DNA from: Asaia prunellae JCM 25354
GTDB lineage: Bacteria; Pseudomonadota; Alphaproteobacteria; Acetobacterales; Acetobacteraceae
DNA: 64,000 nt
Assembly (NCBI RefSeq): GCF_000613885.1
Contig: NZ_BAJV01000012.1
Location: 1-64,000 of the forward strand
Direction of reading: 5' to 3'
A program made the translations under genes and the position numbers. This document shows, piece after piece, positions 1 through 64,000 of the stretch (its first letter is position 1; every line of letters starts with the position of its first letter). Under the pieces are notes generated by a model. That model was not told where the DNA came from. It worked only from the letters and a program-made list of their open reading frames with translations, and made no database searches.

Positions 1-1
1 C

Positions 2-1189
2 TCGGGGATCCCCTATAGCGATCAGGCTGATGGGCTGTTTCGCCCCTATCTCGGCCCCGCCCATCGGGCGACACTCGGGCGTCTGGCCGGGTGGATGGAC
101 GAAGCCGGCATGAGCGTCGAGACGGATGCGGTCGGCACTATCATTGGTCATTATGCAGGAACGACGCCAGATGCGCCGGTTCTCCTTATCGGTTCGCATG
201 TCGATAGCGTGCGCGATGGCGGACGTTATGACGGCATACTTGGCGTCACGCTTGGCATCGAGGCTGTCGCCCATTTCCATCGGCACAACCGGCGTTTTCC
301 CTTCGCGCTTGAGGTGATCGGCTTTGGCGATGAAGAAGGCTCGCGTTTTTCAACCTATATGATGGGGTCGCGCTCGGCTGCCGGCCTGGCCCAGACCATT
401 GATGACAGCGTGACTGATCGCGACGGCATTACGCTACGCAAGGCTCTGGCCGATTGGGGGCTTTCCACAACGCGTTTCAAGACGGCGCGACGCGAAAACG
501 TGCTGGCCTATGTCGAGGCGCATATCGAGCAGGCACCCCATCTCGAGCGGGCCGCTCTCCCTCTCGGTCTGGTGCGCGGTATTGCTTCCCAATATCGCTA
601 TCGTATCACGCTGGAGGGACAGGCAGCCCATGCCGGCACGGCCATGCATGAACGGCGGGACGCACTTGCTGCTGCGGCCGAATCCATTACAGCCATAGAA
701 GCTATTGGCGCGGCCGGGCCTGACGATCTGGTCACGACTGTCGGCTTTCTCACCGTCGAAAACGGCGCGCCCAATGTGGTGCCGGGTCATGTCATCATGA
801 CGGTCGATATCCGTGCAGTCACACCGGGTGTGCGTGAAAACGCCGCAAGGCAAATTCTTGAAGCACTGGAGGCCATCAGCCTCAAACGTAACATCACACT
901 TTCAGTCGAACAGGTGCAGGATCTACAAGGCGCCCTGTGCGACGAGGCGCTGAATGCGATCCTGCGTAAGGCCATTATCGACACCATGGGTTACACCCCG
1001 CCAGTCCTGCTGAGCCAGGCCGGGCATGATGCGATGATCATGGCCCATCTGGCGCCCATGACCATGCTGTTCATCCGCTGTGCAGGCGGTATCAGCCACA
1101 ACCCAGCGGAATCCGTCGAGAATGACGATGTCGAGGCGGCGCATCGCACGCTGGTCAGTTTCATCACACGCGTTGGAGAAGAACGATGA
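2..1189 (+). CDS. allC: allantoate amidohydrolase / Zn-dependent M20-family hydrolase (5' partial)
   Basis: The reading frame is open from base 2, so the start lies outside the window; the first in-frame ATG at 95 is internal. The protein is an M20-type binuclear zinc hydrolase of the allantoate amidohydrolase / N-carbamoyl-amino-acid hydrolase group. Visible are the metal-binding segment with SHVDSV, the GDEEGSRF segment, and a dimerisation-domain region with AAHAGT. Its stop overlaps the ATG of a PucG-type aminotransferase by four bases (ATGA), so the two are co-translated. That neighbour favours allantoate as substrate over a generic carbamoyl amino acid, because allantoate hydrolysis yields ureidoglycine, the PucG substrate. 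The substrate assignment is inference from context; the family is clear. Confidence 0.85.
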   Translation, partial: SGIPYSDQADGLFRPYLGPAHRATLGRLAGWMDEAGMSVETDAVGTIIGHYAGTTPDAPVLLIGSHVDSVRDGGRYDGILGVTLGIEAVAHFHRHNRRFPFALEVIGFGDEEGSRFSTYMMGSRSAAGLAQTIDDSVTDRDGITLRKALADWGLSTTRFKTARRENVLAYVEAHIEQAPHLERAALPLGLVRGIASQYRYRITLEGQAAHAGTAMHERRDALAAAAESITAIEAIGAAGPDDLVTTVGFLTVENGAPNVVPGHVIMTVDIRAVTPGVRENAARQILEALEAISLKRNITLSVEQVQDLQGALCDEALNAILRKAIIDTMGYTPPVLLSQAGHDAMIMAHLAPMTMLFIRCAGGISHNPAESVENDDVEAAHRTLVSFITRVGEER

Positions 1190-2358
1190 GCAACTTCTAT
1201 GGTGAGATCGATCCCCCCCAGCGCCTGCTGATGGGACCAGGCCCCATAAATGTGCATCCGCGCGTATTACGAGCCATGGGCGCCGATATGCTCGGCCAGT
1301 TTGACCCCGAGATGACGGAATACATGAACCAGACGATGGATCTGTATCGTCAGGTCTTCATGACCACAAACCGCTGGACATTCCTGATCGACGGCTCGGC
1401 GCGTGCCGGGATCGAAGCCGCACTCACCTCGCTGATCGAACCTGGTGCTAAAGTGCTGCTCATCCGCTCGGGCCGGTTTGGCATGTTGCTGGGTGAAATC
1501 GCCGAACGTCTGGGTGCCGACATCGCCACCATCGATCTCGAATGGGGGCAGGTTGCGACGCTAGAGCAGATCGAAGCTGCACTTGCCGAACATCGCCCTG
1601 CTGTCTTCGCTGCCATTCATGGCGACACCTCCACGACCACAGCCCAGCCCCTCGAAGGGGTTGGCGCGCTCTGTCACAAATACGGTGCCCTTTCCTATAT
1701 CGATGCCACGGCAACACTGGGTGGCATGCCGGTGCGCACCGATGAGTGGGAAATCGATGTGATTTCCGCCGGGCTTCAGAAATGCATGGGTGGCCCGCCG
1801 GGTAGCGCCCCCATAACCGTCTCCGACAGGGCTGCAGAATTCATTTTCTCACGACGCAAAGTCGAAAGCGGCATTCGTCGCGACGATATCAGCGACGGCA
1901 TACGCCCTTTTATCCGTTCGAATTATTTCGATCTGGCGATGGTGATGGATTACTGGTCTGAGAAACGCCTGAACCATCACACCGAAGCCACGTCGATGCT
2001 GTATGCAGCGCGTGAATGCGCCCGTCTGGTTCTGGAAGAAGGGCTGGAAAACCGTTTTGCCCGCCATATTGCGGCTGGCAAGGCCATGTCGGAAGGGCTA
2101 CGCGACCTCGGCCTTACGCTCTACGGTCAGGATTCTTACCGGATGAGCAACGTAACCGGCGTGTATATCCCCGAAGGAATCAATGGCGAGCGTGTGCGTA
2201 GCCGCATGCGCGAAGAATACCAGATCGAGATTGGCACGGCCTTTGGCCCGCTGGCAGGCAGAATCTGGCGTCTTGGCGCGATGGGCTATAATGCCGAGCT
2301 GCACAAGGTGCGCCTGACACTGGCTGCGCTCAAAGCCGTGCTTCAGAGCGAGACATGA
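1186..2358 (+). CDS. pucG: (S)-ureidoglycine--glyoxylate aminotransferase
   Basis: This 390-residue fold-type I PLP aminotransferase begins with an LLMGPGPINVHP segment, typical of the alanine-glyoxylate / ureidoglycine-glyoxylate group. The PLP lysine is in SAGLQKCMGGPPG. PucG moves the amino group of ureidoglycine to glyoxylate, giving oxalurate and glycine in purine breakdown. The start overlaps the preceding amidohydrolase stop (ATGA), and the length is normal for the family. It ends 18 bp before the convergent marR stop. A serine/alanine-glyoxylate aminotransferase is the main alternative, but the allantoate hydrolase partner favours PucG. Confidence 0.85.
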   Translation: MSNFYGEIDPPQRLLMGPGPINVHPRVLRAMGADMLGQFDPEMTEYMNQTMDLYRQVFMTTNRWTFLIDGSARAGIEAALTSLIEPGAKVLLIRSGRFGMLLGEIAERLGADIATIDLEWGQVATLEQIEAALAEHRPAVFAAIHGDTSTTTAQPLEGVGALCHKYGALSYIDATATLGGMPVRTDEWEIDVISAGLQKCMGGPPGSAPITVSDRAAEFIFSRRKVESGIRRDDISDGIRPFIRSNYFDLAMVMDYWSEKRLNHHTEATSMLYAARECARLVLEEGLENRFARHIAAGKAMSEGLRDLGLTLYGQDSYRMSNVTGVYIPEGINGERVRSRMREEYQIEIGTAFGPLAGRIWRLGAMGYNAELHKVRLTLAALKAVLQSET

Positions 2359-2376
2359 CCCGCTATACAGCGGAGC

Positions 2377-2829
2377 CTACGGAAGCGTCTCCACTGACTG
2401 GATTTCGTCATGAATGGCTTTCAGCACGCGGCGCGTAGCGGCCAGATCCTCCTCCGCTACGCCTGAGATCGCGCGCATCTCGATCTCGCGTGACAGACGC
2501 ATGACTTCCTGGAGACGGGCTTCGCCCTCTCTGGTCAGAGTGACGAAAAATGCCCGGCGATCCGCTTCATCCGGTTCTCTGGTAACAAAGCCCTTTTCCT
2601 CAAGCGTGCGCAGAATGCGCACCATTGAGGATTTGTCGAGCAGTAATGCGTCGGCGATTTCCTTCGGGTGAAGCGGCCTGCCATGACGTTTGAGTTCCAG
2701 CAGAGGTTGCCAAGTAGCATCCGTCAGATCATGGGGTCTGAGCTCTGTATCCAGTATCTGTCGCCATCGCCGGGCAATCAGAGCCATCATACGCCCCATA
2801 GTCGGCGTATCGGCTGTCATCCCTCTCAT
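2377..2829 (-). CDS. MarR-family transcriptional regulator
   Basis: This 150-residue winged-helix protein has the MarR arrangement: an N-terminal dimerisation helix, a helix-turn-helix around residues 57-80 (KEIADALLLDKSSMVRILRT) and the wing signature with DEADRRAFFVTLT. Its ATG overlaps the stop of the mdtP-like gene by four bases, making it the last cistron of the ytcA-mdtNOP-like operon. It is therefore likely the local repressor of the pump, relieved by an aromatic or phenolic ligand. The palindrome at 8044-8063 in front of the operon is a candidate operator. Family assignment is firm; target and ligand are inferred. Confidence 0.9.
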   Translation of the reverse strand: MRGMTADTPTMGRMMALIARRWRQILDTELRPHDLTDATWQPLLELKRHGRPLHPKEIADALLLDKSSMVRILRTLEEKGFVTREPDEADRRAFFVTLTREGEARLQEVMRLSREIEMRAISGVAEEDLAATRRVLKAIHDEIQSVETLP

Positions 2830-4391
2830 GGAGTCGCCTCGGACAGACCATCCGGCACATTGTTCACCAGATCGAGCTGTCCTGTGGCATGAGCGAGAGA
2901 GGCCGCCTTGGTAAAGGCCTGGGCAATACTGACTGCGAGCGACGCCTGAGCTTCGAACAGGGCTGCAGCGGCAGTCGAGGCGTCTGTCATGGTTCCGACA
3001 CCATTCGCATAAGCCTGACTTGCGCCCTCATTGGCCGTTCTTGCAGCGTCATTGAGCACCTGAGCCGATTTGACCTGAGCCAGTGCAGTCTCTAGCGCGT
3101 CCTGACTGTCTGCTACCTGACGCTCGACGCTCAGACGATCCTTCAGAAGGGTTGCTTCTGCCGCATCGCGACGGGATTCAGCCATATGAATGGCATTGGC
3201 CCGCAATCCGCCCTGGTAGATCGGCCAGCTGATCTGCAGAAGAGCAGTCGCTTCTGGCTGGGCAATGGCTGAAGCGGGAGCAGAACGCCCCGTGCCATAG
3301 GTTTTTAGCGCACCCAGATAGCCCGAAGCGGAACCTGCAAAAGAGATACGCGGACGAAGCGCCGCTTTTGACGCCAGAACAGCCTGGTCCGAAGCCCGTA
3401 ATTTGGCAATATCAGCCAGAAGATCGGGACGAGAGGCAAGCGCCTGGTTAACGAGCTGTTTGATCTGGTCGGGCGAACTATGCGGCAGATCACGCGCCGG
3501 AACAGGTTCAATCTGCATGGTAAGCGTTGCAGGCAGACCTGTTACCTCCAGCAGAGCATGGCGCGCAGCATGTTCGGCATCATCAGCCTTGTCGAGATCG
3601 AAACGCGCCTGAGCCAGATTACGCTGGGCTGTCGCCACATCCACGATTGTAGCCTCACCATTATCGTGGCGTGACTGCGCTGCACGCAGAAGCAGGGCCA
3701 TGTTATCCACAGCATGATGCGAGGCCACCACGATGGCCTGTGCTGCCTGATATTGGTGATAAGCGCTGATCACATCCAGAATGAGCTGCTGATGCACGGC
3801 TGAGAAGCCGAAATTGGCCGCCAGGGTTTCGAACTTCGCTTCCTGTATCTGCGCACGTGTCCGCCCGAAATCGAGCAGAAGGTAATCGAGTTCAAGCTTG
3901 GGGAAGGCGGCTGCCCCATTCGATGTCAGATAGCCACGGCTCGACAGGTAGTTAGGCAAGGGCAGGGCCATACGCTGAAACCCGCCCATGGCAGAAAAAG
4001 TCAGCTGTGGCAGCATGGCCGCGCGTGACATACCGACATTGATTGCAGCCTGTCTGGCAGATTCCCAGGCGATACGGGTGCGCGGATTGTTACGCTCTGC
4101 AAGATCGATCAGCTGAGGGAGGGAAACTGCCTTGTCGATTGCTTCAGGCAAGACCGGACCAGAATGGGGTGCCATTGCGTGATCTGGCTCAATCCCGGCT
4201 GACACCGGCGGATTGCGTATATCCGGAGGCAGAACGAGTCCTGTGCTGGTCTTCGGATGCCACGCATGGTCTGCCGTTTCCGGTGCAAGATCACGCGTAT
4301 CGTTGCACCCGGAAAGCAGCGACGCGACGACGAAAAGAGGAAGAATATGGCGTGTCATCAGAAAAATCCGGGAAGCAGAACAGTTCATCAT
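2826..4391 (-). CDS. mdtP: outer-membrane efflux lipoprotein (TolC/NodT family, MdtP-like)
   Basis: This is an outer-membrane factor of about 510-521 residues. A lipoprotein signal ending LLSGC lies near residues 24-28 counted from the first ATG, so the mature protein is lipidated. The two tandem OEP repeats of TolC-type channels follow. Two starts are possible: ATG at 4391/4388, coupled to the upstream stop (ATGATGA), or ATG at 4358, which gives a conventional signal peptide (MTRHILPLFVVASLLSGC). The gene follows the FUSC permease and precedes marR, the E. coli ytcA-mdtNOP order. It should form the outer-membrane exit duct. Substrate is unknown; aromatic compounds are typical for this class. 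Confidence 0.88.
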   Translation of the reverse strand: MMNCSASRIFLMTRHILPLFVVASLLSGCNDTRDLAPETADHAWHPKTSTGLVLPPDIRNPPVSAGIEPDHAMAPHSGPVLPEAIDKAVSLPQLIDLAERNNPRTRIAWESARQAAINVGMSRAAMLPQLTFSAMGGFQRMALPLPNYLSSRGYLTSNGAAAFPKLELDYLLLDFGRTRAQIQEAKFETLAANFGFSAVHQQLILDVISAYHQYQAAQAIVVASHHAVDNMALLLRAAQSRHDNGEATIVDVATAQRNLAQARFDLDKADDAEHAARHALLEVTGLPATLTMQIEPVPARDLPHSSPDQIKQLVNQALASRPDLLADIAKLRASDQAVLASKAALRPRISFAGSASGYLGALKTYGTGRSAPASAIAQPEATALLQISWPIYQGGLRANAIHMAESRRDAAEATLLKDRLSVERQVADSQDALETALAQVKSAQVLNDAARTANEGASQAYANGVGTMTDASTAAAALFEAQASLAVSIAQAFTKAASLAHATGQLDLVNNVPDGLSEATP

Positions 4392-6571
4392 GCGGCTTCG
4401 ACCTGTCCACGCGCATCGGGATCGTAATTCAGCACGATGCCGCGCAGGCGTTCATCAAGCAGACCAAACCAGACCATGCGCTGGGGATCGTCTTCCATAT
4501 GGGGAAGGACAGGAAGCCTCGTCTGCAGGGCAAGACCATCACGACCATCCTCAAGCCATTGAGCCAGCTCATCCAGCCAGAGGCGTATTGTCTCGATGTA
4601 ATGCTGTGCCCTCTCATCAGGCTCGCGTCTGACATCAGAAATGACCGCAACAGGAATGGAAAGCAGCTGGATATCTGTCACCAGGGATTGCGTGACATCG
4701 GGAATGGACGCATTTCCCTTGAGACGTTCTTCCTCAAAAGGTGCATTGCGTAGCGAGGTCCGCGTTGCTGCGATGGCGCTGCCGAATTTCTCTCGTTCGA
4801 ACTCCTGTCGGATATCAACGGCAATGTCACCACGCTCGCGACGCATCACGATCAGATCACCCAGTTTCCTGACAGCGCTTACCAGATGCTTGCGCGCGAC
4901 ATTTGTTGCGCTGACTGGCCATAGGGCTGCCGAAACAAGGTAGACCACGATATTGCCGATAATAATGCCAACGACACGATTTCGCGCCGTCTCCATATCA
5001 AGTGTCGGACCATATCCCTGCAGAATTGTCATAAAATAGGCCATGGCAATCTGCACCCCTGCATAGGAAATGCGTTCGCTTCCGCTTTTGACCCAGCCAG
5101 CAAACATTGCCACAGGAATCACGACCAGAATCAGATCAAGGCAATCAGTAAGCGACGGCATAAGGGTCAGGATCGTCCCTATACCAAACACGGCACCAAT
5201 CATGGCGCCAATCACGCGAAGCAGCATCTTGTGCACCGTGTCGCCAACCGTCCCGAGAGAAACGAGAAAACAGGTGACGACGCAGGTCTGGATACCTGGC
5301 CATGAGGTGAAACGCGTAATGGCGTAGCAGATGACGACGCTGATCGCGATCCGTATGGCAGAACGGGGATAAGCCGGATTTGTGAAAGCATCCGGTCTGA
5401 AAAATCCCTGTGCTGCCGCTCTGATTTCCGGCGCAAAACTTGATGCCGTCGTCTCCGGACGCATGAGCAGACCATGAATAATGGTCAGACTGCGTATGAA
5501 CTCGATGGCCAGAGGATAAAGCGTCGGATCATCGTGAAACTCGGCAGCAAGGCTTTCAAGCTCCGCTTCATCAAAATCGATAGCAGGCGCCCGTTCACGC
5601 CCGTGAGTATGGACTTGCCCGCATTGTGCAATGATCTGACCCGTACGATTGAGAAATCTTGTACCTCTTCCGGCCCCCAGCTGGCTCCAGGCCAGTGTGA
5701 TCATGACAAGACGCGCCGTCGTGCGGATCATGGCTAGACCAACATGATGGCTTGACATCTCAGGGTGAATTTTTACGCTCAGATCATGAAAATGGCGCAG
5801 TGTCGCCACGCCCTGCGCTGCCAGCCCCCTGATTGCACCCATTTCCTTCGTCTGAGGCTCCGCACCGGTCTCGCAGGCGCGTGCAACGGCCTCAAAACGC
5901 TGTGCCAGACCTTCTCGCAGCATTGTCAGCGGATCATGACCGGCAAGACGATTGACGACTGCAATAATCGCAAGGGCGATGATGAAAACAGCCCCTACCC
6001 AGAGGAGTGTGTGAAGCATTGCCTCCTCGGGAGGCATGAAGGCTGCATCGGGAACAGCGCTATCGGTCGTATTGCCTATAAAGCCATCAAGAGAATAACC
6101 GACCGTTTCAAGCATATCCGCGCTCATGGACATGTAGACGATCCAGAAGAGCAGGATATTGGCGAGTGATCCCATGGTCATCGCCTGGGACAGAAAACCG
6201 GCAGCCAGCGTCAGAAGCAGCATGAGAGGCAGTCTGAGTCCCGGCTCTGACAGACTTGCCATCATCAGCAGGATCGTCAGGGCTGTCCCTGCCACAATCA
6301 CGGCACCGCCCATAAGGGCAGTGCTTGTATTGGACGCAGCGTCATTCCCTGAAAGAAAAAAGCAGATGAAAACCAGCACGGGCAGATCGGGCACCCGGAA
6401 GGTTTCACCGATCAGGATCGTGACAATGACCTGCACAACCAGCAGCACCGTATTACGGGCACGACCGGGCGTCGGGGCCATCTCCTTTTTCAGAAAGGCA
6501 AAGGTGGAAGGAGGATCTGCATGCCATTTCCGGCTGTGCCCCCCTGCAGCGCCCAGCTGGCTCGCGCTCAT
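4388..6571 (-). CDS. mdtO: FUSC-family inner-membrane efflux permease (MdtO-like)
   Basis: The 727-residue protein has two hydrophobic blocks (about residues 40-215 and 400-550) separated and followed by soluble helical segments, as in the fusaric acid resistance / aromatic acid exporter family. The start is coupled to the stop of the membrane fusion gene (overlap 6568-6571) and the stop to the mdtP-like start. The first block contains several helices, including one with TLAAGFLSQAMTMG; the second begins near RIAISVVICYAITRF. It most likely exports organic or aromatic acids or dyes with the adjacent fusion and outer-membrane proteins. Length matches MdtO and related FUSC proteins. Confidence 0.88.
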   Translation of the reverse strand: MSASQLGAAGGHSRKWHADPPSTFAFLKKEMAPTPGRARNTVLLVVQVIVTILIGETFRVPDLPVLVFICFFLSGNDAASNTSTALMGGAVIVAGTALTILLMMASLSEPGLRLPLMLLLTLAAGFLSQAMTMGSLANILLFWIVYMSMSADMLETVGYSLDGFIGNTTDSAVPDAAFMPPEEAMLHTLLWVGAVFIIALAIIAVVNRLAGHDPLTMLREGLAQRFEAVARACETGAEPQTKEMGAIRGLAAQGVATLRHFHDLSVKIHPEMSSHHVGLAMIRTTARLVMITLAWSQLGAGRGTRFLNRTGQIIAQCGQVHTHGRERAPAIDFDEAELESLAAEFHDDPTLYPLAIEFIRSLTIIHGLLMRPETTASSFAPEIRAAAQGFFRPDAFTNPAYPRSAIRIAISVVICYAITRFTSWPGIQTCVVTCFLVSLGTVGDTVHKMLLRVIGAMIGAVFGIGTILTLMPSLTDCLDLILVVIPVAMFAGWVKSGSERISYAGVQIAMAYFMTILQGYGPTLDMETARNRVVGIIIGNIVVYLVSAALWPVSATNVARKHLVSAVRKLGDLIVMRRERGDIAVDIRQEFEREKFGSAIAATRTSLRNAPFEEERLKGNASIPDVTQSLVTDIQLLSIPVAVISDVRREPDERAQHYIETIRLWLDELAQWLEDGRDGLALQTRLPVLPHMEDDPQRMVWFGLLDERLRGIVLNYDPDARGQVEAA

Positions 6572-7586
6572 CGCATGACAACCACAACAACAGTTGCTCC
6601 GATACGCATCAGGTCCGAAGGCGGGTTATCAAGCCGGATACGAACCGGAAAACGCTGGGCAATACGCACCCAGTTCAGTGTACGAGGCACCTTGGGCAGG
6701 CCATTGGCACTCGTTCCTTCATCTGGCACGACACCGGCATTCAGGCTTTCCAGCGTGCCTGTAATAGGCATACCAGGCTGAGCCATGGCATAGACCTTGA
6801 CCTTCTGTCCTGGCAGCAGTCCCACAAGCTGTGTCTCACGAAAATTCGCAATGGCCCACCAGACTTCGCTGTCAACCAGGGTGAAGACCGGTTTACCGGT
6901 CGTGGCATATTCACCTGCGCTGATATTAAGATCCGTCACGATGCCATCGCAGGGCGCACGCACCGTCGTCAGGCGCAAATCGCGCTCCGCTTCACGAAGC
7001 TGGGCTTTTGCAGCCGCCAGATCTGCACGCAGAGGCGCCACGCTACGTACGGCCTGACGCGCTGCAACAGCCGATTGCAAGGCCTGTTGCAGCGATGCTC
7101 GGCACTCCGGGTCTCTGTTCGGGCCTGATCAAGCGCCTCACGGGTTACAAAACCCTGTGCTGCAAGGGGAGTCAGGCGGTTCTGGGTTGCCTGGGCAAGT
7201 GCCAGTCTGGCACGAGCGCTCTGCACAGCACTGGCTTCCGCGCCGGCATGAGAAATCTGTGAGCTGACCTGACTGGTCTGAACATCGATCTGCGCCTGAA
7301 GCCCGTCAACCTGCGCCTGTGCCTGCTGCACGCGATAGGTATAGCTCGGGATCGATTACATAGAGTATCTGTCCACGCCTGACCTTGTCATTGTCATGAA
7401 CCGGCAAAGACACGATACGACCGCTCACCTCCGGTGCCAGATGCACAATATTGGCGGCAATATAGGCATCTTCTGTTCTTGGGCGGGAATGAAGACGTTC
7501 CAGAACCATAAAGCCGGTGACGACACAGGCAGCCAGAGACAAAACCAGGAGCGCAATACCCCCGATACGTGAAGTAAGGAACTCAT
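6568..7586 (-). CDS. mdtN: HlyD/EmrA-family membrane fusion protein, MdtN-like (frameshifted here)
   Basis: Three reading frames must be joined to recover one membrane fusion protein of about 340 residues. The likely ATG at 7586 is followed by a one-base loss near 7575 and then a single hydrophobic anchor. The biotinyl-lipoyl half-motif with HLAPEVSGRIVSL follows. Near 7345 there is a one-base gain before the coiled coil (QAQAQVDGLQAQID), and near 7100 a one-base loss before the second lipoyl half and beta barrel (APCDGIVTDL). Each piece matches the family in its own frame, so the indels look like sequence errors. The protein bridges the FUSC permease and the outer-membrane factor. Its stop overlaps the mdtO start. 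Confidence 0.82.
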
Positions 7587-7700
7587 GAGTGCACCGCTCG
7601 CAAACTCTTGGCGATCGGCAGGTGCCGGCCGATCAGGAAAAGACGACCGCTCAACGAGAGATTGACAGTATCGGCCGATCCACAGGGGGCAGGCATCGGC

Positions 7701-7994
7701 TCAATGACCGAAAAAAACCAGCCACACCAGAAAGGTGACGGCTACCATGAAGGCAAGATAGGTCAACATCGGCGCCGGAACAGATTGCTGGAGGTTGAAT
7801 ACCCCCAGCAAGGCACGCAAAAGCGCAGCGCCGACAGCACCCAGCGTAGCGCAAAGCATCCACGACGGAAAAAAGGAGCCGAGTACATCCTGCAAAGGTG
7901 CCCGTGTACAGCCACTAAGCGTCAGGACAGGCAACGGGACAAGACGCCACAACGCGGTAACCTTGCATGAAGGAATAGAACGTAAAGGGATCAT
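7701..7994 (-). CDS. ytcA: YtcA-like small membrane lipoprotein
   Basis: A protein of about 97 residues starting at ATG 7994; an in-frame ATG at 8042 lies inside the operator palindrome region and would add 16 residues. A lipobox-like TLSGC is followed by a short loop containing PLQDVLGSFFPSW and two hydrophobic helices ending WLVFFGH. This layout and its place before HlyD, FUSC and OMF genes match YtcA of the E. coli ytcA-mdtNOP operon. Its role in the pump is not established. About 115 bp separate it from mdtN, including a GATCGGC/GCCGATC inverted repeat at about 7612-7633. Confidence 0.7.
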   Translation of the reverse strand: MIPLRSIPSCKVTALWRLVPLPVLTLSGCTRAPLQDVLGSFFPSWMLCATLGAVGAALLRALLGVFNLQQSVPAPMLTYLAFMVAVTFLVWLVFFGH

Positions 7995-8043
7995 GGCTGT
8001 ATCATCTGATTTCGTTTCCTCGGTCAGACGGAAGAACACCAAT

Positions 8044-8063
8044 ATGGTTTATATATCAACCAT
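8044..8063. promoter_or_regulatory. palindromic operator candidate for the MarR regulator
   Basis: Perfect six-base arms ATGGTT and AACCAT flank an eight-base AT-rich centre (TATATATC). It sits just upstream of ytcA, where a leftward promoter would lie; the centre could double as a -10 box. MarR proteins typically bind about 20-bp AT-centred palindromes of this kind, and the operon encodes its own MarR. Binding is inference. Confidence 0.5.
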
Positions 8064-8227
8064 TTTCTGAAAAGGCATTATCCGGCTCAGGTAGATGATG
8101 AACCCGATATGAAACGGTCGATACTGGGAAGGCAGAAAGATACGCTTTTTTGATCCGGAAAACGCCAGAAAGCGCCGTGTCATTACCGGCGCGTTGCTCG
8201 TCTGTGCTCTATTTTCTGGAATTTTGA

Positions 8228-8303
8228 TGGTGGAGCCAATCGGAATCGAACCGACGACCTCCTGAATGCCATTCAGGCGCTCTCCCAACTGAGCTATGGC
8301 CCC
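8228..8303 (-). tRNA. tRNA-Ala (anticodon GGC)
   Basis: The minus strand folds into a full cloverleaf beginning GGGGCCA and ending TGGCTCC-A-CCA. The acceptor stem carries the G3-U70 wobble pair that identifies alanine tRNAs. The anticodon loop ATGGCAT gives GGC. The CCA end is encoded. Confidence 0.96.
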
Positions 8304-8386
8304 GCCGTATCAGAACCGGCCCCTTGGGTCAGGCCAGTGGCGCGGGTATAGCGGGGGGCTTGTGCCCTGACAAGCCCCCCGCAGGA

Positions 8387-9019
8387 CTATTTTTTTGCCA
8401 GTCCGTGATTACGCAGTACATCCAGCAGCGGCAATCGGGGCAGACCCAGTATCGCGTCATGATCACCATGGATCGACTCAAAAAGCTGTACACCCATCCC
8501 TTCGAGTCTGTACGCCCCTACACAGGCCAGAAGGGCTTCACCTTCACGCTGCAGATAAGCATCCAGGAATGCATCGCTGAATGCACGCATCGTCAGTTCC
8601 GGCGTCGCAAGATGCTCCCACAGCTTTTCTCCGTTTCTGTACAGGACAAGGGCTGTCTGAAGCCTGTGTGTACGCCCCCTCAGACGGCAAAGCTGATCAC
8701 GCGCCATTTCGAGTGACTCCGGCTTGTCGAAACCGGTGTTTTCGCACTCGAGAATCTGGTCTGCCGCAATAACAAAATCGGCGCTCATAAAACCATGATT
8801 CCTGAAGAAACCTAGAGCTTTGGCATTTGCGAGCGCCAGAGCGACAGTGCCGTGATCTGTTCCCCGAGCCCTCATTTCCTCACGTAGTATGACCTCATCC
8901 ACCGCAACGGGGCAGGCCGTCACTTCAAGTCCTGCATCCTGGAGCAAAGCAAGACGTGCCTTGGATCCACTGGCAAGAAACAGGCGCTGTACACCCGGAT
9001 TCGGGCTATTCGACTCCAT
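8387..9019 (-). CDS. maf: Maf-family nucleoside triphosphate pyrophosphatase
   Basis: The 210-residue protein starts at ATG 9019 behind a good ribosome site (AGGAGA, eight bases away). It has the Maf opening LFLASGSKARLALLQDAG and the later AADQ segment. Maf proteins hydrolyse non-canonical or specific NTPs to NMPs, a house-cleaning activity. Unusually for the family it reads AADQILEC, where bacterial Maf proteins commonly have AADT or SADT; this AADQ variant occurs in part of the family. It is transcribed away from hemE across the candidate replication origin, and Maf genes sit near the origin in several alphaproteobacteria. Confidence 0.85.
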   Translation of the reverse strand: MESNSPNPGVQRLFLASGSKARLALLQDAGLEVTACPVAVDEVILREEMRARGTDHGTVALALANAKALGFFRNHGFMSADFVIAADQILECENTGFDKPESLEMARDQLCRLRGRTHRLQTALVLYRNGEKLWEHLATPELTMRAFSDAFLDAYLQREGEALLACVGAYRLEGMGVQLFESIHGDHDAILGLPRLPLLDVLRNHGLAKK

Positions 9020-9337
9020 GGCGAGTCTCCTTGTGTCACAGGGGTGAATGAGTACCGTCAGTACTGGGGTACATGGGGATTGTACGAGCATTCTGCGGAA
9101 GGCGTACCGAGTACCGTGGATTGTACGGTTTCCCGCTGTAGCAGTGGGTTGTACACAGCCCTTCTGTGGGTATTTCGGGATAACCTCCGCAAATGCCTCA
9201 AACCAAAGGCTTAATCGTTTGTACACAGTGTTGGTAACTTGGTGTACGTTTTCGGAAAGATGGGTACCCCGTCATCCACAGGGATCAACCTATCCGACAG
9301 GATATCTTTCTTTTTTCTTTTATGATTATTGATCGGT
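9020..9337. other. GTAC-rich maf-hemE spacer, candidate chromosomal origin (oriC)
   Basis: No convincing gene lies in these 318 bp. By eye I count eleven GTAC tetramers between 9052 and 9267, far above the expected one per about 256 bp. Two identical nonamers TTGTACACA occur at 9149-9157 and 9219-9227, with a near-consensus DnaA box TCATCCACA at 9272-9280. The right end (about 9300-9335) is T/A-rich and could unwind. In Caulobacter and Rickettsia the origin lies beside hemE. Origin function is inference from synteny plus these motifs. A GC-skew switch here would be the decisive check. Confidence 0.5.
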
Positions 9338-10393
9338 ATGGATAGCGAAATCTCACCTCTGCCAAAGCCTGTAAAACCGCTTCTGCGTGTCCTCCAGGGA
9401 GAGGCTGTCTGGCCTCCCCCGATCTGGCTGATGCGTCAGGCTGGACGCTATCTGCCGGAATTTCGTGCAGAGCGCGCCAAGGCCGATTTCCTGACGCGCT
9501 GTACCACACCCGACATCGCGGCAGAGCTGACCCTTCAGCCTATTCGCCGTTACGCCATGGATGGCGCCATTCTGTTCTCCGACATTCTGGTCCTGCCCTG
9601 GGCCATGGGTCAGGACCTGAAATTCATCGAAGGCCGAGGCCCGGTCATGGAGCCGATCCGCAATCGCGCCGCTCTCGATGCGCTTTCTCCGTCACGCGTA
9701 GCCGAAATCGTCGCGCCTATCCAGGAGACGTTGCGCATTCTGGCCCGTGAGCTTCCCAAGCCTACGACGCTTCTCGGTTTTGCGGGCAGTCCCTTCACAG
9801 TTTCCTGCTACATGGTCGATGGCGGCAGCTCGCGTGAGTTCGGCGTGACACGCGCCATGGCCCTGCAGGACCCTGCCCTGTATGGCGATCTCATCGATCT
9901 GCTGACACAGGCCACCACCGACATGCTGATCGGTCAGATCGATGCGGGCGCCGAAGCCGTCATGCTGTTCGACAGCTGGGCCGGTCTGTTGCCACCGTCG
10001 CAGTTCCGCCAGCATGTGATCGCTCCCACACGCGCCATCGTGCAGGGCATCCGTGCGGCTCGACCTGGCGTGAAAATCATAGGCTTTCCGCGTCTCGCCG
10101 GTCTGATGGCGATTGAATATGCCCGTGAAACCGGCGTGGATGCCCTGGCCTGTGACACCTCCGTCGATATGACCCAGATGGCCACGCTCTGCCCCGACAC
10201 GCTGGCGCTGCAAGGCAATCTCGATCCGATCATTCTCAAAAACGGCGGTCAGGCGCTCATTGATGAGGCGCATACGATCAGAAATGCTCTCAAGGGCCGT
10301 CCGCATGTGTTCAATCTCGGTCATGGCGTAATGCCCGAGACGCCGCCGGAGCATGTCGGGGCCCTTGTCAACGCCGTACGTGATATCGGCTGA
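9338..10393 (+). CDS. hemE: uroporphyrinogen decarboxylase
   Basis: HemE decarboxylates the four acetate side chains of uroporphyrinogen III to give coproporphyrinogen III in cytoplasmic haem synthesis. The N-terminal signature PIWLMRQAGRYLPE and the FSDILVLPWAMG segment with the catalytic aspartate are intact. GFAGSPFTV and the C-terminal FNLGHGVMPETPPEHV are also present. ATG 9338 is chosen over an in-frame TTG at 9329. Length is normal (351 residues). A HAD hydrolase and hemJ follow closely, so it heads a small haem operon. Confidence 0.97.
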   Translation: MDSEISPLPKPVKPLLRVLQGEAVWPPPIWLMRQAGRYLPEFRAERAKADFLTRCTTPDIAAELTLQPIRRYAMDGAILFSDILVLPWAMGQDLKFIEGRGPVMEPIRNRAALDALSPSRVAEIVAPIQETLRILARELPKPTTLLGFAGSPFTVSCYMVDGGSSREFGVTRAMALQDPALYGDLIDLLTQATTDMLIGQIDAGAEAVMLFDSWAGLLPPSQFRQHVIAPTRAIVQGIRAARPGVKIIGFPRLAGLMAIEYARETGVDALACDTSVDMTQMATLCPDTLALQGNLDPIILKNGGQALIDEAHTIRNALKGRPHVFNLGHGVMPETPPEHVGALVNAVRDIG

Positions 10394-10398
10394 GAACC

Positions 10399-11094
10399 AT
10401 GGCCCATGCCCTGTCTCCCTCGGGTGCATTGCGCCTTGTGATCTTTGATTGCGATGGCGTGCTGATCGACAGCGAGGGACCCTCCTGCCGTCTTGTGGCG
10501 CGTGTGGCCCGCGAGCATGGCATTGGCGTCAGCGATGAAGAGTCAATCGAGCGTTTTGCCGGCAAGGCGCTGGCTCAAGTCAAACACGAGCTTGAAGCCG
10601 AAACAGGGCATGATCTCGGTGCTGATTATGTGGCTATCATGCAGGACAAGCTGGTCGAGCTGATGCGCGACGAGGCGGTGCCCATTGATGGGGCTGCCAC
10701 CATGCTTGAGGGCGTTACTGCACTTGGTCTTCCTTTCCGGGTTGGTTCGAACTCCTCCTGGCCGGAAATGGAAGTGAAATTCGACCGCGTCGGTTTCTCT
10801 CCTCTCTTTCCACGTCACAGGGTCCATTCAGCACGCGACATGATGCGGCCCAAGCCGGATCCTTATGTCTTCCTTCATGCTGCAGCAGAGGAAAACATCG
10901 ACCCGTCATGCTGTGTGGTGATCGAGGATTCCGATACCGGCGTTCAGGCTGCGCATGATGCGGGTATGGCCTGTATCCTGCTCAGGGCCGAAGGTCCGCC
11001 TCCTGCCCATGACTGGACCGGATTGAGGCGCATTGCCCACTTGGACGAGCTCGTGCCCGTTCTTGCCGATGTACTGAAGGAGCAGGCGAGATGA
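10399..11094 (+). CDS. HAD-superfamily phosphatase (subfamily IA)
   Basis: The 231-residue protein opens with the HAD nucleophile motif DCDGVLIDSE (Asp17, Asp19), has a helical cap domain (about 30-90) and ends with the acidic motif IEDSDTGVQAA that binds magnesium. It resembles beta-phosphoglucomutase-like or phosphoglycolate-phosphatase-like hydrolases; substrate cannot be told. It lies five bases after hemE and its stop overlaps the hemJ ATG (ATGA). It is thus in a haem operon, although HAD phosphatases have no known step in haem synthesis. Confidence 0.85.
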   Translation: MAHALSPSGALRLVIFDCDGVLIDSEGPSCRLVARVAREHGIGVSDEESIERFAGKALAQVKHELEAETGHDLGADYVAIMQDKLVELMRDEAVPIDGAATMLEGVTALGLPFRVGSNSSWPEMEVKFDRVGFSPLFPRHRVHSARDMMRPKPDPYVFLHAAAEENIDPSCCVVIEDSDTGVQAAHDAGMACILLRAEGPPPAHDWTGLRRIAHLDELVPVLADVLKEQAR

Positions 11095-11543
11095 GTGCCC
11101 TCATGCCCTGGTTTCCCTGGCTCAAAGTGCTGCATATCCTGGCTTTTACCTCCTGGATGGCGGGTAATTTCTATCTGCCCCGCCTTTTCGTCTATCATTC
11201 CCAGGTTGCCCCCGGCACGGATGAGAGCGCCCGCTTCCAGATCATGGAACGTCGCCTTCTGCGTGCCATCATGACGCCTGCCATGATCGCGACACTTCTC
11301 TCGGGGGGAATGCTCGCCTCAATCCCGGGCTTGATTGACTGGTCTGCTCCCTGGTGGTGGATCAAGCTCGTTACCGTGCTGCTGCTTTGTGGCTTTCACG
11401 GTTTCTGCGCCCGCTGGCGTCGCGAATTCGCCGCAGAGCAACGGCTGCATCAGGAGCGGTTTTATCGCATCGCCAATGAGGTGCCGACGCTCCTGATGGT
11501 CGTGATCGTTATCATGATCGTAGCCCGGCCTTTTTCGGGGTGA
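11091..11543 (+). CDS. hemJ: protoporphyrinogen IX oxidase HemJ
   Basis: The 150-residue integral membrane protein has about four hydrophobic helices and the HemJ/UPF0093 motifs WLKVLHILAFTSWMAG with the conserved histidine, LPRLFVYH, and MERRLLRAIMTPAMI. HemJ oxidises protoporphyrinogen IX to protoporphyrin IX. It is the usual enzyme for this step in alphaproteobacteria that lack HemG and HemY. The start overlaps the HAD gene stop. With hemE in the same operon the assignment is strong. Confidence 0.93.
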   Translation: MSALMPWFPWLKVLHILAFTSWMAGNFYLPRLFVYHSQVAPGTDESARFQIMERRLLRAIMTPAMIATLLSGGMLASIPGLIDWSAPWWWIKLVTVLLLCGFHGFCARWRREFAAEQRLHQERFYRIANEVPTLLMVVIVIMIVARPFSG

Positions 11544-11550
11544 GAGGTAT

Positions 11551-11663
11551 TCAGCTCTGCCCTGAACCCGCTAAAGGACAAGCCCCTTCGATTCCCGCTT
11601 CGGATCAAACAGGTTTCCAAAGGATAATTATCCTTTGGCGGGGAACGGGGCAGAGCCCCGCCT
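11551..11663 (+). repeat. dispersed intergenic repeat, copy 1
   Basis: A stretch of about 113 bp shares order and wording with 24194-24302 on the opposite strand. Shared blocks include GCTCTG(C/T)CCTGA(A/G)CCCGC near its start and CGGGGA(A/G)CGGGGCAGAGCCC near its end. Copy 1 contains a perfect 22-bp palindrome at 11617-11638 (CCAAAGGATAA and its complement). Both copies lie in intergenic DNA just after genes, as expected for a REP/MITE-like family. No coding potential is seen. Confidence 0.6.
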
Positions 11664-11669
11664 GTTTTT
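11637..11669 (+). terminator. rho-independent terminator of the hemE-hemJ operon
   Basis: GGCGGGG (11637-11643) pairs with CCCCGCC (11656-11662), followed by TGTTTTT. It lies about 95 bp after hemJ and forms the distal end of the dispersed repeat. The tail reaches the pqqE stop codon on the other strand. Confidence 0.65.
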
Positions 11670-12751
11670 CAGATTGCTCCGAACCGCCGGTAGAGAAACT
11701 CGCCATCGTGACCGGCGGTTGAGGCCTCCATAACCAGTGCGTGCTGGTTTGAACGGGCACAGACGGGGTCGGTCGCTGAGGCATCGCCGGTCAGGGCGAG
11801 GGCCTGACAACGACAACCGCCCCAATCCACCTCCTTGAGGCTGCAACTGCGGCAGGGTTCGGGCATCCAGTCAGTGCCACGAAACAGATTGAACAGGGGA
11901 GAATCCTGCCAGATCGCACCGAGCGATTCCGTCGCCACATTGGGAAAGACCACATTCGGAATGGTCTCGGCGGCATGGCAGGGCAACACCTTGCCCGAGG
12001 GGGTGATGTTAACGAAACGCTGTCCCCAACCGCCCATGCAGGGTTTGGGTTGATCGGCGTGGTAGTCAGGGGTGACATAATCGATGGCAAGGCTGTTGCC
12101 AAAGCGGGCGCGTGCTTTCACGACTGCTTCGGTCGAGGCTTCAAGCTGCTCGGCTGAAGGCATCAGCAGAGCGCGGTTCTTCAGGCCCCAGCCATAATAC
12201 TGGGTGTGGGCAATCTCGACGCGGCCCGCGCCAAGGTCATGGGCGAGATCCAGCATTTCGGGCACACGCGCTACATTTTCGCGATGCACGACAAAATTGA
12301 GGGTGAGCGGAATGCCACGTGCCTTGATGAGGCGGGCGGCATTAAGTTTCTTTTCCTGAGCGCCGCGCAGACCGCCAATGCGTTCGGCACCAGCCTCATC
12401 AACATCCTGAAACGAGAGCTGGATATGGTCGAGCCCGGCAGTGTCTAGAGCCTCGAGTGTGGTGTCGTTGATGAGCACGCCCGACGTGATGAGATTGGTG
12501 TAGAGATTGAGTTTGCTGGCGTGACGCACAAGCTCGGGCAGATCGTTGCGCGCCATTGGCTCGCCGCCGGAAAAATGAACCTGCAACACACCCAGAGAAG
12601 CCGCTTCGTCGAGTACGCGCAGCCAGTCCGCCGTTTCCATTTCCGACGCCCGGCGATCGAGGGCGATTGGGTTGGAGCAATAGGGGCAGGCGAGCGGGCA
12701 GCGATGGGTCAACTCGGCAAGAAGGCTCATCGGAGGCGGCGCGAAACTCAT
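11669..12751 (-). CDS. pqqE: PqqA peptide radical-SAM cyclase PqqE
   Basis: PqqE makes the Glu-Tyr carbon-carbon cross-link in PqqA, the first step of PQQ synthesis, using a radical-SAM iron-sulphur cluster and a C-terminal SPASM domain. The radical-SAM cysteines are Cys18, Cys22 and Cys25 (CPLACPYC). The GGEPM segment follows, and auxiliary cysteines appear in [23 protein letters not shown] and GGCRCQA. The length (360) is typical. The start overlaps the pqqD stop (ATGA), matching the need for PqqD as peptide chaperone. Confidence 0.96.
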
Positions 12752-13023
12752 GCGCCCAGCACTTTCTGCTCGATGAGCGACGCGAGCAGGGTCTGCACAT
12801 CGGCTGCAATGATCTCACGTGGCGCCTGATAGGTCTTGGCCAGCGTGTCGATCAGAACGCCAAGCGGTTGGTCACTATCAACGAGCTGCAGAATGGCAGC
12901 GGCGATCGGATCGGCAATGAAGGCTTTCTCGGGTGCCTGGATAAGCCAGACATCACGCACGCGATCATGCTGAAGGCGATGACCACGTGTGAATTTCAGA
13001 ATGCTGTCTTCGGAAATGCTCAA
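12748..13023 (-). CDS. pqqD: PQQ biosynthesis peptide chaperone PqqD
   Basis: PqqD binds the PqqA precursor and presents it to PqqE. The best start is TTG at 13023, giving 91 residues, the normal length. It begins [20 protein letters not shown] and contains the family stretch [12 protein letters not shown]. An AGAGG ribosome site precedes the TTG. A frame 1 base away from the raw pqqC frame would end at a TGA overlapping this TTG (TTGA), arguing for coupling to pqqC. No ATG is available in a suitable place. The stop overlaps pqqE. Confidence 0.88.
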
Positions 13024-13765
13024 TCGCTGAAAGCCTCTGGCGTATGAGCCCGGCAAAGGCACCTGGGGCGGGATGGCCTTCCATATACACATGCTCGAGG
13101 GCATCGAGCATTGTCCAGAGCACATTGCATTTGAAAATCAGCGCATCGATGACTTCCTTCTGCTGCTCGGCGGTGCGGGCATGTTCCTTGACATAGGCCA
13201 GAGCAAAATCTGAATCGCGTGGTGCCTGGGTAAGGCGTGGCGCAAAATAGGCCAGTGTTTCTTCAGAAATGAAATCATAATGACGCAGCATGCCCGAAAC
13301 GCGTTCACTGATGATGGTCGGTGAGAAGAGTTCGGTCAGCGACGAGGCAATGGCGGCCAGAACGGAGCGATCACGCACGTAATGCACATAGGCTTCAACG
13401 GCAAAGCCCGTAGCGGGTAGCATACCCTGTAGGCTCTCGACATAGGGGCGTGACAGGCCGAGCCCGTCCGTCAGTTTCAGCCAGCGCGCAATACCACCCG
13501 AGCCGGGTTCGTTACCATCGTGGTCTTCCAGGCGGCGGCGCCATTCGCGACGCAGTTCAGCAGTGGGCAGGCGGGCAAGCAGGGTTGCATCCTTCACGGG
13601 AATGGACGCCTGATAATAATAGCGGTTCAGCGCCCAGGCCTGCACCTGGGTGCGGCTGAGCTTGCCATCATGCAAAGCGCGGTGAAAGGCGTGGCGGTTA
13701 TGATAGCGTTCAGCGCCGATTTCACGCAGGCGGGTCTCAAGGGCGTCGGGGGTAAGAACCGTCAT
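12965..13765 (-). CDS. pqqC: pyrroloquinoline-quinone synthase PqqC (3' end probably frameshifted)
   Basis: PqqC is the cofactor-free oxidase that performs the final ring closure and eight-electron oxidation to PQQ. The all-helical TenA-like protein is recognisable throughout (HNRHAFHRALHDG, RYYYQASIPVKDA, then the C-terminal GHPAPGAFAG). In the raw frame it runs to 266 residues and overlaps pqqD by 59 bp, longer than usual. Adding one G to the GGG run near 13045-13050 would end it at TGA 13020-13022. That gives about 249 residues and a four-base TTGA overlap with the pqqD start. I favour that reading. The ATG overlaps the pqqB stop. Confidence 0.9.
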   Translation of the reverse strand: MTVLTPDALETRLREIGAERYHNRHAFHRALHDGKLSRTQVQAWALNRYYYQASIPVKDATLLARLPTAELRREWRRRLEDHDGNEPGSGGIARWLKLTDGLGLSRPYVESLQGMLPATGFAVEAYVHYVRDRSVLAAIASSLTELFSPTIISERVSGMLRHYDFISEETLAYFAPRLTQAPRDSDFALAYVKEHARTAEQQKEVIDALIFKCNVLWTMLDALEHVYMEGHPAPGAFAGLIRQRLSAIEHFRRQHSEIHTWSSPSA

Positions 13766-14671
13766 GTTGATGCTCCCAATGTCAGGCGCAGACCATCTTC
13801 ACCGATGGTCCATCCTGCTTCTTCTGCCGTCTGGCGTTCCGGTGAACCCGGAATGAGGACGGGGTTCGAGTTATTGATGTGAATGAATACGCGATGCGCT
13901 GGGGCATCATGCAGCGTTGCAATGATACCTTCCGGGCCGGACATGGAAATATGACCCATGCGCAGCCCTGTCTTGGGACTGAGCCCGGCGTGGATCATCT
14001 CGTCATCCCGCCATAATGTGCCCTCCATGAAGAGGCATCCGCGCTGCGGATACGGGCGCGTATGTCCGGGGTAAGATCGGCACAGGCAGGCAGAAAAATC
14101 AGTCGATGCTGCCCGTCAGTAATGTCGAGTCCGATTGTCTCGCCTTTCTGACTGGCAGATGCTCGGCATAGAGTGGTGCCTTGCCCGGAACGTCGAAGGG
14201 CGTCACGATCAATCCGGATTCTGTGTCATCCTTGTTGGGCAGGGCAACAGGGCAGAGGTCTTCCAGCACCAGTCGTGGAACGATCCCGCGATTGACGGCC
14301 TCGAAGATCGGGTTGGCATCAAGCTGGGTATGTGTGGCCTGTGTGGCATAGAGCCTGAAAGGCTCACGCTCGCGAAGAGTCAGCAGTCCGGTTATGGAAT
14401 CGACCTCGCCGTTGGTCAGAATGACGCCCTGTATCGGGGTCGAGCGCAGTCCGGTCTGTGCCTGTAATTCAGGCGTTGCCAGGATCTGGGCTCGCAGATC
14501 AGGCGAGGCATTGAGAACAAACCAGTTCTGGCCATCACTGCTGACAGCGAGGGACGCCTGGCTACGGGACGGAATTTTACCCTCGCGGGCGGCACGACAG
14601 GCGGGGGCATTGGAATTCCATTGGGGAAAACCGCCTCCGGCGCCGCTGCCGAGAACGATGATATCGAGCAT
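13762..14671 (-). CDS. pqqB: PQQ biosynthesis protein PqqB (two frameshifts here)
   Basis: PqqB is a metallo-beta-lactamase-fold oxygenase that hydroxylates the cross-linked Glu-Tyr intermediate. Three frames must be joined. 14671 to about 14145 holds MLDIIVLGSGAGGGFPQWN and the N-terminal half. A middle frame reads GETIGLDITDGQHRLIFLPA. The last, to 13762, holds MEGTLWRDDEMIHAGL and HINNSNP. The breaks look like one-base losses, one in the AAA near 14145 and one in a CT-rich run near 14033. All parts match PqqB in order, so I regard the gene as functional in reality. It follows pqqA after a strong hairpin and overlaps pqqC. Confidence 0.88.
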
Positions 14672-14707
14672 GGTCGGGGTTGGTCAGTCAGTCACAGGCC
14701 AGAAACG

Positions 14708-14738
14708 ACAACAGCCGCACGAGGGGTGCGGCTGTTGT
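14708..14738 (-). terminator. pqqA-pqqB intergenic hairpin (attenuator/terminator candidate)
   Basis: Perfect 13-bp arms ACAACAGCCGCAC and GTGCGGCTGTTGT flank a five-base loop (GAGGG). It lies 24 bp after the pqqA stop and 37 bp before the pqqB start. A partial terminator here would let pqqA be made in excess over pqqB-E, as reported for other pqq operons. The downstream T-run on the minus strand is poor (GTTTCT), so an RNA stabiliser is an alternative. Confidence 0.6.
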
Positions 14739-14761
14739 TTATCGACGATCAGATGAAGAAC

Positions 14762-14842
14762 TTACTTCTTCTGGCCGCAGACATAGGAGTTGATTTCGGC
14801 GCCGAGCGGAATTTCGGTAACCTTCGGGGTGTTCCAGGCCAT
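14762..14842 (-). CDS. pqqA: PQQ precursor peptide PqqA
   Basis: This 26-residue peptide supplies the Glu and Tyr that become PQQ. It begins MAWNTPKVTEIPLGAE and carries the conserved E-I-N-S-Y stretch: Glu16 and Tyr20 are the residues joined by PqqE. An AAGGA ribosome site lies seven bases before the ATG. It heads the leftward pqqABCDE operon; the roughly 200 bp before it must hold the promoter, but I cannot place the boxes confidently. Confidence 0.95.
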   Translation of the reverse strand: MAWNTPKVTEIPLGAEINSYVCGQKK

Positions 14843-15051
14843 GATGATATCCTTTTGCAAAATATGTTCGGGTGCTGGGATAGCTATAAGATAGAACCTG
14901 AAAATGGGTTGCAAGCCAACGCGATTCAACCCAATAAAATGTAACCTGCTTCACGTTGATGGCAACGATTGTGACCCCGGGCAGCTGATCGGCGTTGACG
15001 ATCGCGCCGGCTACGCGCTCCAACCCGTCTTTCAGGAAAGAACCGCCCGCC

Positions 15052-16350
15052 ATGTCAGACCCGCTTCTGACTTCGGATACGCCTCTGCCTGAAACGGAGC
15101 AGGGGAATATGCCTTCTCGCGATGCACCCCAGGTCATGCCTGCATCGGGTGAAACCGATGAGATCGAGAGCGATGTTCATCAGGCGGGTATTATCCGCAA
15201 GGCGATGATGCGTCACAGCCTCGGGTTACGCGATGTCGGGGTTCTGATCCTGTCCCTGCTTGCCGTGTTCTATACACTGTATTTTGCTGCGGATATCGTT
15301 CTGCCCTTCGTCTTTGCGATGGTCGTCAATCTGCTCATGATAGGACCCATGCGTTTCGTGCATGGGCGGCTGCGTCTTCCCAAGCCCATTGCAGCGCTGC
15401 TTCTGATCATTGCCATGTTTCTGATCGTGGTATGTATCGGGACAGCCATTTCGGTACCCGCCGCGGCATGGTTGACGAAAGTGCCGCAAAGCCTGCCAGC
15501 CCTTCAGCAGAAACTGGCTTTCCTGCAAGGACCGATCGATTCCCTGCAACGGGGTTACCTGCGCGTGGTCGCCCTTATGTCCGGTAATGGTCACCATCAT
15601 GTCAGCGCGGCGAGCGCCGCAGCGTCTTCTGCCTCCAACGGAGCAGAGACACTGCGAATATGGGGGTCATCTTTCCTGATCGGGACACGGGCTTTCATGG
15701 GTGAGTTGTTCACCATGCTGCTCATGCTCTTCTTCCTCATGACCGAGGGGGACAGTCTGCTGAGGCGCATTGTCGAGATCATGCCGACTTATTCTGACAA
15801 GCGGCGCATCGTCCAGATTACCACTCAGATTGAACGCAACGTCTCGCTTTATCTGGCAACCATTACCATCATGAATATTCTCGTGGGGGCGCTCAATCTG
15901 CTGCAATGCTGGCTTACCGGCATGCCTAACCCCCTGCTCTGGGGCGTTCTGGCCTTTCTGCTCAATTATGTGCCGATCATTGGTCCGTTAACAGGCGTGG
16001 TAGTCTATTTCTGCGTGGCACTGATCAGTTTTCCGTCTTTCCTTCTCGCGCTCCTGCCTCCTGCAATCTATCTCTGTATTCACATTCTTGAGGGTGAGAC
16101 CATCACCCCCATGCTTCTGGCCAAGCGCTTCACGCTGAACCCGGTTCTGGTCATGGCATCGCTCCTGTTCTGGGACTGGATGTGGGGGATTGGCGGTGCA
16201 TTTCTTTCCGTTCCCATGCTCGCTGTGTTCAAGATTTTCTGTGATCATATCGGGGCGCTCACACCGATTGGCCATGTGCTTGGCGGCCCTGTAAGGCCAC
16301 GGTCGCTGCGTACACTTGGTCCCGAGGTTGCCCCCGAAAAGACGCCCTGA
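15052..16350 (+). CDS. AI-2E/PerM-family transporter
   Basis: The 432-residue polytopic membrane protein has a charged N-terminal tail of about 60 residues, two early helices, a long extracytoplasmic stretch, and a C-terminal block with the family segments NILVGALNLLQCWLTG, LLWGVLAFLLNYVPIIGPL and GETITPMLLAKRFTLNPV. The family includes TqsA-type AI-2 exporters and sodium/proton antiporters; substrate here is unknown. ATG 15052 with an upstream AGGAAAG is preferred over an in-frame TTG at 14995. No partner genes suggest a function. Confidence 0.85.
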   Translation: MSDPLLTSDTPLPETEQGNMPSRDAPQVMPASGETDEIESDVHQAGIIRKAMMRHSLGLRDVGVLILSLLAVFYTLYFAADIVLPFVFAMVVNLLMIGPMRFVHGRLRLPKPIAALLLIIAMFLIVVCIGTAISVPAAAWLTKVPQSLPALQQKLAFLQGPIDSLQRGYLRVVALMSGNGHHHVSAASAAASSASNGAETLRIWGSSFLIGTRAFMGELFTMLLMLFFLMTEGDSLLRRIVEIMPTYSDKRRIVQITTQIERNVSLYLATITIMNILVGALNLLQCWLTGMPNPLLWGVLAFLLNYVPIIGPLTGVVVYFCVALISFPSFLLALLPPAIYLCIHILEGETITPMLLAKRFTLNPVLVMASLLFWDWMWGIGGAFLSVPMLAVFKIFCDHIGALTPIGHVLGGPVRPRSLRTLGPEVAPEKTP

Positions 16351-16557
16351 AATTCATTGTTCCGACAAAATGAGCGATCGCGTCGCATATGACATGAAAT
16401 TATCATGCGTGTTGCGTCGGCTTATCCTATTAGAACACCGGTCTGAGGCTGGAGATCGCTTGGCGAAGCTGGGGTGAACGGCTATCAAATGCAACAAAAT
16501 ATTTCTAATTCCCGAGCCGAGGTTTCCATGCGCTCCTATGATGGTCTTGTCTGATCA

Positions 16558-17703
16558 ATGCAGGCACCTCTTATCCGCCGCCTTGGTCTGGCAGCGTTCA
16601 TCGCTATCGTTCTGCTTGGGATCGTTATCACGATTATTCACGAGCATGGTGGCCCTCGTCCCGGTCGCCCTCTGGCGCAGCTGACCCGCGAAAATGGTCT
16701 GGTAATTGTCACGGATGACTCGCCGTTGATGAAACGACTTCATGTCGAGCCGGTCAAAGCCAGTATTCTGGCTCACGGGTTGCGTATCCCTGGCATGGTT
16801 GAAGCGGAGCCAAGGCGCAGCTTCAATATCCTGACGCCTGTGACCGGTCATGTGATCAAGGCTGATCTGCAACCCGGACAGATCGTACATAAAGGAGATG
16901 TTCTGGCTGTGCTGGCCTCGGGCGATCTCGATCAGGCCTATGCCGATCTGATGAAATCCCGTGCGCAGCAGACCTATGAGGAGCGTGTGGTCAAACGCGC
17001 CCAGGATGTTCTTGCTATAGGCGGTAATGCCCGCAAGGATCTTGATTCCGCCCTTAATGATCTGGCCCAGGCCAAGGCGGAACGTCAGCGTGCCGAACGT
17101 CGTCTTGAATCCCTGAACAGCCGTACAGATCAGGATGGTGAAGGTCTGGTGCGACTGATTGCCCCGGTCGATGGTCTGATCGCCAGTACAACGCTTGCTC
17201 CGGGTGTCAATGTCACCGATGCGACCGCAGTTCAGACTGTAGTACTCGATATATCGCAGGTGCAGATCGATGCTGAAATCCCCGAAGACTCCGTCGGGAT
17301 TGTTTCGCTCGGTCAGCAGATGACAGCCCGGATTACCGCGTTGCCGGGGCGGCATTGCTCGGCGCCAATCCAGTCGATTGAACCGGCCCTGCACAGCGAT
17401 ACGCGGCGCGTGATTGCTCATATCAGTTGCGACAATACCGATGGTCAGCTTCGCCCGAACATGTTTGCCGATATCGAGATCGCCGTAAAACAGCCGGAAA
17501 TGGTTATTATTCCCAAAACGGCTCTGCTCATGAACAATGATCGCCTGACCGTCTTCGTGCAGGACAGAGCACCCATGCATTTCCGTCGGCGCGCTGTGAC
17601 AGTGAGTTATGACGAGGGCGAGACGGTACGTGTCCTGTCCGGACTGGAGGCGGGTGAGACGATTGTGACCCGTGGTGCCATTCTTCTCAATGATAATGAC
17701 TGA
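16558..17703 (+). CDS. czcB: RND efflux membrane fusion protein, CzcB-like
   Basis: The 381-residue periplasmic adaptor is anchored by an N-terminal helix (LAAFIAIVLLGIVITII). The lipoyl half-motifs VTGHVIKADLQPGQIV and APVDGLIAS flank a coiled-coil hairpin (about residues 120-185), followed by beta-barrel and membrane-proximal domains. It lies 34 bp before a heavy-metal-type RND pump. The long His-rich N-terminal extension of some CzcB proteins is absent. It probably links the CzcA-like pump to the NodT-type channel for divalent cation export; the ion is unknown. Confidence 0.85.
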   Translation: MQAPLIRRLGLAAFIAIVLLGIVITIIHEHGGPRPGRPLAQLTRENGLVIVTDDSPLMKRLHVEPVKASILAHGLRIPGMVEAEPRRSFNILTPVTGHVIKADLQPGQIVHKGDVLAVLASGDLDQAYADLMKSRAQQTYEERVVKRAQDVLAIGGNARKDLDSALNDLAQAKAERQRAERRLESLNSRTDQDGEGLVRLIAPVDGLIASTTLAPGVNVTDATAVQTVVLDISQVQIDAEIPEDSVGIVSLGQQMTARITALPGRHCSAPIQSIEPALHSDTRRVIAHISCDNTDGQLRPNMFADIEIAVKQPEMVIIPKTALLMNNDRLTVFVQDRAPMHFRRRAVTVSYDEGETVRVLSGLEAGETIVTRGAILLNDND

Positions 17704-17737
17704 TTTGTCAGCGCCGCAGATGAGAGTCCTATAATCC

Positions 17738-20700
17738 GTGATCGCGACCCTGATTTCGTGGTGCTTTGCGCGCCGTCATATCGTTTTTATCTGTGCCGTG
17801 TTTCTGGCTCTGGCTGGAGGCTATGCCTGGCGTGTTCTGCCGGTTGAAGCCTATCCTGATCTCGGAGCTGTCAACGTTCAGGTTACCACCCAGGTTTCAG
17901 GTCTTGCTGCCGAAGAAATGGAACAGCAGGTCACGGTGCCGCTCGAACGGGCTCTTGCTGCTGTTCCGGGCGTAACCGAAAGCCGTTCCAGCAGCACTTT
18001 CGGCCTTTCGCTCATTACCCTGATCTTTCATGACGGGGTCGATGTTTTCACGGCGCGTCAGCTCGTGCTTGAATTGCTGGGTACGGCGAGCATGCCTGAT
18101 GGTGTGACGCCCCAGCTCGGTCCGATTACCGGACCTGCAGGTGAGATCTTCCGGTACACGCTGGAATCGGATTCGATGGATCTGATGCAGCTTTCCGATG
18201 TGCAGCGCTGGATAGTCATCCCGACGCTCCAGCGGGTGCCGGGGATCGTGAACGTCAATAATTTCGGTGGATTAACACGCGAATACCAGCTTGTTCTCAA
18301 GCCCGAGGCTCTTCTGCGTTACGGGCTCAGCACTGATGACGTGGTAAACGCGATCAAGAACAACAATGCCAACGCGGCGGGTGGGCGTGTCACACGTGGT
18401 GAGCAATCCTACATTGTGCGCGGTGTCGGCATGATCCATACACTTGATGACATGAAGCGGATCGTGGTTGCCCAGCATAATGGCACACCCATTCTGCTGA
18501 GCGATCTGGGACAGGTGCAGTTCGGCCATCAGATTCGTGAAGGTATTCTGGGCAAGGACAACAACCCCGATACCATCGAAGGTATCGTCACCATGCTGTC
18601 AGGGGCCAATCCGTCTCTGGTGCTGGACAACGTGCATAATGTGGTTGACCAGTTGCAGGAACGTCTCAAGCCGCTCGATGTGCGTCTTGTGCCCTATATC
18701 GACCGCGATAATCTGGTGAAAGCCACGACCCACAAGGTCGGCGAGACCATGGTTGAGGGTATCGGCCTCGTTCTGGTTATTCTCACACTCTTCCTCGGTA
18801 GCCCGCGCAGTGCCGTGGTGACGGCTGTTACCATTCCACTCGCGCTCTCGACCGTCTTTGTGCTGATGCATTTCTTCGGTATGGCTGCCAATCTGTTCTC
18901 GCTCGGCGCCATCGATTTCGGCGTGATCGTGGATGGGGCCATCGTCATCACCGAGGCCATTCTGCGCCTGCGTGAGGAATCGCCAAAAGCGACACTGACC
19001 AGCACCGAGGTGTTAAGCGTTGCCCGTATTGCCGGACGTTCGATCTTTTCTTCCACGCTGATCATTATTGTTGCCTATAGCCCGCTCTTTGCGTTCGAGG
19101 GCAGTGAGGGCAAGCTCTTCCGTCCCATGGCCTATACGGTCAGTTTTGCGCTGATCGGTGCATTGGCCTGCGCGCTCTGTCTTATTCCGACGCTCAGTTA
19201 TCTTGCCTTGTACAAGCCCCGTCGCATCTGGCACAATCGCCCTCTTGAGGCGCTGCATCGCGCCTATGAGCGTGGCCTGAACCACATGCTGGCTCGCCCG
19301 CTTGTCACCTATATTGGCGGTGGTGGTGCGCTGCTGGCTGTTCTTATTCTGGGCGCAACGGTAGGACGCGAATTCCTGCCCGATCTTGATGAGGGGGCGC
19401 TCTGGCTTCAGGTTCAGCTGCCGACGGGTATCTCGCTCGACGAGGGCAGCCGCATTGCAAGCGAAGTACGCTCGGCCATCAGGGAGTTTCCGGAGACGTC
19501 CTACGCCATTACCCAGCTCGGGCGTAACGATGACGGTACAGATCCTTGGACATTCTCGCATATCGAAATGCCTGTTGGGCTCAAACCCTATGATCAATGG
19601 GCGACCGGCGAGACCAAGGCGCAGTTTATCGCGCGTCTGCGCGAGCGACTCTATCAGATTCCCGGGATCAGCTTTGGGATCAGCCAGCCTATTCAGGACG
19701 GCATGAACGATCTTGTCGGTGGCGCTCATTCACCGCTCGTTTTGCGTGTTTATGGCAATGACTTCCATGAGCTGCGGCGTATCGGGCGTGAAATCGTGGC
19801 CATTCTGCACGATGTTCCCGGCACGGCTGATGCTCGATCTTTCAGGAACCGCAGATTCCTCAGCTGATGATCACGCCTCGTCGTGAGCAGGCGGCACGTT
19901 ATGGCATCAATGTGTCTGATATCAGTACGGTCGTGCAGAACGCCATCGGCGATGGCGCCATCACTCAGGTCTATGTGGAAGATCGGGTCTATAATGCGAC
20001 GCTTCATGTAGGCAGCAAGGATCTGAACAATCTTGCCTCGATCCGTTCTTTGCCTTTGCGTTCAACCGATGGGGCGCCAATACCTCTGGCAGAGGTCGCC
20101 AATGTTGGCTTGCATATGGGCGAAAGCAATATTGCGCATGAAATGGGTGAGCGTCAGATCACCATTCGTGTCGATAACGGGCAAAGACCGCTCTCGCAAT
20201 ATCTGGAAGACGCCCAGAAACGCATTGCTTCGCAGGTTCATTTCGATCCGCGCAAATATCGCCTGCAATGGGCTGGCAGTTTCGAGCAGGAGCAGCGCGC
20301 CCAGGCCCGCCTCGGTGTGGCACTACTCGTCATGTTCTCGATCATGCTGTTGCTGCTGTTCATGGAATTCGGCACGTTCCGTCATGCTGTGCTGGTTCTG
20401 AGTGTCGTGCCCCTTGCCACATTGGGGGGGCTTATCGCGCTGCATCTGCGTGGTGAAACTCTCAATATCGCGACTGCCGTGGGCTTTATCGCGTTGTTTG
20501 GTGTGGCCGTGCAGAACGGCATCATCATGATTGCGGCCATCAACCGTCATCATCGTTCCGGCCTGAGCATTCACGACTCTGTTCTGGCTGGTGCAGGCGA
20601 GCGTTTTCGGCCTGTGCTCATGACGGCGACGGTAGCCAGCGCTGGCATGTTACCAGCGGCACTGGCTACCGGTGTCGGTACAGATGTCCAGCGTGGTCTG

Positions 20701-20829
20701 GCGACTGTGGTCGTGGGAGGGCTGGGCATTGCTACCCTGCTGACCCTGTTTGTGCTGCCCGTCTTCTTTTTCGAGATGGAACATTATATCGAGCGTCGCA
20801 AGGCGCGTCGTTCGGGAGGCGTATCATGA
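17738..20829 (+). CDS. czcA: heavy-metal RND efflux pump, CzcA-like (one frameshift here)
   Basis: Two frames joined near 19836 make one pump of about 1030 residues, the normal length. The heavy-metal-efflux signature DFGVIVDGAIVITEA lies near residue 392 in transmembrane helix 4. The N-terminal FARRHIVF helix, the porter domains and the second half (NGIIMIAAINRHH, VLPVFFFEMEHY) are all present. The break follows TADAR: the sequence reads CGATCTTTCAGG, where one base is missing before ATCTTTCAGG. The start is GTG. Expected function is proton-driven export of Co, Zn, Cd, Ni or Cu/Ag ions. The stop overlaps the OMF start (ATGA). Confidence 0.9.
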
Positions 20830-22325
20830 GACGATCGCTTTTGCTGGGCTGCGCCGGGGCTTTGGCCCTGTCGGGTTGTGCTATCGGTCCCGACTTCCAT
20901 CGACCGGAAATGCTCAGGAATGCAGGGTATCAGAGTAATGCCTTGCCCGCCTCGATTCACGGTACGGCAGATAGTGGTGCGGCTGGTGCAGCCCAGACCC
21001 TGACTGTCGGAGCGGATCTGACCGGGGAATGGTGGAAAGCGCTCGGCGCTCCCCAGCTTGATGCTCTTGTTGTCCGTGCCTTGCAGAACAACCCGTCTCT
21101 CAAATCAGCACAGGCCTCGCTCAAGGCAGCCTATGAACAGACCAAGGTGGCTGGGGCTCCGCTTCTGCCGAGTATATCGGCTTCGTTCAATCCAACACGC
21201 AACAAGACATCTCAGGCCTTGTCACCCGTTCCTGCAAACAACAGCTATCTCTATAATCTTCATACGCTCCAGCTGAATATTTCCTATCAGCCTGATCTGT
21301 GGGGTGGGTTGCGTCGTCAGGTGGAGAACCAGGCGGCGCAGGCAGAAATGCAGCGTTTTCAGCTGATCGCCACGACTAACACACTGATCAATACGCTGAT
21401 CGTCACGCTCATTACCCAGTCGAGTGTTAATGCCCAGATCGAGGCTACCAGCAACATCATCGCGACCCAGAAGAAGCTGCTTGATGTCATGGAGAAGCAG
21501 TACCGACTTGGCGATATTGCTGAAGCACAGGTTCTGGCCCAGAAGGCCGCTCTCGCTCAGGCACAGGCCACCCTGCCGCCGCTGCATCTTCAGGCTGAAC
21601 AGGCCCATGACCAGATTGCTGCCCTTGTCGGGACGACCCCGAATGAGGTTCTGCCCGAGATTCCTCTGGAAACCTATCGCCTGCCTGCCACTTTGCCGGT
21701 CAGCTTGCCAAGTGCCCTTCTGGCACAGCGCCCTGACATACGCGCGGCTGAGTCACAGATGCACAGCGCCAGTGCGCAAGTTGGTGTAGCCATTGCCAAT
21801 CGCCTGCCTAATGTGCAGCTTTCAGCCACGCCGGGTCAGGCCATCAATGCCATGAGCCAGTTCTTCACCCCGGGTTATGGCAATTGGTCGATTGGCGCCA
21901 TGGTGGCACAGCCTATTTTTCAGGGTTTCGAGCTGATGCATCTTGAACGCCAGGCGCGTGACAATCTTCTGGCGGCCACCGAACAATATAAAAACACCGT
22001 GCTGACCTCGATGCAGAACGTTGCCGATACGCTTCATGCCCTGCAGGACGATTCAGACGCCCTGACAATCAGTGCTGCGAATGAAGATGCTGCCGTTCGC
22101 AGCCTGCGCATTTCCCAAAGCCAGATGTCCTACGGCGATATCAGCCCGATTCTGCTTCAGGCTGCGGTGCAGATCGAACTCGAGGCACGCCTCAACCTCA
22201 TTCAGGCCAAGGCAACGCGCTTTACCGATAGCGTCGCCCTGTTTCAGGCGCTTGGTGGCGGGTGGTGGCATCGTAACGATACCGCTATGAAGGTTCCCTC
22301 GACAGACTGGCACGCGGCGTTCTGA
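20826..22325 (+). CDS. RND outer-membrane lipoprotein (NodT/CzcC-like)
   Basis: The 499-residue outer-membrane factor opens with a lipoprotein signal ending ALSGC (Cys near residue 18) and the AIGPDFHRPE start typical of NodT-family channels. Two OEP repeats are visible, for example ERQARDNLLAATEQYKNT in the second half. Coupled translation with czcA (ATGA overlap) makes it the exit duct of the metal pump. It is more NodT-like than classical CzcC, which is common in alphaproteobacterial loci. Confidence 0.88.
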   Translation: MRRSLLLGCAGALALSGCAIGPDFHRPEMLRNAGYQSNALPASIHGTADSGAAGAAQTLTVGADLTGEWWKALGAPQLDALVVRALQNNPSLKSAQASLKAAYEQTKVAGAPLLPSISASFNPTRNKTSQALSPVPANNSYLYNLHTLQLNISYQPDLWGGLRRQVENQAAQAEMQRFQLIATTNTLINTLIVTLITQSSVNAQIEATSNIIATQKKLLDVMEKQYRLGDIAEAQVLAQKAALAQAQATLPPLHLQAEQAHDQIAALVGTTPNEVLPEIPLETYRLPATLPVSLPSALLAQRPDIRAAESQMHSASAQVGVAIANRLPNVQLSATPGQAINAMSQFFTPGYGNWSIGAMVAQPIFQGFELMHLERQARDNLLAATEQYKNTVLTSMQNVADTLHALQDDSDALTISAANEDAAVRSLRISQSQMSYGDISPILLQAAVQIELEARLNLIQAKATRFTDSVALFQALGGGWWHRNDTAMKVPSTDWHAAF

Positions 22326-22373
22326 CCTTCCTGGCGCGCCGCGTAACCGGCGCGCACAGGAGAACCATCGCTG

Positions 22374-24167
22374 ATGAAGTCCCCCCGTCTATCCCGTCTG
22401 ACCCTTCTTGGGTTCGGTTGCCTTCTTGGCGCGACGACCGCGCTCGCTTCTCCGGCCCCGGTAGCCACGCCGGACAGCAAGGTGGCGACGGCCTTTGACA
22501 AGCTGCTCGACGAGGAATGGCAGTATCAGCTCAGGAATGCGCCGGAGCTTGCCACCTCCATTGGCGATTATCGTTACAACGACCGCTGGAGCGATCTTTC
22601 TCTCGCCCATATCAAGGGTTCGGTACCTGTCCTGACCGGCTATCTCAAGCGCTTCAAGGCTATTAAGCCTTCATCGCTCGATGACCAGCGCCAGATCAGC
22701 CGCGCGATGATCATCCAGCAATTGCAGGACTCGCTCGAAGGCATCCGTCTCAAGACCTACGAGATGCCCATCGACCAGATGAACGGTGCGCAGCTTGAAT
22801 ATCCGGGTTTCGTCTCCAGTATCCCCTTTGATACCACGAAGCATTACGAGGATTACCTCGCCCGTCTGCGTGCCATCCCCAAGGCCATTGATCAGGTGAT
22901 CGCCCTGGCCCGACTGGGTGAGAAAGACGGCCTCATGCCGCCGCGCTTCCTGCTCGAAAAAGCCGAACAGCAGGTCGAGCAGATTGCTGCCCCCGAGGGT
23001 GAGAAGAGCCCGTTTGGTGAGCCTGTCACGAAATTTCCTGCCAGTGTTCCTGCTGCCGATCAGCTGCGTCTGCGCAAGGCGATTCTCGCCTCCATCGATC
23101 ACGATGTGCGTCCAGCCTATCAGCGTCTGGCGGCTTTCATGAAGCAGGGCTACGCCGCTCATGGTCGTGCTCAGGAAGGGGTCTGGGCTCTGCCTGGTGG
23201 CGATGAACTCTATCGCTACGATATTCGCACCCTGACCACCACTACCATGACGCCGAAGGAAATCCATCAGCTCGGCCTCGATCAGGTTGCGAAGATCGAG
23301 GGCGAAATGGCCGAGATTGCCCACAAGCTTGGTTTTGCCGATCTGGCCGCTCTGCGTGCTTCTGTGGCCAAGGATCCCAAGCTCTATGCGACCTCACGTG
23401 AACAGATCATTGATCTCTATCGTAAATATATCGCGCAGATGGAGCCAGCTCTTACGCGTTATTTTGACAAGATCCCGACCACTAAACTGGAGGTACGCCC
23501 CGTCGAGCGCTATCGCGAGGCTGAAGCTGCGGGTGCTGAATATCATCAGGGTACGCCCGACGGCTCACGTCCGGGCATCGTATTCGTCAATACCGGCGAT
23601 TACGCCAAGCGTGATCTCTACACGATCGAAGACACTGCCTATCATGAAGGTGTGCCGGGCCATCATTTCCAGATTTCGACAGCCCAGTCGCTGCCCCTGC
23701 CGCCTTTCCGCCAGCAGGGTTTCTATAATGCCTATATCGAAGGCTGGGCACTCTATGCCGAAGGCCTTGGCAAGGAACTGGGTTTCTACAAGGACCTCTA
23801 CAGCGATTATGGCCGCCTGAATGGTGAACTTCTGCGTGCCGACCGTCTGGTTCTGGATACAGGCGTGCATGATCTGCACTGGACCCGCGCCCAGATGCTG
23901 GAGTTCTTCCACGCTCATCCGCCCACCAGCGAGCCTGACATGCAGGCAGAAACCGACCGTTACATCGTCTGGCCCGGTCAGGCTCTGGGTTATATGCTGG
24001 GTCAGCAGACGATCCTGCGCCTGCGCGAAAAGGCAAAGACCGAACTCGGCGCCTGGTTCGATATCCGCAAATTCCACGATGTTGTGCTTTCTGGTGGGGC
24101 TTTGCCGCTGAACCTGCTGGCCGATCGGGTTGATGCCTGGATCAGGGACGTGAAGGCAGGTAAATAG
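22374..24167 (+). CDS. DUF885 family secreted metallopeptidase-like protein
   Basis: The 597-residue protein starts with a cleavable signal peptide (through [10 protein letters not shown]) behind an AGGAGA ribosome site. It belongs to the DUF885 family of gluzincin-like putative peptidases. The zinc motif HEGVPGHH lies at residues 424-431, and the downstream [17 protein letters not shown] supplies the third ligand region. The substrate is unknown; peptides are suggested for relatives. It follows the metal-efflux operon by about 50 bp but has no evident functional link. Confidence 0.88.
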
Positions 24168-24193
24168 GCCGGAATTTCGCTCCGGCCCGGGAG

Positions 24194-24302
24194 AGGCGGG
24201 CTCTGCCCCGCTCCCCGGCAAAGGGCTGTTGTCTCCTGAAAAGCCGACTGATTTTAAAAGGGGATCAGAGGTCTGCTCCTTTGCGGGCTCAGGACAGAGC
24301 CC
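24194..24302 (-). repeat. dispersed intergenic repeat, copy 2
   Basis: On the minus strand this segment repeats the blocks of 11551-11663 (GGCTCTGTCCTGAGCCCGC, then CCTTTGCCGGGGAGCGGGG). It begins 27 bp after the DUF885 stop. The central 22-bp palindrome of copy 1 is degraded here. Because the repeat lies under the first 70 bp of the longest possible MATE reading frame, the MATE start must be further downstream. Confidence 0.55.
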
Positions 24303-24399
24303 CAAGAGGCTGTGCTGTAAATACGGAAGGGAAGTGATAAAAAAATCTCCATTCCGGATTTCTGTCGTTCCCACAGCCTCGCGAACAGGGCAGGATCGG

Positions 24400-25803
24400 A
24401 TGGACATGTCTTTGACTTCGCCTTCCCCCGACAAGACCTCTTCCGATGACCTGACACCACAGGCTATGGCGCCTGAGGTCGATCTCAAGGCGACCCGACC
24501 TGCACGATTCGTTCATGGCAGTATCATGCGTCATGTCGTGGTCATGGCAGGGACGGGGGCGATTGGGCTGATGGCCGTTTTTGCGGTCGATCTGCTCAAT
24601 TTCTGGTACATTTCTCATCTGCATGATCCGGCACTCACGGCGGCCATCGGGTTTGCTGCAGCACTTGGGTATGTTCAGGTGGCTGTATCCATCGGGATGA
24701 CGATCGGGCTCGGTGCCATTATCGGTCGCCTGATCGGGGCGCGACGGATTATCCGGGCACGGCGTTTTGCATCAGCCTTCATGGTGGTGATGGTCGGTGT
24801 GACAACCGTTCTAGGCTGTCTGACGGCCGTTCTGGCGTCGTTTTTGCTCAGTCTGCTCGGTGCCAGAGGAGAAGCCCTCGTTCAGGCAGCCCATTTTCTG
24901 CATATGGTCTCGCCGTTCTTGCCGATGGTCTGTTATGGCATGGCTCAATCGGCGTTGCTGCGCTGTGTGGGAGATGCGCGACGTTCAATGCAGGTAACGG
25001 TGGTGGGCGCCATTGTCTCGGCTATTCTGGATCCGATCCTGATTTTTGGTTTCAATCTGGGACTGACGGGTGCAGCTGTCAGCACGATTATCTCCCGTGG
25101 TACGGTTGTTGCCTTCGGGTTCTTCAGTTTGCGTGATCATCGGATGCTGGAATGGCCACGCCTCTGGGCCGTCGCTCCGGCAACGCGGCAAATTGGTGCG
25201 GTTGCTCTGCCTGCCATAGCAACCAATCTGGCCACTCCGGTAGGTGGGTTGTTTACCACGCATTTCATGTCACATTTCGGGCTGGAGGCAATTACAGGTC
25301 AGGCAACGATCGAGCGTATTGTGCCAGTAGCCTTTGCCTTTGTGTTTGCCCTGACCGGTTCAGTCGGGCCGATTATGTCGCAAAATCTGGGCGCCGGGAA
25401 AAAAGACCGTGTGCGTGAGACACTTTATGCCTCGCTCAAGCTGACGGCACTCTGTGTTATACTGACCTGGGCTATTCTGGCCGCATTCCATACACCTATC
25501 CTGCATCTGTTTGCATCGAAAGGTGTTGCTGTCCGTATCGTCACATTGTTTTGCTGTTGGCTGGTGGCGAGTTATTTTTTTGTTGGATTGCTGTTCGTGT
25601 CAAATACAGCGTTCAACAATCTGGGCCATCCTTTCTATTCCACAGGCTTCAATTGGGGACGGGCGACTCTGGGTACAATTCCTTTTGTCTGGATTGGCTC
25701 TTTCTATGGGCCGATTGGCATATTGGTGGGACAGTCTCTGGGTGTGGTGATTTTCGGTAGCCTGGCAGCCTTGACGGCCTTCAGGGTCATCAGGCGGATA
25801 TGA
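24400..25803 (+). CDS. MATE-family multidrug efflux transporter
   Basis: This is a membrane protein of about 467 residues with twelve predicted helices in two pseudo-repeats, as in MATE/NorM transporters. Motifs include the N-terminal FAVDLLNFWYISHL (the family VD-x-x-FVG-like region) and the second-half GSVGPIMSQNLGAGKKDRVRE, which matches the first-half GLGAIIGRLIGARR. ATG 24400 is preferred; an in-frame ATG at 24229 would place 57 polar residues and a repeat inside the gene. ATG 24406 is also possible. It likely exports cationic compounds using proton or sodium gradients. Confidence 0.86.
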   Translation: MDMSLTSPSPDKTSSDDLTPQAMAPEVDLKATRPARFVHGSIMRHVVVMAGTGAIGLMAVFAVDLLNFWYISHLHDPALTAAIGFAAALGYVQVAVSIGMTIGLGAIIGRLIGARRIIRARRFASAFMVVMVGVTTVLGCLTAVLASFLLSLLGARGEALVQAAHFLHMVSPFLPMVCYGMAQSALLRCVGDARRSMQVTVVGAIVSAILDPILIFGFNLGLTGAAVSTIISRGTVVAFGFFSLRDHRMLEWPRLWAVAPATRQIGAVALPAIATNLATPVGGLFTTHFMSHFGLEAITGQATIERIVPVAFAFVFALTGSVGPIMSQNLGAGKKDRVRETLYASLKLTALCVILTWAILAAFHTPILHLFASKGVAVRIVTLFCCWLVASYFFVGLLFVSNTAFNNLGHPFYSTGFNWGRATLGTIPFVWIGSFYGPIGILVGQSLGVVIFGSLAALTAFRVIRRI

Positions 25804-26265
25804 CTTAAGGAAGTGGGCACTATAGGCAGTTTATCAATATAATTTCACAGGTATATCGTAAATGTTTTCATTTATAGAACATATGAAGCAGCAATAATTA
25901 TATTGAAATAATAAAACAATATTTCAATAGAAATTAAGCTAAAAACAAATAATAATTGTTAAAAAATAAAATAACTTAATAAATGTTTGCGTTTGGTGTA
26001 TTAAAATTTATATAGGAAACGTATAAAACAAATTATTATTATTTTTATACAAACATATATTTTTTAATAATTTATTTCAAATTTTTGTTTATCTGAAAGA
26101 ATAAAAACTTCTTTTCTCCTCATTTTCAACGCGGTGAATGATGGTATTGTATTTTGTCGTGTATATCGTCTTTTCGTTCTTCCCTTACAGATTGTAGTGA
26201 GGGATAATAAAATGGTATGAAATCTGAATTTATCGTTTTTGAAAATGCTGTGACTGAGAGTGGCG
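25804..26265. other. very AT-rich spacer before the rml operon
   Basis: No gene-like frame is visible. From about 25840 to 26110 the DNA is almost all A and T, with only scattered G/C, in sharp contrast to both sides. Several long W-only runs occur (for example near 25920-25980 and 26040-26090). Such DNA often marks a promoter under a nucleoid silencer or a horizontally acquired edge. A ribosome-site-like GAGAG precedes the rmlB ATG. Confidence 0.7.
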
Positions 26266-27321
26266 ATGCGAATATTGTTGACAGGTGGTTGCGGGTTTAT
26301 CGGTTCTGCTGTGGTCAGGCATCTGATCCGTCAGACCACTCACGAAGTTCTCAATGTGGATTGCATGACGTATGCAGCCTCGGAAGAAACAGTTGGAGAT
26401 GTGTCGGCAGACAGGCGTTATCGCCATGCTGCCGTCAATATTGTCAATGGTGTTGAACTTCAGAAGCTGTTTGACGAATATCGCCCGGATGCCGTGATGC
26501 ATCTTGCAGCAGAGAGTCATGTTGATCGCTCGATCGATGGTCCTGGTGTGTTTGTCGAGACGAATGTCACTGGTACCTATGCGCTTCTCGAGGCTGCCCG
26601 CCGCTACTGGCAGACGCTTGGCGCAGAAGCCCAGAAGGCATTTCGCTTCCATCATATCTCGACCGATGAAGTGTTCGGTCATCTCGAACTCGATGATCCG
26701 CCATTCACCGAGACAACCCCTTATGATCCAAGAAGCCCGTATTCGGCATCAAAGGCGGCTTCGGATCATCTCGTCCGTGCCTGGTACCATACCTATGGCT
26801 TGCCTACTTTCGTGACCAACACGACCAATAATTATGGTGTCTGGCATTTTCCCGAAAAGCTTATCCCGCTGGTAACGATCAACGCACTGGAGGGCAAGGA
26901 ATTGCCGGTTTACGGCAAGGGCGAGAATATCCGTGACTGGCTGTTCGTCGAGGATCATGCTGAGGCATTGGTAAAAGCAGTTGAACGCGGCCAGCCGGGT
27001 GAGACCTATGCGATTGGTGCACGTCAGCCACGTACCAATCTTGATGTGGTCAAGACGATCTGCACCGTACTTGATGAGTTGTCGCCTGATCCGGCAGGGC
27101 CTCGCGAGCGCCTGATCCGTTTCGTTACCGACCGCCCGGGCCATGATTTCCGTTACGAGATCGATCCCAGCCATGCCGAAAAGGCGCTGGACTGGAAGGC
27201 GAAGCACGATTTCGAAACGGGCATCCGTCGCACCGTTCAATGGTATCTCGACAACCGTCATTGGTGGGAAGGCATTCGTGCCCGTCGTTACACCGGACAG
27301 AGACTGGGAACAAAAGCATGA
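26266..27321 (+). CDS. rfbB: dTDP-glucose 4,6-dehydratase
   Basis: RmlB/RfbB converts dTDP-glucose to dTDP-4-keto-6-deoxyglucose, step two of dTDP-L-rhamnose synthesis. The NAD motif GGCGFIGSA, the catalytic HISTDEVFG, and YSASK of the extended SDR family are intact, as is the C-terminal YTGQRLG. ATG 26266, five bases after GAGAG, is preferred; GTG 26260 is an alternative. The segment [14 protein letters not shown] differs slightly from the usual [14 protein letters not shown]. The stop overlaps the rmlA ATG, so the rml genes form an operon. Confidence 0.95.
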
Positions 27322-28226
27322 GCGCTGAAAAGACCAAACCGATGAAGGGCATTCTTCTGGCGGGCGGGTCGGGCACGCGCCTGCATCCCATGACACTGGC
27401 GACCTCGAAGCAACTGCTTCCGGTCTATGACAAGCCGATGATCTACTATCCGCTTACCACGCTCATGCTGGCGGGGATTCAGGATATCATGATCATTACC
27501 ACTCCGCATGATCTGCCGCAGTTCAGGCGTCTTCTTGGTGATGGATCACAGTTCGGCGTGCGCTTCGAATATCGTGAGCAACCTTCTCCGGATGGTCTGG
27601 CTCAGGCATTTCTGATTGCAGAAGACTGGATCGATGGTGCACCCTGTGCACTGGCTCTGGGCGATAATCTGATTTTTGCCGATCACCTCGGAGTGCTGCT
27701 GCGTGCGGCGGCTTCCCGTCCCGAGGGGGCGACAGTTTTCGCCTATCAGGTGCGCGACCCCGAACGTTACGGTGTGGTTAGTTTCGATGAGAGCGGTCGA
27801 GCCCTCGGCATTGTCGAGAAGCCTACAGAGCCCGAGTCCAACTGGGCCGTGACCGGTCTTTATTTCTATGACCATCGTGTTGTGGAGTTCGCCAAGAAGG
27901 TCAAACCAAGCCCACGTGGCGAACTCGAAATTACCGATCTGAACCAGATGTACCTGGAAGAGGGATCCCTTCAGGTTGATCGTCTGGGGCGCGGTTGCGC
28001 CTGGCTTGATGCCGGTATGCCCGATAGTCTCATGCAGGCAGGACTTTTCGTGCAGACCATTCAGTCACGTCAGGGAATGCTGGTAGGGTCGCCCACAGAA
28101 GTTGCCTACCGCATGGGCTTTATCGATCGCGATCAGCTTATTATGCAGGGTAAAGCCAAGAAGAAAACCGAACTGGGCCGCATGCTGCTTGAGCTTGCTC
28201 ATCAAACCCATTCAGGCAGGAACTAG
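27318..28226 (+). CDS. rfbA: glucose-1-phosphate thymidylyltransferase
   Basis: RmlA/RfbA makes dTDP-glucose from dTTP and glucose-1-phosphate. The nucleotidyltransferase motif [32 protein letters not shown] and [19 protein letters not shown] are all present in 302 residues, the expected length. The ATG overlaps the rmlB stop (ATGA). It supplies the substrate for the adjacent dehydratase and is normally feedback-inhibited by dTDP-rhamnose. Confidence 0.95.
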
Positions 28227-28236
28227 GAGCCAGTCC

Positions 28237-28797
28237 ATGAAAGTCGAACGTCTCGCCATTCCTGACGTCATCCTCGTTACGCCGCAGCGTTTCAGCGACT
28301 CACGCGGTTTTTTTTCTGAAACCTACAACCATCAGAAGATGGTGGATGCGGGCATCGATCTGACCTTCGTTCAGGATAATCAGAGCCTGTCGGTGCAGAA
28401 GGGCGTCCTGCGCGGTCTGCATTCGCAGGTGGCCCCTTTCGTTCAGGGCAAGCTCGTACGTTGCACCAAGGGCGCGATCTGGGATGTCGCTGTTGATGCG
28501 CGCACAGGCTCGCCGACCTATGGTAAATGGGTTGCGGCGGAACTGTCGGAAGAAAACTGGTCTCAGCTCTGGGTGCCGCCTGGCTTCTTGCATGGCTTTG
28601 TGACGCTGCAGGAAAATACCGAAGTGCAGTACAAATGCACCTCGCTTTATGACAAGGCATCCGAGCGCGCCGTGATCTGGAACTGTCCACACCTGGCGAT
28701 TGACTGGCCGATCAGCGAAAGTGAAGTGGTTTTGTCCGATAAAGACAAGATCGCTCCGCATTTCACCGAAGCCAAGGGATGGTTCCATTACTCATGA
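28237..28797 (+). CDS. rfbC: dTDP-4-dehydrorhamnose 3,5-epimerase
   Basis: RmlC/RfbC epimerises C3 and C5 of the keto sugar. The 186-residue cupin shows the family elements FSETYNHQKM, FVQDNQSLS, VLRGLHSQ with the catalytic histidine, and WVPPGFLHGF. RGLHSQ replaces the more common RGLHYQ. A TAGGAG ribosome site precedes ATG 28237. The stop overlaps the rmlD start (ATGA). Confidence 0.95.
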   Translation: MKVERLAIPDVILVTPQRFSDSRGFFSETYNHQKMVDAGIDLTFVQDNQSLSVQKGVLRGLHSQVAPFVQGKLVRCTKGAIWDVAVDARTGSPTYGKWVAAELSEENWSQLWVPPGFLHGFVTLQENTEVQYKCTSLYDKASERAVIWNCPHLAIDWPISESEVVLSDKDKIAPHFTEAKGWFHYS

Positions 28798-29696
28798 GCA
28801 CGGCAACGGAAAAACGCATTCTTGTTACGGGTGGTCAGGGTCAGCTTGCCACCTCTCTGAAAATGCTCGGAGGCGATCGCGTCGTGGTGGTGGGCCGCCC
28901 TGAATTCGATCTGGCTCAGCCAGAAACGCTGGCGGCTACGTTGAAGCGGGTCAACCCTTCTCTGGTTGTCAACGCGGCAGCCTGGACAGCGGTCGATCTG
29001 GCCGAGAGCGAAATCGAGGGTGCGACGGCCGCCAATGAGACGGGTCCGGCAGAGCTGGCGCGTCTTTGCGCTGCGCGCGATGTGCCGCTGGTTCATGTGT
29101 CGACCGATTATGTCTATGCCGGTGACAAAGGCGCGCCTTACGTAGAGACTGATCCGGTCACCCCGCAGACTGTTTATGGACGCACCAAGGCAGCAGGCGA
29201 ACAGGCTGTTCTGAAAGCCCATCCGCGCAGCATCGTTCTTCGCACCTCCTGGGTCTATTCGGGGCACTGCAAGAATTTCGTGCGTACCATGGTCAATGCT
29301 GGTGCCAAGAATACCCATCTCAAGGTGGTGGGTGATCAATATGGCAATCCGACTAGTGCTGATGACCTGGCAAAAGCGATCCTGTCGATCGCCGATCAGG
29401 TCGAAGCGGGCTGGCAGGATAGATTTGCCGGTATCTACCATGCCAGTGGCACGGGTGAGACGAGCTGGCATGGCCTTGCTGTCGCAGCTCTTGAGGAAGC
29501 CAGCCGTCATGGCCAGTCCATGCCCGTTGAAGTGGCGGCCATTCGTACCCAGGACTGGCCTACTCCTGCTAAGCGTCCTCAGGATTCCCGTCTTGATTGC
29601 AGCAAGCTCGAACGGGTTTTCGGTATTCGTCTGCCGGAATGGCGCGATGGCGTCGCGCGTGCGGTCGATGAGCATTTTGCGACCAAGCCAGCCTGA
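28794..29696 (+). CDS. rfbD: dTDP-4-dehydrorhamnose reductase
   Basis: RmlD/RfbD reduces the epimerised intermediate to dTDP-L-rhamnose with NAD(P)H. The glycine-rich motif VTGGQGQLA, VHVSTDYVYAG and the catalytic YGRTKAAGEQ are visible in 300 residues. It is coupled to rmlC and followed three bases later by a rhamnosyltransferase-like gene that would use its product. Confidence 0.95.
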   Translation: MSTATEKRILVTGGQGQLATSLKMLGGDRVVVVGRPEFDLAQPETLAATLKRVNPSLVVNAAAWTAVDLAESEIEGATAANETGPAELARLCAARDVPLVHVSTDYVYAGDKGAPYVETDPVTPQTVYGRTKAAGEQAVLKAHPRSIVLRTSWVYSGHCKNFVRTMVNAGAKNTHLKVVGDQYGNPTSADDLAKAILSIADQVEAGWQDRFAGIYHASGTGETSWHGLAVAALEEASRHGQSMPVEVAAIRTQDWPTPAKRPQDSRLDCSKLERVFGIRLPEWRDGVARAVDEHFATKPA

Positions 29697-29698
29697 AG

Positions 29699-30716
29699 GT
29701 GACTGACCAGAACAGAACAATTTCCTCAGCGCCGCATCTGTATACGGTGGGTGGAAGAGATACGGAGCGGGCGGCATCGAGGCCGCCCGTTACGATTCTG
29801 CTCTCGGTCTATAATGGCGAGGCTTTTCTCAACCAGCAACTTGACAGTTTTCTGGCCCAGTCCGACACTGACTGGTGCCTGTACTGGCGTGATGATGGTT
29901 CTCACGATGCTTCTCGTGCCATCATGCTTTCCTTTCAGGAGTATCGCGGCCAGGGGCGCTGCATAGAAATTGATCCTGAACCAGGAAATATTGGTGTGGC
30001 ACGCTCCTATGCTGTGTTGCTCAATGCCGCTCCGTCTGAGTCGCTTGTTGCCTTTGCTGACCAGGACGATGTCTGGGTGCCTCAGAAGCTCGCCTGGGCA
30101 AGAGAGAAGATTGTCCCATTGCAAGGACCAGCCTGTATTGTGCCCGCCAGTTTCTGACCGATGAGGCGCTGACGGTGCTGGGACCTTCTCTTGCGCTCAG
30201 ACGCACCCCTGACTTTCATTCGGCTCTGATTCAGAATATCGCAACAGGTCATACGGTTCTGCTCAACCGGAGGCTGCAGCTCTGATCCGTCCGGTTCTGC
30301 CGCCACAAGGGGTACTGCACGATTGGTGGAGTTATATTCTGGTGCTGGGGGCAGGAGGGCAGGTCGTTTTTGATGATCGTTGTGTGAGTTTCTATCGTCA
30401 GCACCGACGCAATGCTGTCGGTGTTGAACGTTCTCTTGCTATCAGGGGAATACGCGCTTTGCGTCGTGGTCCGAGAGCATTCATGACGTTACTTGCGGCC
30501 CTTGTTTCCCGTCTGCAGGAACCCGATTGTCAGACCCTGATCGAGCCGGAAGAGCGTCAGTTCCTGTCGCGTTTGCAAGATGTACTCGAAGACAGCTTCA
30601 TGACGCGATTGGTCTTTTTGCGTGAGGAAGCTGACTTTATCCGCCAGCGTCCAGCCGAGACCTGGATATTCCGGTTCTGGTTTCTGTTTTACGGCAGAAC
30701 CAAACCGAATTCATGA
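29699..30716 (+). CDS. glycosyltransferase family 2, probable rhamnosyltransferase (two frameshifts here)
   Basis: Joining three frames gives a GT-A glycosyltransferase of about 339 residues. The first (GTG 29699 to about 30132) has TILLSVYNGEAFLNQQLDS and the metal-binding segment ADQDDVW. The second (to about 30283) reads YCARQFLTDEALTVLG and TGHTVLLN. The third (to 30716) contains VLHDWWSYILVLGAGG and FYRQHRRNAVG. This order matches rhamnosyltransferases of surface-polysaccharide clusters. Both breaks behave as one-base losses. Position directly after rmlD supports dTDP-rhamnose as donor. The 3' end overlaps the convergent RluA gene by 28 bp. Confidence 0.8.
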
Positions 30717-31345
30717 CAGGTACGACGCAGGGTTTCTGACGGAAGCGCATGAGCCGAAACCTGCTCGGTCGAGAGCGTTAGCTCAAGTGATCGGCTCATG
30801 AGGTGCAACGCTCCGGTTTTGCCTCCATAGCGCTCGTCACCGATGATAGGGCATCCCAGAATGGCGCAATGCACACGAGCCTGGTGGGTGCGCCCGGTGA
30901 ACAATGTCAGTTCCAGCAAAGCCCGGTTCGCACGGCGCGACAGAACACGCCAGCCGGTGCGGGCGGACTGCCCTGAGGGATCGGCCGTCATGTGCCAGCC
31001 TTCTTTTGTCGTTACTTTTCGCAAGGGGGTATTGATCACGCCGTCATCGCCACGAGGCGCATTCTCAACTACTGCCCAATAGGTTTTGCGAGCCTGTCCT
31101 GCAGAAAAAAGCTTCTGCGCTTCAACGAGGGCCTGCTTGCGCAGCGCAATCATGAGGCATCCCGACGTATCGGTATCAAGGCGATGAACCAGCCAGGGAC
31201 CATCCTTCCGGCGCGACAGGAGGGGAAAGAGCGCTTCGACCGAATGCGTCGTCTTCGGGCCAGGATGAACAGGCAATCCCGCAGGCTTGTCGATCACGAC
31301 AAGACGCGGGCTCTGATACAGGATCGGATAGGGAAAATGATTCAT
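30689..31345 (-). CDS. RluA-family pseudouridine synthase
   Basis: The enzyme isomerises uridines in rRNA or tRNA. The catalytic HRLDTDTSGCLMIA (aspartate of the RluA family) and the C-terminal GRTHQARVHCAILGCPIIGDERYG are intact. Start at ATG 31345 gives 218 residues and avoids overlap with ftsK; an in-frame ATG at 31411 would overlap ftsK by 50 bp and add 22 residues. Which RNA position is modified cannot be told. There is no N-terminal S4 domain. Confidence 0.87.
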   Translation of the reverse strand: MNHFPYPILYQSPRLVVIDKPAGLPVHPGPKTTHSVEALFPLLSRRKDGPWLVHRLDTDTSGCLMIALRKQALVEAQKLFSAGQARKTYWAVVENAPRGDDGVINTPLRKVTTKEGWHMTADPSGQSARTGWRVLSRRANRALLELTLFTGRTHQARVHCAILGCPIIGDERYGGKTGALHLMSRSLELTLSTEQVSAHALPSETLRRTCHEFGLVLP

Positions 31346-31361
31346 CGGGGGAGGGGAAGGA

Positions 31362-34103
31362 TCAATCCTCGTCGCGCTGACGACGGGCAAGAACCTCTCG
31401 TTTGCCGACATGATTGGCCGAACTCACAATCCCTTCCTTTTCCATCTGCTCGATAATCTTGGCAGCGCGGTTATATCCAATGGAGAGATGGCGCTGGATG
31501 AACGAGGTCGAGGCCTTGCCTTCACGGGTCACGAGATCGACCGCCTGATCAAACAGACTCGTCTCTGCGTCGAAATTGCCGCCACCCACACCATTACCAC
31601 CGGAAGAAGCGCTTGCCGCTTCATCTTCGAGATTGGAGATCACCTCGTCATTATAGACCGGCTCGCCCTTGCTGCGCAGATCGGCCACCACATCCTCGAC
31701 TTCGCTGTCGGTCACGAAGGGGCCGTGCACACGGGTAATGCGCGCCGCGCCTTGCATGTAGAGCATGTCACCCTGGCCGAGGAGCTGTTCGGCACCCTGT
31801 TCGCCAAGGATGGTGCGGCTGTCGAATTTGCTGATGACCTGAAAGGAGATACGCGTCGGAAAATTGGCCTTGATGGTGCCGGTGATCACATCCACGGAAG
31901 GGCGCTGTGTTGCCATGATAACATGGATACCTGCCGCACGGGCCTTTTGCGCCAGGCGCTGCACGGCGGCTTCGATTTCCTTGCCAGCCACCATCATCAG
32001 ATCAGCCATTTCGTCGATGACAACGACAATATGAGGCATGGTTTCGAGCGCAAGCTGTTGCTCGTCAAAAACAGGCTGGCCTGTTTCCGGGTCGAAGCCC
32101 GTCTGTACGCGCCGTGTGACGAGTTCGCCCGTGGAGCGTACCTGACGTACGCGCTGGTTATAGCCGGTGATGTTGCGGACCTGCAGATGCGCCATGGAGC
32201 GGTAGCGCTTGTCCATCTCGCGTACGGTCCATTTGAGCGCGGCAACGGCCTTGTTCGGCTCGGTGACCACCGGCGTCAGCAGGTGAGGAATACCATCATA
32301 GATCGAAAGTTCGAGAATTTTCGGATCGATCATGATCAGACGGCACTCTTCCGGTGTCAGCCGGTAGAGCAGCGACAGGATCATGGCGTTCACGCCTACC
32401 GATTTACCGGAGCCCGTGGTACCTGCGATCAGCAGATGCGGCATCTTGGCTAAATCGGCATAGACCGGATTGCCTGCGATATCCTTGCCTAACGCAAGAC
32501 GAAGCTGCGCCCCCGGTTCATGAAACTCGGGAGTATCAAGCAATTCCGAGAAATAGACCGTTTCACGTGACGCGTTTGGCACTTCAATGCCGATCACGTT
32601 GCGGCCGGGTACAGTGGCGATACGCACGCTCAGTACAGAAAGCGAGCGCGCAATATCATCAGCCAGACCGATGACGCGTGCCGAGCGGATACCCGGTGCC
32701 GGTTCCAGCTCGTAGAGTGTGACGACGGGCCCGGCGTGGATATCACCGATCTGTCCCTGGACGCCATAATCTGAGAGCACCTGTTCCAGCAGACGCGCAT
32801 TGGCTTGCAACACCTCATTGGAAGGACCGTTGCCTCCATGGGCGGGCGCCTTGCGAAGCAGTCCGAGCGATGGCGGCTGCCAGCCTGTACTTTCCCATCC
32901 CTGACGGGCTGCGGGAATGGATTGTTCCTGATGCGGGCGTTCCGACCGGGTACGACCGAAGCCGAAAAATCCACGTTTGGGTTCTTCCTGCGCTTGCGGG
33001 GCAGGCGCTGGCTCGTCCTGATAAGGCGGTGCATCCTCGATTTCAGCGTAACGCGTTACGGCAGCCGGTCGCGGTGCGCTTTCCTGATCGCGGGCAATTT
33101 GTGCCAGCTGCATGGCATAGGGGTTAGCCGGGGCAGATGATTCGGCTGCTGGAGCTGCATTCTTTCCGGGTTGTGCGCTCTGCGTGGAGGCTGGCTGGGT
33201 CTGCGAGTGCTGGAGCACCGGAAGCATTTCTTCGGTTTTTTCCGGTGGCTGAAGCCATCCGGTATTTGCCGGGATAAAGGGCTGTCGAGCGGTGTCACCG
33301 GTCTGTCTGGGCGACGGGTAAGGATGCTCATGGCGATAGGCATTCGCCTCGACCGGCTCGTAACTGCTCCAGTCGGGGGGCGTTGTCTGGCGGGCGCGAT
33401 TGCCCATGCGACGTGCCAGATGCTCCGAGCTTCTTCCGATCGAGCGGGCTCCCCGAAAGAGCGCGCGCCATTCGCTGCGCCGCAGACCAAATGCAAGTGG
33501 AATGAGCAGAATGGTAAGCAGCAGGCCAAGAAACGAAAAGAGGACACCGCCCGCGCTGCCGAGCGTGGCACGTCCCGTCGAGACCAGATGATCAGCCAGA
33601 ACAAGTCCGAGCTGTCCGCCAAGTCCGGCCCGTGAAGGCCAGCTTGTGGTCAGAACAGGCATCAGAACCTGCAATGTGGCAATCAGTGCCGCAGAGACAG
33701 GAAGCAGACACAGAAAAGCGATAAAGCGCAGGATTGGCACACTGAGCGTATGGTGGCGCACGATCTGCCACGCCCAACACAGCATGACGATAATCGGCAT
33801 GGCACTGGCCAGACCCAGCCACTGCACCAGTCCGTCAGCCAGGGTTGCACCGGGCTGGCCGAGCAGATTGGTCGGCACAGCTGTGGTGGCGGTATCGAAA
33901 GACGGGTCCTGGGGATTGTAGCTCCACAACGCCACAGCAAGAGCGAGGGCGAGGGCGAGAAGAATAAACCCGCCAAGTTCTGTCAGCCGGTCATGAAACT
34001 GGCTGCGTAGTCTGGGCGAGGCGTTTGCGGGAGAGAACCAGCGGCTGAGCAAAGCCAAATTCACATCTTCCTGTGCTTGCGCAATACGTTGCACCCCGCG
34101 CAT
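31362..34103 (-). CDS. ftsK: DNA translocase FtsK
   Basis: FtsK couples septation to chromosome dimer resolution by pumping DNA toward dif. The 913-residue protein has four to five N-terminal helices (about residues 40-200), a Pro/Gln-rich linker (about 230-440) and the alpha/beta motor. Walker A is [12 protein letters not shown] with Lys567; Walker B follows with [14 protein letters not shown]-terminal winged-helix gamma domain ([22 protein letters not shown]) reads KOPS. The length and order are normal. Upstream, 34104-34350 holds no gene I recognise. Confidence 0.95.
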
Positions 34104-34350
34104 GGGGCGTCGAGCATCGTCTGAAACTATACCTGTCGTGCGGCAGAACTATAGCGGAACAACACGGTGAGACGAGAGTAAAAAAGGACCAAATTCCGCC
34201 AATTGTGCGGTCTGCATGGAGCTGATCTGCCTCAAGAGGATGATAGACCCAGAGAGATATGGCGGACAGAAGCGGGGATCGAAGAGACTTGCGGCCTTTG
34301 CGGGTCAGGATCCGGCACTGAGAGACTTTGATCGGTGCGCTCTGCCAGTG

Positions 34351-34905
34351 TCACGAGGCTTGCCAGATCCTGACTTGTGCCACGCCGAAGCGACGTTCTG
34401 TCAACAGAGGCAGTTCGATGGCAAGTTCGTCTTTTACGGCGGTTTCGGCCACGATGATCGCGTCAGGTGCGATCCAGCCAGAGCGGGTCAGAGCCTTGAG
34501 GGCGGCGGGTACCAGATCCTTGCCATAAGGCGGGTCGAGAAAGACGAGCGTGCAGGCGCGTGACGCACGTGGCGCGCGCGTTACGTCGCATGTCAGCACC
34601 GAAAGATCGCGATCGTCGAAGCGGCAGGCACGGATATTGGCCGAGATCACGGCGCGGGCGCTGCGATCCTGTTCCATGAAGATGGCAGAGGCCGCACCAC
34701 GCGAGAGGGCTTCGAGGCCAAGCGCGCCTGTGCCGGCAAAGGCGTCGAGCACATGGGCCCCGCGCAGAAAGTCCATGCCGGCCCAGGGGGCGTGGGCAAG
34801 CATGTCGAACACGGCCTGACGGGCTCGATCGGAGGTGGGGCGGGTGGTTTCGCCCCGGGGCGACTGAAGGGCGACGCCTTTGCGTTCACCGCCGACGATA
34901 CGCAT
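34351..34905 (-). CDS. rsmD: 16S rRNA (guanine966-N2)-methyltransferase RsmD
   Basis: The 184-residue SAM methyltransferase begins MRIVGGERKGVAL, typical of RsmD. It has TRPTSDRARQAVFDML, the SAM motif LDAFAGTGALGLEALSRG, and catalytic LDPPYGK. It modifies G966 of 16S rRNA. The ATG overlaps the rluB stop by one base, and the pair is a common arrangement. Confidence 0.93.
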   Translation of the reverse strand: MRIVGGERKGVALQSPRGETTRPTSDRARQAVFDMLAHAPWAGMDFLRGAHVLDAFAGTGALGLEALSRGAASAIFMEQDRSARAVISANIRACRFDDRDLSVLTCDVTRAPRASRACTLVFLDPPYGKDLVPAALKALTRSGWIAPDAIIVAETAVKDELAIELPLLTERRFGVAQVRIWQAS

Positions 34906-35711
34906 TATTCTTCTTCGGCTTCCGGGCTGACAATGTCGGCAGTCTTGTCTTTCACGATGCGGCGGACGCGACGCGGAGCGGCGGCGAGACCGGGCACCTG
35001 CTCGCGCAGGATCTTGCCCTGAACCTCTTCGATCTCCCGTTTCTGCAGGGTACCAAGCTGGAACGGGCCATATGAGACGCGGATCAGACGGCTGACATGC
35101 AGGTTGAGCCCCATCATGACACGACGGATTTCGCGATTCTTGCCTTCCTGAAGACTGACGGTCAGCCAGGCATTATCACCTTTCTGGGAATCCAGACCGG
35201 CCTCTATGGGGCCGTAGCGCACGCCGTCGAACTCCGATCCATGGGCAAGGGCGGCCAGTTTGCGCTCGTCCACCACGCCGAACACGCGCACGCGGTAGCG
35301 GCGGATCCAGGCATTTGACGGCAATTCGAGACGGCGGGCCAGTTCGCCGTCATTGGTAAGAAGCAGCAACCCCTCGGAATTGATATCCAGACGCCCGACG
35401 CTCACGACGCGTGGCATGCCCTCGGGCAGGGAATCGAATACGGTGGGTCGCCCCTGGGGGTCGCGATGGGTGGTCATCAGCCCGTCAGGCTTGTGATAGC
35501 GCCAGACGCGTGTGTGTTCCTTGTTGCCGATTACCTTGCCATCGAGCTGGATGATATCGCCATCCTGCACGAAAGTGGCGGGATGCTCGACCGAAGATCC
35601 GTTCATGCGGATGCGCCCGGCCTCGATCATGCGTTCGATGTCGCGTCGGCTGCCTACGCCAGCGCGGGCCATCCATTTGGCGATGCGTTCGCCCTTGTTC
35701 TCTTCGGTCAT
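34905..35711 (-). CDS. rluB: RsuA/RluB-family pseudouridine synthase
   Basis: The 268-residue protein has an N-terminal S4 RNA-binding domain (about 10-65, RIAKWMARAGVGSRRDIERM) and the catalytic VGRLDINSEGLLLLTNDGELA. The C-terminal basic tail (RRVRRIVKDK) is typical of RluB-type enzymes acting on 23S rRNA. Start ATG 35711 overlaps the stop of the upstream amidotransferase (ATGA). It is co-transcribed with rsmD, so both serve ribosome maturation. Confidence 0.9.
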   Translation of the reverse strand: MTEENKGERIAKWMARAGVGSRRDIERMIEAGRIRMNGSSVEHPATFVQDGDIIQLDGKVIGNKEHTRVWRYHKPDGLMTTHRDPQGRPTVFDSLPEGMPRVVSVGRLDINSEGLLLLTNDGELARRLELPSNAWIRRYRVRVFGVVDERKLAALAHGSEFDGVRYGPIEAGLDSQKGDNAWLTVSLQEGKNREIRRVMMGLNLHVSRLIRVSYGPFQLGTLQKREIEEVQGKILREQVPGLAAAPRRVRRIVKDKTADIVSPEAEEE

Positions 35712-36457
35712 GTTCGTCTGTCCTGTGGTGTCGCGTGTCGGGCCGCGTCGATGAATCCAGCCAATAGACGCGCATCGCCCGGATCGATAGCGAATTCCGG
35801 GTGCCACTGCACCCCCAGACGAAAAATTCCGTCATCGGTTTCGATGGCCTCGATCAATCCATCGGGTGCGCGGGCGCTTATTATCAGGCTGCCTGCGTCG
35901 CGCACCCCCTGATGATGCGACGAATTGACGCGCATTTTCGTCGCGCAGGTGCAGCGTGAAAGCAGTGTGCCGGGCAGGATCGTCACGTCATGACCGGCCT
36001 CGTCACGCGGGTTGGGCTGTTCGTGGGCAATCGGGCCAGGGGCGTGTTCAGGCAGATGCTGGAACAAGGCTCCGCCCCAGGCAATGGCCATGAGCTGCAT
36101 ACCGCCGCAAATACCAAGAACAGGAAGGCCACGGTCTCGGGCGGCGGCCAGAAAGGCAAGCTCGGCATCAGTACGGCCGGGCTTGAGTGTGGTGCGGGGG
36201 TGAAGGGCCTCACCGTAGAGAGCCGGATCCGGGTCAAAGGCTCCGCCTGTTACGACCAGACCGTCAAGACGCTCTATCAGCGGAGCGGCCAGAGCAGGCT
36301 CGTGGGGCAGACCGACGGGCAGGGCGCCAGCGGTAGCAAGGGCGCTGAAATAGTTCTGGCGTAGCGCATGGTAGGGGAAGCGCGAAAAGGCCCGTGGGCC
36401 GCCCGGCTCGATATCAAGCGTAAGGCCGATGAGAGGTGCGCGTGTCATGCCGACCAT
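35708..36457 (-). CDS. class I glutamine amidotransferase, PuuD-like gamma-glutamyl hydrolase
   Basis: The protein of about 247-250 residues is of the gamma-glutamyl-GABA hydrolase family (peptidase C26). The nucleophile is Cys114 in LGICGGMQLM (numbered from ATG 36448) and the histidine-glutamate pair is in VQWHPEF. Starts at 36457 or 36448 are both possible. Relatives hydrolyse gamma-glutamyl-GABA in putrescine breakdown, but no other puu gene is nearby, so the substrate is open. The stop overlaps the rluB start. Confidence 0.82.
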   Translation of the reverse strand: MVGMTRAPLIGLTLDIEPGGPRAFSRFPYHALRQNYFSALATAGALPVGLPHEPALAAPLIERLDGLVVTGGAFDPDPALYGEALHPRTTLKPGRTDAELAFLAAARDRGLPVLGICGGMQLMAIAWGGALFQHLPEHAPGPIAHEQPNPRDEAGHDVTILPGTLLSRCTCATKMRVNSSHHQGVRDAGSLIISARAPDGLIEAIETDDGIFRLGVQWHPEFAIDPGDARLLAGFIDAARHATPQDRRT

Positions 36458-36583
36458 GTAAACAGGGTTTTGAGGCAAACAGAAAGCGCCCGTATCAGCC
36501 GGGCTGGAGATCCTGTGTCTGACAGTTCCCGACGGGGCAAGTCCGTTACCCACAAGAATGAATCTTCAGAAAGAGGCGTGGGT

Positions 36584-37030
36584 ATGACCGCAGCGCTGGA
36601 AGCTGCCCGTGAGGCGGCTGAACGCGGTGAGGTGCCTGTAGGGGCGGTCGTGCTCGGACCGGAAGGGGGCGTGATTGCCCGGGCAGGCAATGAGGTTGAA
36701 CAGCGCCGGGACCCCAGCGCCCATGCTGAGATTCTGGCCATGCGTGCTGCCACAGCCGTACTGGGTACACGTTCGCTGGCTGATTGCACATTGGTGGTCA
36801 CGCTCGAACCATGCCCGATGTGTGCTTCAGCCATGGTACATTTTCGCCTGGGACGGGTAATTTACGGCGCCTATGACCCGAAAGGCGGCGGGGTTGATCA
36901 TGGGCCACGTATTTTTGAGCAGCATGGATGTCTGCATCGTCCGGAAGTCATCGGAGGCGTTCAGGAGCAGGAAAATGCCCTCTTGCTGAAGAAGTTTTTC
37001 ATAACATTGCGGGAAACGCGTGATTTCTGA
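36584..37030 (+). CDS. tadA: tRNA(adenine34) deaminase
   Basis: TadA converts A34 to inosine in tRNA-Arg(ACG). The 148-residue protein shows HAE (His47, Glu49) and EPCPMC (Cys77, Cys80), the zinc and proton-shuttle residues. ATG 36584 behind AGAGG gives the usual length and an N-terminus reading EAAREAAERGEVPVGAVV. The longer frame upstream overlaps the divergent amidotransferase and is unlikely. Confidence 0.93.
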   Translation: MTAALEAAREAAERGEVPVGAVVLGPEGGVIARAGNEVEQRRDPSAHAEILAMRAATAVLGTRSLADCTLVVTLEPCPMCASAMVHFRLGRVIYGAYDPKGGGVDHGPRIFEQHGCLHRPEVIGGVQEQENALLLKKFFITLRETRDF

Positions 37031-37136
37031 AACGGATTACCACGTTTTTACACCTGTCTATTCTGGACGAACCGGAAGCAGCTTCATAAGTTTGACTAAC
37101 CACACGCACCATACGGGTGCCAAAGCTGGAAAGATC

Positions 37137-38690
37137 ATGACTGACGCCATGCCTGTACGTTCGATGCCTTCACGGAAATTCCGTTCACTGGCTCTGGTCG
37201 CGGCCACTGCGCTGTCCATAGGCGCCGGTATCTCCTCCCCCGCATGGGCAGAAGGGCTGATCACGCCCCAGACCCAGCTTCAGACCCTGCCGAATTTCGT
37301 CAATCTGGTGAAGCAGGTGAAACCTGCTGTCGTTTCCATCACCTCACGTATCCGCGCGGATGTTGCCGAGCAGGAAGAAGGTGGCGGGCAACAGATGCCG
37401 CAGGGCATGCCGTTCCCGTTTCCTTTCCCGTTCCAGATGGCCCCGCAGCAGCAGCAGCCACGACGCACCGTTGAGGCACGTGGTTCGGGTTTCATCATTT
37501 CCAATGATGGCTACATCGTCACCAACAACCATGTGGTGAATGGCGCAACCAAGGTGACCGTCACGCTCGATGATGGCACGACCCTTCCCGCAAAGATCGT
37601 GGGACGTGATCCAAAGACCGATGTGGCTCTGCTCAAGATCAAGCCGAACGGCAAGCTGCCTTTCATCGAGCTGGGCGACTCCGACAATGTGCAGCCCGGT
37701 GAATGGGTGGTGGCTGTTGGTAACCCCTTTGGTCTTGGCGGTACGGTCACGGCCGGTATCGTTTCGGCACGTGGGCGCGATCTGAATGCAGGCCCGTATG
37801 ACGATTTCATCCAGATTGATGCGCCGATCAATCACGGTAATTCGGGTGGCCCGCTCTTCAGCCAGAATGGCAAGGTGATCGGTATGAATGCCGCTATCAT
37901 TTCGCCTTCAGGTGGGTCGATCGGCATCGGTTTTGCCATTCCGTCCAACACGGTCAGAAGTGTGGTGGACCAGCTTCGTACCTCAGGTCATGTCACGCGA
38001 GGCTATCTGGGTGTGCTGATGCAGCGCATTTCTCCGACTCTGGCTCAGGCATTGAATCTCAAGCCAAGCGAGCCGGGTGCACCACCTGAGGGCGCATTGG
38101 TGGCCCAGGTCACACCGGGTGGCCCTGCTGACAAGGCTGGCCTGAAGAGTGGTGACGTGGTGATCGCGCTCAATGGTGCCAAGATCAAGAGTGTGCATGA
38201 TCTGGTGGTCCATACTGTCTCAATGAAGCCAGGCAGCGATGCCACGCTGAGCATCCTGCGCGACGGCAAGACCCAGACCATTCAAGCCAAGATCGGCAAT
38301 ATGCCCAAGGATGGTGAAGGCCAGGATACGGCCTCTGGAGATGACAGCACGCAATCCGGTAGCGGCAAGATCGGTATTTCTCTGGCTCCCCTGTCTCGTG
38401 ACATGCGCCAGCAGCTCGGCGTTGATGACAGTGTCAAGGGTGCTGTGGTCAATCAGATCGCCGCAGGCTCTCCTGCCGAGCAGGCTGGTGTGCGTCCCGG
38501 CGACATCATTCAGGCTGTGGGTAATACAGCGGTCGATAATCCTCGTGCGGTTCTGACTGCTGTGCGTGGTGTGCTCAAGAACAAGCAGCCGATTCTGTTG
38601 CGCGTGCTGCGCGACGGACAGCAGATCTTTATTGCTATTGCGCCGAGCGGAAGTGACGCGGATGACGATGGAAGCGATGACAGTAATTGA
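37137..38690 (+). CDS. degP: periplasmic serine protease DegP/HtrA (Do family)
   Basis: The 517-residue quality-control protease has a signal peptide ending SSPAWA, a trypsin-like domain and two PDZ domains (about 290-380 and 430-510). The triad is His132 (TNNHVV), Asp162 (KTDVALLK) and Ser236 (GNSGGP). A Gln/Pro/Phe-rich loop (about 80-110) precedes the protease core. ATG 37137 is chosen; ATG 37149 would also give a good signal peptide. A strong terminator follows. Confidence 0.94.
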   Translation: MTDAMPVRSMPSRKFRSLALVAATALSIGAGISSPAWAEGLITPQTQLQTLPNFVNLVKQVKPAVVSITSRIRADVAEQEEGGGQQMPQGMPFPFPFPFQMAPQQQQPRRTVEARGSGFIISNDGYIVTNNHVVNGATKVTVTLDDGTTLPAKIVGRDPKTDVALLKIKPNGKLPFIELGDSDNVQPGEWVVAVGNPFGLGGTVTAGIVSARGRDLNAGPYDDFIQIDAPINHGNSGGPLFSQNGKVIGMNAAIISPSGGSIGIGFAIPSNTVRSVVDQLRTSGHVTRGYLGVLMQRISPTLAQALNLKPSEPGAPPEGALVAQVTPGGPADKAGLKSGDVVIALNGAKIKSVHDLVVHTVSMKPGSDATLSILRDGKTQTIQAKIGNMPKDGEGQDTASGDDSTQSGSGKIGISLAPLSRDMRQQLGVDDSVKGAVVNQIAAGSPAEQAGVRPGDIIQAVGNTAVDNPRAVLTAVRGVLKNKQPILLRVLRDGQQIFIAIAPSGSDADDDGSDDSN

Positions 38691-38732
38691 GAGCTAGCTC
38701 TCACGAGGCTTTCTGATCCGATTGAGTTTGAA

Positions 38733-38761
38733 GGGTGGGGTCTTTGGACCCCGCCCTTTTT
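38733..38761 (+). terminator. rho-independent terminator after degP
   Basis: A ten-pair stem (GGGTGGGGTC with GACCCCGCCC, one G-U pair) with a TTTG loop is followed by five T. It lies about 42 bp after the degP stop. Confidence 0.88.
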
Positions 38762-38840
38762 CAGGCCTGCATGTGCTGTGATATAGGGAAGATCACATGC
38801 GGAATTTGCGGCTCCGTCCCCGCTGCGGCACAATGCGGCC

Positions 38841-39320
38841 ATGACCCGTATCTTCATTGATTCTGATGCCTGTCCGGTCAAGGATGAGGTTTATCGCGTG
38901 GCCGGGCGTTATGGACTGCACAGTTTTGTGGTGTCCAATCGCATGATCGCCTTGCCTGATTCCTCTCTTATCGAGCGTGTGGTTGTCGAGGCCGGGCCTG
39001 ATGTGGCCGATGATTGGATAGCCGAACATGCGGCTGAGAATGACATTGTGATCACTGCGGATATTCCGCTTGCCGCCCGATGTGTCGGGAAAGGTGTGCA
39101 TGTGCTGGACCCCAAGGGGCGCATTCTCGATGGCGATGCCATCGGCATGGCGCTGGCCATGCGTAACCTTATGACCGATCTGCGTTCGGCAGGCATGATG
39201 ACGCCGGGTGGTGCGGCTTTTGGCAAGGCCGATCGCTCCCGGTTTCTTTCCGCGCTCGATACCTTGGTCAACAAGGCTCGCAAGCCCCGCCCCCGTTCCA
39301 TGGTCCTGCCACAGGAGTAG
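38841..39320 (+). CDS. YaiI/YqxD family protein (UPF0178/DUF188)
   Basis: The 159-residue protein opens TRIFIDSDACPVKDEVYR, the hallmark of this PIN-like family, and contains DIVITADIPLAARC. Asp residues in IDSDACP and TADIPLA would form a nuclease-like metal site. The biological role is unknown. It follows the degP terminator, so it has its own promoter. Confidence 0.88.
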   Translation: MTRIFIDSDACPVKDEVYRVAGRYGLHSFVVSNRMIALPDSSLIERVVVEAGPDVADDWIAEHAAENDIVITADIPLAARCVGKGVHVLDPKGRILDGDAIGMALAMRNLMTDLRSAGMMTPGGAAFGKADRSRFLSALDTLVNKARKPRPRSMVLPQE

Positions 39321-39734
39321 GAATATCTTATATGGCACACATATGCAGAGAAAATATATCACAGTATTATTGATATACAAGTATTGATGTAAAAATATTA
39401 TCTTGTTTTCATATCAATACAGACGAAAAAATCTCTCTGGATGGGTGGCGCGGTGATCTGCTTGATTCTTACCCATGCTGCGACGCGCATCCTGTCGCAA
39501 AACTTTGATCTGCAGTTCTTTCGTGCTCTTGGCCTTGGTATGTCGGCCTTCGCAGAGCCAGAGCTCTCTTGCGGTGAGTTATGAAACACAAAGGAAAGAT
39601 GGCCAAATTCTTACTGCCGTGTCATGTTTTTTTGACTGATCGGGGCGATTCCGCTTTTGTCCGCTGAATGGAGTGCAGATCTGCCTGATCGAGATATTTC
39701 GTTGACGCCTCATTATACGGAAACGACCGATTTC
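39321..39734. other. spacer with no firm gene
   Basis: The first 90 bp are AT-rich. A 47-codon frame at 39441-39584 begins MGGAVICLILTHAATRIL, behind an in-frame KKSLW. It could encode a small membrane or exported peptide, but no ribosome site supports it. The rest holds nothing I recognise, apart from the promoter region of the next gene. Confidence 0.4.
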
Positions 39735-40562
39735 ATGAATGCTCCCATGTCCACGACCACGCTTGAGACAGCAGCCGAGACTGCTCCCGATGTCCTTCTT
39801 GCCTCAATGTTTCTGGAAGCCCGGCGCAGCAACAAACCGCTTCGCGTCGTTCCCGAGACGATTGTCCCGATCAATCCGAAAGCAGCCTATGCTGTGCAGG
39901 ACGTCGTTGCCCGCGTGCTGAGCGAGTCCGGTAAGGGGGAAATCATCGGCTGGAAGGTCGGCGCGGCGACACCTACAGCAACGCCGTCCTGCGCACCTTT
40001 GCATCGGGCGACCGTTTTCGAAAGCGGGCATGAGCTTTCACCGTCTTTCTGCCGGTTTCATGGTGTCGAGGCCGAAATCGCCTATTCATTCGGGAGTGAC
40101 CTTCCGGCACGGGCTGAACCCTGGACAACTGAAGAAGTAGCCACAGCAATCGGGGCCATTCATGGCGCAATCGAGCTGCTCGACACGCGTTTCGTAACGC
40201 CGGACTCTCAGCATAATCTGTCTCATCTGGCCGATCAGGGGAGCCATGGTGCGCTGATTATCGGGCGCGGTGTGACGTCCTGGCGCGATTTCACCCCGAC
40301 TACCTTGCCCATGACCATGCTGGTCAATGGTGAAAAGAGCTATGACCAGCAGGGGGGTAACAAGGCCGGCGATCCGCTGCGCCTCCTTACCTGGCTGGCC
40401 AATCACGCAGTAGAGCGCGGTCGCCCGCTACGCGCGGGTGATGTCGTGACCACGGGATCGACCATGGGGACGTTGTTTCTGGATGATCCTGCCGAAATCT
40501 GTGTGTCATTTGAGGGATTGTTCCCTGTGGAAACCCGCCTGGGAGCGCCTTTCCGGCTCTGA
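39735..40562 (+). CDS. 2-keto-4-pentenoate hydratase / fumarylacetoacetate hydrolase-family protein
   Basis: The 275-residue protein has the MhpD-like fold signatures GEIIGWKVGAATP, FHGVEAEIAYSFGSDLP (metal-binding glutamates) and a C-terminal GDVVTTGSTMGTLFLDDPAEICVSF. These enzymes hydrate or decarboxylate keto acids in aromatic breakdown. No other catabolic gene is adjacent, so the substrate is unknown. ATG 39735 is chosen over an in-frame TTG at 39657 because it starts the conserved part. Confidence 0.83.
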   Translation: MNAPMSTTTLETAAETAPDVLLASMFLEARRSNKPLRVVPETIVPINPKAAYAVQDVVARVLSESGKGEIIGWKVGAATPTATPSCAPLHRATVFESGHELSPSFCRFHGVEAEIAYSFGSDLPARAEPWTTEEVATAIGAIHGAIELLDTRFVTPDSQHNLSHLADQGSHGALIIGRGVTSWRDFTPTTLPMTMLVNGEKSYDQQGGNKAGDPLRLLTWLANHAVERGRPLRAGDVVTTGSTMGTLFLDDPAEICVSFEGLFPVETRLGAPFRL

Positions 40563-40688
40563 AAATAACATTGTTTGCGGTGGTGATGAGGCGCGTTACC
40601 ATGCGACGTAACGCCAAGGTGATGAGCGTCTCGACCATGTTCTTTCTAGGGTCGAAAACCCGGTAACAACCCGCAAGATGGACGTGTT

Positions 40689-41623
40689 ATGGCCAGCAAG
40701 ACCGATATTCTCATGATCGACCCCATGCCAGAGAGCTTCAACGAGCAGCTCGGCACGCCTTTTCGCCTGCACCAGTTTACTTCTGTTGAAACGCTGGGAA
40801 CTCTGGCTGAACGGATTGAAGGGGTGACCACAGGAGGGGGAAGCGGCCTGCCACGACCGATTATGGACAGATTGCCCAACCTGAAAATCATTTCCGTCAA
40901 CGGGGTGGGAATCGACAAGATCGATCTGGATGAATGCCGGCGCCGGAATATCCGTCTTGCCACAGCTCAGGGCGTGCTCACTGAGGATGTCGCCGATATG
41001 GCCATCGGCTGATGCTGGATGTTGTACGGGGTATTTCATGCAATGATCGCTTCGTGCGCGCCGGAAAATGGAGCCATGAGCCGGTGGCGAATTCCTGGAC
41101 CATCAAAGGCAAGAAGCTCGGCATTGCCGGATTTGGCGCTATTGGCAAGGCGGTGGCCAAACGGGCTTTGGCCTTTGATATGGCTGTAGCGTATTTCAGC
41201 TCGCGTCAGCAGACTGATACGCCGGAATATCCCTTCTATCCCGATTTGCGCGTTCTGGCCGAATGGGCGGATGTGCTGGTGCTTTGCGTTTCGGGCGGTG
41301 CACGTTCCTATCATATGGTCGATCAGAGTATTCTTGAGGCACTGGGGGCAGAAGGCTTCCTGATCAATGTTGCCCGTGGGTCGGTTGTGGATGAAGCGGC
41401 GTTGATCGCGGCTTTGCAAGGCCATACGATACGCGGGGCGGGGCTTGATGTCTTTGCTGAAGAGCCTCATGTGCCCGAGGCATTCTACAGTCTCGACAAT
41501 GTCGTACTGCAGCCCCATCGTGCCTCTGCGACATTTGAAACCCGTCATGCAATGGGTCGTCTGGTATTTGACAATCTTGCGGCCTTTTTCCAGGGCAAAC
41601 CCCTGCTGACCCCGGTCATCTGA
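40689..41623 (+). CDS. D-2-hydroxyacid dehydrogenase, glyoxylate/hydroxypyruvate reductase-like (one frameshift here)
   Basis: Two frames joined near 41010 make an NAD(P)-dependent 2-hydroxyacid dehydrogenase of about 311 residues. The first ends TEDVADMAIG and the second begins MLDVVRGI, a continuous motif if one C is restored (GGC-CTG). The Rossmann motif GIAGFGAIGKAVAKRA and the catalytic INVARGSVVDEAALIAAL, AEEPHVPE and QPHRASAT are present; the last has His in the expected place. It probably reduces glyoxylate or hydroxypyruvate. The break is likely a sequence error. Confidence 0.86.
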
Positions 41624-41642
41624 ATCATTTCGTAGAGAAGGG

Positions 41643-42609
41643 TCAGGGCCTTTCGCTTACATGGGTCTGCCCTTCACGAATACGATCGAAATGCAGCCCC
41701 GTCCCGACTCTTGCTATCTGGGACCGGGCGGAGAGCAGATAGACTTTGCGGTTCGGGTAATCGAACAGAACCATATGAGACTGAAAGAAATCGACACCAA
41801 GCAATCCGACGCCAAGATCCTGCTGGGCATAGGCAGACATACCATCAAGGGTGATGTCGCCAATCCTGAAGGATGAGACCGTTGTCCGGAAAAGCCGTGT
41901 ACGCAGCGCGCCGTAAAGGGCAATAGTCGGGTTGGTATCGTTACGTTCTGATCCGGACAGCCATCGCGCAGGGAGTGTGGTGACAGGCACATCCGAATCG
42001 AGTGTCATCTCGCGATCCCTGCCCTCGATTTTTGCCGTGATGGAATCATTGCCAGATAGCGACATTACCTGTGCACCGGCGCCAATAAAATCGGAAGGGG
42101 CTCTGGAACAGACCGGTCCTGTCGAAAATGGATGAGCGCAAAGACGCCATGAGGCATATCGAGCAGAAGGGTCAGGCGGTCGAAGAAAGTGCTGCCTATG
42201 GTGCCAATCAGGGGTCGTGAACCGATATGCTGTATCGGATAGTCATCCAGTCGGATCATATCCGGCGTCTGCAGATCGAGGCTGCCTAATCTGAGATGTC
42301 CCGCCTGATGACGGGACGGGTTCGCGTATGGGCGCGGTTTGTCGTGATGGTCAGTGTCTTGTGTGTATCTTCTGTCTCGAACCCTTCCATATCTCCAACA
42401 TAAAGAGCATCAAAAGCACTGGAGAAATATAGGGCAATTTCTTTCCCATCCAGTGTTGCTGGCAGAATGGGAGAGTCGCCTCTTCCTCCCAGAAGCGGCA
42501 GGGTTACAGCACCATCAATACAATCAGATGTATCCTGTGCCTGTGCTTGGGGCAGGCCAAGAGCGACGAAAGCAGCGATAAAAGTGCCTATCCGCCGCGT
42601 TCTGCTCAT
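41643..42609 (-). CDS. secreted retropepsin-like protein with degenerate catalytic motifs (two frameshifts here)
   Basis: Three frames joined near 42290 and 42115 give a protein of about 322 residues. A signal peptide ends QAQAQ. Two aspartic-protease-like lobes follow. Lobe one has IGTIGSTFFDRLTLLLDMP, the usual layout after the first catalytic motif. Lobe two ends GVDFFQSHMVLFDYPNRKVYL. The D-T/S-G triads themselves look lost: the matching places read LYFSSAFDALYV and LDSDVPVTTLP. It may be an inactive or misread family member. The start overlaps the stop of a zinc-finger gene (ATGA). Function unknown. Confidence 0.55.
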
Positions 42610-42869
42610 CTCAACTGGCTGTCCTTGCTGCCGCGACGATTGATGCCGGTAAAGACCGGCTGCTTGTCACGCATATTCTGACAGCTGATACAGAGCTTCA
42701 CTCCCGGTACGGCCTTGCGACGGGCATCAGGAATAGACTCATCACATTCAATGCATTCTTCTGCGCTTTCACCCTTTGGCATGGCGTGACGCGCGCGATT
42801 TACGGCATCAGCAATCGTGTCGTCTATCTGATCCTGAACGGCCCCATCAGGAGCCCAGCCGGTTGCCAT
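42606..42869 (-). CDS. DksA/TraR-family C4 zinc-finger protein
   Basis: The 87-residue protein has the four-cysteine zinc finger CIECDESIP...LCISCQ near residues 40-65, in the YbiI/TraR style. ATG 42869, eight bases after GGAGG, is preferred; GTG 42875 is possible. Relatives bind RNA polymerase through the secondary channel; here the N-terminal coiled coil is short, and the role is not established. It is co-transcribed with the retropepsin-like gene. Confidence 0.78.
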   Translation of the reverse strand: MATGWAPDGAVQDQIDDTIADAVNRARHAMPKGESAEECIECDESIPDARRKAVPGVKLCISCQNMRDKQPVFTGINRRGSKDSQLR

Positions 42870-43043
42870 AAGCACATCCTCCCGTTCTCGGTGACACTCT
42901 TCAGATATGTGATGTAAAATGAGGGATAAAAGTCCTGCACATCACTAATCAGGTCCGGGAGTAGAGGGATTTTCAGCCGCAATACGATCGCAGGCTGAAC
43001 CCTTGAGCCTTGCTTTCGTTCACGCGAAAGGGAGGCAGGGTGT

Positions 43044-43456
43044 ATGATGCAGTCGGATGAAGACACAGGGAGCACCAGAATCAGACATCTGCCTGTCCAG
43101 CAACTGCTCAGCCCGGTTCAGGCTGCTGCCTATCTTGGTCTGGCCCCCGCTCTCTTCAGGCTCTGCGTTTCTTTCGCTGTGGTCCGACACGGCTGATGCT
43201 GCGTGGCAAACCGTTCTATCGTCGCATCGAACTCGAAAAGCTGCGCCAGGATTGGTGTGCGGCGGTCCAGGTCAGGGGAGAGGACCGCCTGGAAAAGCGA
43301 CTGGACCCTGATACGGAGGGCAGTGATGCGAGGGAGAGATTTCTCGATCCGCTGATGAGATTGCTGGCACTGCGCGCCATACGTCACCGTATTATGGTGT
43401 CGATCTTCTGGGTGATGGGCCTCATCGGCGGTGCCATCTGTCTTATCCTTTATTAA
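43044..43456 (+). CDS. small protein with HTH-like N-terminus and C-terminal membrane helix (one frameshift here)
   Basis: Starting at ATG 43044 or 43047 behind GGGAGGCAGGG, the frame reads VQQLLSPVQAAAYLGLAPAL, which resembles MerR/excisionase HTH starts. It is broken near 43190 (CACGGCTGATG, one C missing) and resumes as MLRGKPFYRRIELEKLRQDW. The total is about 137 residues, ending in one hydrophobic helix (VSIFWVMGLIGGAICLILY). I recognise no family. A membrane-anchored DNA-binding protein is a guess from layout. Confidence 0.55.
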
Positions 43457-43458
43457 CG

Positions 43459-43929
43459 CTGTTCAAGGATCTGCTTCATGCGTACACGGATTGCCTCATC
43501 TGCCTGTTCGGTACCCTGACCTGTACGGTCGCGCTTCTTGCTCTTGCTCGCTGGCGCGGATTGCGTGCGGTCCAGGGGATCAATTGTACGGCCCATTGGC
43601 TGGCTGGTTCTGAAGCAGCTGAAAGAGACACTGTGGATCTCAGACACAGCGTTACGGGGCTTGCGACAAACTACGCGGCTCTTCTGTTCTGGGCCGTTCT
43701 GTACGAACTGGCACTGGGCAAAAATCCCGGAAAGCCCAGAGCCGTTCTCGTGACGCTTGCCCTTGGCCCGGTTGCTGCTCTTGTCGATTACAAGGTCACC
43801 CCCAGGCGTTTTACCCCTGGTTGGGAACTGGTGTTTTCCAGAAAGGAAATGGGACTGGTCTATGCGGCCATGGTCGCTGGTATGGCATTCGGTGCCAGAC
43901 GCGCAGAGCGTCCTGCTGAGAGCAGGTAA
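43459..43929 (+). CDS. putative membrane protein without a clear start codon
   Basis: An open frame from about 43327 to 43929 reads as a membrane protein from about 43459. It runs LLTLFKDLLHAYTDCLICLF, a hydrophobic CTVALLALARW, then NYAALLFWAVLYELALG, a further helix and a polar tail. No ATG or GTG lies in a plausible place; CTG 43459, CTG 43471 and TTG 43561 are candidates, or an indel hides the true start. It follows the previous gene closely. I recognise no family with confidence. Confidence 0.5.
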   Translation: MFKDLLHAYTDCLICLFGTLTCTVALLALARWRGLRAVQGINCTAHWLAGSEAAERDTVDLRHSVTGLATNYAALLFWAVLYELALGKNPGKPRAVLVTLALGPVAALVDYKVTPRRFTPGWELVFSRKEMGLVYAAMVAGMAFGARRAERPAESR

Positions 43930-43942
43930 TCTTTTCAGGAAA

Positions 43943-43994
43943 TTCTGGTGCCGGGTGAGGGATCTGAACCCCCGACCTTCGGTTTACAAAACCG
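43943..43994 (-). repeat. left attachment-site repeat (3' part of tRNA-Thr)
   Basis: This 52-bp sequence matches 52586-52637 with one mismatch (GATCTGAA against GATTTGAA). It covers the tRNA-Thr 3' half from the anticodon stem to CCA, but the 5' half is missing. It is the displaced chromosomal tRNA end left by integration. Confidence 0.9.
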
Positions 43995-44182
43995 TTAGAA
44001 TATCCCCTTTTTATAGCGGAAAACTGCGGTTTTCTAACCTATATGGGGCATACCCTATCCGGCTTTTTATCCGGTATGATGCTGAAGCAAAAATCCTAGC
44101 CCAATGCGAGGCGCCTGATTGACGCGTATAAAAACCTATGATTCCGAGTATGTCTCGTTTGGGCTGAGCACACCTAGTCGGC

Positions 44183-44556
44183 TTGTCCACCATTGTTCTG
44201 CTTACTGCGCTCTCGCGCAAAACGCGATTTCGGTTTTTGAGCGTCATCAGCGTTGGACGCGTGCTTGCTGTTCATCCCGATACGATTGACCAGCAGATAG
44301 ACGAAGAGCCATTTCGATCCGTCAGCCGGGCGTGGCCAGAATTTTCGACGGGTAGATCGCTGTGCTGCGTGAAGTCATCATTCCTCTGATGAGAAATGCA
44401 CCCGACGACACGCTTGAAGAAATCGCCCAACGCTTGGGTTCGGAAGAAACAATGCATGCATTTGGCGACATCTCTCTCCGCTCAAGCAGGCTTTGGTATG
44501 AAACATTGCAAAGCATCATGGCGTCTCGCCATTCCGGGGTTGATCCGGACACTTGA
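44183..44556 (+). CDS. hypothetical island protein (frameshifted)
   Basis: Two frames joined near 44360 read LAVHPDTIDQQIDEEPFRSV and then AVLREVIIPLMRNAPDDTL, EEIAQRLGSEETMHAFGDIS. The composition looks protein-like across the junction, which fits one lost base after GGTAGA. I recognise no family. It ends over the 3' end of the opposite-strand gene at 44516. Confidence is low because both pieces are short. 43995-44182 holds nothing I recognise. Confidence 0.35.
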
Positions 44557-45043
44557 ACTCCACGCTATCCATCCACGAATGCTCGTGCGCCCTGGCGATC
44601 ATGGCCGGAACATCAAGCTCGTCGGTGTATTTGTCGAGCGCCGCGACAAAGGCGAGCAGGGCGTCATTTCCGGCCTTACTGCTGCCCTCAGAGGGGCATT
44701 CGAGAGGCACTGTCTCGCACCCAGTAACAGCAACGCCAGACTTCCGGATGCTCAGCGCCTTGCTGAATTGCGGCCACCCGGCGACAAGCACATGCGCCAT
44801 GAAATGCCGCCATTTGCAGTACGCCCAGCCTGTATTGACTGGAGATCCGTTCGCCTCTGTACGGACGAGATGAGAGACGCGAGGGATAGCCATCCAGCCG
44901 TTACGATCCGGTAGTGCAAAGGGATAACGCACGTCGGGAGATAGAACCGGAGGAGCGGGCAATAGGGCACACAAAGCCCGGACTTCCTCCGGCTGACGGC
45001 GCAGCACACGCCCGATAGCGTGCAGGGCATGACGGATTTTCAT
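44516..45043 (-). CDS. hypothetical phage-type protein in the cro operon
   Basis: The 175-residue frame starts at ATG 45043, which overlaps the cro stop by four bases (ATGA), so it is the next cistron of the Cro operon. It begins MKIRHALHAIGRVLRRQPEEV and has a segment WAYCKWRHFMAHVLVAGWPQF. In lambdoid layouts the gene after cro is a regulator or replication protein, but I recognise no domain. A longer frame to 45172 would overlap cro completely. Confidence 0.55.
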   Translation of the reverse strand: MKIRHALHAIGRVLRRQPEEVRALCALLPAPPVLSPDVRYPFALPDRNGWMAIPRVSHLVRTEANGSPVNTGWAYCKWRHFMAHVLVAGWPQFSKALSIRKSGVAVTGCETVPLECPSEGSSKAGNDALLAFVAALDKYTDELDVPAMIARAHEHSWMDSVEFKCPDQPRNGETP

Positions 45044-45243
45044 ACGAGCTCGCTTGGCGTGCTCATGGCCGAGCCTTCGTTGGGAGTACGGCGGGCAGAC
45101 AGCAATGCTCGCACCGGACAATCCAACATATCTGCGACGATAGCTGCGTGGCGCGCAGGGACGCTTTTCCACTGGCTAACAGCTTGGGAGGTGACGCCCA
45201 ATTTCTTAGCTAAGGCGGATGTACCCCCTGCCTTGGCTATCAC
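45040..45243 (-). CDS. Cro/YdaS-like phage repressor
   Basis: The 67-residue helix-turn-helix protein reads GGTSALAKKLGVTSQAVSQW, a Cro/YdaS-type HTH. GTG 45243 starts it; the frame is open further up (EEALEQVIAKAGG), with no ATG, so a weak upstream start is possible. It diverges from the CI-type gene across a control region with TGTAAG palindromes. Its HTH recognition helix (VTSQAVSQW) is identical in sequence to that of the CI protein, so both should bind the same operators. Confidence 0.8.
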   Translation of the reverse strand: MIAKAGGTSALAKKLGVTSQAVSQWKSVPARHAAIVADMLDCPVRALLSARRTPNEGSAMSTPSELV

Positions 45244-45266
45244 CTGCTCGAGTGCTTCTTCGTTCG

Positions 45267-45326
45267 TGTAAGAAATGTAAGAGTCTCTTACAATAATCGC
45301 AAGGATAACTTACGTGGATTGTAAGT
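45267..45326. promoter_or_regulatory. cro-cI operator region
   Basis: A half site TGTAAGA (45267-45273) is followed by a palindrome TGTAAGA-GTC-TCTTACA (45276-45292) and a second inverted pair ACTTAC-N7-GTAAGT (45308-45326). A cI promoter with TTACGT and TATATA, 18 bases apart, overlaps the last site, and AGAGAGG precedes the cI ATG. Confidence 0.7.
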
Positions 45327-45349
45327 GGGGTCATATATAAAAAGAGAGG

Positions 45350-46006
45350 ATGGCTCCAATCGACTCCCTTTCTGACGCAATCCGCCGTTCTGGCGTGAAG
45401 AACAAAGAACTAGCCAAGCGGTTTGGCGTAACAAGCCAAGCTGTAAGCCAATGGAAAGCAGGCTCGTCTCTGCCATCTCCTGACCGGGTGCAGGATGTGA
45501 TTGCTTATCTGCAATCGCGTGTCGCAGCCTTGGAGGGTGGCCATCAGGTCGCCGCTGATCTTCCCCCTCTTACTAAGTCGTCTGTTCCTGGCTACGTGCC
45601 AGTCCGATCGCTCAATGCCAGTGCGGGTGCTGGAGGCGGCGGACTGATAGAAGATGGGCTGCTTGGCTACCCCCAGTTGTTCGAAGAAGGATTCGTGACA
45701 CGAGACCTTCGCGCGCGGCCTGAAGATTTATGCGTGGTGGAAATTGAAGGTCAGTCTATGGAACCGCTTCTTCGGAGCGGTGACACCGTTCTTGTTGATA
45801 TGCGCAAGAAGAACGTAGCCATGGAGGGAATTTTCGTCGTTTTCGATGGTGACGGCGTCGTCTGCAAATGGGTTGAAATGGTGCGTGGCCTGGACGCGCC
45901 TACACTACGTATCAAATCTGAGAACGACCGCTTCCCTTCCTATGACGTACAGGCGGAGCGATGCCAGATTCTCGGACGGGTAGTGTGGTTCTCTCGCAGG
46001 TTGTAG
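45350..46006 (+). CDS. CI-type LexA-like repressor (HTH + S24 peptidase)
   Basis: The 218-residue repressor has an N-terminal HTH (ELAKRFGVTSQAVSQWKAGS, residues about 20-39), a linker, and a LexA-like S24 domain. The nucleophile serine is in EIEGQSMEPLL and the lysine in VVCKWVEM. A glycine-rich stretch with SAGAGGGG (about 90-97) is the likely autocleavage region. It should maintain quiescence of the element and be inactivated by RecA during DNA damage. It diverges from cro across shared operators. Confidence 0.9.
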   Translation: MAPIDSLSDAIRRSGVKNKELAKRFGVTSQAVSQWKAGSSLPSPDRVQDVIAYLQSRVAALEGGHQVAADLPPLTKSSVPGYVPVRSLNASAGAGGGGLIEDGLLGYPQLFEEGFVTRDLRARPEDLCVVEIEGQSMEPLLRSGDTVLVDMRKKNVAMEGIFVVFDGDGVVCKWVEMVRGLDAPTLRIKSENDRFPSYDVQAERCQILGRVVWFSRRL

Positions 46007-46016
46007 AGCAAGTTTC

Positions 46017-46079
46017 TCTTACATTTATCCATCGTTCACTTACTGTTTTCATTAATATGTAAGCAATCGGCGCTTACAT
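46017..46079. promoter_or_regulatory. second TGTAAG operator cluster after cI
   Basis: TCTTACA (46017-46023), ACTTAC (46038-46043) and an inverted pair ATGTAAG-N9-CTTACAT (46057-46079) repeat the operator half-sites found before cI. They lie in front of the rightward small-gene/xis/int operon, suggesting the same repressor controls it. Confidence 0.6.
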
Positions 46080-46109
46080 CCTTCTCATCACCACCGATGA
46101 GGAAGCTAG

Positions 46110-46388
46110 ATGGCAAGCTCAGAGACAATCCGCCCGGCGCTGCTTTTGCGTGACACCATGAAGTCCATGCGTGCCATGGCAGCGTATATGGATAGCCTTG
46201 CCGAACAGGCGTCCTTTGCCGGACGCAGCGAGGCCGTGCGCTTGTGGCAGAACGCCGCAGCCAACAAACGCCACGAGGCCGAGCAGGTGGAACGCGCCGC
46301 CCAAGGGCGCAGCGTCATTTCTGAAGCCCCCAACACCAATCCCGTCCTTGCCCTACTGGCCCGACACGGGCGTCTGGGACGGTCATGA
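46110..46388 (+). CDS. hypothetical island protein, 92 residues
   Basis: A small soluble, Ala-rich helical protein (LRDTMKSMRAMAAYMDSLAE, ANKRHEAEQVERAA). No known domain is recognised. It is the first gene after the second operator cluster and its stop overlaps the ATG of the next small gene (ATGA), so it belongs to the operon leading to xis and int. Confidence 0.6.
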   Translation: MASSETIRPALLLRDTMKSMRAMAAYMDSLAEQASFAGRSEAVRLWQNAAANKRHEAEQVERAAQGRSVISEAPNTNPVLALLARHGRLGRS

Positions 46389-46564
46389 TCAGAATGCTCT
46401 GGAGCGCGATCGCGCGAAATTCGATCATGGCATGCCTGATCCTGTTTCTTCTGCATCAGATCCTGAGTTCTGCCCGTATCTGGCTGCGCTGCCGCGATCT
46501 GAAAACGCAGTTTCGAACGCTCAATGCTCTGAGAAATAGTAGCCACGAGGAAGACCGGAAATGA
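46385..46564 (+). CDS. small membrane protein, 59 residues
   Basis: This frame of 59 codons has a hydrophobic helix (NSIMACLILFLLHQIL) followed by a basic tail (RIWLRCRDLKTQFRTL). The start overlaps the previous stop and its stop overlaps the next ATG, both by four bases, which argues that it is translated. Function unknown. Confidence 0.5.
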   Translation: MIRMLWSAIARNSIMACLILFLLHQILSSARIWLRCRDLKTQFRTLNALRNSSHEEDRK

Positions 46565-46899
46565 CCCCTACCCGCAAGACGGCGGCAGAGGTGGCAACCG
46601 AGCTGCGCGTGTCGCCGCGCCTCATTCAGAAGCTTTGCGCCACAGGCGCCCTGCGCGTCGCCAAAGTCGGTTCCGTCTGGCGCATAACGACGTCAGCGAT
46701 TGACGACTATCTCGATCAGGAGGCCAGCAGGCCGTCGTGTCCAGCAATCTCTACCAGGCCGCAAACGGCACCTATTACGCTCGGATCCAGATCAGGGGGC
46801 GCGACATCCACCGATCGCTACGCACGACTGATCGGCGTACAGCCCGGCAGCGCCTCAAAGAGCTGCTCGAAAAGGCGGAGGACCAGCGCGTCGGCATAA
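46561..46899 (+). CDS. excisionase-like helix-turn-helix protein
   Basis: The first 55 residues form a MerR/Xis-type HTH (KTAAEVATELRVSPRLIQKL, then GSVWRITTSAIDDYL), as in excisionases that tune integrase direction. After about residue 55 the frame runs over the integrase start and loses protein character, so the true protein is probably shorter and a small indel may hide its stop. It directly precedes the integrase. Confidence 0.65.
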   Translation: MTPTRKTAAEVATELRVSPRLIQKLCATGALRVAKVGSVWRITTSAIDDYLDQEASRPSCPAISTRPQTAPITLGSRSGGATSTDRYARLIGVQPGSASKSCSKRRRTSASA

Positions 46900-47728
46900 A
46901 GCTTCCTGAGATCAGGAGCTGGGAAAACGCGTGGTGCGGTGGGAGGAGCTGTAATTTGCTGATCTGCGCCCCAGCACACAGACGCGATATCGAACGAGCC
47001 TGCGGCAGCTTCATCCCTGTTTCGCGGGGCGGGATATCAGCCTGATTGCCTCCCGCAATGTGCATGAGTTTGTGGCGGCCAGACGGCGCACCAGGACTTC
47101 TGGCGCCACCATACGCCGCGACCTGGTGATGGGCCGCATCATGCGCGTGGCGCGTCGTGCTGGCTGGATTACCGCCAACCCGGTGCCGGACGAGATGGAG
47201 GAGATCAAGGAGCGTCGCGAACCCATTCGGCCTGTGGTCTTGTGCGACCTTGCACGCCTGACGCGCCGCGCCCCACCCGGCATGCGCGACATGATCCGCT
47301 TTCTGGCCCGGACCGGCTGCCGGCAGGAAGAAGCCGCCTCGCTCTCCTGGGAGCAGCTGGACCTCAAAGCCCCCTGCCCCACCGTGACCTTTGCCATAAC
47401 GAAGACGAGATCGCCCCGCGTGGTCAGGCTCTCGCCCAGGCTGGCCAGAGAGCTGTAACGCAGCCGCCCGGAAAACGCGAGCGGCTACGTCTTCCGCAAC
47501 CTGTCAGGGCAGTGCTACACCAACGTCCCAGGCCGCTTCCGCGTGCTTCTGGCCAGCGCCATACCGGATAAAGCCTGCCACTTCCGCTGCCACGACCTGA
47601 GACACACCTACGCCATCCGCGCCCTGCAACAAGGCGCCTCGATCTATGATGTGTCCCAACAACTCGGCCAAAGCTCGGTCAAAACGACCGAGATCTACGT
47701 GGCCTGGTTGTCACACCGAATACGGTGA
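46737..47728 (+). pseudogene. int: decayed tyrosine integrase
   Basis: Homology to phage-type tyrosine recombinases spans three pieces. The N-terminal arm and SAM-like domain begin at GTG 46737 (NLYQAANGTYYARIQIRGRD). A core starts at about 46955, with RTGCRQEEAASLSW holding the first catalytic arginine. The end has CHDLRHTYAIRAL and TTEIYVAWLS with the tyrosine. Between them are a frame change near 46935 and two in-frame TAA codons, at 46952 and 47456, both after GAG-CTG. The catalytic R-HxxR-Y set is present but no full-length protein can be made as read. Inactivation would lock the island in place. Confidence 0.8.
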
Positions 47729-47770
47729 GGTGAGGGGAGGTAGGGACAGCGCGAGCATAGATATCCTTGT

Positions 47771-47821
47771 TCTCCGTAGACATACGACATTGATAGTCAA
47801 TGTTTTGACTTGTCGTGGAGA
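47771..47821. promoter_or_regulatory. nested dyad before the ATPase operon
   Basis: A perfect palindrome ACATTGA-TAG-TCAATGT (47787-47803) lies inside a larger dyad: TCTCC (47771) and ACGACA (47784) on the left, TGTCGT (47811) and GGAGA (47817) on the right. A TTGACT that could be a -35 box (47805-47810) touches it. It precedes the ATPase ATG by 63-113 bp and looks like a repressor site or structured leader. Confidence 0.45.
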
Positions 47822-47884
47822 ACGATCACGTATCATCTGTCAAAGACGTTTTGTGACGATTTTTCGATATGATAGCGTGGGAAA

Positions 47885-50208
47885 ATGCAAAGCTCTGAGT
47901 CATTCCGGATTAGTTCTCGTCTGAAAGATATCATCGGGCGCGACCTTGTCACAAACGAGTACGTGGCGATTTTCGAGCTGGTAAAAAACTCATTCGACGC
48001 AAGAGCAACGTCCGTTGATATCGAATTCCATCCGATAAAGGGATAATTGCGATCGTCGACGACGGCAGGGGTATGTCGTCCAAAGACATCAAAGAAAAGT
48101 GGTTGTTTGTAGCCTATTCTGAAAAATCCATCCATATTCCCAATGATTACCGAGATCGGATAAAAACAGCAGGTCAGTTTGCCGGAAGTAAGGGAATAGG
48201 TCGATTTGCGTGCGACACTTTAGGTGAAAATTTACATTTATATAGCAAAACCGTAAATGATAATATTGTTTCTAAACTGGAAATTGACTGGTCCGATTTC
48301 GACAAAAATGCTACAGACGAATTCCAACAAATCAGTGTAGCTTTAGGGCAAGTCTCGAAGTTTCCTGATCTTATCCACGCAAGTCCTCCAAAAGACAGTG
48401 GAACTGTACTGATCATTAGCGATACCCATGAGACTTGGGATATCGAAAAGATCAAGCGACTACGTCGTGATCTTGCCAAGCTGATAGATCCTTTCGGTAC
48501 GACAAAAAGCGTTACAGTTTCCACCTGGTTAGTCAGTGATGACGTCACCATTGACGGTGTTAATGGCCCTGTTGGAAATGAAATATCAGATCTACTACGA
48601 GACAAGACGAGCCGGATTGAGGTTGTTATCGAAAATGACCTCATAGAGACTATTCTTTTCGATCGAGGGCGTAAGATCTACGCCATTCGGGAGCCGTCCC
48701 CATATGAGGAGCTTCATAATATCCATGTCCAAGGAAGTGTTTTCTTTCTGAACAACTCTGCAAAGAAAACTTTTGCTAGACGTATGGGGGTAACATCTGT
48801 CGCATTTGGGAGTATATTTCTATTTTTAAATGGGTTTCGAATTTTTCCAATAGGCGAAGAATTCGATGACACTCTTGGCCTTAACCGAAGGAAGCAGCAA
48901 GGCCAACGCCGTTATCTCGGTACACGCGACCTTCTCGGCCGTATTGACGTTGTCGCTCCGCCCAGAAAATTTCGCGAGGTATCGAGCCGCGATGCTGGCC
49001 TCGTTGATGATGCAAATCGCCGCGCATTGTTCGATGCAATCCGACGACAAATGGTATTTCGGCTCGAACGATATGTCGTAGGAGTAAACTGGGCCGACGC
49101 TCTGGACAAAAACCGAGATACAGCCGATGGGCTAGCGACCGATGAATCGCGTGACCGCATCTTAAGGGTAATTGGTAATCTGGCTCGTTCACGGGACATT
49201 GAGATCATCTATTACGATGAGGATATTGTTCGGGTTTCTGACGATCCAGATAGAATTACAGATGAGACGCTCAAATCGATAGTTTCGGCGGCAGAGAGTA
49301 GAGGAGACGCGAACCTTCTTGCCCAAATCGAGCAAGCTCGTGCTCGGATCGAAGAGCTTCGTAGTCAGCGACGAGAGGCTCAAATGGCTGCCAATCTGGC
49401 GATAGCCGAACGGGCACGGGCTGATGCTCGCATCGAAAGCTTAGAGCGGCAAGCTGCATTTCTCGGTAGCAGCAAGAGGGTTGATGTAGAGCGCGCCCAA
49501 CTACTCATGCATCAGGCGATCATTCATGCTGGACATATACGGTCTGCAGTGGGAAACGCGGCACACAAGCTTAATGAAATTTTAGAATTAGCAGTTATGC
49601 CGCAGATGTTGGAGGATCTTGACGATCTCGAAGACATCCTCGCTTCTGTGCGGCAATCTGCAAGAAGCGCTTCCTCATCGATCGCAAACGCAACACTCTC
49701 TGGTGATCGCCTGAGCGCCGTCCTGTCTTTCGCACCTAACATCCGCGTTGATCTTAAGACAGATCTTATTAATGGTGACTTGTTGGGATTTCTTAGCGAG
49801 TATTTCCAATTTCGCCTTGATGGGGTTCCGGGTATGCCTCGCGCTATTTTTGACGCGTCCGGTATATCCCTAAAGCGAGACTTTTCGCCGGTAGACATAT
49901 CTGTCCTCATTGACAATCTGCAAGATAACGCTCGCAAGGCTAAAGCTAACGAGATTACTTTCAAGGCTATTCGCAAAGGAACAGGAAAGGTTGTAATCAA
50001 AGTTACAGATGATGGTCGTGGTATAAACCTTGATAGAGTCGATCCTACCAAAATATTCGAACGCGGGTACACCGAGTCCGCGAATGGAACAGGACTAGGT
50101 CTTTACAGTGCGAAACAAATTCTTCAGTTGATGGATGGTAGCATTGAGCTTGTTGGCGATGGTAGCCGCGCCGATTTTGAGATTACAATTTCAGGAGAGT
50201 TATCATGA
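47885..50208 (+). CDS. protein with two GHKL ATPase domains (MORC/Hsp90-like plus histidine-kinase-like), one frameshift here
   Basis: ATG 47885 opens a frame that breaks near 48040, where one G of a GGG run is missing, and continues to 50208, about 774 residues in all. Domain one is an Hsp90/MORC-type GHKL ATPase: N-box FELVKNSFDA (30-39), G1 VDDGRGM (58-64) and G2 GSKGIGRFA (101-109). A transducer-like middle follows, then a coiled coil (about 455-520) and a helical region with a His-rich stretch (LMHQAIIHAGHI). Domain two is a histidine-kinase-type ATPase: N-box DNLQDNARKA (about 677), G1 TDDGRGI (about 708) and G2 NGTGLGLYSAKQIL (about 734). No sensor or transmembrane part is seen. The stop overlaps the receiver gene start (ATGA). 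Confidence 0.85.
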
Positions 50209-51146
50209 ATCTTGAATTAGGCATCTTGTGGATCGAAGACTCTTTTAGCCCAGAAGAAGAAACCAATCTTAAGCGATGCATTCAAGAAGTCGGTTTCCTA
50301 GCGGAAATAAAAAACATTGTTAATGGAGAAGAAATAGAAACACTTGCAAAACAGAATAACCTATTTCATTGCTACGATTTAATTCTTTTGGATTTTGCCC
50401 TTAAAGGAGTAAATGGCGATGATTTGGCCCCAAAAATTAGAGATTTATTCCCATCGACAACCATTCTTTTCTATTCTGGAAATTTTGAGAAAGAAACTCT
50501 CCTACTGAAAATTGCGGAAAAAAAGGTGGAAGGCGTCTACTGCTGCACTCGTGATCGCTTCATCGAACGCGCGGGAATACTTATCGAACAAACTGCTCGA
50601 ACGCTGGATCGGCTGTCTGGCATGCGCGGTCTAGCAATGCGCGTCGTTGCTGAGTGCGACGCAATCATGAAAGAAGCTGTCATCTATCTCAGTGCGACAG
50701 ATGACAGCTGTGCGGCAATATTGACCGAGATGGATAATGATGTCTTTGAACATATTGATGAGGTCAAGAAAAGGTATCAGGCCTCCATGGGGAACAGTGT
50801 ACAAGCGCGCCTAGATACGTTTGCCGTCGATAGTGCAAAGTTATTTGCGCATTTCAGGAGATTATCCAAGAAAATTTTAAGTAATCCGAATAGTATACGA
50901 CTTTCTACCGCACAGATCGATGAGCTGAGAAATCTGAATAGAAAGACCAGCAATTATGTTGTCGCCGTTCTCAATAGGCGTAATGCACTTGGTCATGCCA
51001 AAGAAATGCGCACTGCTGAGGGCTGGAAACTAGACGGTAATAGTGGCATCAAAATTTCAGACTTCCCAATGATTAGACGCGACTTCGCCGTCTACAAAGA
51101 GGCTTTCGAAAGCATAAGAAAATTGATCACTTCGAGCGATAAGTAG
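50205..51146 (+). CDS. receiver-domain protein with HEPN-like C-terminal domain
   Basis: The 313-residue protein has an N-terminal response-regulator receiver domain (1-125). It keeps the acidic pair Glu11-Asp12 in LWIEDSF, the phospho-acceptor Asp63 in ILLDFALKGVNG, and Ser91 in LFYSGN. The usual lysine near residue 116 is replaced by arginine (CTRDRF). There is no DNA-binding output. The C-terminal 180 residues are helical and hold RRNALGHAKE, where Arg259-Asn260 and His264 fit the R-N-x3-H signature of HEPN ribonucleases. It is coupled to the dual-GHKL gene, so it is probably its phosphotransfer or signalling partner. The HEPN call rests on one motif and is tentative. Confidence 0.72.
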   Translation: MNLELGILWIEDSFSPEEETNLKRCIQEVGFLAEIKNIVNGEEIETLAKQNNLFHCYDLILLDFALKGVNGDDLAPKIRDLFPSTTILFYSGNFEKETLLLKIAEKKVEGVYCCTRDRFIERAGILIEQTARTLDRLSGMRGLAMRVVAECDAIMKEAVIYLSATDDSCAAILTEMDNDVFEHIDEVKKRYQASMGNSVQARLDTFAVDSAKLFAHFRRLSKKILSNPNSIRLSTAQIDELRNLNRKTSNYVVAVLNRRNALGHAKEMRTAEGWKLDGNSGIKISDFPMIRRDFAVYKEAFESIRKLITSSDK

Positions 51147-52334
51147 ACTGATGAGTGTTTCCCCTAACGCTTCTGCGAGCAAGGGCGGAACTGCGTTTCC
51201 AACTTGCGTAAAACGCGGGCAAGCGCTCTTTCTTCGATGCCCCCCCGAAGTATAAGGCCCTTTGAATTCAAACCAGTCCGGGAAAGACTGTAAGCGCGCA
51301 TGTTCGCGCACAGTCATGGATCTTGGTCTCGAATAATGCACGAAGTCATCAGGCAGCGTACTGATTGTCGGAGCAGGAGAATTCGGATCGAGCGGGGTAG
51401 TAGAACGTTTCTTGATGCCTAAGCGAGCCCTATCTTCCATACTAAGACACACTCCACGCTTACAGTTCTCCAATATATCTCGCATCCTCTCGATCGAGGC
51501 TGGGCTATGTCGTGGTAGACGCATATCACTTGGCTGACCGTTATTTATGTCCCTCATCAACTTTTGATAGGGATGTTGCGGCTCACTGGTTCGGCGCAGT
51601 GTTTTGAACCCTTTATGGCCCCACTCACTATCTAGAATCAAATCATCGCTCGTTTCCGCAAGATCGGATAGCGCTGCTCTGGTTCCTGTCGGGCCTGGAC
51701 CAAGCTCACGCGTGGAAAGGAAGGCTTTTCGGGCGACACGCAATCTTTCTAAAGGATCTATACCTGCTAAAGCAGCTTTAGGCGCAGCCACGAGAATAAA
51801 ACGAGGTCGACGCTGCGGTACGCCCCAATCAGCAGCCCTAACAATACCCGTCCACACTTGATAGCCAAAACGGTCTAACTCGCGAACCACGTACTCGCTG
51901 TAGGTGCCGCCAGTTCGATGCTTCATCGAGCGAAAGCCGACAACATTTTCGAGAAGAACTAAGCGTGGGCGTAAAATTGCAACATACTGAAGGTAGACAT
52001 CGACCATTTTACTCCGCGGATCATCGGGCCGCCGTAATCCGTTCATGCTAAAACCTTGGCAAGGTGGCCCCCCTGCGATCAGGTCTACCTTTCCGCACAA
52101 GTCCTGCAACTGTGAGTCGTGTTTCGCCAGCAACTCTTCCGCAAGCCAGGCACGCTGCTCCAGCCATGCCGGCCAGCCGTGTCGACCCGCATGGCGATCA
52201 AGCAAGTTATGCTTGTAAGTAGCAAACGCATCTGGATGAGCTTCTACGCTAAACAGCGTTGAAAATCCCGCCTTACCCAGACCGAGCGACAAACCGCCGC
52301 AGCCGGCGAAAAGATCAATGCAAGTGAATGTCAT
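51057..52334 (-). CDS. dcm: DNA (cytosine-5)-methyltransferase
   Basis: All main C5-methyltransferase motifs are present in 425 residues: I (DLFAGCGGLSLGLG), IV with the catalytic Cys92 (GGPPCQGFS), VI (LLENVVGF), VIII (QRRPRFILVA) and X (TQVGNAVPPLLAEAL). ATG 52334 directly precedes motif I; TTG 52379 is the only longer choice. It is convergent with the receiver/HEPN-like gene and overlaps it by 90 bp. No restriction nuclease or Vsr gene is adjacent, so it is an orphan methylase or acts with the ATPase/receiver pair. The recognition sequence cannot be read from the protein. Confidence 0.92.
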   Translation of the reverse strand: MTFTCIDLFAGCGGLSLGLGKAGFSTLFSVEAHPDAFATYKHNLLDRHAGRHGWPAWLEQRAWLAEELLAKHDSQLQDLCGKVDLIAGGPPCQGFSMNGLRRPDDPRSKMVDVYLQYVAILRPRLVLLENVVGFRSMKHRTGGTYSEYVVRELDRFGYQVWTGIVRAADWGVPQRRPRFILVAAPKAALAGIDPLERLRVARKAFLSTRELGPGPTGTRAALSDLAETSDDLILDSEWGHKGFKTLRRTSEPQHPYQKLMRDINNGQPSDMRLPRHSPASIERMRDILENCKRGVCLSMEDRARLGIKKRSTTPLDPNSPAPTISTLPDDFVHYSRPRSMTVREHARLQSFPDWFEFKGPYTSGGHRRKSACPRFTQVGNAVPPLLAEALGETLISLLIARSDQFSYAFESLFVDGEVASNHWEV

Positions 52335-52585
52335 GTTTGAAGTATTTCGGGTCCCTATCGGAATGTCCAGGGCCTTCAACCTATCTGCAGAATGTTGCTG
52401 CTCGCACTCAGGCCAATCTCTCGATTCGTTAGGGTAAAAAGTTCGTTCCGCCTAGGACTATTCGCGGCCCAGCTAAAGTTTAAAACACGTTAAGATTCGT
52501 ATCCGGCTTTCTGTCCGACATGCCATGCGCTGTGCTCGATTCGTTCGCACGGCGGCCTCTTCCAGAATGCTTGATTTATGAGGAT

Positions 52586-52637
52586 TTCTGGTGCCGGGTG
52601 AGGGATTTGAACCCCCGACCTTCGGTTTACAAAACCG
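52586..52637 (-). repeat. right attachment-site repeat within tRNA-Thr
   Basis: This 52-bp copy overlaps the 3' half of the intact tRNA-Thr and matches 43943-43994 except for one base. On integration the element restored the tRNA by bringing its own 3' end. Confidence 0.9.
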
Positions 52638-52663
52638 CTGCACTACCACTGTGCTAACCCGGC
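52589..52663 (-). tRNA. tRNA-Thr (anticodon TGT)
   Basis: The minus strand gives a complete cloverleaf, GCCGGGT paired with ACCCGGC, then A-CCA. The anticodon loop is TTTGTAA, giving UGU. It is the integration target of the island on its 3' side and remains intact. Confidence 0.96.
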
Positions 52664-52782
52664 AAACGCAGGAACGGATTGCTTTTCGTCGTTAAACGCA
52701 AATCCGTCAAGGTCTTTTGGCAAGGATAATTGCGAGCGCCTTGTCTTGGCCGGATATGATGCCCTTTCCGGGCTTCCTCAAT

Positions 52783-52810
52783 AAAAAAAGCCCGGCTCGA
52801 AAGCCGGGCT
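52783..52810 (-). terminator. rho-independent terminator after glnA
   Basis: On the minus strand a nine-pair stem (AGCCCGGCT and AGCCGGGCT around a TTCG loop) is followed by seven T. It lies about 11 bp after the glnA stop. Confidence 0.9.
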
Positions 52811-52820
52811 CTGTCTCGGA

Positions 52821-54310
52821 TCAGACCGAGTAGTACATTTCGAATTCGGCCGGGTGCGGCGTGTGTTCGAATTTGTAGACTTCTTTCCACTTCAGCTCGA
52901 TATAGCTGTCGATCTGGTCCTTGGTGAAGACATCACCTTCCAGAAGGAACGAGAAATCTGCTTCGAGGGCCTGAAGAGCCTCACGGAGCGAACCGCAGAC
53001 CGTCGGGATCTGCAGCAGCTCTTCCTTGGGCAGCTCATACAGATCCTTGTCCATAGCTTCGCCCGGATGGATCTTGTTACGGATGCCGTCGAGGCCGGCC
53101 ATCAGCATGGCGGCGAAAGCAAGGTAAGGGTTGGCGGTCGGATCCGGGAAACGGACTTCGATACGCTTTGCTTTCGGGCCGACCGAATACGGGATACGAC
53201 ACGAAGCCGAACGATTGGCTGCCGAGTAAGCAAGCAGAACCGGCGCCTCGAAGCCCGGGATCAGACGCTTGTAGGAGTTGGTCGACGGGTTCGTGAAGGC
53301 GTTCAGTGCCTTGGCGTGCTTGATGATTCCGCCGATGTAGTACAGTGCGTCTTCTGACAGGCCTGCATACTGGTCGCCCGCAAAAAGCGGCTTGCCGTCG
53401 CGCCAGATCGACTGATGCACGTGCATGCCCGAGCCGTTATCACCGGCGATGGGCTTCGGCATGAATGTGGCCGTCTTGCCGTAGGAATGGGCGACGTTGT
53501 GCACGCAGTATTTGTAGATCTGCATGAAGTCGGCCGACTGGACCAGCGTGGCGAACTTGGTGCCCAGCTCGTGCTGCGACTGTGCCACTTCATGGTGATG
53601 CTTTTCGATCGGCAGGCCCATCTCACCCATGGTCGAGAGCATCTCGGCGCGCAGATCGCCTTCGCTGTCGACCGGAGCAACCGGGAAGTAGCCGCCCTTG
53701 ACCACCGGACGATGGCCCATATTGCCTTCCGGATAGTCTTTCATCGAAGCGTCAGGGCCTTCGATGCTGTCGAGCTGGTAGGTGCCGTAATTCGGGCCCG
53801 TACCAAACTTGACGTTGTCGAAGATGAAGAATTCGGCTTCGGGGCCAAAGAAGGCCGTATCACCCAGACCTGTCGTCTTCAGATAGGCTTCGGCAGCTTG
53901 GCGGTCGAGCGCGGGTCACGGGCATAGTAGGTGCCGGTGCGGGGCTCGACGATATCGCAGATCAGGATCAGCTGCGGCTTGGCCGAGAACGGGTCCATGA
54001 CGGCCGTGGTCGGGTCGGGCAGAAGCACCATGTCGGATTCATTGATGGCTTTCCAGCCGGCGATCGACGAGCCGTCGAACATGAAGCCTTCAACGAAGGT
54101 ATCTTCTTCAATGGTGGTGTGCCACTGCGTCGTATGGTGCCACTTGCCCTTCGGGTCGGTGAAGCGCAGATCGACCAGTTCGACCGAGTGTTCCTGCATC
54201 AGCTCGAAGACGCGCTTTACAGCGGCGCTGTCGGGCTTACCCGGCTTTGCATGGGCCGCTGAAGTGAAAGACGCAGCCTTGGACGCCGCGGCTGGAGCTT
54301 TTTTCGCCAT
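52821..54310 (-). CDS. glnA: type I glutamine synthetase (one frameshift here)
   Basis: GlnA makes glutamine from glutamate, ammonia and ATP. Two frames joined near 53895 give about 496 residues. The N-terminal part has [14 protein letters not shown] and [11 protein letters not shown]. The junction needs one extra G (AAGCTG-GCCGAA) to read [13 protein letters not shown]. The C-terminal part has [21 protein letters not shown] and the adenylylation region LYELPKEE with its tyrosine, so GlnE control is likely. The N-terminus is extended by about 25 Ala/Lys-rich residues ([13 protein letters not shown]) relative to most GlnA. The break in so essential a gene points to sequence error. Confidence 0.93.
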
Positions 54311-54728
54311 TTGTCAAATACCTGTATCTGCCTCAAGGGGCCGCACTGATCGGCTGCAAAACGATTAGGACAGGATTCGCGAACTGTCGAGTATTCCAAA
54401 GGCTTTTTGCAGCGCCAAACGAGGGAAAAACGGCCTTCTTTCTCTCCTGTTGAGGCCCCTGAAAATATTCTGAAACCAAAATGATGCATGACAGGTCTAC
54501 GAAAAACGCATATCGGCATGGCCGGTTCCTCAGGTGCAGTTTTTTTTCGCAGAGCACGTGACTGTGAAGCTTGCAGGCATGGGGCGGAGATTCAGAATCC
54601 GGAGTCCCGATCCTGGCTCCTGACCGGTGAAAATTGCGGAGGGTTCTGGCTGGCTGTGAGCAAACGGCGTTTTACAGCCTGTATTATGCCGGTATCATGT
54701 CCTCGTCCCTTCGCAGCGCAGGTCTGGC
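54311..54728. other. glnA/aminotransferase divergent promoter region
   Basis: These 418 bp separate the leftward glnA from the rightward aminotransferase. I see no credible gene. Both promoters must lie here. I could not place NtrC, sigma-54 or sigma-70 boxes with confidence. Confidence 0.5.
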
Positions 54729-55903
54729 ATGAAATCTCCAAACGCCTTTCTCGGCTCCTTGCCGACCACTATCTTCACGACGATGTCCCAGCTTGCCATG
54801 ACACATGGGGCCATCAATCTGGGACAGGGCTTTCCTGACACCGAAGGCCCGGCAACACTGATTGATGAAGCCGCAAATGCCTTGCGGGACGGACGTAATC
54901 AGTATGCACCGCTTACTGGACTGCCAGAGCTGCGTGAGGCGGTTGCCCGTGCCAGCAAGCGCGATTACGACCTTGATATCGACCCCGCCCAAGAGGTGAT
55001 CGTGACTTCAGGCGCTACAGAGGCGCTGGCTGTCAGCCTGATGGCGCTCATCGAACCGGGCGACGAGGTCGTGCTTATCGAGCCGCTCTATGACACCTAT
55101 CTGCCGGTACTGCGTCTTCTCGGTGCCGTGCCCCGTTGTGTGCGGGTGGAGGCGCCTGACTGGCATCTGTCGGAAGAGACATTACGGGATGCCTTTTCGG
55201 ACAGAACCAAGCTGATCCTGCTAAACTCCCCCATGAATCCGAGCGGAAAGGTCTTTACCGCGCAGGAGCTGGACCTGATTGCGTCCCTCGTTCTGGCCCA
55301 TGACTGCTATGCGATTTGCGATGAGGTTTACGAGCATCTGACCTTTGGCGTGAAGCATATCCCGCTCATGACGCGCCCGGGCATGCGTGACCGCGCCATC
55401 CGCATTGGCAGCGCGGGCAAAAGCTTCTCCGTGACCGGGTGGAAAATCGGCTATATCACGGCCTGCCCTGCTTTGGCGTCGGTGATTGCCAAGGCCCATC
55501 AGATCATTGCCTTTTCAAGCGCACCCAATCTGCAACGGGCTGTGGCCAAAGGGCTTGATCTTGGTGAAGCATTTTTTGCAGAGCTTTCAGAGAGTCTGCG
55601 CGCCCGGCGTGATCTGTTTGCCAATGGCCTGAACAGACTTGGCTTTCCGACCCTGCCTGCCGATGGCAGTTACTTCGTTGTGGCCGATATCAGTGCTCAT
55701 GCAGAAGGCCGGGATGATGTGGCGTTCTGTCGTGATCTGGTGACAGAAGCCGGGGTCGCGGCCATTCCGGTTTCTGCCTTTTATGATCCGCATGGAGCGG
55801 AGCCGCCGCGGCATCTTGTCCGTTTTGCTTTCTGCAAGACTGAAGCTGTTCTCCGCGAAGCGCTAGGTCATCTGGAACGGCGTTTCAGCCTCAGGAGGGT
55901 TGA
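54729..55903 (+). CDS. class I/II PLP-dependent aminotransferase (3' end frameshifted)
   Basis: The protein of about 391 residues has the class I aminotransferase core: INLGQGFPDTEGP, VTSGATEALAVSLMALIEPGDEV, NSPMNPSGKVF, CDEVYEHLTF and the PLP lysine in SAGKSFSVTGWKIGY. It resembles the YbdL methionine aminotransferase / kynurenine aminotransferase group. As read the frame runs on to 56150 over the trehalase gene. Restoring one T at the CGTTTCAG run near 55882 ends it at TGA 55901 with the tail RFQPQEG, a normal length. Substrate is uncertain. Confidence 0.87.
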
Positions 55904-57935
55904 AACGCGGTCATCTTGTCGGTTGGTACGCGCGGCTCGAGCGGCGCCTCTTGTCGCATACCTTGTTGCTGCGTCGCGGCTTTTCCGGAAGTGGGGGTCT
56001 GTCCGGCGCTTTCTGGTTGGGCGCCCGTTTCGACATCACCCGCTGGTTTCGCCGGTGCCGCAGGAGAGACCTGTGGACCGACCGCGCTATAGGGATCACT
56101 GGGCGGCAACACGTCGATCGGAGCCTGACTGGCAAGCGGGTTGTGCTTGAGGATTTGTGCCGTCTCGTCGGGGTAGCGACGCATCAGCCAGAAGAGTGCC
56201 GTTGGTCCAGCCAAAACCGATCTGCATCGGGTATTCGCCGCCGCCTTTGCCGCCTGAAGCGCTGATACCGGGTGCTTCCACATCGTATTTTTCAAGCAGT
56301 ACGCCTGATTTCTCATAAGTGCCGATTACACGTGCCATCCATCGTCTGGCAATTGTCTCACCGAGATCGCTCGCTCCGTAGTTATTGAGGCCCTTGATCG
56401 CCATCCATTGCTCTGGCGCCCAGCCATTCGGGGCGTCCCATTGCTGTCCGCTTTCATGATCGGTCGCCATGATCCCACCGGCCCGCAGGAGCCGTGTCCG
56501 GATTGTATCGGCTACCGACATGGCCTGAGCCTGTGAGGCAAGGCGCAGGAAAAGCGGCACGGCTGTGGCGGAAGAGAGCACGTCGGTTGTCTGGCCTTTA
56601 CGCCAGTCGTAATCGTAGAAAGCCCCTTTCTCTTCATTCCAGAAAATCCGCCTGACAACAGCAGTATGCTCATCCGCGCGCTGACCGTAGAGCGCTGCAA
56701 GCTTGTGCTGCCCTGTCAGGGCATAGCCATGCTCCAGGGTCTGCTCGAGGTGGACCATCAGACAGTTTACTTCGATAGGAGCAAGGTCGGTCGTGTGAAT
56801 GGTCGACAGGGTATGCCCGTCAGCAAGCCAGCGCGATGAAAAATCCCATCCTGTCTCGGATCCGGCGCGCAGATCGCGATACACATCCGATGGCGCACGC
56901 ATGCTTGCCTTGGCTGCTGTAGCAACGTCTTCGGGGTAGCTTTCATCACGTGGCGTATCGAGATCATCCCAATGGCGCATCAATAGCGTGCCATCTGAGA
57001 GGCGGACGAGATGACGATGGGCCTGACCGGGTTTCAGCGTGTCCGCACCATCCATCCAGTAATCGTATTCCTTCTGCAACTGAGGCAGGAATTCACGATA
57101 ACTGTCCTGGCCATCATGCTGGGCAAGAAGATCGACCATCAGCGAGAAGAAAGGTGGTTCGGATCGGCTGAGATAATAGGTGCGGGTGCCGTTGGGAATA
57201 TGACCATAACGATCAACAAGTGAGGCCATGTCCCGGATCATGCCGCGTAGCAGATCCCATTGTCCCGGTCTCGTAGAGGCCGATCATGGTGAAATAGGTG
57301 TCCCAGTAATAGAGTTCTGAAAAACGGCCACCTGGTACGACATAGGCATGGGGAAGCGGCAGAAGCGACGAGTAGGCCATCGGCTTGTCAGGCTGACGGG
57401 TCAGGACGCTCCACATACCCTGAATATAGTCGTAGATATTTTCATCAGCCTTGCGCTGGTATGTAATTTCGTGCCGCTGTGGTGGCGTGAAATGTGCAGT
57501 GTAGAAAGCCTTGAGGCTGAAATCAGGATTCTTGCGTTGCTCCTCCCAGCTCTGGAGAAGTTGTGCAGGTGCCTCGTTAGGGCGTGAATCGGCAATCGTC
57601 TTGAAGTCAGGCGCCAGATGCGCACCACCAATGGCTGCAAACAATCCACCCAGAGCAATAGACGGCGAGCGCAGATCCTGTGGTACGGATGCGACATGCA
57701 GGGAGTGCGCGGCTTCACTTGCAACAGTCTCGCGTGGACCGGTCGATGGATGGGGGGGGGTATCTGCTGCTGCCGGGACAGAAGAAGAGGTGATGGCAGG
57801 TTCGGGAGCTTTCTGCGCGACGTCTTGTCTCTGATCAGCTGCACGGGCTCCGGTGCTCATGGCAGAAACATTCAGAACAACCAGCGAAGTGCCAAGAAGC
57901 AGGAGATGAGAGAAGGAAAGGCGTTGGCTGGTCAT
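55891..57935 (-). CDS. treA: periplasmic trehalase, GH37 (two frameshifts here)
   Basis: Three frames joined near 57255 and 56205 give about 680 residues. The first starts with a signal peptide (SHLLLLGTSLVVLNVSA, ending ARA) and has the GH37 signature PGGRFSELYYWDTYFTMIGL. The second, after one extra G in a GGG run, has GAFYDYDW, QQWDAPNGWAPEQWM and GGEYPMQIGFGWTNG. The third ends in a Pro/Ala/Gln-rich tail of about 100 residues that is not part of the catalytic domain. TreA splits trehalose to glucose in the periplasm. The N-terminal linker is also Pro/Ala-rich. The 3' end just overlaps the convergent aminotransferase. Confidence 0.88.
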
Positions 57936-58090
57936 GCTGTCTCCCTGAACTTGGGTCCGGCATTACATTGCCGACCGTTCCTGATTTTTTTAAAGCAGTG
58001 TCCTGTCACAGATGTGACTCGAGCCCTGCTCCGTTTTGTGGCGCTCTGCTCTCCCCCGTACGCCAGTCATGCCAGAGAAGGAGATGCCAG

Positions 58091-59218
58091 ATGAACAGGA
58101 CAGCGCTGAAGAGGTTGCAAAACAGTACTCGTACCGTCTTTTTTCTCGTCGGTGTTATCTCGGCGCTGTGGTCGTGTCTTGTTCCTGTGATCAAACATCA
58201 TGCCGGTCTGAATGATGGTGAACTGGGACTGTTGTTACTCTGCCTTGGCATCGGATCGATTATCGGCATGCCTCTGGCGGGGCACTGGGTAGGGCGCTGG
58301 GGATGCCGTGTGGTGGCGACAGGAGGAATCAGCATTGCAGGTTCACTCCTGATGCCTCTGGCTCTTCTTCATGCTGTACCGCTTCTTGCGGTCTCGGTAT
58401 TTGGTCTGGGTATGGGGCTTGGAGCTGTCGAGACGGCACTTAATATACAGGCGGTGGATGTCGAAAAGCTGAGTGGCAAACCCATGCTTTCCGGGTTTCA
58501 TGCCTTTTTCAGCATTGGAGGCGCCATTGGCGCAGCTGGACCACAAGCCCTGACTCTGGTTCAGGCAGCGCCATGGGTCAGTATCCTGATTGGCGAGATT
58601 GGTATCGTCGTTCTGTTTTGTGCTGTCTGGCCTTCTTTGCTCAATAGTCCCGAACCCGATGGCGGCTCGGGTTTTGCCATGCCGCGCGGTGTGGTCTGGC
58701 TTATCGGGCTGTTGACCAGTATCGCCTTTCTGGCCGAAGGCGCTGTGCTCGACTGGGGAGGGGTCTATCTCTCTGGTGAACGCGCTGCTTTCAGCATCGC
58801 ACCGGGACTGGGTTATGCGTTTTTCGCGACCGCCATGACGTTCGGACGTCTCACGGGTGACTATGCTGTCGCGAAAGCCGGTCCGGTCCTGATCATGATC
58901 GGCGGTGGCCTCTGCGCGGCTCTGGGCTTCGCTCTTGTTGTACTAGGCCCTGACCGGATCACACTCCTTGGCGGTTTTGTTCTGGTGGGGCTTGGCTGCG
59001 CCAATATTGTGCCGGTTCTCTATGCTGCCAGTGGCAAGCAGACGGTCATGAAAAGCAGTGCCGCCGTCGCTGCCATTACCACCATGGGTTACACAGGCAT
59101 TCTGGCAGGGCCTGCTCTGGTTGGCGCTGTGGCCCATATCAGCAGCCTTTCCACGGCCTTTATGCTTCTTGCCGCGCTTATGGGATTTATTGCCCTGAAT
59201 GCGCGTCTTGCCCGCTGA
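58091..59218 (+). CDS. MFS transporter (YbjJ-like)
   Basis: The 375-residue polytopic protein has about twelve helices and the MFS loop motif GHWVGRWGCRVV between helices 2 and 3. AGGAGA precedes ATG 58091. The GMGLGAVETALNIQAVDVEK and GFHAFFSIGGAIGAAG segments are typical of the YbjJ/fucose-permease-like branch. The substrate is unknown; adjacency to a divergent trehalase hints at sugars, but weakly. Confidence 0.83.
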   Translation: MNRTALKRLQNSTRTVFFLVGVISALWSCLVPVIKHHAGLNDGELGLLLLCLGIGSIIGMPLAGHWVGRWGCRVVATGGISIAGSLLMPLALLHAVPLLAVSVFGLGMGLGAVETALNIQAVDVEKLSGKPMLSGFHAFFSIGGAIGAAGPQALTLVQAAPWVSILIGEIGIVVLFCAVWPSLLNSPEPDGGSGFAMPRGVVWLIGLLTSIAFLAEGAVLDWGGVYLSGERAAFSIAPGLGYAFFATAMTFGRLTGDYAVAKAGPVLIMIGGGLCAALGFALVVLGPDRITLLGGFVLVGLGCANIVPVLYAASGKQTVMKSSAAVAAITTMGYTGILAGPALVGAVAHISSLSTAFMLLAALMGFIALNARLAR

Positions 59219-59312
59219 GACGTGTCTTTTTTGGGCAAAACATGGCTTTCCCCTCGCATTCATCGGCAGGACGCGCCATGTGTCGAGGATCAAGAAGGAG
59301 CTGTTCGTACCC

Positions 59313-60776
59313 ATGCCATCCTATGTCGAAGAGGCCCCCCTCTCTGCTCTCGCTGTCACGGATCGTCTGTTCTTTGAACGGGCCGATAGTACGCTGACGC
59401 GCGATGAAGCAGAAAAAATCGTCACCCGTTCGCTCGACGGAATAGAGGATGGTGAGCTTTTTCTCGAGTATCGTGAGAGTGAATCCATTCTGCTTGATGA
59501 CGGTGTGATTCGCTCGGCCAGTTTCGATACTTCATCCGGCTTCGGTCTTCGCTCTGTTATCGGTCCTGAAACCGGCTTTGCCCATTCGGACGAAATCAGC
59601 AAAGATGCACTTGAACGTGCCGCAGGTGCTGTATCTGTCGTGCGGCAGGGGCGTAGCGGGACACTTTCTTCGCCACCTCAGGCCACCAACCGGCGTCTTT
59701 ATGTGCCGGAAAGCCCGTTGAGCGATACGGATTTTGCTGCGCGTGCCGCAGTTCTGGGCGAGATCGATGCCTATGCGCGTGGGCTCGGGCCGGAAGTGGT
59801 TCAGGTTTCGGCCAGTATTGCCACGGAGTGGCAGGCTGTTCAGATCATGCGTGACTCAGGGTTCCGCACGGCAGATCTACGTCCTCTCGTACGTCTCAAT
59901 ATTTCGGTCGTTCTTGAACGCGATGGGCGACGTGAGAGTGGCAGCCGGGGCATGGGCGGACGCTATGCCCTGTCACGCCTTCTGGGGCGCGAAACATGGC
60001 AGGATGCGGTTGATGAAGCCGTGCGTCGCGCCAGGGTAAGCCTTGACGCCAGCCCTGCTCCTGCGGGCGAGATGGATGTGGTACTTGGTCCGGGCTGGCC
60101 TGGTATTCTGCTGCATGAAGCCGTTGGTCATGGGCTGGAAGGCGATTTCAACCGCAAGGGCACATCCAGTTTTGCTGATATGATTGGCAAGCGTGTGGCG
60201 GCTCCCGGGGTCACGGTTGTCGATGATGGCACACTCGCTGAAGGACGTGGTTCGCTGACCATCGATGACGAGGGCACACCATCGGGTCGTACCGTCATGA
60301 TCGAAGATGGTATTTTGCGTGGCTTCATTCAGGACAGGCTGAATGCGCGCCTTATGGGGGTTTCCCCGACTGGGAACGGGCGTCGCCAATCCTATGCCCA
60401 CGTACCTTTGCCGCGGATGACCAACACCCTGATGCTGGCCGGGGAAGCAACAACAGAAGAGATGATCAGCTCTACAAAGCGCGGGCTTTATGCGGTTGAT
60501 TTCGGCGGTGGTCAGGTGGACATCACGTCAGGAAAATTCGTGTTTGCGATGTCCGAAGCCTACCTAATCGAGGACGGCAAGGTTACACGTCCGGTCAAAG
60601 GGGCAACACTGATCGGCAATGGCTTTGATGCCATGAACAAGATCTCGATGATCGGGCAGGATGTCGCGCTCGATCCTGGTATTGGGACCTGTGGCAAAGC
60701 GGGCCAGGGTGTGCCTGTCGGTGTGGGACAGCCGACCCTGAAACTGGCAGGTCTGACGGTCGGTGGTACGGCCTGA
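59313..60776 (+). CDS. tldD: metalloprotease TldD
   Basis: TldD with TldE/PmbA forms a protease that processes modified peptides and helps degrade CcdA-like proteins. The 487-residue protein has the zinc motif HEAVGHGLEGDFNRKGTS and the glycine-rich C-terminal GTCGKAGQGVPVGVGQPTLK. ATG 59313 starts the conserved part; an AAGGAG lies 12-13 bases upstream, a little far. In PQQ producers a TldD/E-type protease has been proposed to trim the PqqA product, so this gene may serve the pqq operon in trans. No tldE lies in the window. Confidence 0.92.
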   Translation: MPSYVEEAPLSALAVTDRLFFERADSTLTRDEAEKIVTRSLDGIEDGELFLEYRESESILLDDGVIRSASFDTSSGFGLRSVIGPETGFAHSDEISKDALERAAGAVSVVRQGRSGTLSSPPQATNRRLYVPESPLSDTDFAARAAVLGEIDAYARGLGPEVVQVSASIATEWQAVQIMRDSGFRTADLRPLVRLNISVVLERDGRRESGSRGMGGRYALSRLLGRETWQDAVDEAVRRARVSLDASPAPAGEMDVVLGPGWPGILLHEAVGHGLEGDFNRKGTSSFADMIGKRVAAPGVTVVDDGTLAEGRGSLTIDDEGTPSGRTVMIEDGILRGFIQDRLNARLMGVSPTGNGRRQSYAHVPLPRMTNTLMLAGEATTEEMISSTKRGLYAVDFGGGQVDITSGKFVFAMSEAYLIEDGKVTRPVKGATLIGNGFDAMNKISMIGQDVALDPGIGTCGKAGQGVPVGVGQPTLKLAGLTVGGTA

Positions 60777-60879
60777 ATCTGACAGAAGGGTGCGGTCTGG
60801 AATCCGCACCTTCTTGTTTTATCAGGTTGTTGCAGAAAGCCCTGAGCTTGGGTCGTGCACACCGGTCGAAAACCTGATT

Positions 60880-63086
60880 TTACCAGGAAAAGCCGATACT
60901 GCCTTGTGCATTCCGGCGCTCTCCATACCAGCACCATCCGCTCGGTGATCCGAAAGAGAAACAGCTTGAAATGAATTTCCGGTCGAAAATATTCCGGACA
61001 CTTGCCTGCAAGACCCAGCCACGTAATCCAGGCGAAGATTTGCCCAGATCATAACGCAGCGAGCCATCAAACAGGGTATAGCCGGGTACAGTGACAGAGC
61101 CGCCTGGTATACTCATGCCCTGCACGATTGTCGTTCTGGCAGCGCCCTGTCCTCCATAGCCTGACATGACATAGCGCACACCGGCACCAAGTCCGACACC
61201 TGCCAGTGACCCATGGGGCAGGGTATACATGGCGAAGAATGTCGCACTTCCCTTGTTCGACTGAACCAGAGGATGCCCTGTGGAGTCATCATGAACGTCT
61301 TGTGTACCTACTGCCGCATCAATCTGGAGATTATGCCAGGAGTTCACATGGCCTTCGACTTCGAAGCCGTCTGAATGGACCAACCCGCTTTGCGTACCCC
61401 AGGGCATATTGCCTGCGGTTACGATGACATTGGTCTGCATGAGGTGGAAACCGGCAGCACTCAGCAGAATTGGTGTACCTGGAATCTGGTATTTGACGCC
61501 ACCTTCGAGTTGCTTGCCCAGAGAAGGGCTGGGTGTATGGGTCGTCTTGCCACCGTCGCCGGATACAAGCCCTGTCTGAGGCTGGAATGAAGTGGAATAT
61601 GAAATATAGGGAGAAAGACCGAATTCGAAATGATAGAGCTGATGCGCGCCATGTTACCTGTGATGGGGCGATATGTGTTGTAGTCGCGGAAACCAGCTGC
61701 TTTTGCGTCATACGGTACCAGTCATTTCGTACGCTGCCGGTGATGTGGAATCCCCGCCACTGTAGCTCATCCTGCCCGTAAATACCGATCTGCTGCTGAC
61801 GTACGGTATAGTTGGCAAAAAGGGCAGGGGTTGTAACAGGCAGCCAGTAATCTGGGGCAAGAACGTTCAGATCTGGCGCCCGTCCGGATCGCGCAAGCTC
61901 TGCCGAACGCATCTGCTGATAATCGAATCCGGCAGTCAGTGCCTGCTTGACCGGTCCTGTCACAACACGCCCGCGCAGTTGATTGTCGAATACGATGGCA
62001 TTCTGCTCGTCCTTGGCGGCGAAGGCACTTCGTGAAATTGTTGTTGGGCCGACATACGCGCCAGTGCTGTAGACGCCCTCGTAGTTTGACCGGACATAAT
62101 CATAACGCCCTCGGGATGAGAACTGCCAGTTGGTGTTGAACCGGTGATCGAAGATATAGGTTCCGGCCCCCTGGGTCCTTCGGAACCGCTCGAAATTCAG
62201 GTCGCCGTCATAGAAATTGCGGGGTACCTTGCCGTAAATTGCCGGATACAACGAACCAACCATTGGAAACGAGCCATAGGACGAATTTTCAGGATCGACC
62301 TGAAATTGGTGATGAGCGTGAGTCTGTCTCGTCCTCCCGCTCCGATTGTCATGGTCGGGCTGATCGAAAACCGACGGTTCTTTGTGCGGGCAAGCTGGGA
62401 ACGTGAGCCGTTGGCCGTTCCGTAAATCCGCCCGCGGACAGAGCCGTCTGACGTGAGGTAACCCCCTATGTCTCCATCAATACGATAGAGGTCAAAGCTG
62501 CCTCCTGTAGCAGTGAGAGCGCCGTAAGAACGCGCATCTGTCGGCATTTTGCTCGTCTGTGCTATCAGCCCACCAGGAGTGGAGCGCCCATAGAGCGACG
62601 AGGCTGGTCCTTTCAGAACCTCGATCCGTTCCAGGCGTGAGGTATCCGTCTGAGGCGTCGCAAAACCTGTTGGTGCCTTGGGCAGGATCAGCCCGTCCAG
62701 ATATGGCAAGACGGCGAACCCACGTAACTGGAAGAAATCGTAACGTGGAGAGGTGCTGCCGCGCAGATCAGGGTGATGCCCGCCGTGTAGCGTAGAGCCT
62801 GCCCCAGTGTCAGAACACCGCGCAGATCCATATCAGTACGGGTGATGACCGTAACGGATTGCGCTGTTTCAACCAGAGGGGTGGCCGATTTGGTGGCTGA
62901 AGAAGCAATGGTTGAGGCTCGCTGGCGCCCGGTGACTACGATCTCCTCCGCGTCCGATGCGGCCAGAGTGCTGCTGCTCTTGTTGGTGGAGGCTGTAGCT
63001 CCCTCAGTCGCCATTACACGTCCGATGCTGGCATCGCAAAGCGCAGCCGAGCCTAACAACACACGTATAATCAACCCGTATCTCAC
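60880..63086 (-). CDS. TonB-dependent siderophore receptor (three frameshifts here)
   Basis: Four pieces, joined near 62735, 62250 and 61650, form one outer-membrane receptor of about 735 residues. It has a signal sequence and a TonB-box-like EEIVVTGRQ. The plug has TAQSVTVITRTDM, then RLERIEVLKGPASSLYG and PGGLIAQTSK. The 22-strand barrel follows, with YISYSTSFQP in one frame. It ends SVRNIFDRKFISSCFS and a terminal aromatic residue (GSIGFSW). The layout fits FhuA/FpvA-like ferric siderophore receptors. A Fur box lies 43 bp upstream. The breaks look like sequence error, but a true pseudogene cannot be excluded. Confidence 0.85.
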
Positions 63087-63128
63087 CGCTCATCTCCTCG
63101 TTTGATGAGCATTGGCCTATAATGCAAG

Positions 63129-63143
63129 TGATAATCATTATCA
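63129..63143. promoter_or_regulatory. Fur box
   Basis: TGATAATCATTATCA is a perfect 7-1-7 inverted repeat matching the Fur consensus core. It lies 43-57 bp upstream of the receptor start, where iron-loaded Fur would block transcription. 63144-63405 shows no gene; it is AT-rich and must hold the promoter of the rightward gene at 63406. Confidence 0.88.
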
Positions 63144-63405
63144 AAAAGATTTATATAATTATCCTTTGCTCTGTGACCTACAGCCGGAAACGGGAATACC
63201 CAGAATTTTTCCAGGTTATAAAAATGTTACATTTAGAAAATAGATTGATTATATCCTCTCAAGATAAGCCTGAAGCTTATTTTGCAACGACAATGAGAGG
63301 GGACTGATAGTTCTGCAATAGGACTTGCGTTGATTTTATTGTATTAATAACTTTGTTTTCTCTAACGAGTAATTTGTATCTAACTTAAATGGAGATTTAA
63401 TAGAG

Positions 63406-64000
63406 ATGAGCGGTCCTGAAGCAAAGAAAAAATCATCATCATCAAGAAAAAAATCCGCGACTCAATCACTCACGCCAGATATCACGCTAGAGGTAATGAC
63501 TCGCTTACTTGATGCCGTATCAGATGGAAATGGTGCTATTATTCTGGATGGATTGAGACAGAATCCGTCTGATCTCGGTTCTCTGATCCAGCAGATTGCC
63601 AATAGTCATGGTATTGAAAAGCAGAGAAAACTGACACAAACCAGCGACATAATGGAAAGTGGCAGGATGGAAGCGGATTTTGCTTATGTGGGGTTACCTG
63701 CAGAGGCGCGTTCCATGGATTTCAGATCAGCATTTGATAGACATTTAAGATCCCGTTTGGGTAAACGGGCAGACGGATTTGCGATCATCTTTGATCGGCT
63801 GGATAAGCACAGTCGCCCGGTCATCATTGAAACCGGTTGCCTACGTGTACCGGACAACTGGGAAGGAGATGGACAGAGTACTTTCCAGTTTGACTGGTAT
63901 GCACGCGAACGCCAGGGATGCGTCTTTACAATTGATATCAATCCCGCAAGCATAGATAGCGCGCGGCGTGCTTGCAGCGGGACAACAAACACAATTCTGA
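63406..64000 (+). CDS. SAM-dependent methyltransferase-like protein (3' partial)
   Basis: The frame stays open from ATG 63406 to the window end (198 codons). The first 25 residues are Lys/Ser-rich (AKKKSSSSRKKSA). The visible region with VIIETGCLRVPDNWEGDGQS and VFTIDINPASIDSAR resembles the motif I and II segments of class I methyltransferases found in surface-polysaccharide and glycosyltransferase loci. The catalytic part lies beyond the window. GGAG lies 11 bases before the ATG. Confidence 0.6.
   Translation, partial: MSGPEAKKKSSSSRKKSATQSLTPDITLEVMTRLLDAVSDGNGAIILDGLRQNPSDLGSLIQQIANSHGIEKQRKLTQTSDIMESGRMEADFAYVGLPAEARSMDFRSAFDRHLRSRLGKRADGFAIIFDRLDKHSRPVIIETGCLRVPDNWEGDGQSTFQFDWYARERQGCVFTIDINPASIDSARRACSGTTNTIL

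Follow-up and report, generated by a model that had tools for sequence, protein, structure and literature searches.

Background

In Detocs, a histidine kinase and response regulators control a killing effector during phage infection, the parts being a kinase, a phosphobuffer protein and an effector regulator; to our knowledge, Detocs has neither a MORC-like half nor a methylase. Two-component-like pairs of HEF_HK (PF19191) and Response_reg_2 (PF19192) proteins were described in 2021 near restriction-modification (R-M) systems. They combine an N-terminal HATPase_c_3 and a C-terminal HATPase_c domain with an adjacent receiver, a C5 methylase and often Vsr, and the portions of that paper drawn on here name no output domain, RNase or killing mechanism (PMC8011034). 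The R-M operons of MORC and paraMORC proteins also feature an ATPase with an N-terminal GHKL domain, encoded next to C5 methylases and Vsr; these ATPases were proposed to use ATP for DNA looping, ~70% of MORC neighborhoods contain a superfamily II helicase, and the word 'receiver' does not occur in the text consulted (PMC2292703). PrrC-type anticodon nucleases are HEPN RNases held by an R-M system and released upon infection, and phage RNA-repair enzymes counteract them (PMC3710099, PMC2610378). Ymh-HEPN is fused directly to paraMORC, again bringing a MORC-like ATPase and a HEPN RNase together inside R-M loci, with no kinase half or receiver mentioned in the relevant part of that survey (PMC3710099). 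VcSduA (GHKL-Shedu), shown to be anti-phage, is a single chain whose GHKL ATPase at the N-terminus is believed to govern a DNA nuclease effector at the C-terminus, and the excerpts cited mention neither phosphorelay nor methylase (PMC12137116).

We analyzed a 64,000-nucleotide stretch of Asaia prunellae JCM 25354 (GCF_000613885.1, NZ_BAJV01000012.1, positions 1 to 64,000; hereafter the window), which contains a three-gene cassette resembling a new type of bacterial antiviral system. In such a system the methylase could mark the cell's own DNA, the double ATPase could detect DNA that lacks the mark, and the third protein, a switchable RNA cutter, could shut down the infected cell. An initial annotation held that this combination matched no system that could be named, which was not supported: the sister family HEF_HK/Response_reg_2 has the same overall plan. 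The HEF_HK proteins are homologous to those of the window's family, whose GHKL profile found all 7 fetched HEF_HK loci (2e-46 to 2e-40). On the other hand, the seven loci had GHKL proteins of ~1000 aa and regulators of about 540-670 aa, compared with ~775 and 315 aa in the closest intact relatives of the window's proteins. PF19191 matched none of 37 window-family members at E 0.01, and did not match P0001, the main-frame product of the window gene, at E 1. PF19192 had no match in the window protein at E 1 and matched 11 of its 75 relatives weakly (best 1.4e-4), while the local profile match between the two regulator families covered the receiver domain only (88 columns, E 3.2e-6). Unlike most MORC/paraMORC operons, the window gave no match to a helicase family among the 12 proteins scanned; the cassette has a kinase half and a receiver effector instead of the helicase. 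The same 12 proteins included one receiver and no second one, in which the cassette may differ from Detocs as described above. PrrC differs in its control, which lies with a type I R-M enzyme and an ABC-type ATPase domain rather than with a kinase and a receiver.

Island and gene content

The proposal that the cassette is the cargo of a tRNA-Thr island was borne out. A tRNA-Thr gene and a 52-bp direct repeat of its 3' part with one mismatch (43943-43994 versus 52586-52637) together support an island of ~8.6 kb. The features identified were the following.

43943..43994, strand not given: distal attachment-site-like copy of the tRNA-Thr 3' part, left island edge
45040..45243, minus: Cro/YdaS-like small regulator of the element (P22_Cro 7.3e-9, YdaS_toxin 1.1e-8)
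45350..46006, plus: CI/LexA-like repressor (HTH + S24 peptidase) of the carrying element (Peptidase_S24 2.9e-14, HTH_3 2.4e-6)
46561..46899, plus: small helix-turn-helix protein (HTH_17 9e-10)
46737..47728, plus: tyrosine integrase in three pieces (46737-47045, 47060-47458, 47543-47728)
47885..50208, plus: dual-GHKL ATPase/kinase gene, frameshifted near 48037-48045 as assembled
48052..48342, plus: N-terminal Hsp90/MutL/MORC-type GHKL domain, main-frame part (HATPase_c_3, P0001 residues 2-98)
49510..49512, plus: invariant His, H488 of P0001 (H544 of the intact relative L026), candidate phosphoacceptor
49897..50187, plus: C-terminal histidine-kinase-type GHKL (CA) domain (HATPase_c, P0001 residues 617-713)
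50205..51146, plus: receiver + HEPN-like output protein, 313 aa
50391..50393, plus: Asp63, candidate receiver phosphorylation site
50979..50996, plus: R259-N-A-L-G-H264, HEPN-type Rx4H motif
51057..52334, minus: C5 cytosine DNA methyltransferase, 425 aa from ATG 52334
52589..52663, minus: tRNA-Thr (TGT), integration site (ARAGORN; Rfam tRNA 71.7 bits)

The integrase as assembled is broken and has no single open frame; its pieces matched DUF6538 (46737-47042, 4.1e-5) and Phage_integrase (47060-47455, 2.2e-5; 47543-47725, 2.8e-7). The HTH_17 protein may be excisionase-like. Judged by its sequence context, the cassette is mobile: it lies in a tRNA island with a repeat, its relatives occur on phage contigs (IMG/VR), and a DNA match to it was found in none of 8 other genomes of the genus.

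The dual-GHKL protein

The claim that one protein carries two types of GHKL domain held at the domain level, as the N-terminus matched HATPase_c_3 (1.1e-12) and the C-terminus HATPase_c (1.2e-16), and the same pair was found in all 37 members scanned. The family profile of the N-terminal half matched chains of HtpG, Hsp75 and MutL, and that of the C-terminal half matched ZraS (7.6e-17). In an alignment of 78 GHKL proteins, H544, N683, G738 and G740 (L026 numbering) were invariant and D710 was present in at least 90%, so that a phosphoacceptor-candidate His and the N, G1 and G2 boxes of a histidine kinase are present. The residue after the invariant His was mostly Gln and not Glu/Asp; the usual Glu/Asp was absent in six aligned proteins, and Pfam HisKA matched only 1 of 37 members. 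The N-terminal GHKL domain also resembled that of type II restriction enzymes (NF050001, 9.8e-11 in the window; PADLOC REase_II, 1.2e-15 in L026). However, only this domain matched BbrUII/HgiDII (NF050001), at a whole-protein score of 40.9 bits against a curated 550, and Pfam reported no nuclease domain in either the window protein or the 37 members.

The receiver protein and its output half

The receiver gene had been described as coupled to the kinase gene, and we found a 4-bp overlap between the two and a Response_reg match of 7.8e-7, whose 29.7 bits fall short of the cut-off, 30.2. We aligned 75 receiver proteins, including that of the window, and found D63, R141, G142, D152, R259 and H264 to be invariant; the Asp63 and His264 singled out earlier are therefore both present and conserved in 75/75. 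The other receiver hallmarks were E/D11 (75/75), D12 (70/75) and S/T91 (75/75). No conserved Lys after strand 5 was seen in columns 84-117, and Arg116 lies nearby (71/75). The phosphorelay residues expected of kinase and receiver thus appear mostly kept.

HEPN proteins share an Rx4-6H motif, a polar N/D/H after the Arg and an upstream second acidic residue, according to the part of the superfamily survey used here (PMC3710099). In the output half, the R-N-x-L-G/A-H motif had R and H in 75/75, N in 73/75, L in 70/75 and G/A in 74/75, and the position after the motif Arg was N, H or D in all 75 proteins. The upstream acidic residue, D152 (75/75), aligned with the acidic helix of HEPN_RiboL-PSP. 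By hhalign, the output half matched this family at E 8.7e-4 with a probability of 23% (PhoU control, E 0.21), and the two RNxLxH motifs fell in register. HEPN_RiboL-PSP was also the joint commonest weak Pfam match (4 of 75 output halves; 104 families at E up to 1). PDB matches of the output half were at chance level (best E 0.056). The domains reported for the window protein included no DNA-binding output, and none recurred in the 75 relatives. These data suggest that the output half is HEPN-like and a putative RNase. The earlier HEPN reading is strengthened by the invariant catalytic motif and the weak in-register profile match, while the fold keeps candidate status.

The methylase and conservation of the trio

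The facing C5 methylase that had been annotated was found on the other strand (DNA_methylase 5.4e-50; PADLOC type II MTase 2e-80). It converges on the receiver gene with a 90-bp overlap, and an upstream TTG start at 52379 is also open.

We collected 91 non-redundant loci including the window, mainly by searching with the dual-GHKL profile; neighborhoods were counted in the 71 that had enough flank. The receiver gene followed the dual-GHKL gene in 71/71 loci and a C5 methylase of at least 300 bits lay within 5 kb in 69/71, the other two (L032 and L033) having no methylase nearby. Since 341,688 bp of control sequence, in 103 shorter loci, held only one weak match to the methylase profile (25.8 bits), the association of the trio is not due to chance. 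The receiver profile also matched 11 ORFs in the control loci, partly because 18 of these had been fetched for holding receivers. The commonest link between the dual-GHKL and receiver genes was a 4-bp overlap (62 of 85 loci counted), and among the 56 HEPN-type loci with the most frequent layout, methylase and receiver genes converged with overlapping 3' ends in 53. Distance correlations across 73 loci were r = 0.93 for GHKL versus receiver and r = 0.74 for GHKL versus methylase. A hit found via the receiver instead (L004/L222) also stood in a methylase-GHKL-receiver row; the L222 receiver gene ends at 151 aa, short of the RNase half, near a contig end. The trio is a real, conserved unit and a widespread mobile cassette, and the scattered, partnerless homologues that would have spoken against the defense model of the initial annotation were not seen. 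Defense genes near the loci were seen in a survey of 136 nearest neighbors that had no control set; restriction enzymes were few among the best 25 of 189 families (REase_II 2, REase_III 1). Vsr genes lay near 29 of 91 loci and were absent from the window and from 62 of the 91.

Exchange of the effector

In 7 of 91 loci a separate protein bearing a caspase-like motif stood in place of the putative RNase half. Five of the seven form one clade, whose nearest row is of the HEPN type. Caspase-like enzymes of clan CD have a His-Gly and a Ser/Ala-Cys dyad after a hydrophobic strand, and the exchanged protein had H64-G65 and S117-C118 invariant in 6/6, the seventh member having A-C. Its match to Peptidase_C14 by hhalign was not significant (E 0.28; the PhoU control was better at 0.053). 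The kinase was kept where the RNase half was replaced, indicating that the front end may be generic and the killing end exchangeable. Effector exchange, like the gene set, its order, its mobility and the conserved catalytic residues, is read directly in the sequences. In five loci the putative RNase gene is immediately followed by an added gene for a polynucleotide 3'-phosphatase, which fits an RNA-cutting effector and is akin to the RNA-repair context of PrrC.

Proposed mechanism and alternatives

We think that the cassette is probably a mobile, phosphorelay-controlled, R-M-like anti-phage system in which unmodified DNA triggers a suicidal effector. The DNA sensing, phosphotransfer, RNase activity and anti-phage outcome that we infer would proceed as follows. 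The C5 methylase would mark a DNA site in the host, and the dual-GHKL protein would dimerize through its Hsp90/MutL-like half as an ATP-driven clamp that inspects DNA. Unmarked DNA (phage, plasmid, or the genome after methylase loss) would change its ATPase state and switch on the C-terminal kinase half, which would phosphorylate itself on the invariant His (H544 in L026) and hand the phosphate on to Asp63 in the receiver protein. This would then free or dimerize the HEPN RNase, so that RNA is cut and translation stops (abortive infection); in the minority loci the kept kinase would act with the separate protein bearing the caspase-like His/Cys motif. More tentatively, at a little short of even chances, the cassettes may represent a distinct class of modification-sensing abortive immunity in bacteria and archaea: R-M with the restriction enzyme replaced by a phosphorelay, in which a histidine kinase joined to a MORC/Hsp90-like clamp reads methylation and drives a suicide effector that can be exchanged, either a receiver with a HEPN RNase half or a receiver accompanied by a caspase-like protein. 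If true, two-component signaling, the long-established sensing device of bacteria, would connect the recognition of self and non-self DNA to a programmed shutdown whose effectors are exchanged among lineages, and a function would be suggested for the paraMORC/two-component pairs published in 2021. It would also make testable the reading of methylated DNA by a MORC-type ATPase, a question common to eukaryotic MORC proteins; the cassette, being small and borne on phages and on a tRNA island, lends itself to direct tests in laboratory strains.

The same parts could form a selfish addiction element selected mainly to kill cells that lose the cassette, where dilution of the methylase leaves unmethylated host DNA that triggers kinase and RNase, and anti-phage action is a by-product. 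The near-constant pairing of methylase and putative toxin, their convergent 3' overlap and their carriage by a small island and phage contigs agree with this, and such behavior is possible for R-M systems in the account cited for the sister family (PMC8011034). Killing on loss needs neither a two-step phosphorelay nor exchangeable effectors, however, and we consider this reading unlikely as the main one, although it and defense are not mutually exclusive. Clearly improbable is a non-killing, regulatory two-component system governing the expression of linked R-M genes or a different response of the host. The kinase/receiver architecture is what it would predict, and signaling that controls R-M systems was proposed for the sister family in the same source (PMC8011034), but an invariant RNase-type motif, or a separate gene with a His/Cys motif, was seen where no DNA-binding output domain was reported, and restriction enzymes to be controlled are few among the 136 nearest neighbors, as judged from the best 25 of 189 families. 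We give very little credence to a true restriction system, in which unmodified DNA is cleaved by the dual-GHKL protein, alone or together with a Vsr-like nuclease, and the receiver has no more than a tuning role: the GHKL domain shared with BbrUII/HgiDII-type enzymes and the Vsr genes near some loci point that way, whereas the lack of a nuclease domain among the reported families and of Vsr from the window and most loci argue against it.

The state of the window copy also bears on the preferred, phosphorelay-controlled defense reading. The initial annotation treated the first gene as a single chain and missed a frameshift, as the gene is not one open frame in the window. The segment with the N-box (47885-48043) runs from ATG 47885 in one frame, and a second frame, used from 48049 at the latest, carries the other ~720 codons; at the change of frame, near 48037-48045, 6/6 aligned relatives have one base more. 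Together with the integrase in pieces, this could mean that the copy is a decayed, functionless remnant, which we find somewhat unlikely. The adjacent housekeeping gene glnA is likewise one base short relative to 4/4 congeners, and two further window genes seem split as judged by eye; the assembly itself therefore probably lacks some bases, and the frameshift is most likely a base-call error, since the adjoining glnA shows the same fault. Moreover, no stop interrupts the remainder of the dual-GHKL frame, the receiver gene or the methylase gene, and every invariant residue is present. Some -1 frameshifting could also be allowed by a slippery A-AAG-GGA with a stop after it, but the aligned relatives do not need it.

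Organization of the cassette and its island

Sequence comparison demonstrated the gene set of the cassette, its order, linkage and mobility, the conservation of its catalytic residues and the exchange of its effectors. In the window (the initial 64 kb of one of the 38 contigs that make up a 3.18-Mb draft genome), the three genes lie in an island of ~8.6 kb between a tRNA-Thr gene and its partial copy:

43943-43994: copy of the tRNA-Thr 3' part (52 bp, one mismatch), left edge of the island
47885-50208, + strand: dual-GHKL gene
50205-51146, + strand: receiver-HEPN-like gene
51057-52334, - strand: C5 cytosine methylase gene
52589-52663: tRNA-Thr gene, right edge of the island

These edges, with the trio between them, bear out the initial annotation, which had placed the genes on a tRNA-Thr island. 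From left to right the island holds a Cro-like regulator, an S24-type repressor, a small helix-turn-helix protein, a fragmented tyrosine integrase and the trio. The G+C content over 48-53 kb was 43-53%; most of the window has 53-62%. It also fell to 43-47% at 25000-27000 and 63000-64000, which suggests other foreign segments. The receiver gene starts within the dual-GHKL gene (4-bp overlap), in agreement with the translational coupling initially proposed, and the methylase gene does face the receiver gene, being convergent with it and overlapping it by 90 bp. The latter overlap was present in 53 of 56 HEPN-type loci (long receiver with the Rx4H motif) of the same layout, with a median of 86 bp.

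Linkage of the three genes

We retained 80 of the 128 places that matched a dual-GHKL profile in a search of one genome per species; with 10 loci from virus contigs, 5 earlier loci and the window the set came to 96, and removal of 5 exact duplicates left 91 non-redundant loci. The second gene was of the HEPN type in 78 of these and of the caspase-like type (short receiver with a separate His/Cys protein) in 7, while 4 had other or incomplete receivers and 2 were cut off at a contig end. Conservation of the neighbourhood had been named initially as a check on the trio, and it was found: a receiver gene followed the dual-GHKL gene in all 71 loci with enough flank (64 scored as HEPN-type, 5 as caspase-like type, plus L031 and L099, in whose receiver ORFs the RNase motif is likewise present), and a methylase was near in 69 of the 71. 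Chance co-location was rejected on these counts, since the methylase profile gave one weak match (25.8 bits) in 103 control loci, which were shorter (341,688 bp). Over 73 loci, protein distances correlated at r = 0.93 between GHKL and receiver proteins and at r = 0.74 between GHKL protein and methylase. Vsr genes were near 29 of the 91 loci; the window has none.

The two loci without a nearby methylase, both from Pseudomonas (L032:671-6169 and L033:684-6176), keep Vsr and have a protein of ~1830 aa ahead of the cassette. Behind the cassette, two Bacteroidota loci (L083:4260-7655 and L103:11645-14965) have another two C5 methylase genes together with a gene judged HNH-like by eye, which apparently make up a separate R-M system travelling with the cassette. 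In Gluconacetobacter diazotrophicus PA1 5 (L031:9145-11290) the receiver gene is broken by a transposase-like insertion, with the dual-GHKL and methylase genes open.

The dual-GHKL protein and its frameshift

Profile searches upheld the presence of two GHKL types in one chain, an Hsp90/MutL-type domain (HATPase_c_3) at the N-terminus and a histidine-kinase-type domain (HATPase_c) at the C-terminus. The Pfam and PDB scans covered 37 of 88 proteins; a profile of these 37 matched ZraS (7.6e-17) and other sensor kinases (~1e-14) with its C-terminal part and chains of HtpG (2.7e-7), mitochondrial Hsp75 (2.1e-6) and MutL (5.9e-6) with its N-terminal part. In an alignment of 78 of the 88 proteins, the remainder having been excluded by hand, some of them as near-copies, a histidine between the halves (H544 of the intact relative L026; H488 of P0001, the main-frame product of the window gene), the N-box Asn683 and the G2 glycines were invariant, and the G1 Asp710 was at least 90% conserved.

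In the window assembly the start of the gene (ATG at 47885, N-box included) is in a different frame from the remainder, which is open from 48049 at the latest through 50208. All six aligned relatives have one extra base in this stretch. The adjoining glutamine synthetase gene glnA (52821-54310, - strand) is also split in two frames; it is one base short at 53897 relative to all four congeners, so bases are probably missing from the assembly at some points. A trehalase-like gene (56096-57935, - strand) and a TonB-receptor-like gene (60880-62709, - strand), both named by eye, are each divided among several ORFs, as more base-call errors could explain. Because of the extra base in the relatives, the short glnA and the two other split genes, a base-call error is more likely than decay of the dual-GHKL gene. 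Programmed frameshifting at 48037-48046 was not preferred either, given that the aligned relatives read straight through and glnA has the same kind of lost base.

The receiver protein and its output half

The N-terminal half of the receiver protein is a receiver domain scoring slightly below the Pfam cut-off. We aligned 75 of the 78 long receivers (the others were excluded by hand, some as near-copies). Asp63 was invariant, and the acidic pair and the Ser/Thr at position 91 were kept; the usual lysine was not conserved, and Arg116 lies close by in 71 of the 75. In the C-terminal half the sole invariant residues were R141, G142, D152, R259 and H264, and the motif R259-N-x-L-[G/A]-H264 had N in 73, L in 70 and G or A in 74 of the 75 proteins. 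The HEPN RNase active site is defined in sequence as an Rx4-6H motif whose R is followed by N, D or H, together with an acidic residue further upstream (PMC3710099), and the output half shows this pattern. Compared with a profile of 16 HEPN_RiboL-PSP proteins (from 16 of 29 loci), the output half gave an E value of 8.7e-4, with both motifs in register in the full alignment, whereas a PhoU control (6 of 16 loci) gave 0.21. The output half is thus likely to be HEPN: the HEPN-like reading of the initial annotation gained the invariant Rx4H motif and the upstream acidic residue, although the profile probability was just 23%. A PDB profile search with this half returned chance-level matches only, and PADLOC gave no match for the receivers of the window and three relatives.

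Exchange of effectors and a possible phosphatase partner

At 7 of the 91 loci the second gene encodes a receiver of 229-232 aa without the RNase motif, homologous to the long receivers over 156 columns (E 2.4e-11), and an extra gene of ~210-250 aa is nearby. Two additional proteins accompany particular receivers:

L093:10079-10801, with equivalents in L102, L103, L104, L108, L029 and L118: extra His/Cys protein, beside short receivers
L028:9338-9778, L107:4860-5315, L109:10041-10487, L116:10224-10676 and L119:10236-10676: polynucleotide 3'-phosphatase (HAD_PNKP), directly behind the receiver-HEPN gene
L095:2733-3371: sixth HAD_PNKP copy, upstream of the cassette

In the His/Cys protein H-G and S-C are invariant in six members, the seventh having A-C. 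Pfam gave no match for the three members scanned, PADLOC none for the protein, and a six-member profile found chance-level, non-significant matches in PDB. The protein looks caspase-like by motif alone, because its match to C14 peptidases (15 of 30 sequences usable) was not significant (E 0.28) and was worse than its match to the PhoU control (0.053). Five of the seven loci group in a single clade (four are Bacteroidota by name), whose nearest row is a HEPN-type locus; L118, on a virus contig, was placed close to it in that region of the tree, which did not include the partial locus L029 from Pseudomonadota. As far as sequence goes, the sensor-kinase therefore stayed while the effector was swapped. 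The methylase is upstream in 6 of the 7 loci, the contig of L029 being short.

Phosphatases of this type mend RNA ends made by HEPN RNases such as PrrC (PMC2610378), and the position of the gene behind the receiver-HEPN gene fits an RNA-cutting effector. The 3'-phosphatase may serve the putative RNase in RNA repair or as an immunity protein.

Comparison with known systems and a proposed mechanism

An ordinary type II R-M system was ruled out because neither the dual-GHKL protein nor the scanned island ORFs yielded a nuclease domain. The cassette had also been said to match no system that could be named, which was not borne out: a paper of 2021 (PMC8011034) reports a sister family, HEF_HK/Response_reg_2, whose two-component-like pairs lie close to R-M genes and are accompanied by C5 methylase and Vsr. 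The HEF_HK and Response_reg_2 Pfam models miss the window proteins. Seven HEF_HK examples that we fetched have GHKL proteins of ~1000 aa and regulators of ~540-670 aa, and the cassette GHKL profile matches all seven at 2e-46 to 2e-40. Conversely, HEF_HK was detected in none of 37 cassette GHKL proteins scanned, Response_reg_2 appeared weakly in 11 of 75 cassette receivers, and the regulators of the two families match locally in the receiver domain only. Plain membership of that family was rejected on account of the missed window proteins, the absence of HEF_HK hits and the receiver-only match. The word 'receiver' does not occur in the text of an earlier MORC/paraMORC survey (PMC2292703). In literature coverage that took in little of the subscription journals and bioRxiv, we recognised no account of a receiver-HEPN output, of swapped effectors or of defence assays in the cassette family.

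We propose that the methylase would mark self DNA and that the N-terminal GHKL clamp would sense DNA without the mark. The kinase half would then autophosphorylate and phosphorylate Asp63 of the receiver, whereupon the output half may cut RNA, or the caspase-like protein may act instead, so that growth would stop before phage is made. The main rival is an addiction element, which would be built from identical parts and is compatible with the anti-phage reading. Defence genes recur among 136 nearest-neighbour proteins (70 loci, cut at 400 aa), an uncontrolled survey that we do not count as proof.

Distribution and mobility

The cassette is rare in the sampled genomes. It was found in at least 3 of 289 alphaproteobacterial genomes (G000, G093 and G238) and, searched by GHKL protein, in 3 of 398 genomes of the Pseudomonadota; none of 8 other Asaia genomes had a DNA match. 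The G238 copy, matched by its receiver, is a methylase-GHKL-receiver row (L222:4438-8490). Its receiver gene ends after 151 aa, short of the RNase half and close to the end of the contig, which could reflect truncation, a further variant or a fault in sequencing.

Among the hosts are Pseudomonadota, Bacteroidota, Acidobacteriota, Spirochaetota, Verrucomicrobiota, Calditrichota, one cyanobacterium and archaea, and host groups are intermixed in the protein tree. By tblastn, the window receiver had no match in plasmid records and the L026 dual-GHKL protein none in plasmid or phage records (limits 1e-5 and 1e-20). The distant GHKL protein of L072 had no match in phage records and matched two Stenotrophomonas plasmids over 53% of the query. 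L026, the closest relative (67%), sits on a virus contig next to a gene for a CI-like repressor, and L025 (65%) lies among genes reading like phage lysis and tail genes (all named by eye). As in the window, a tRNA is found 0.2-0.4 kb behind the methylase in L030, L059 and L085, 3 of 60 loci in an uncontrolled tRNA scan.
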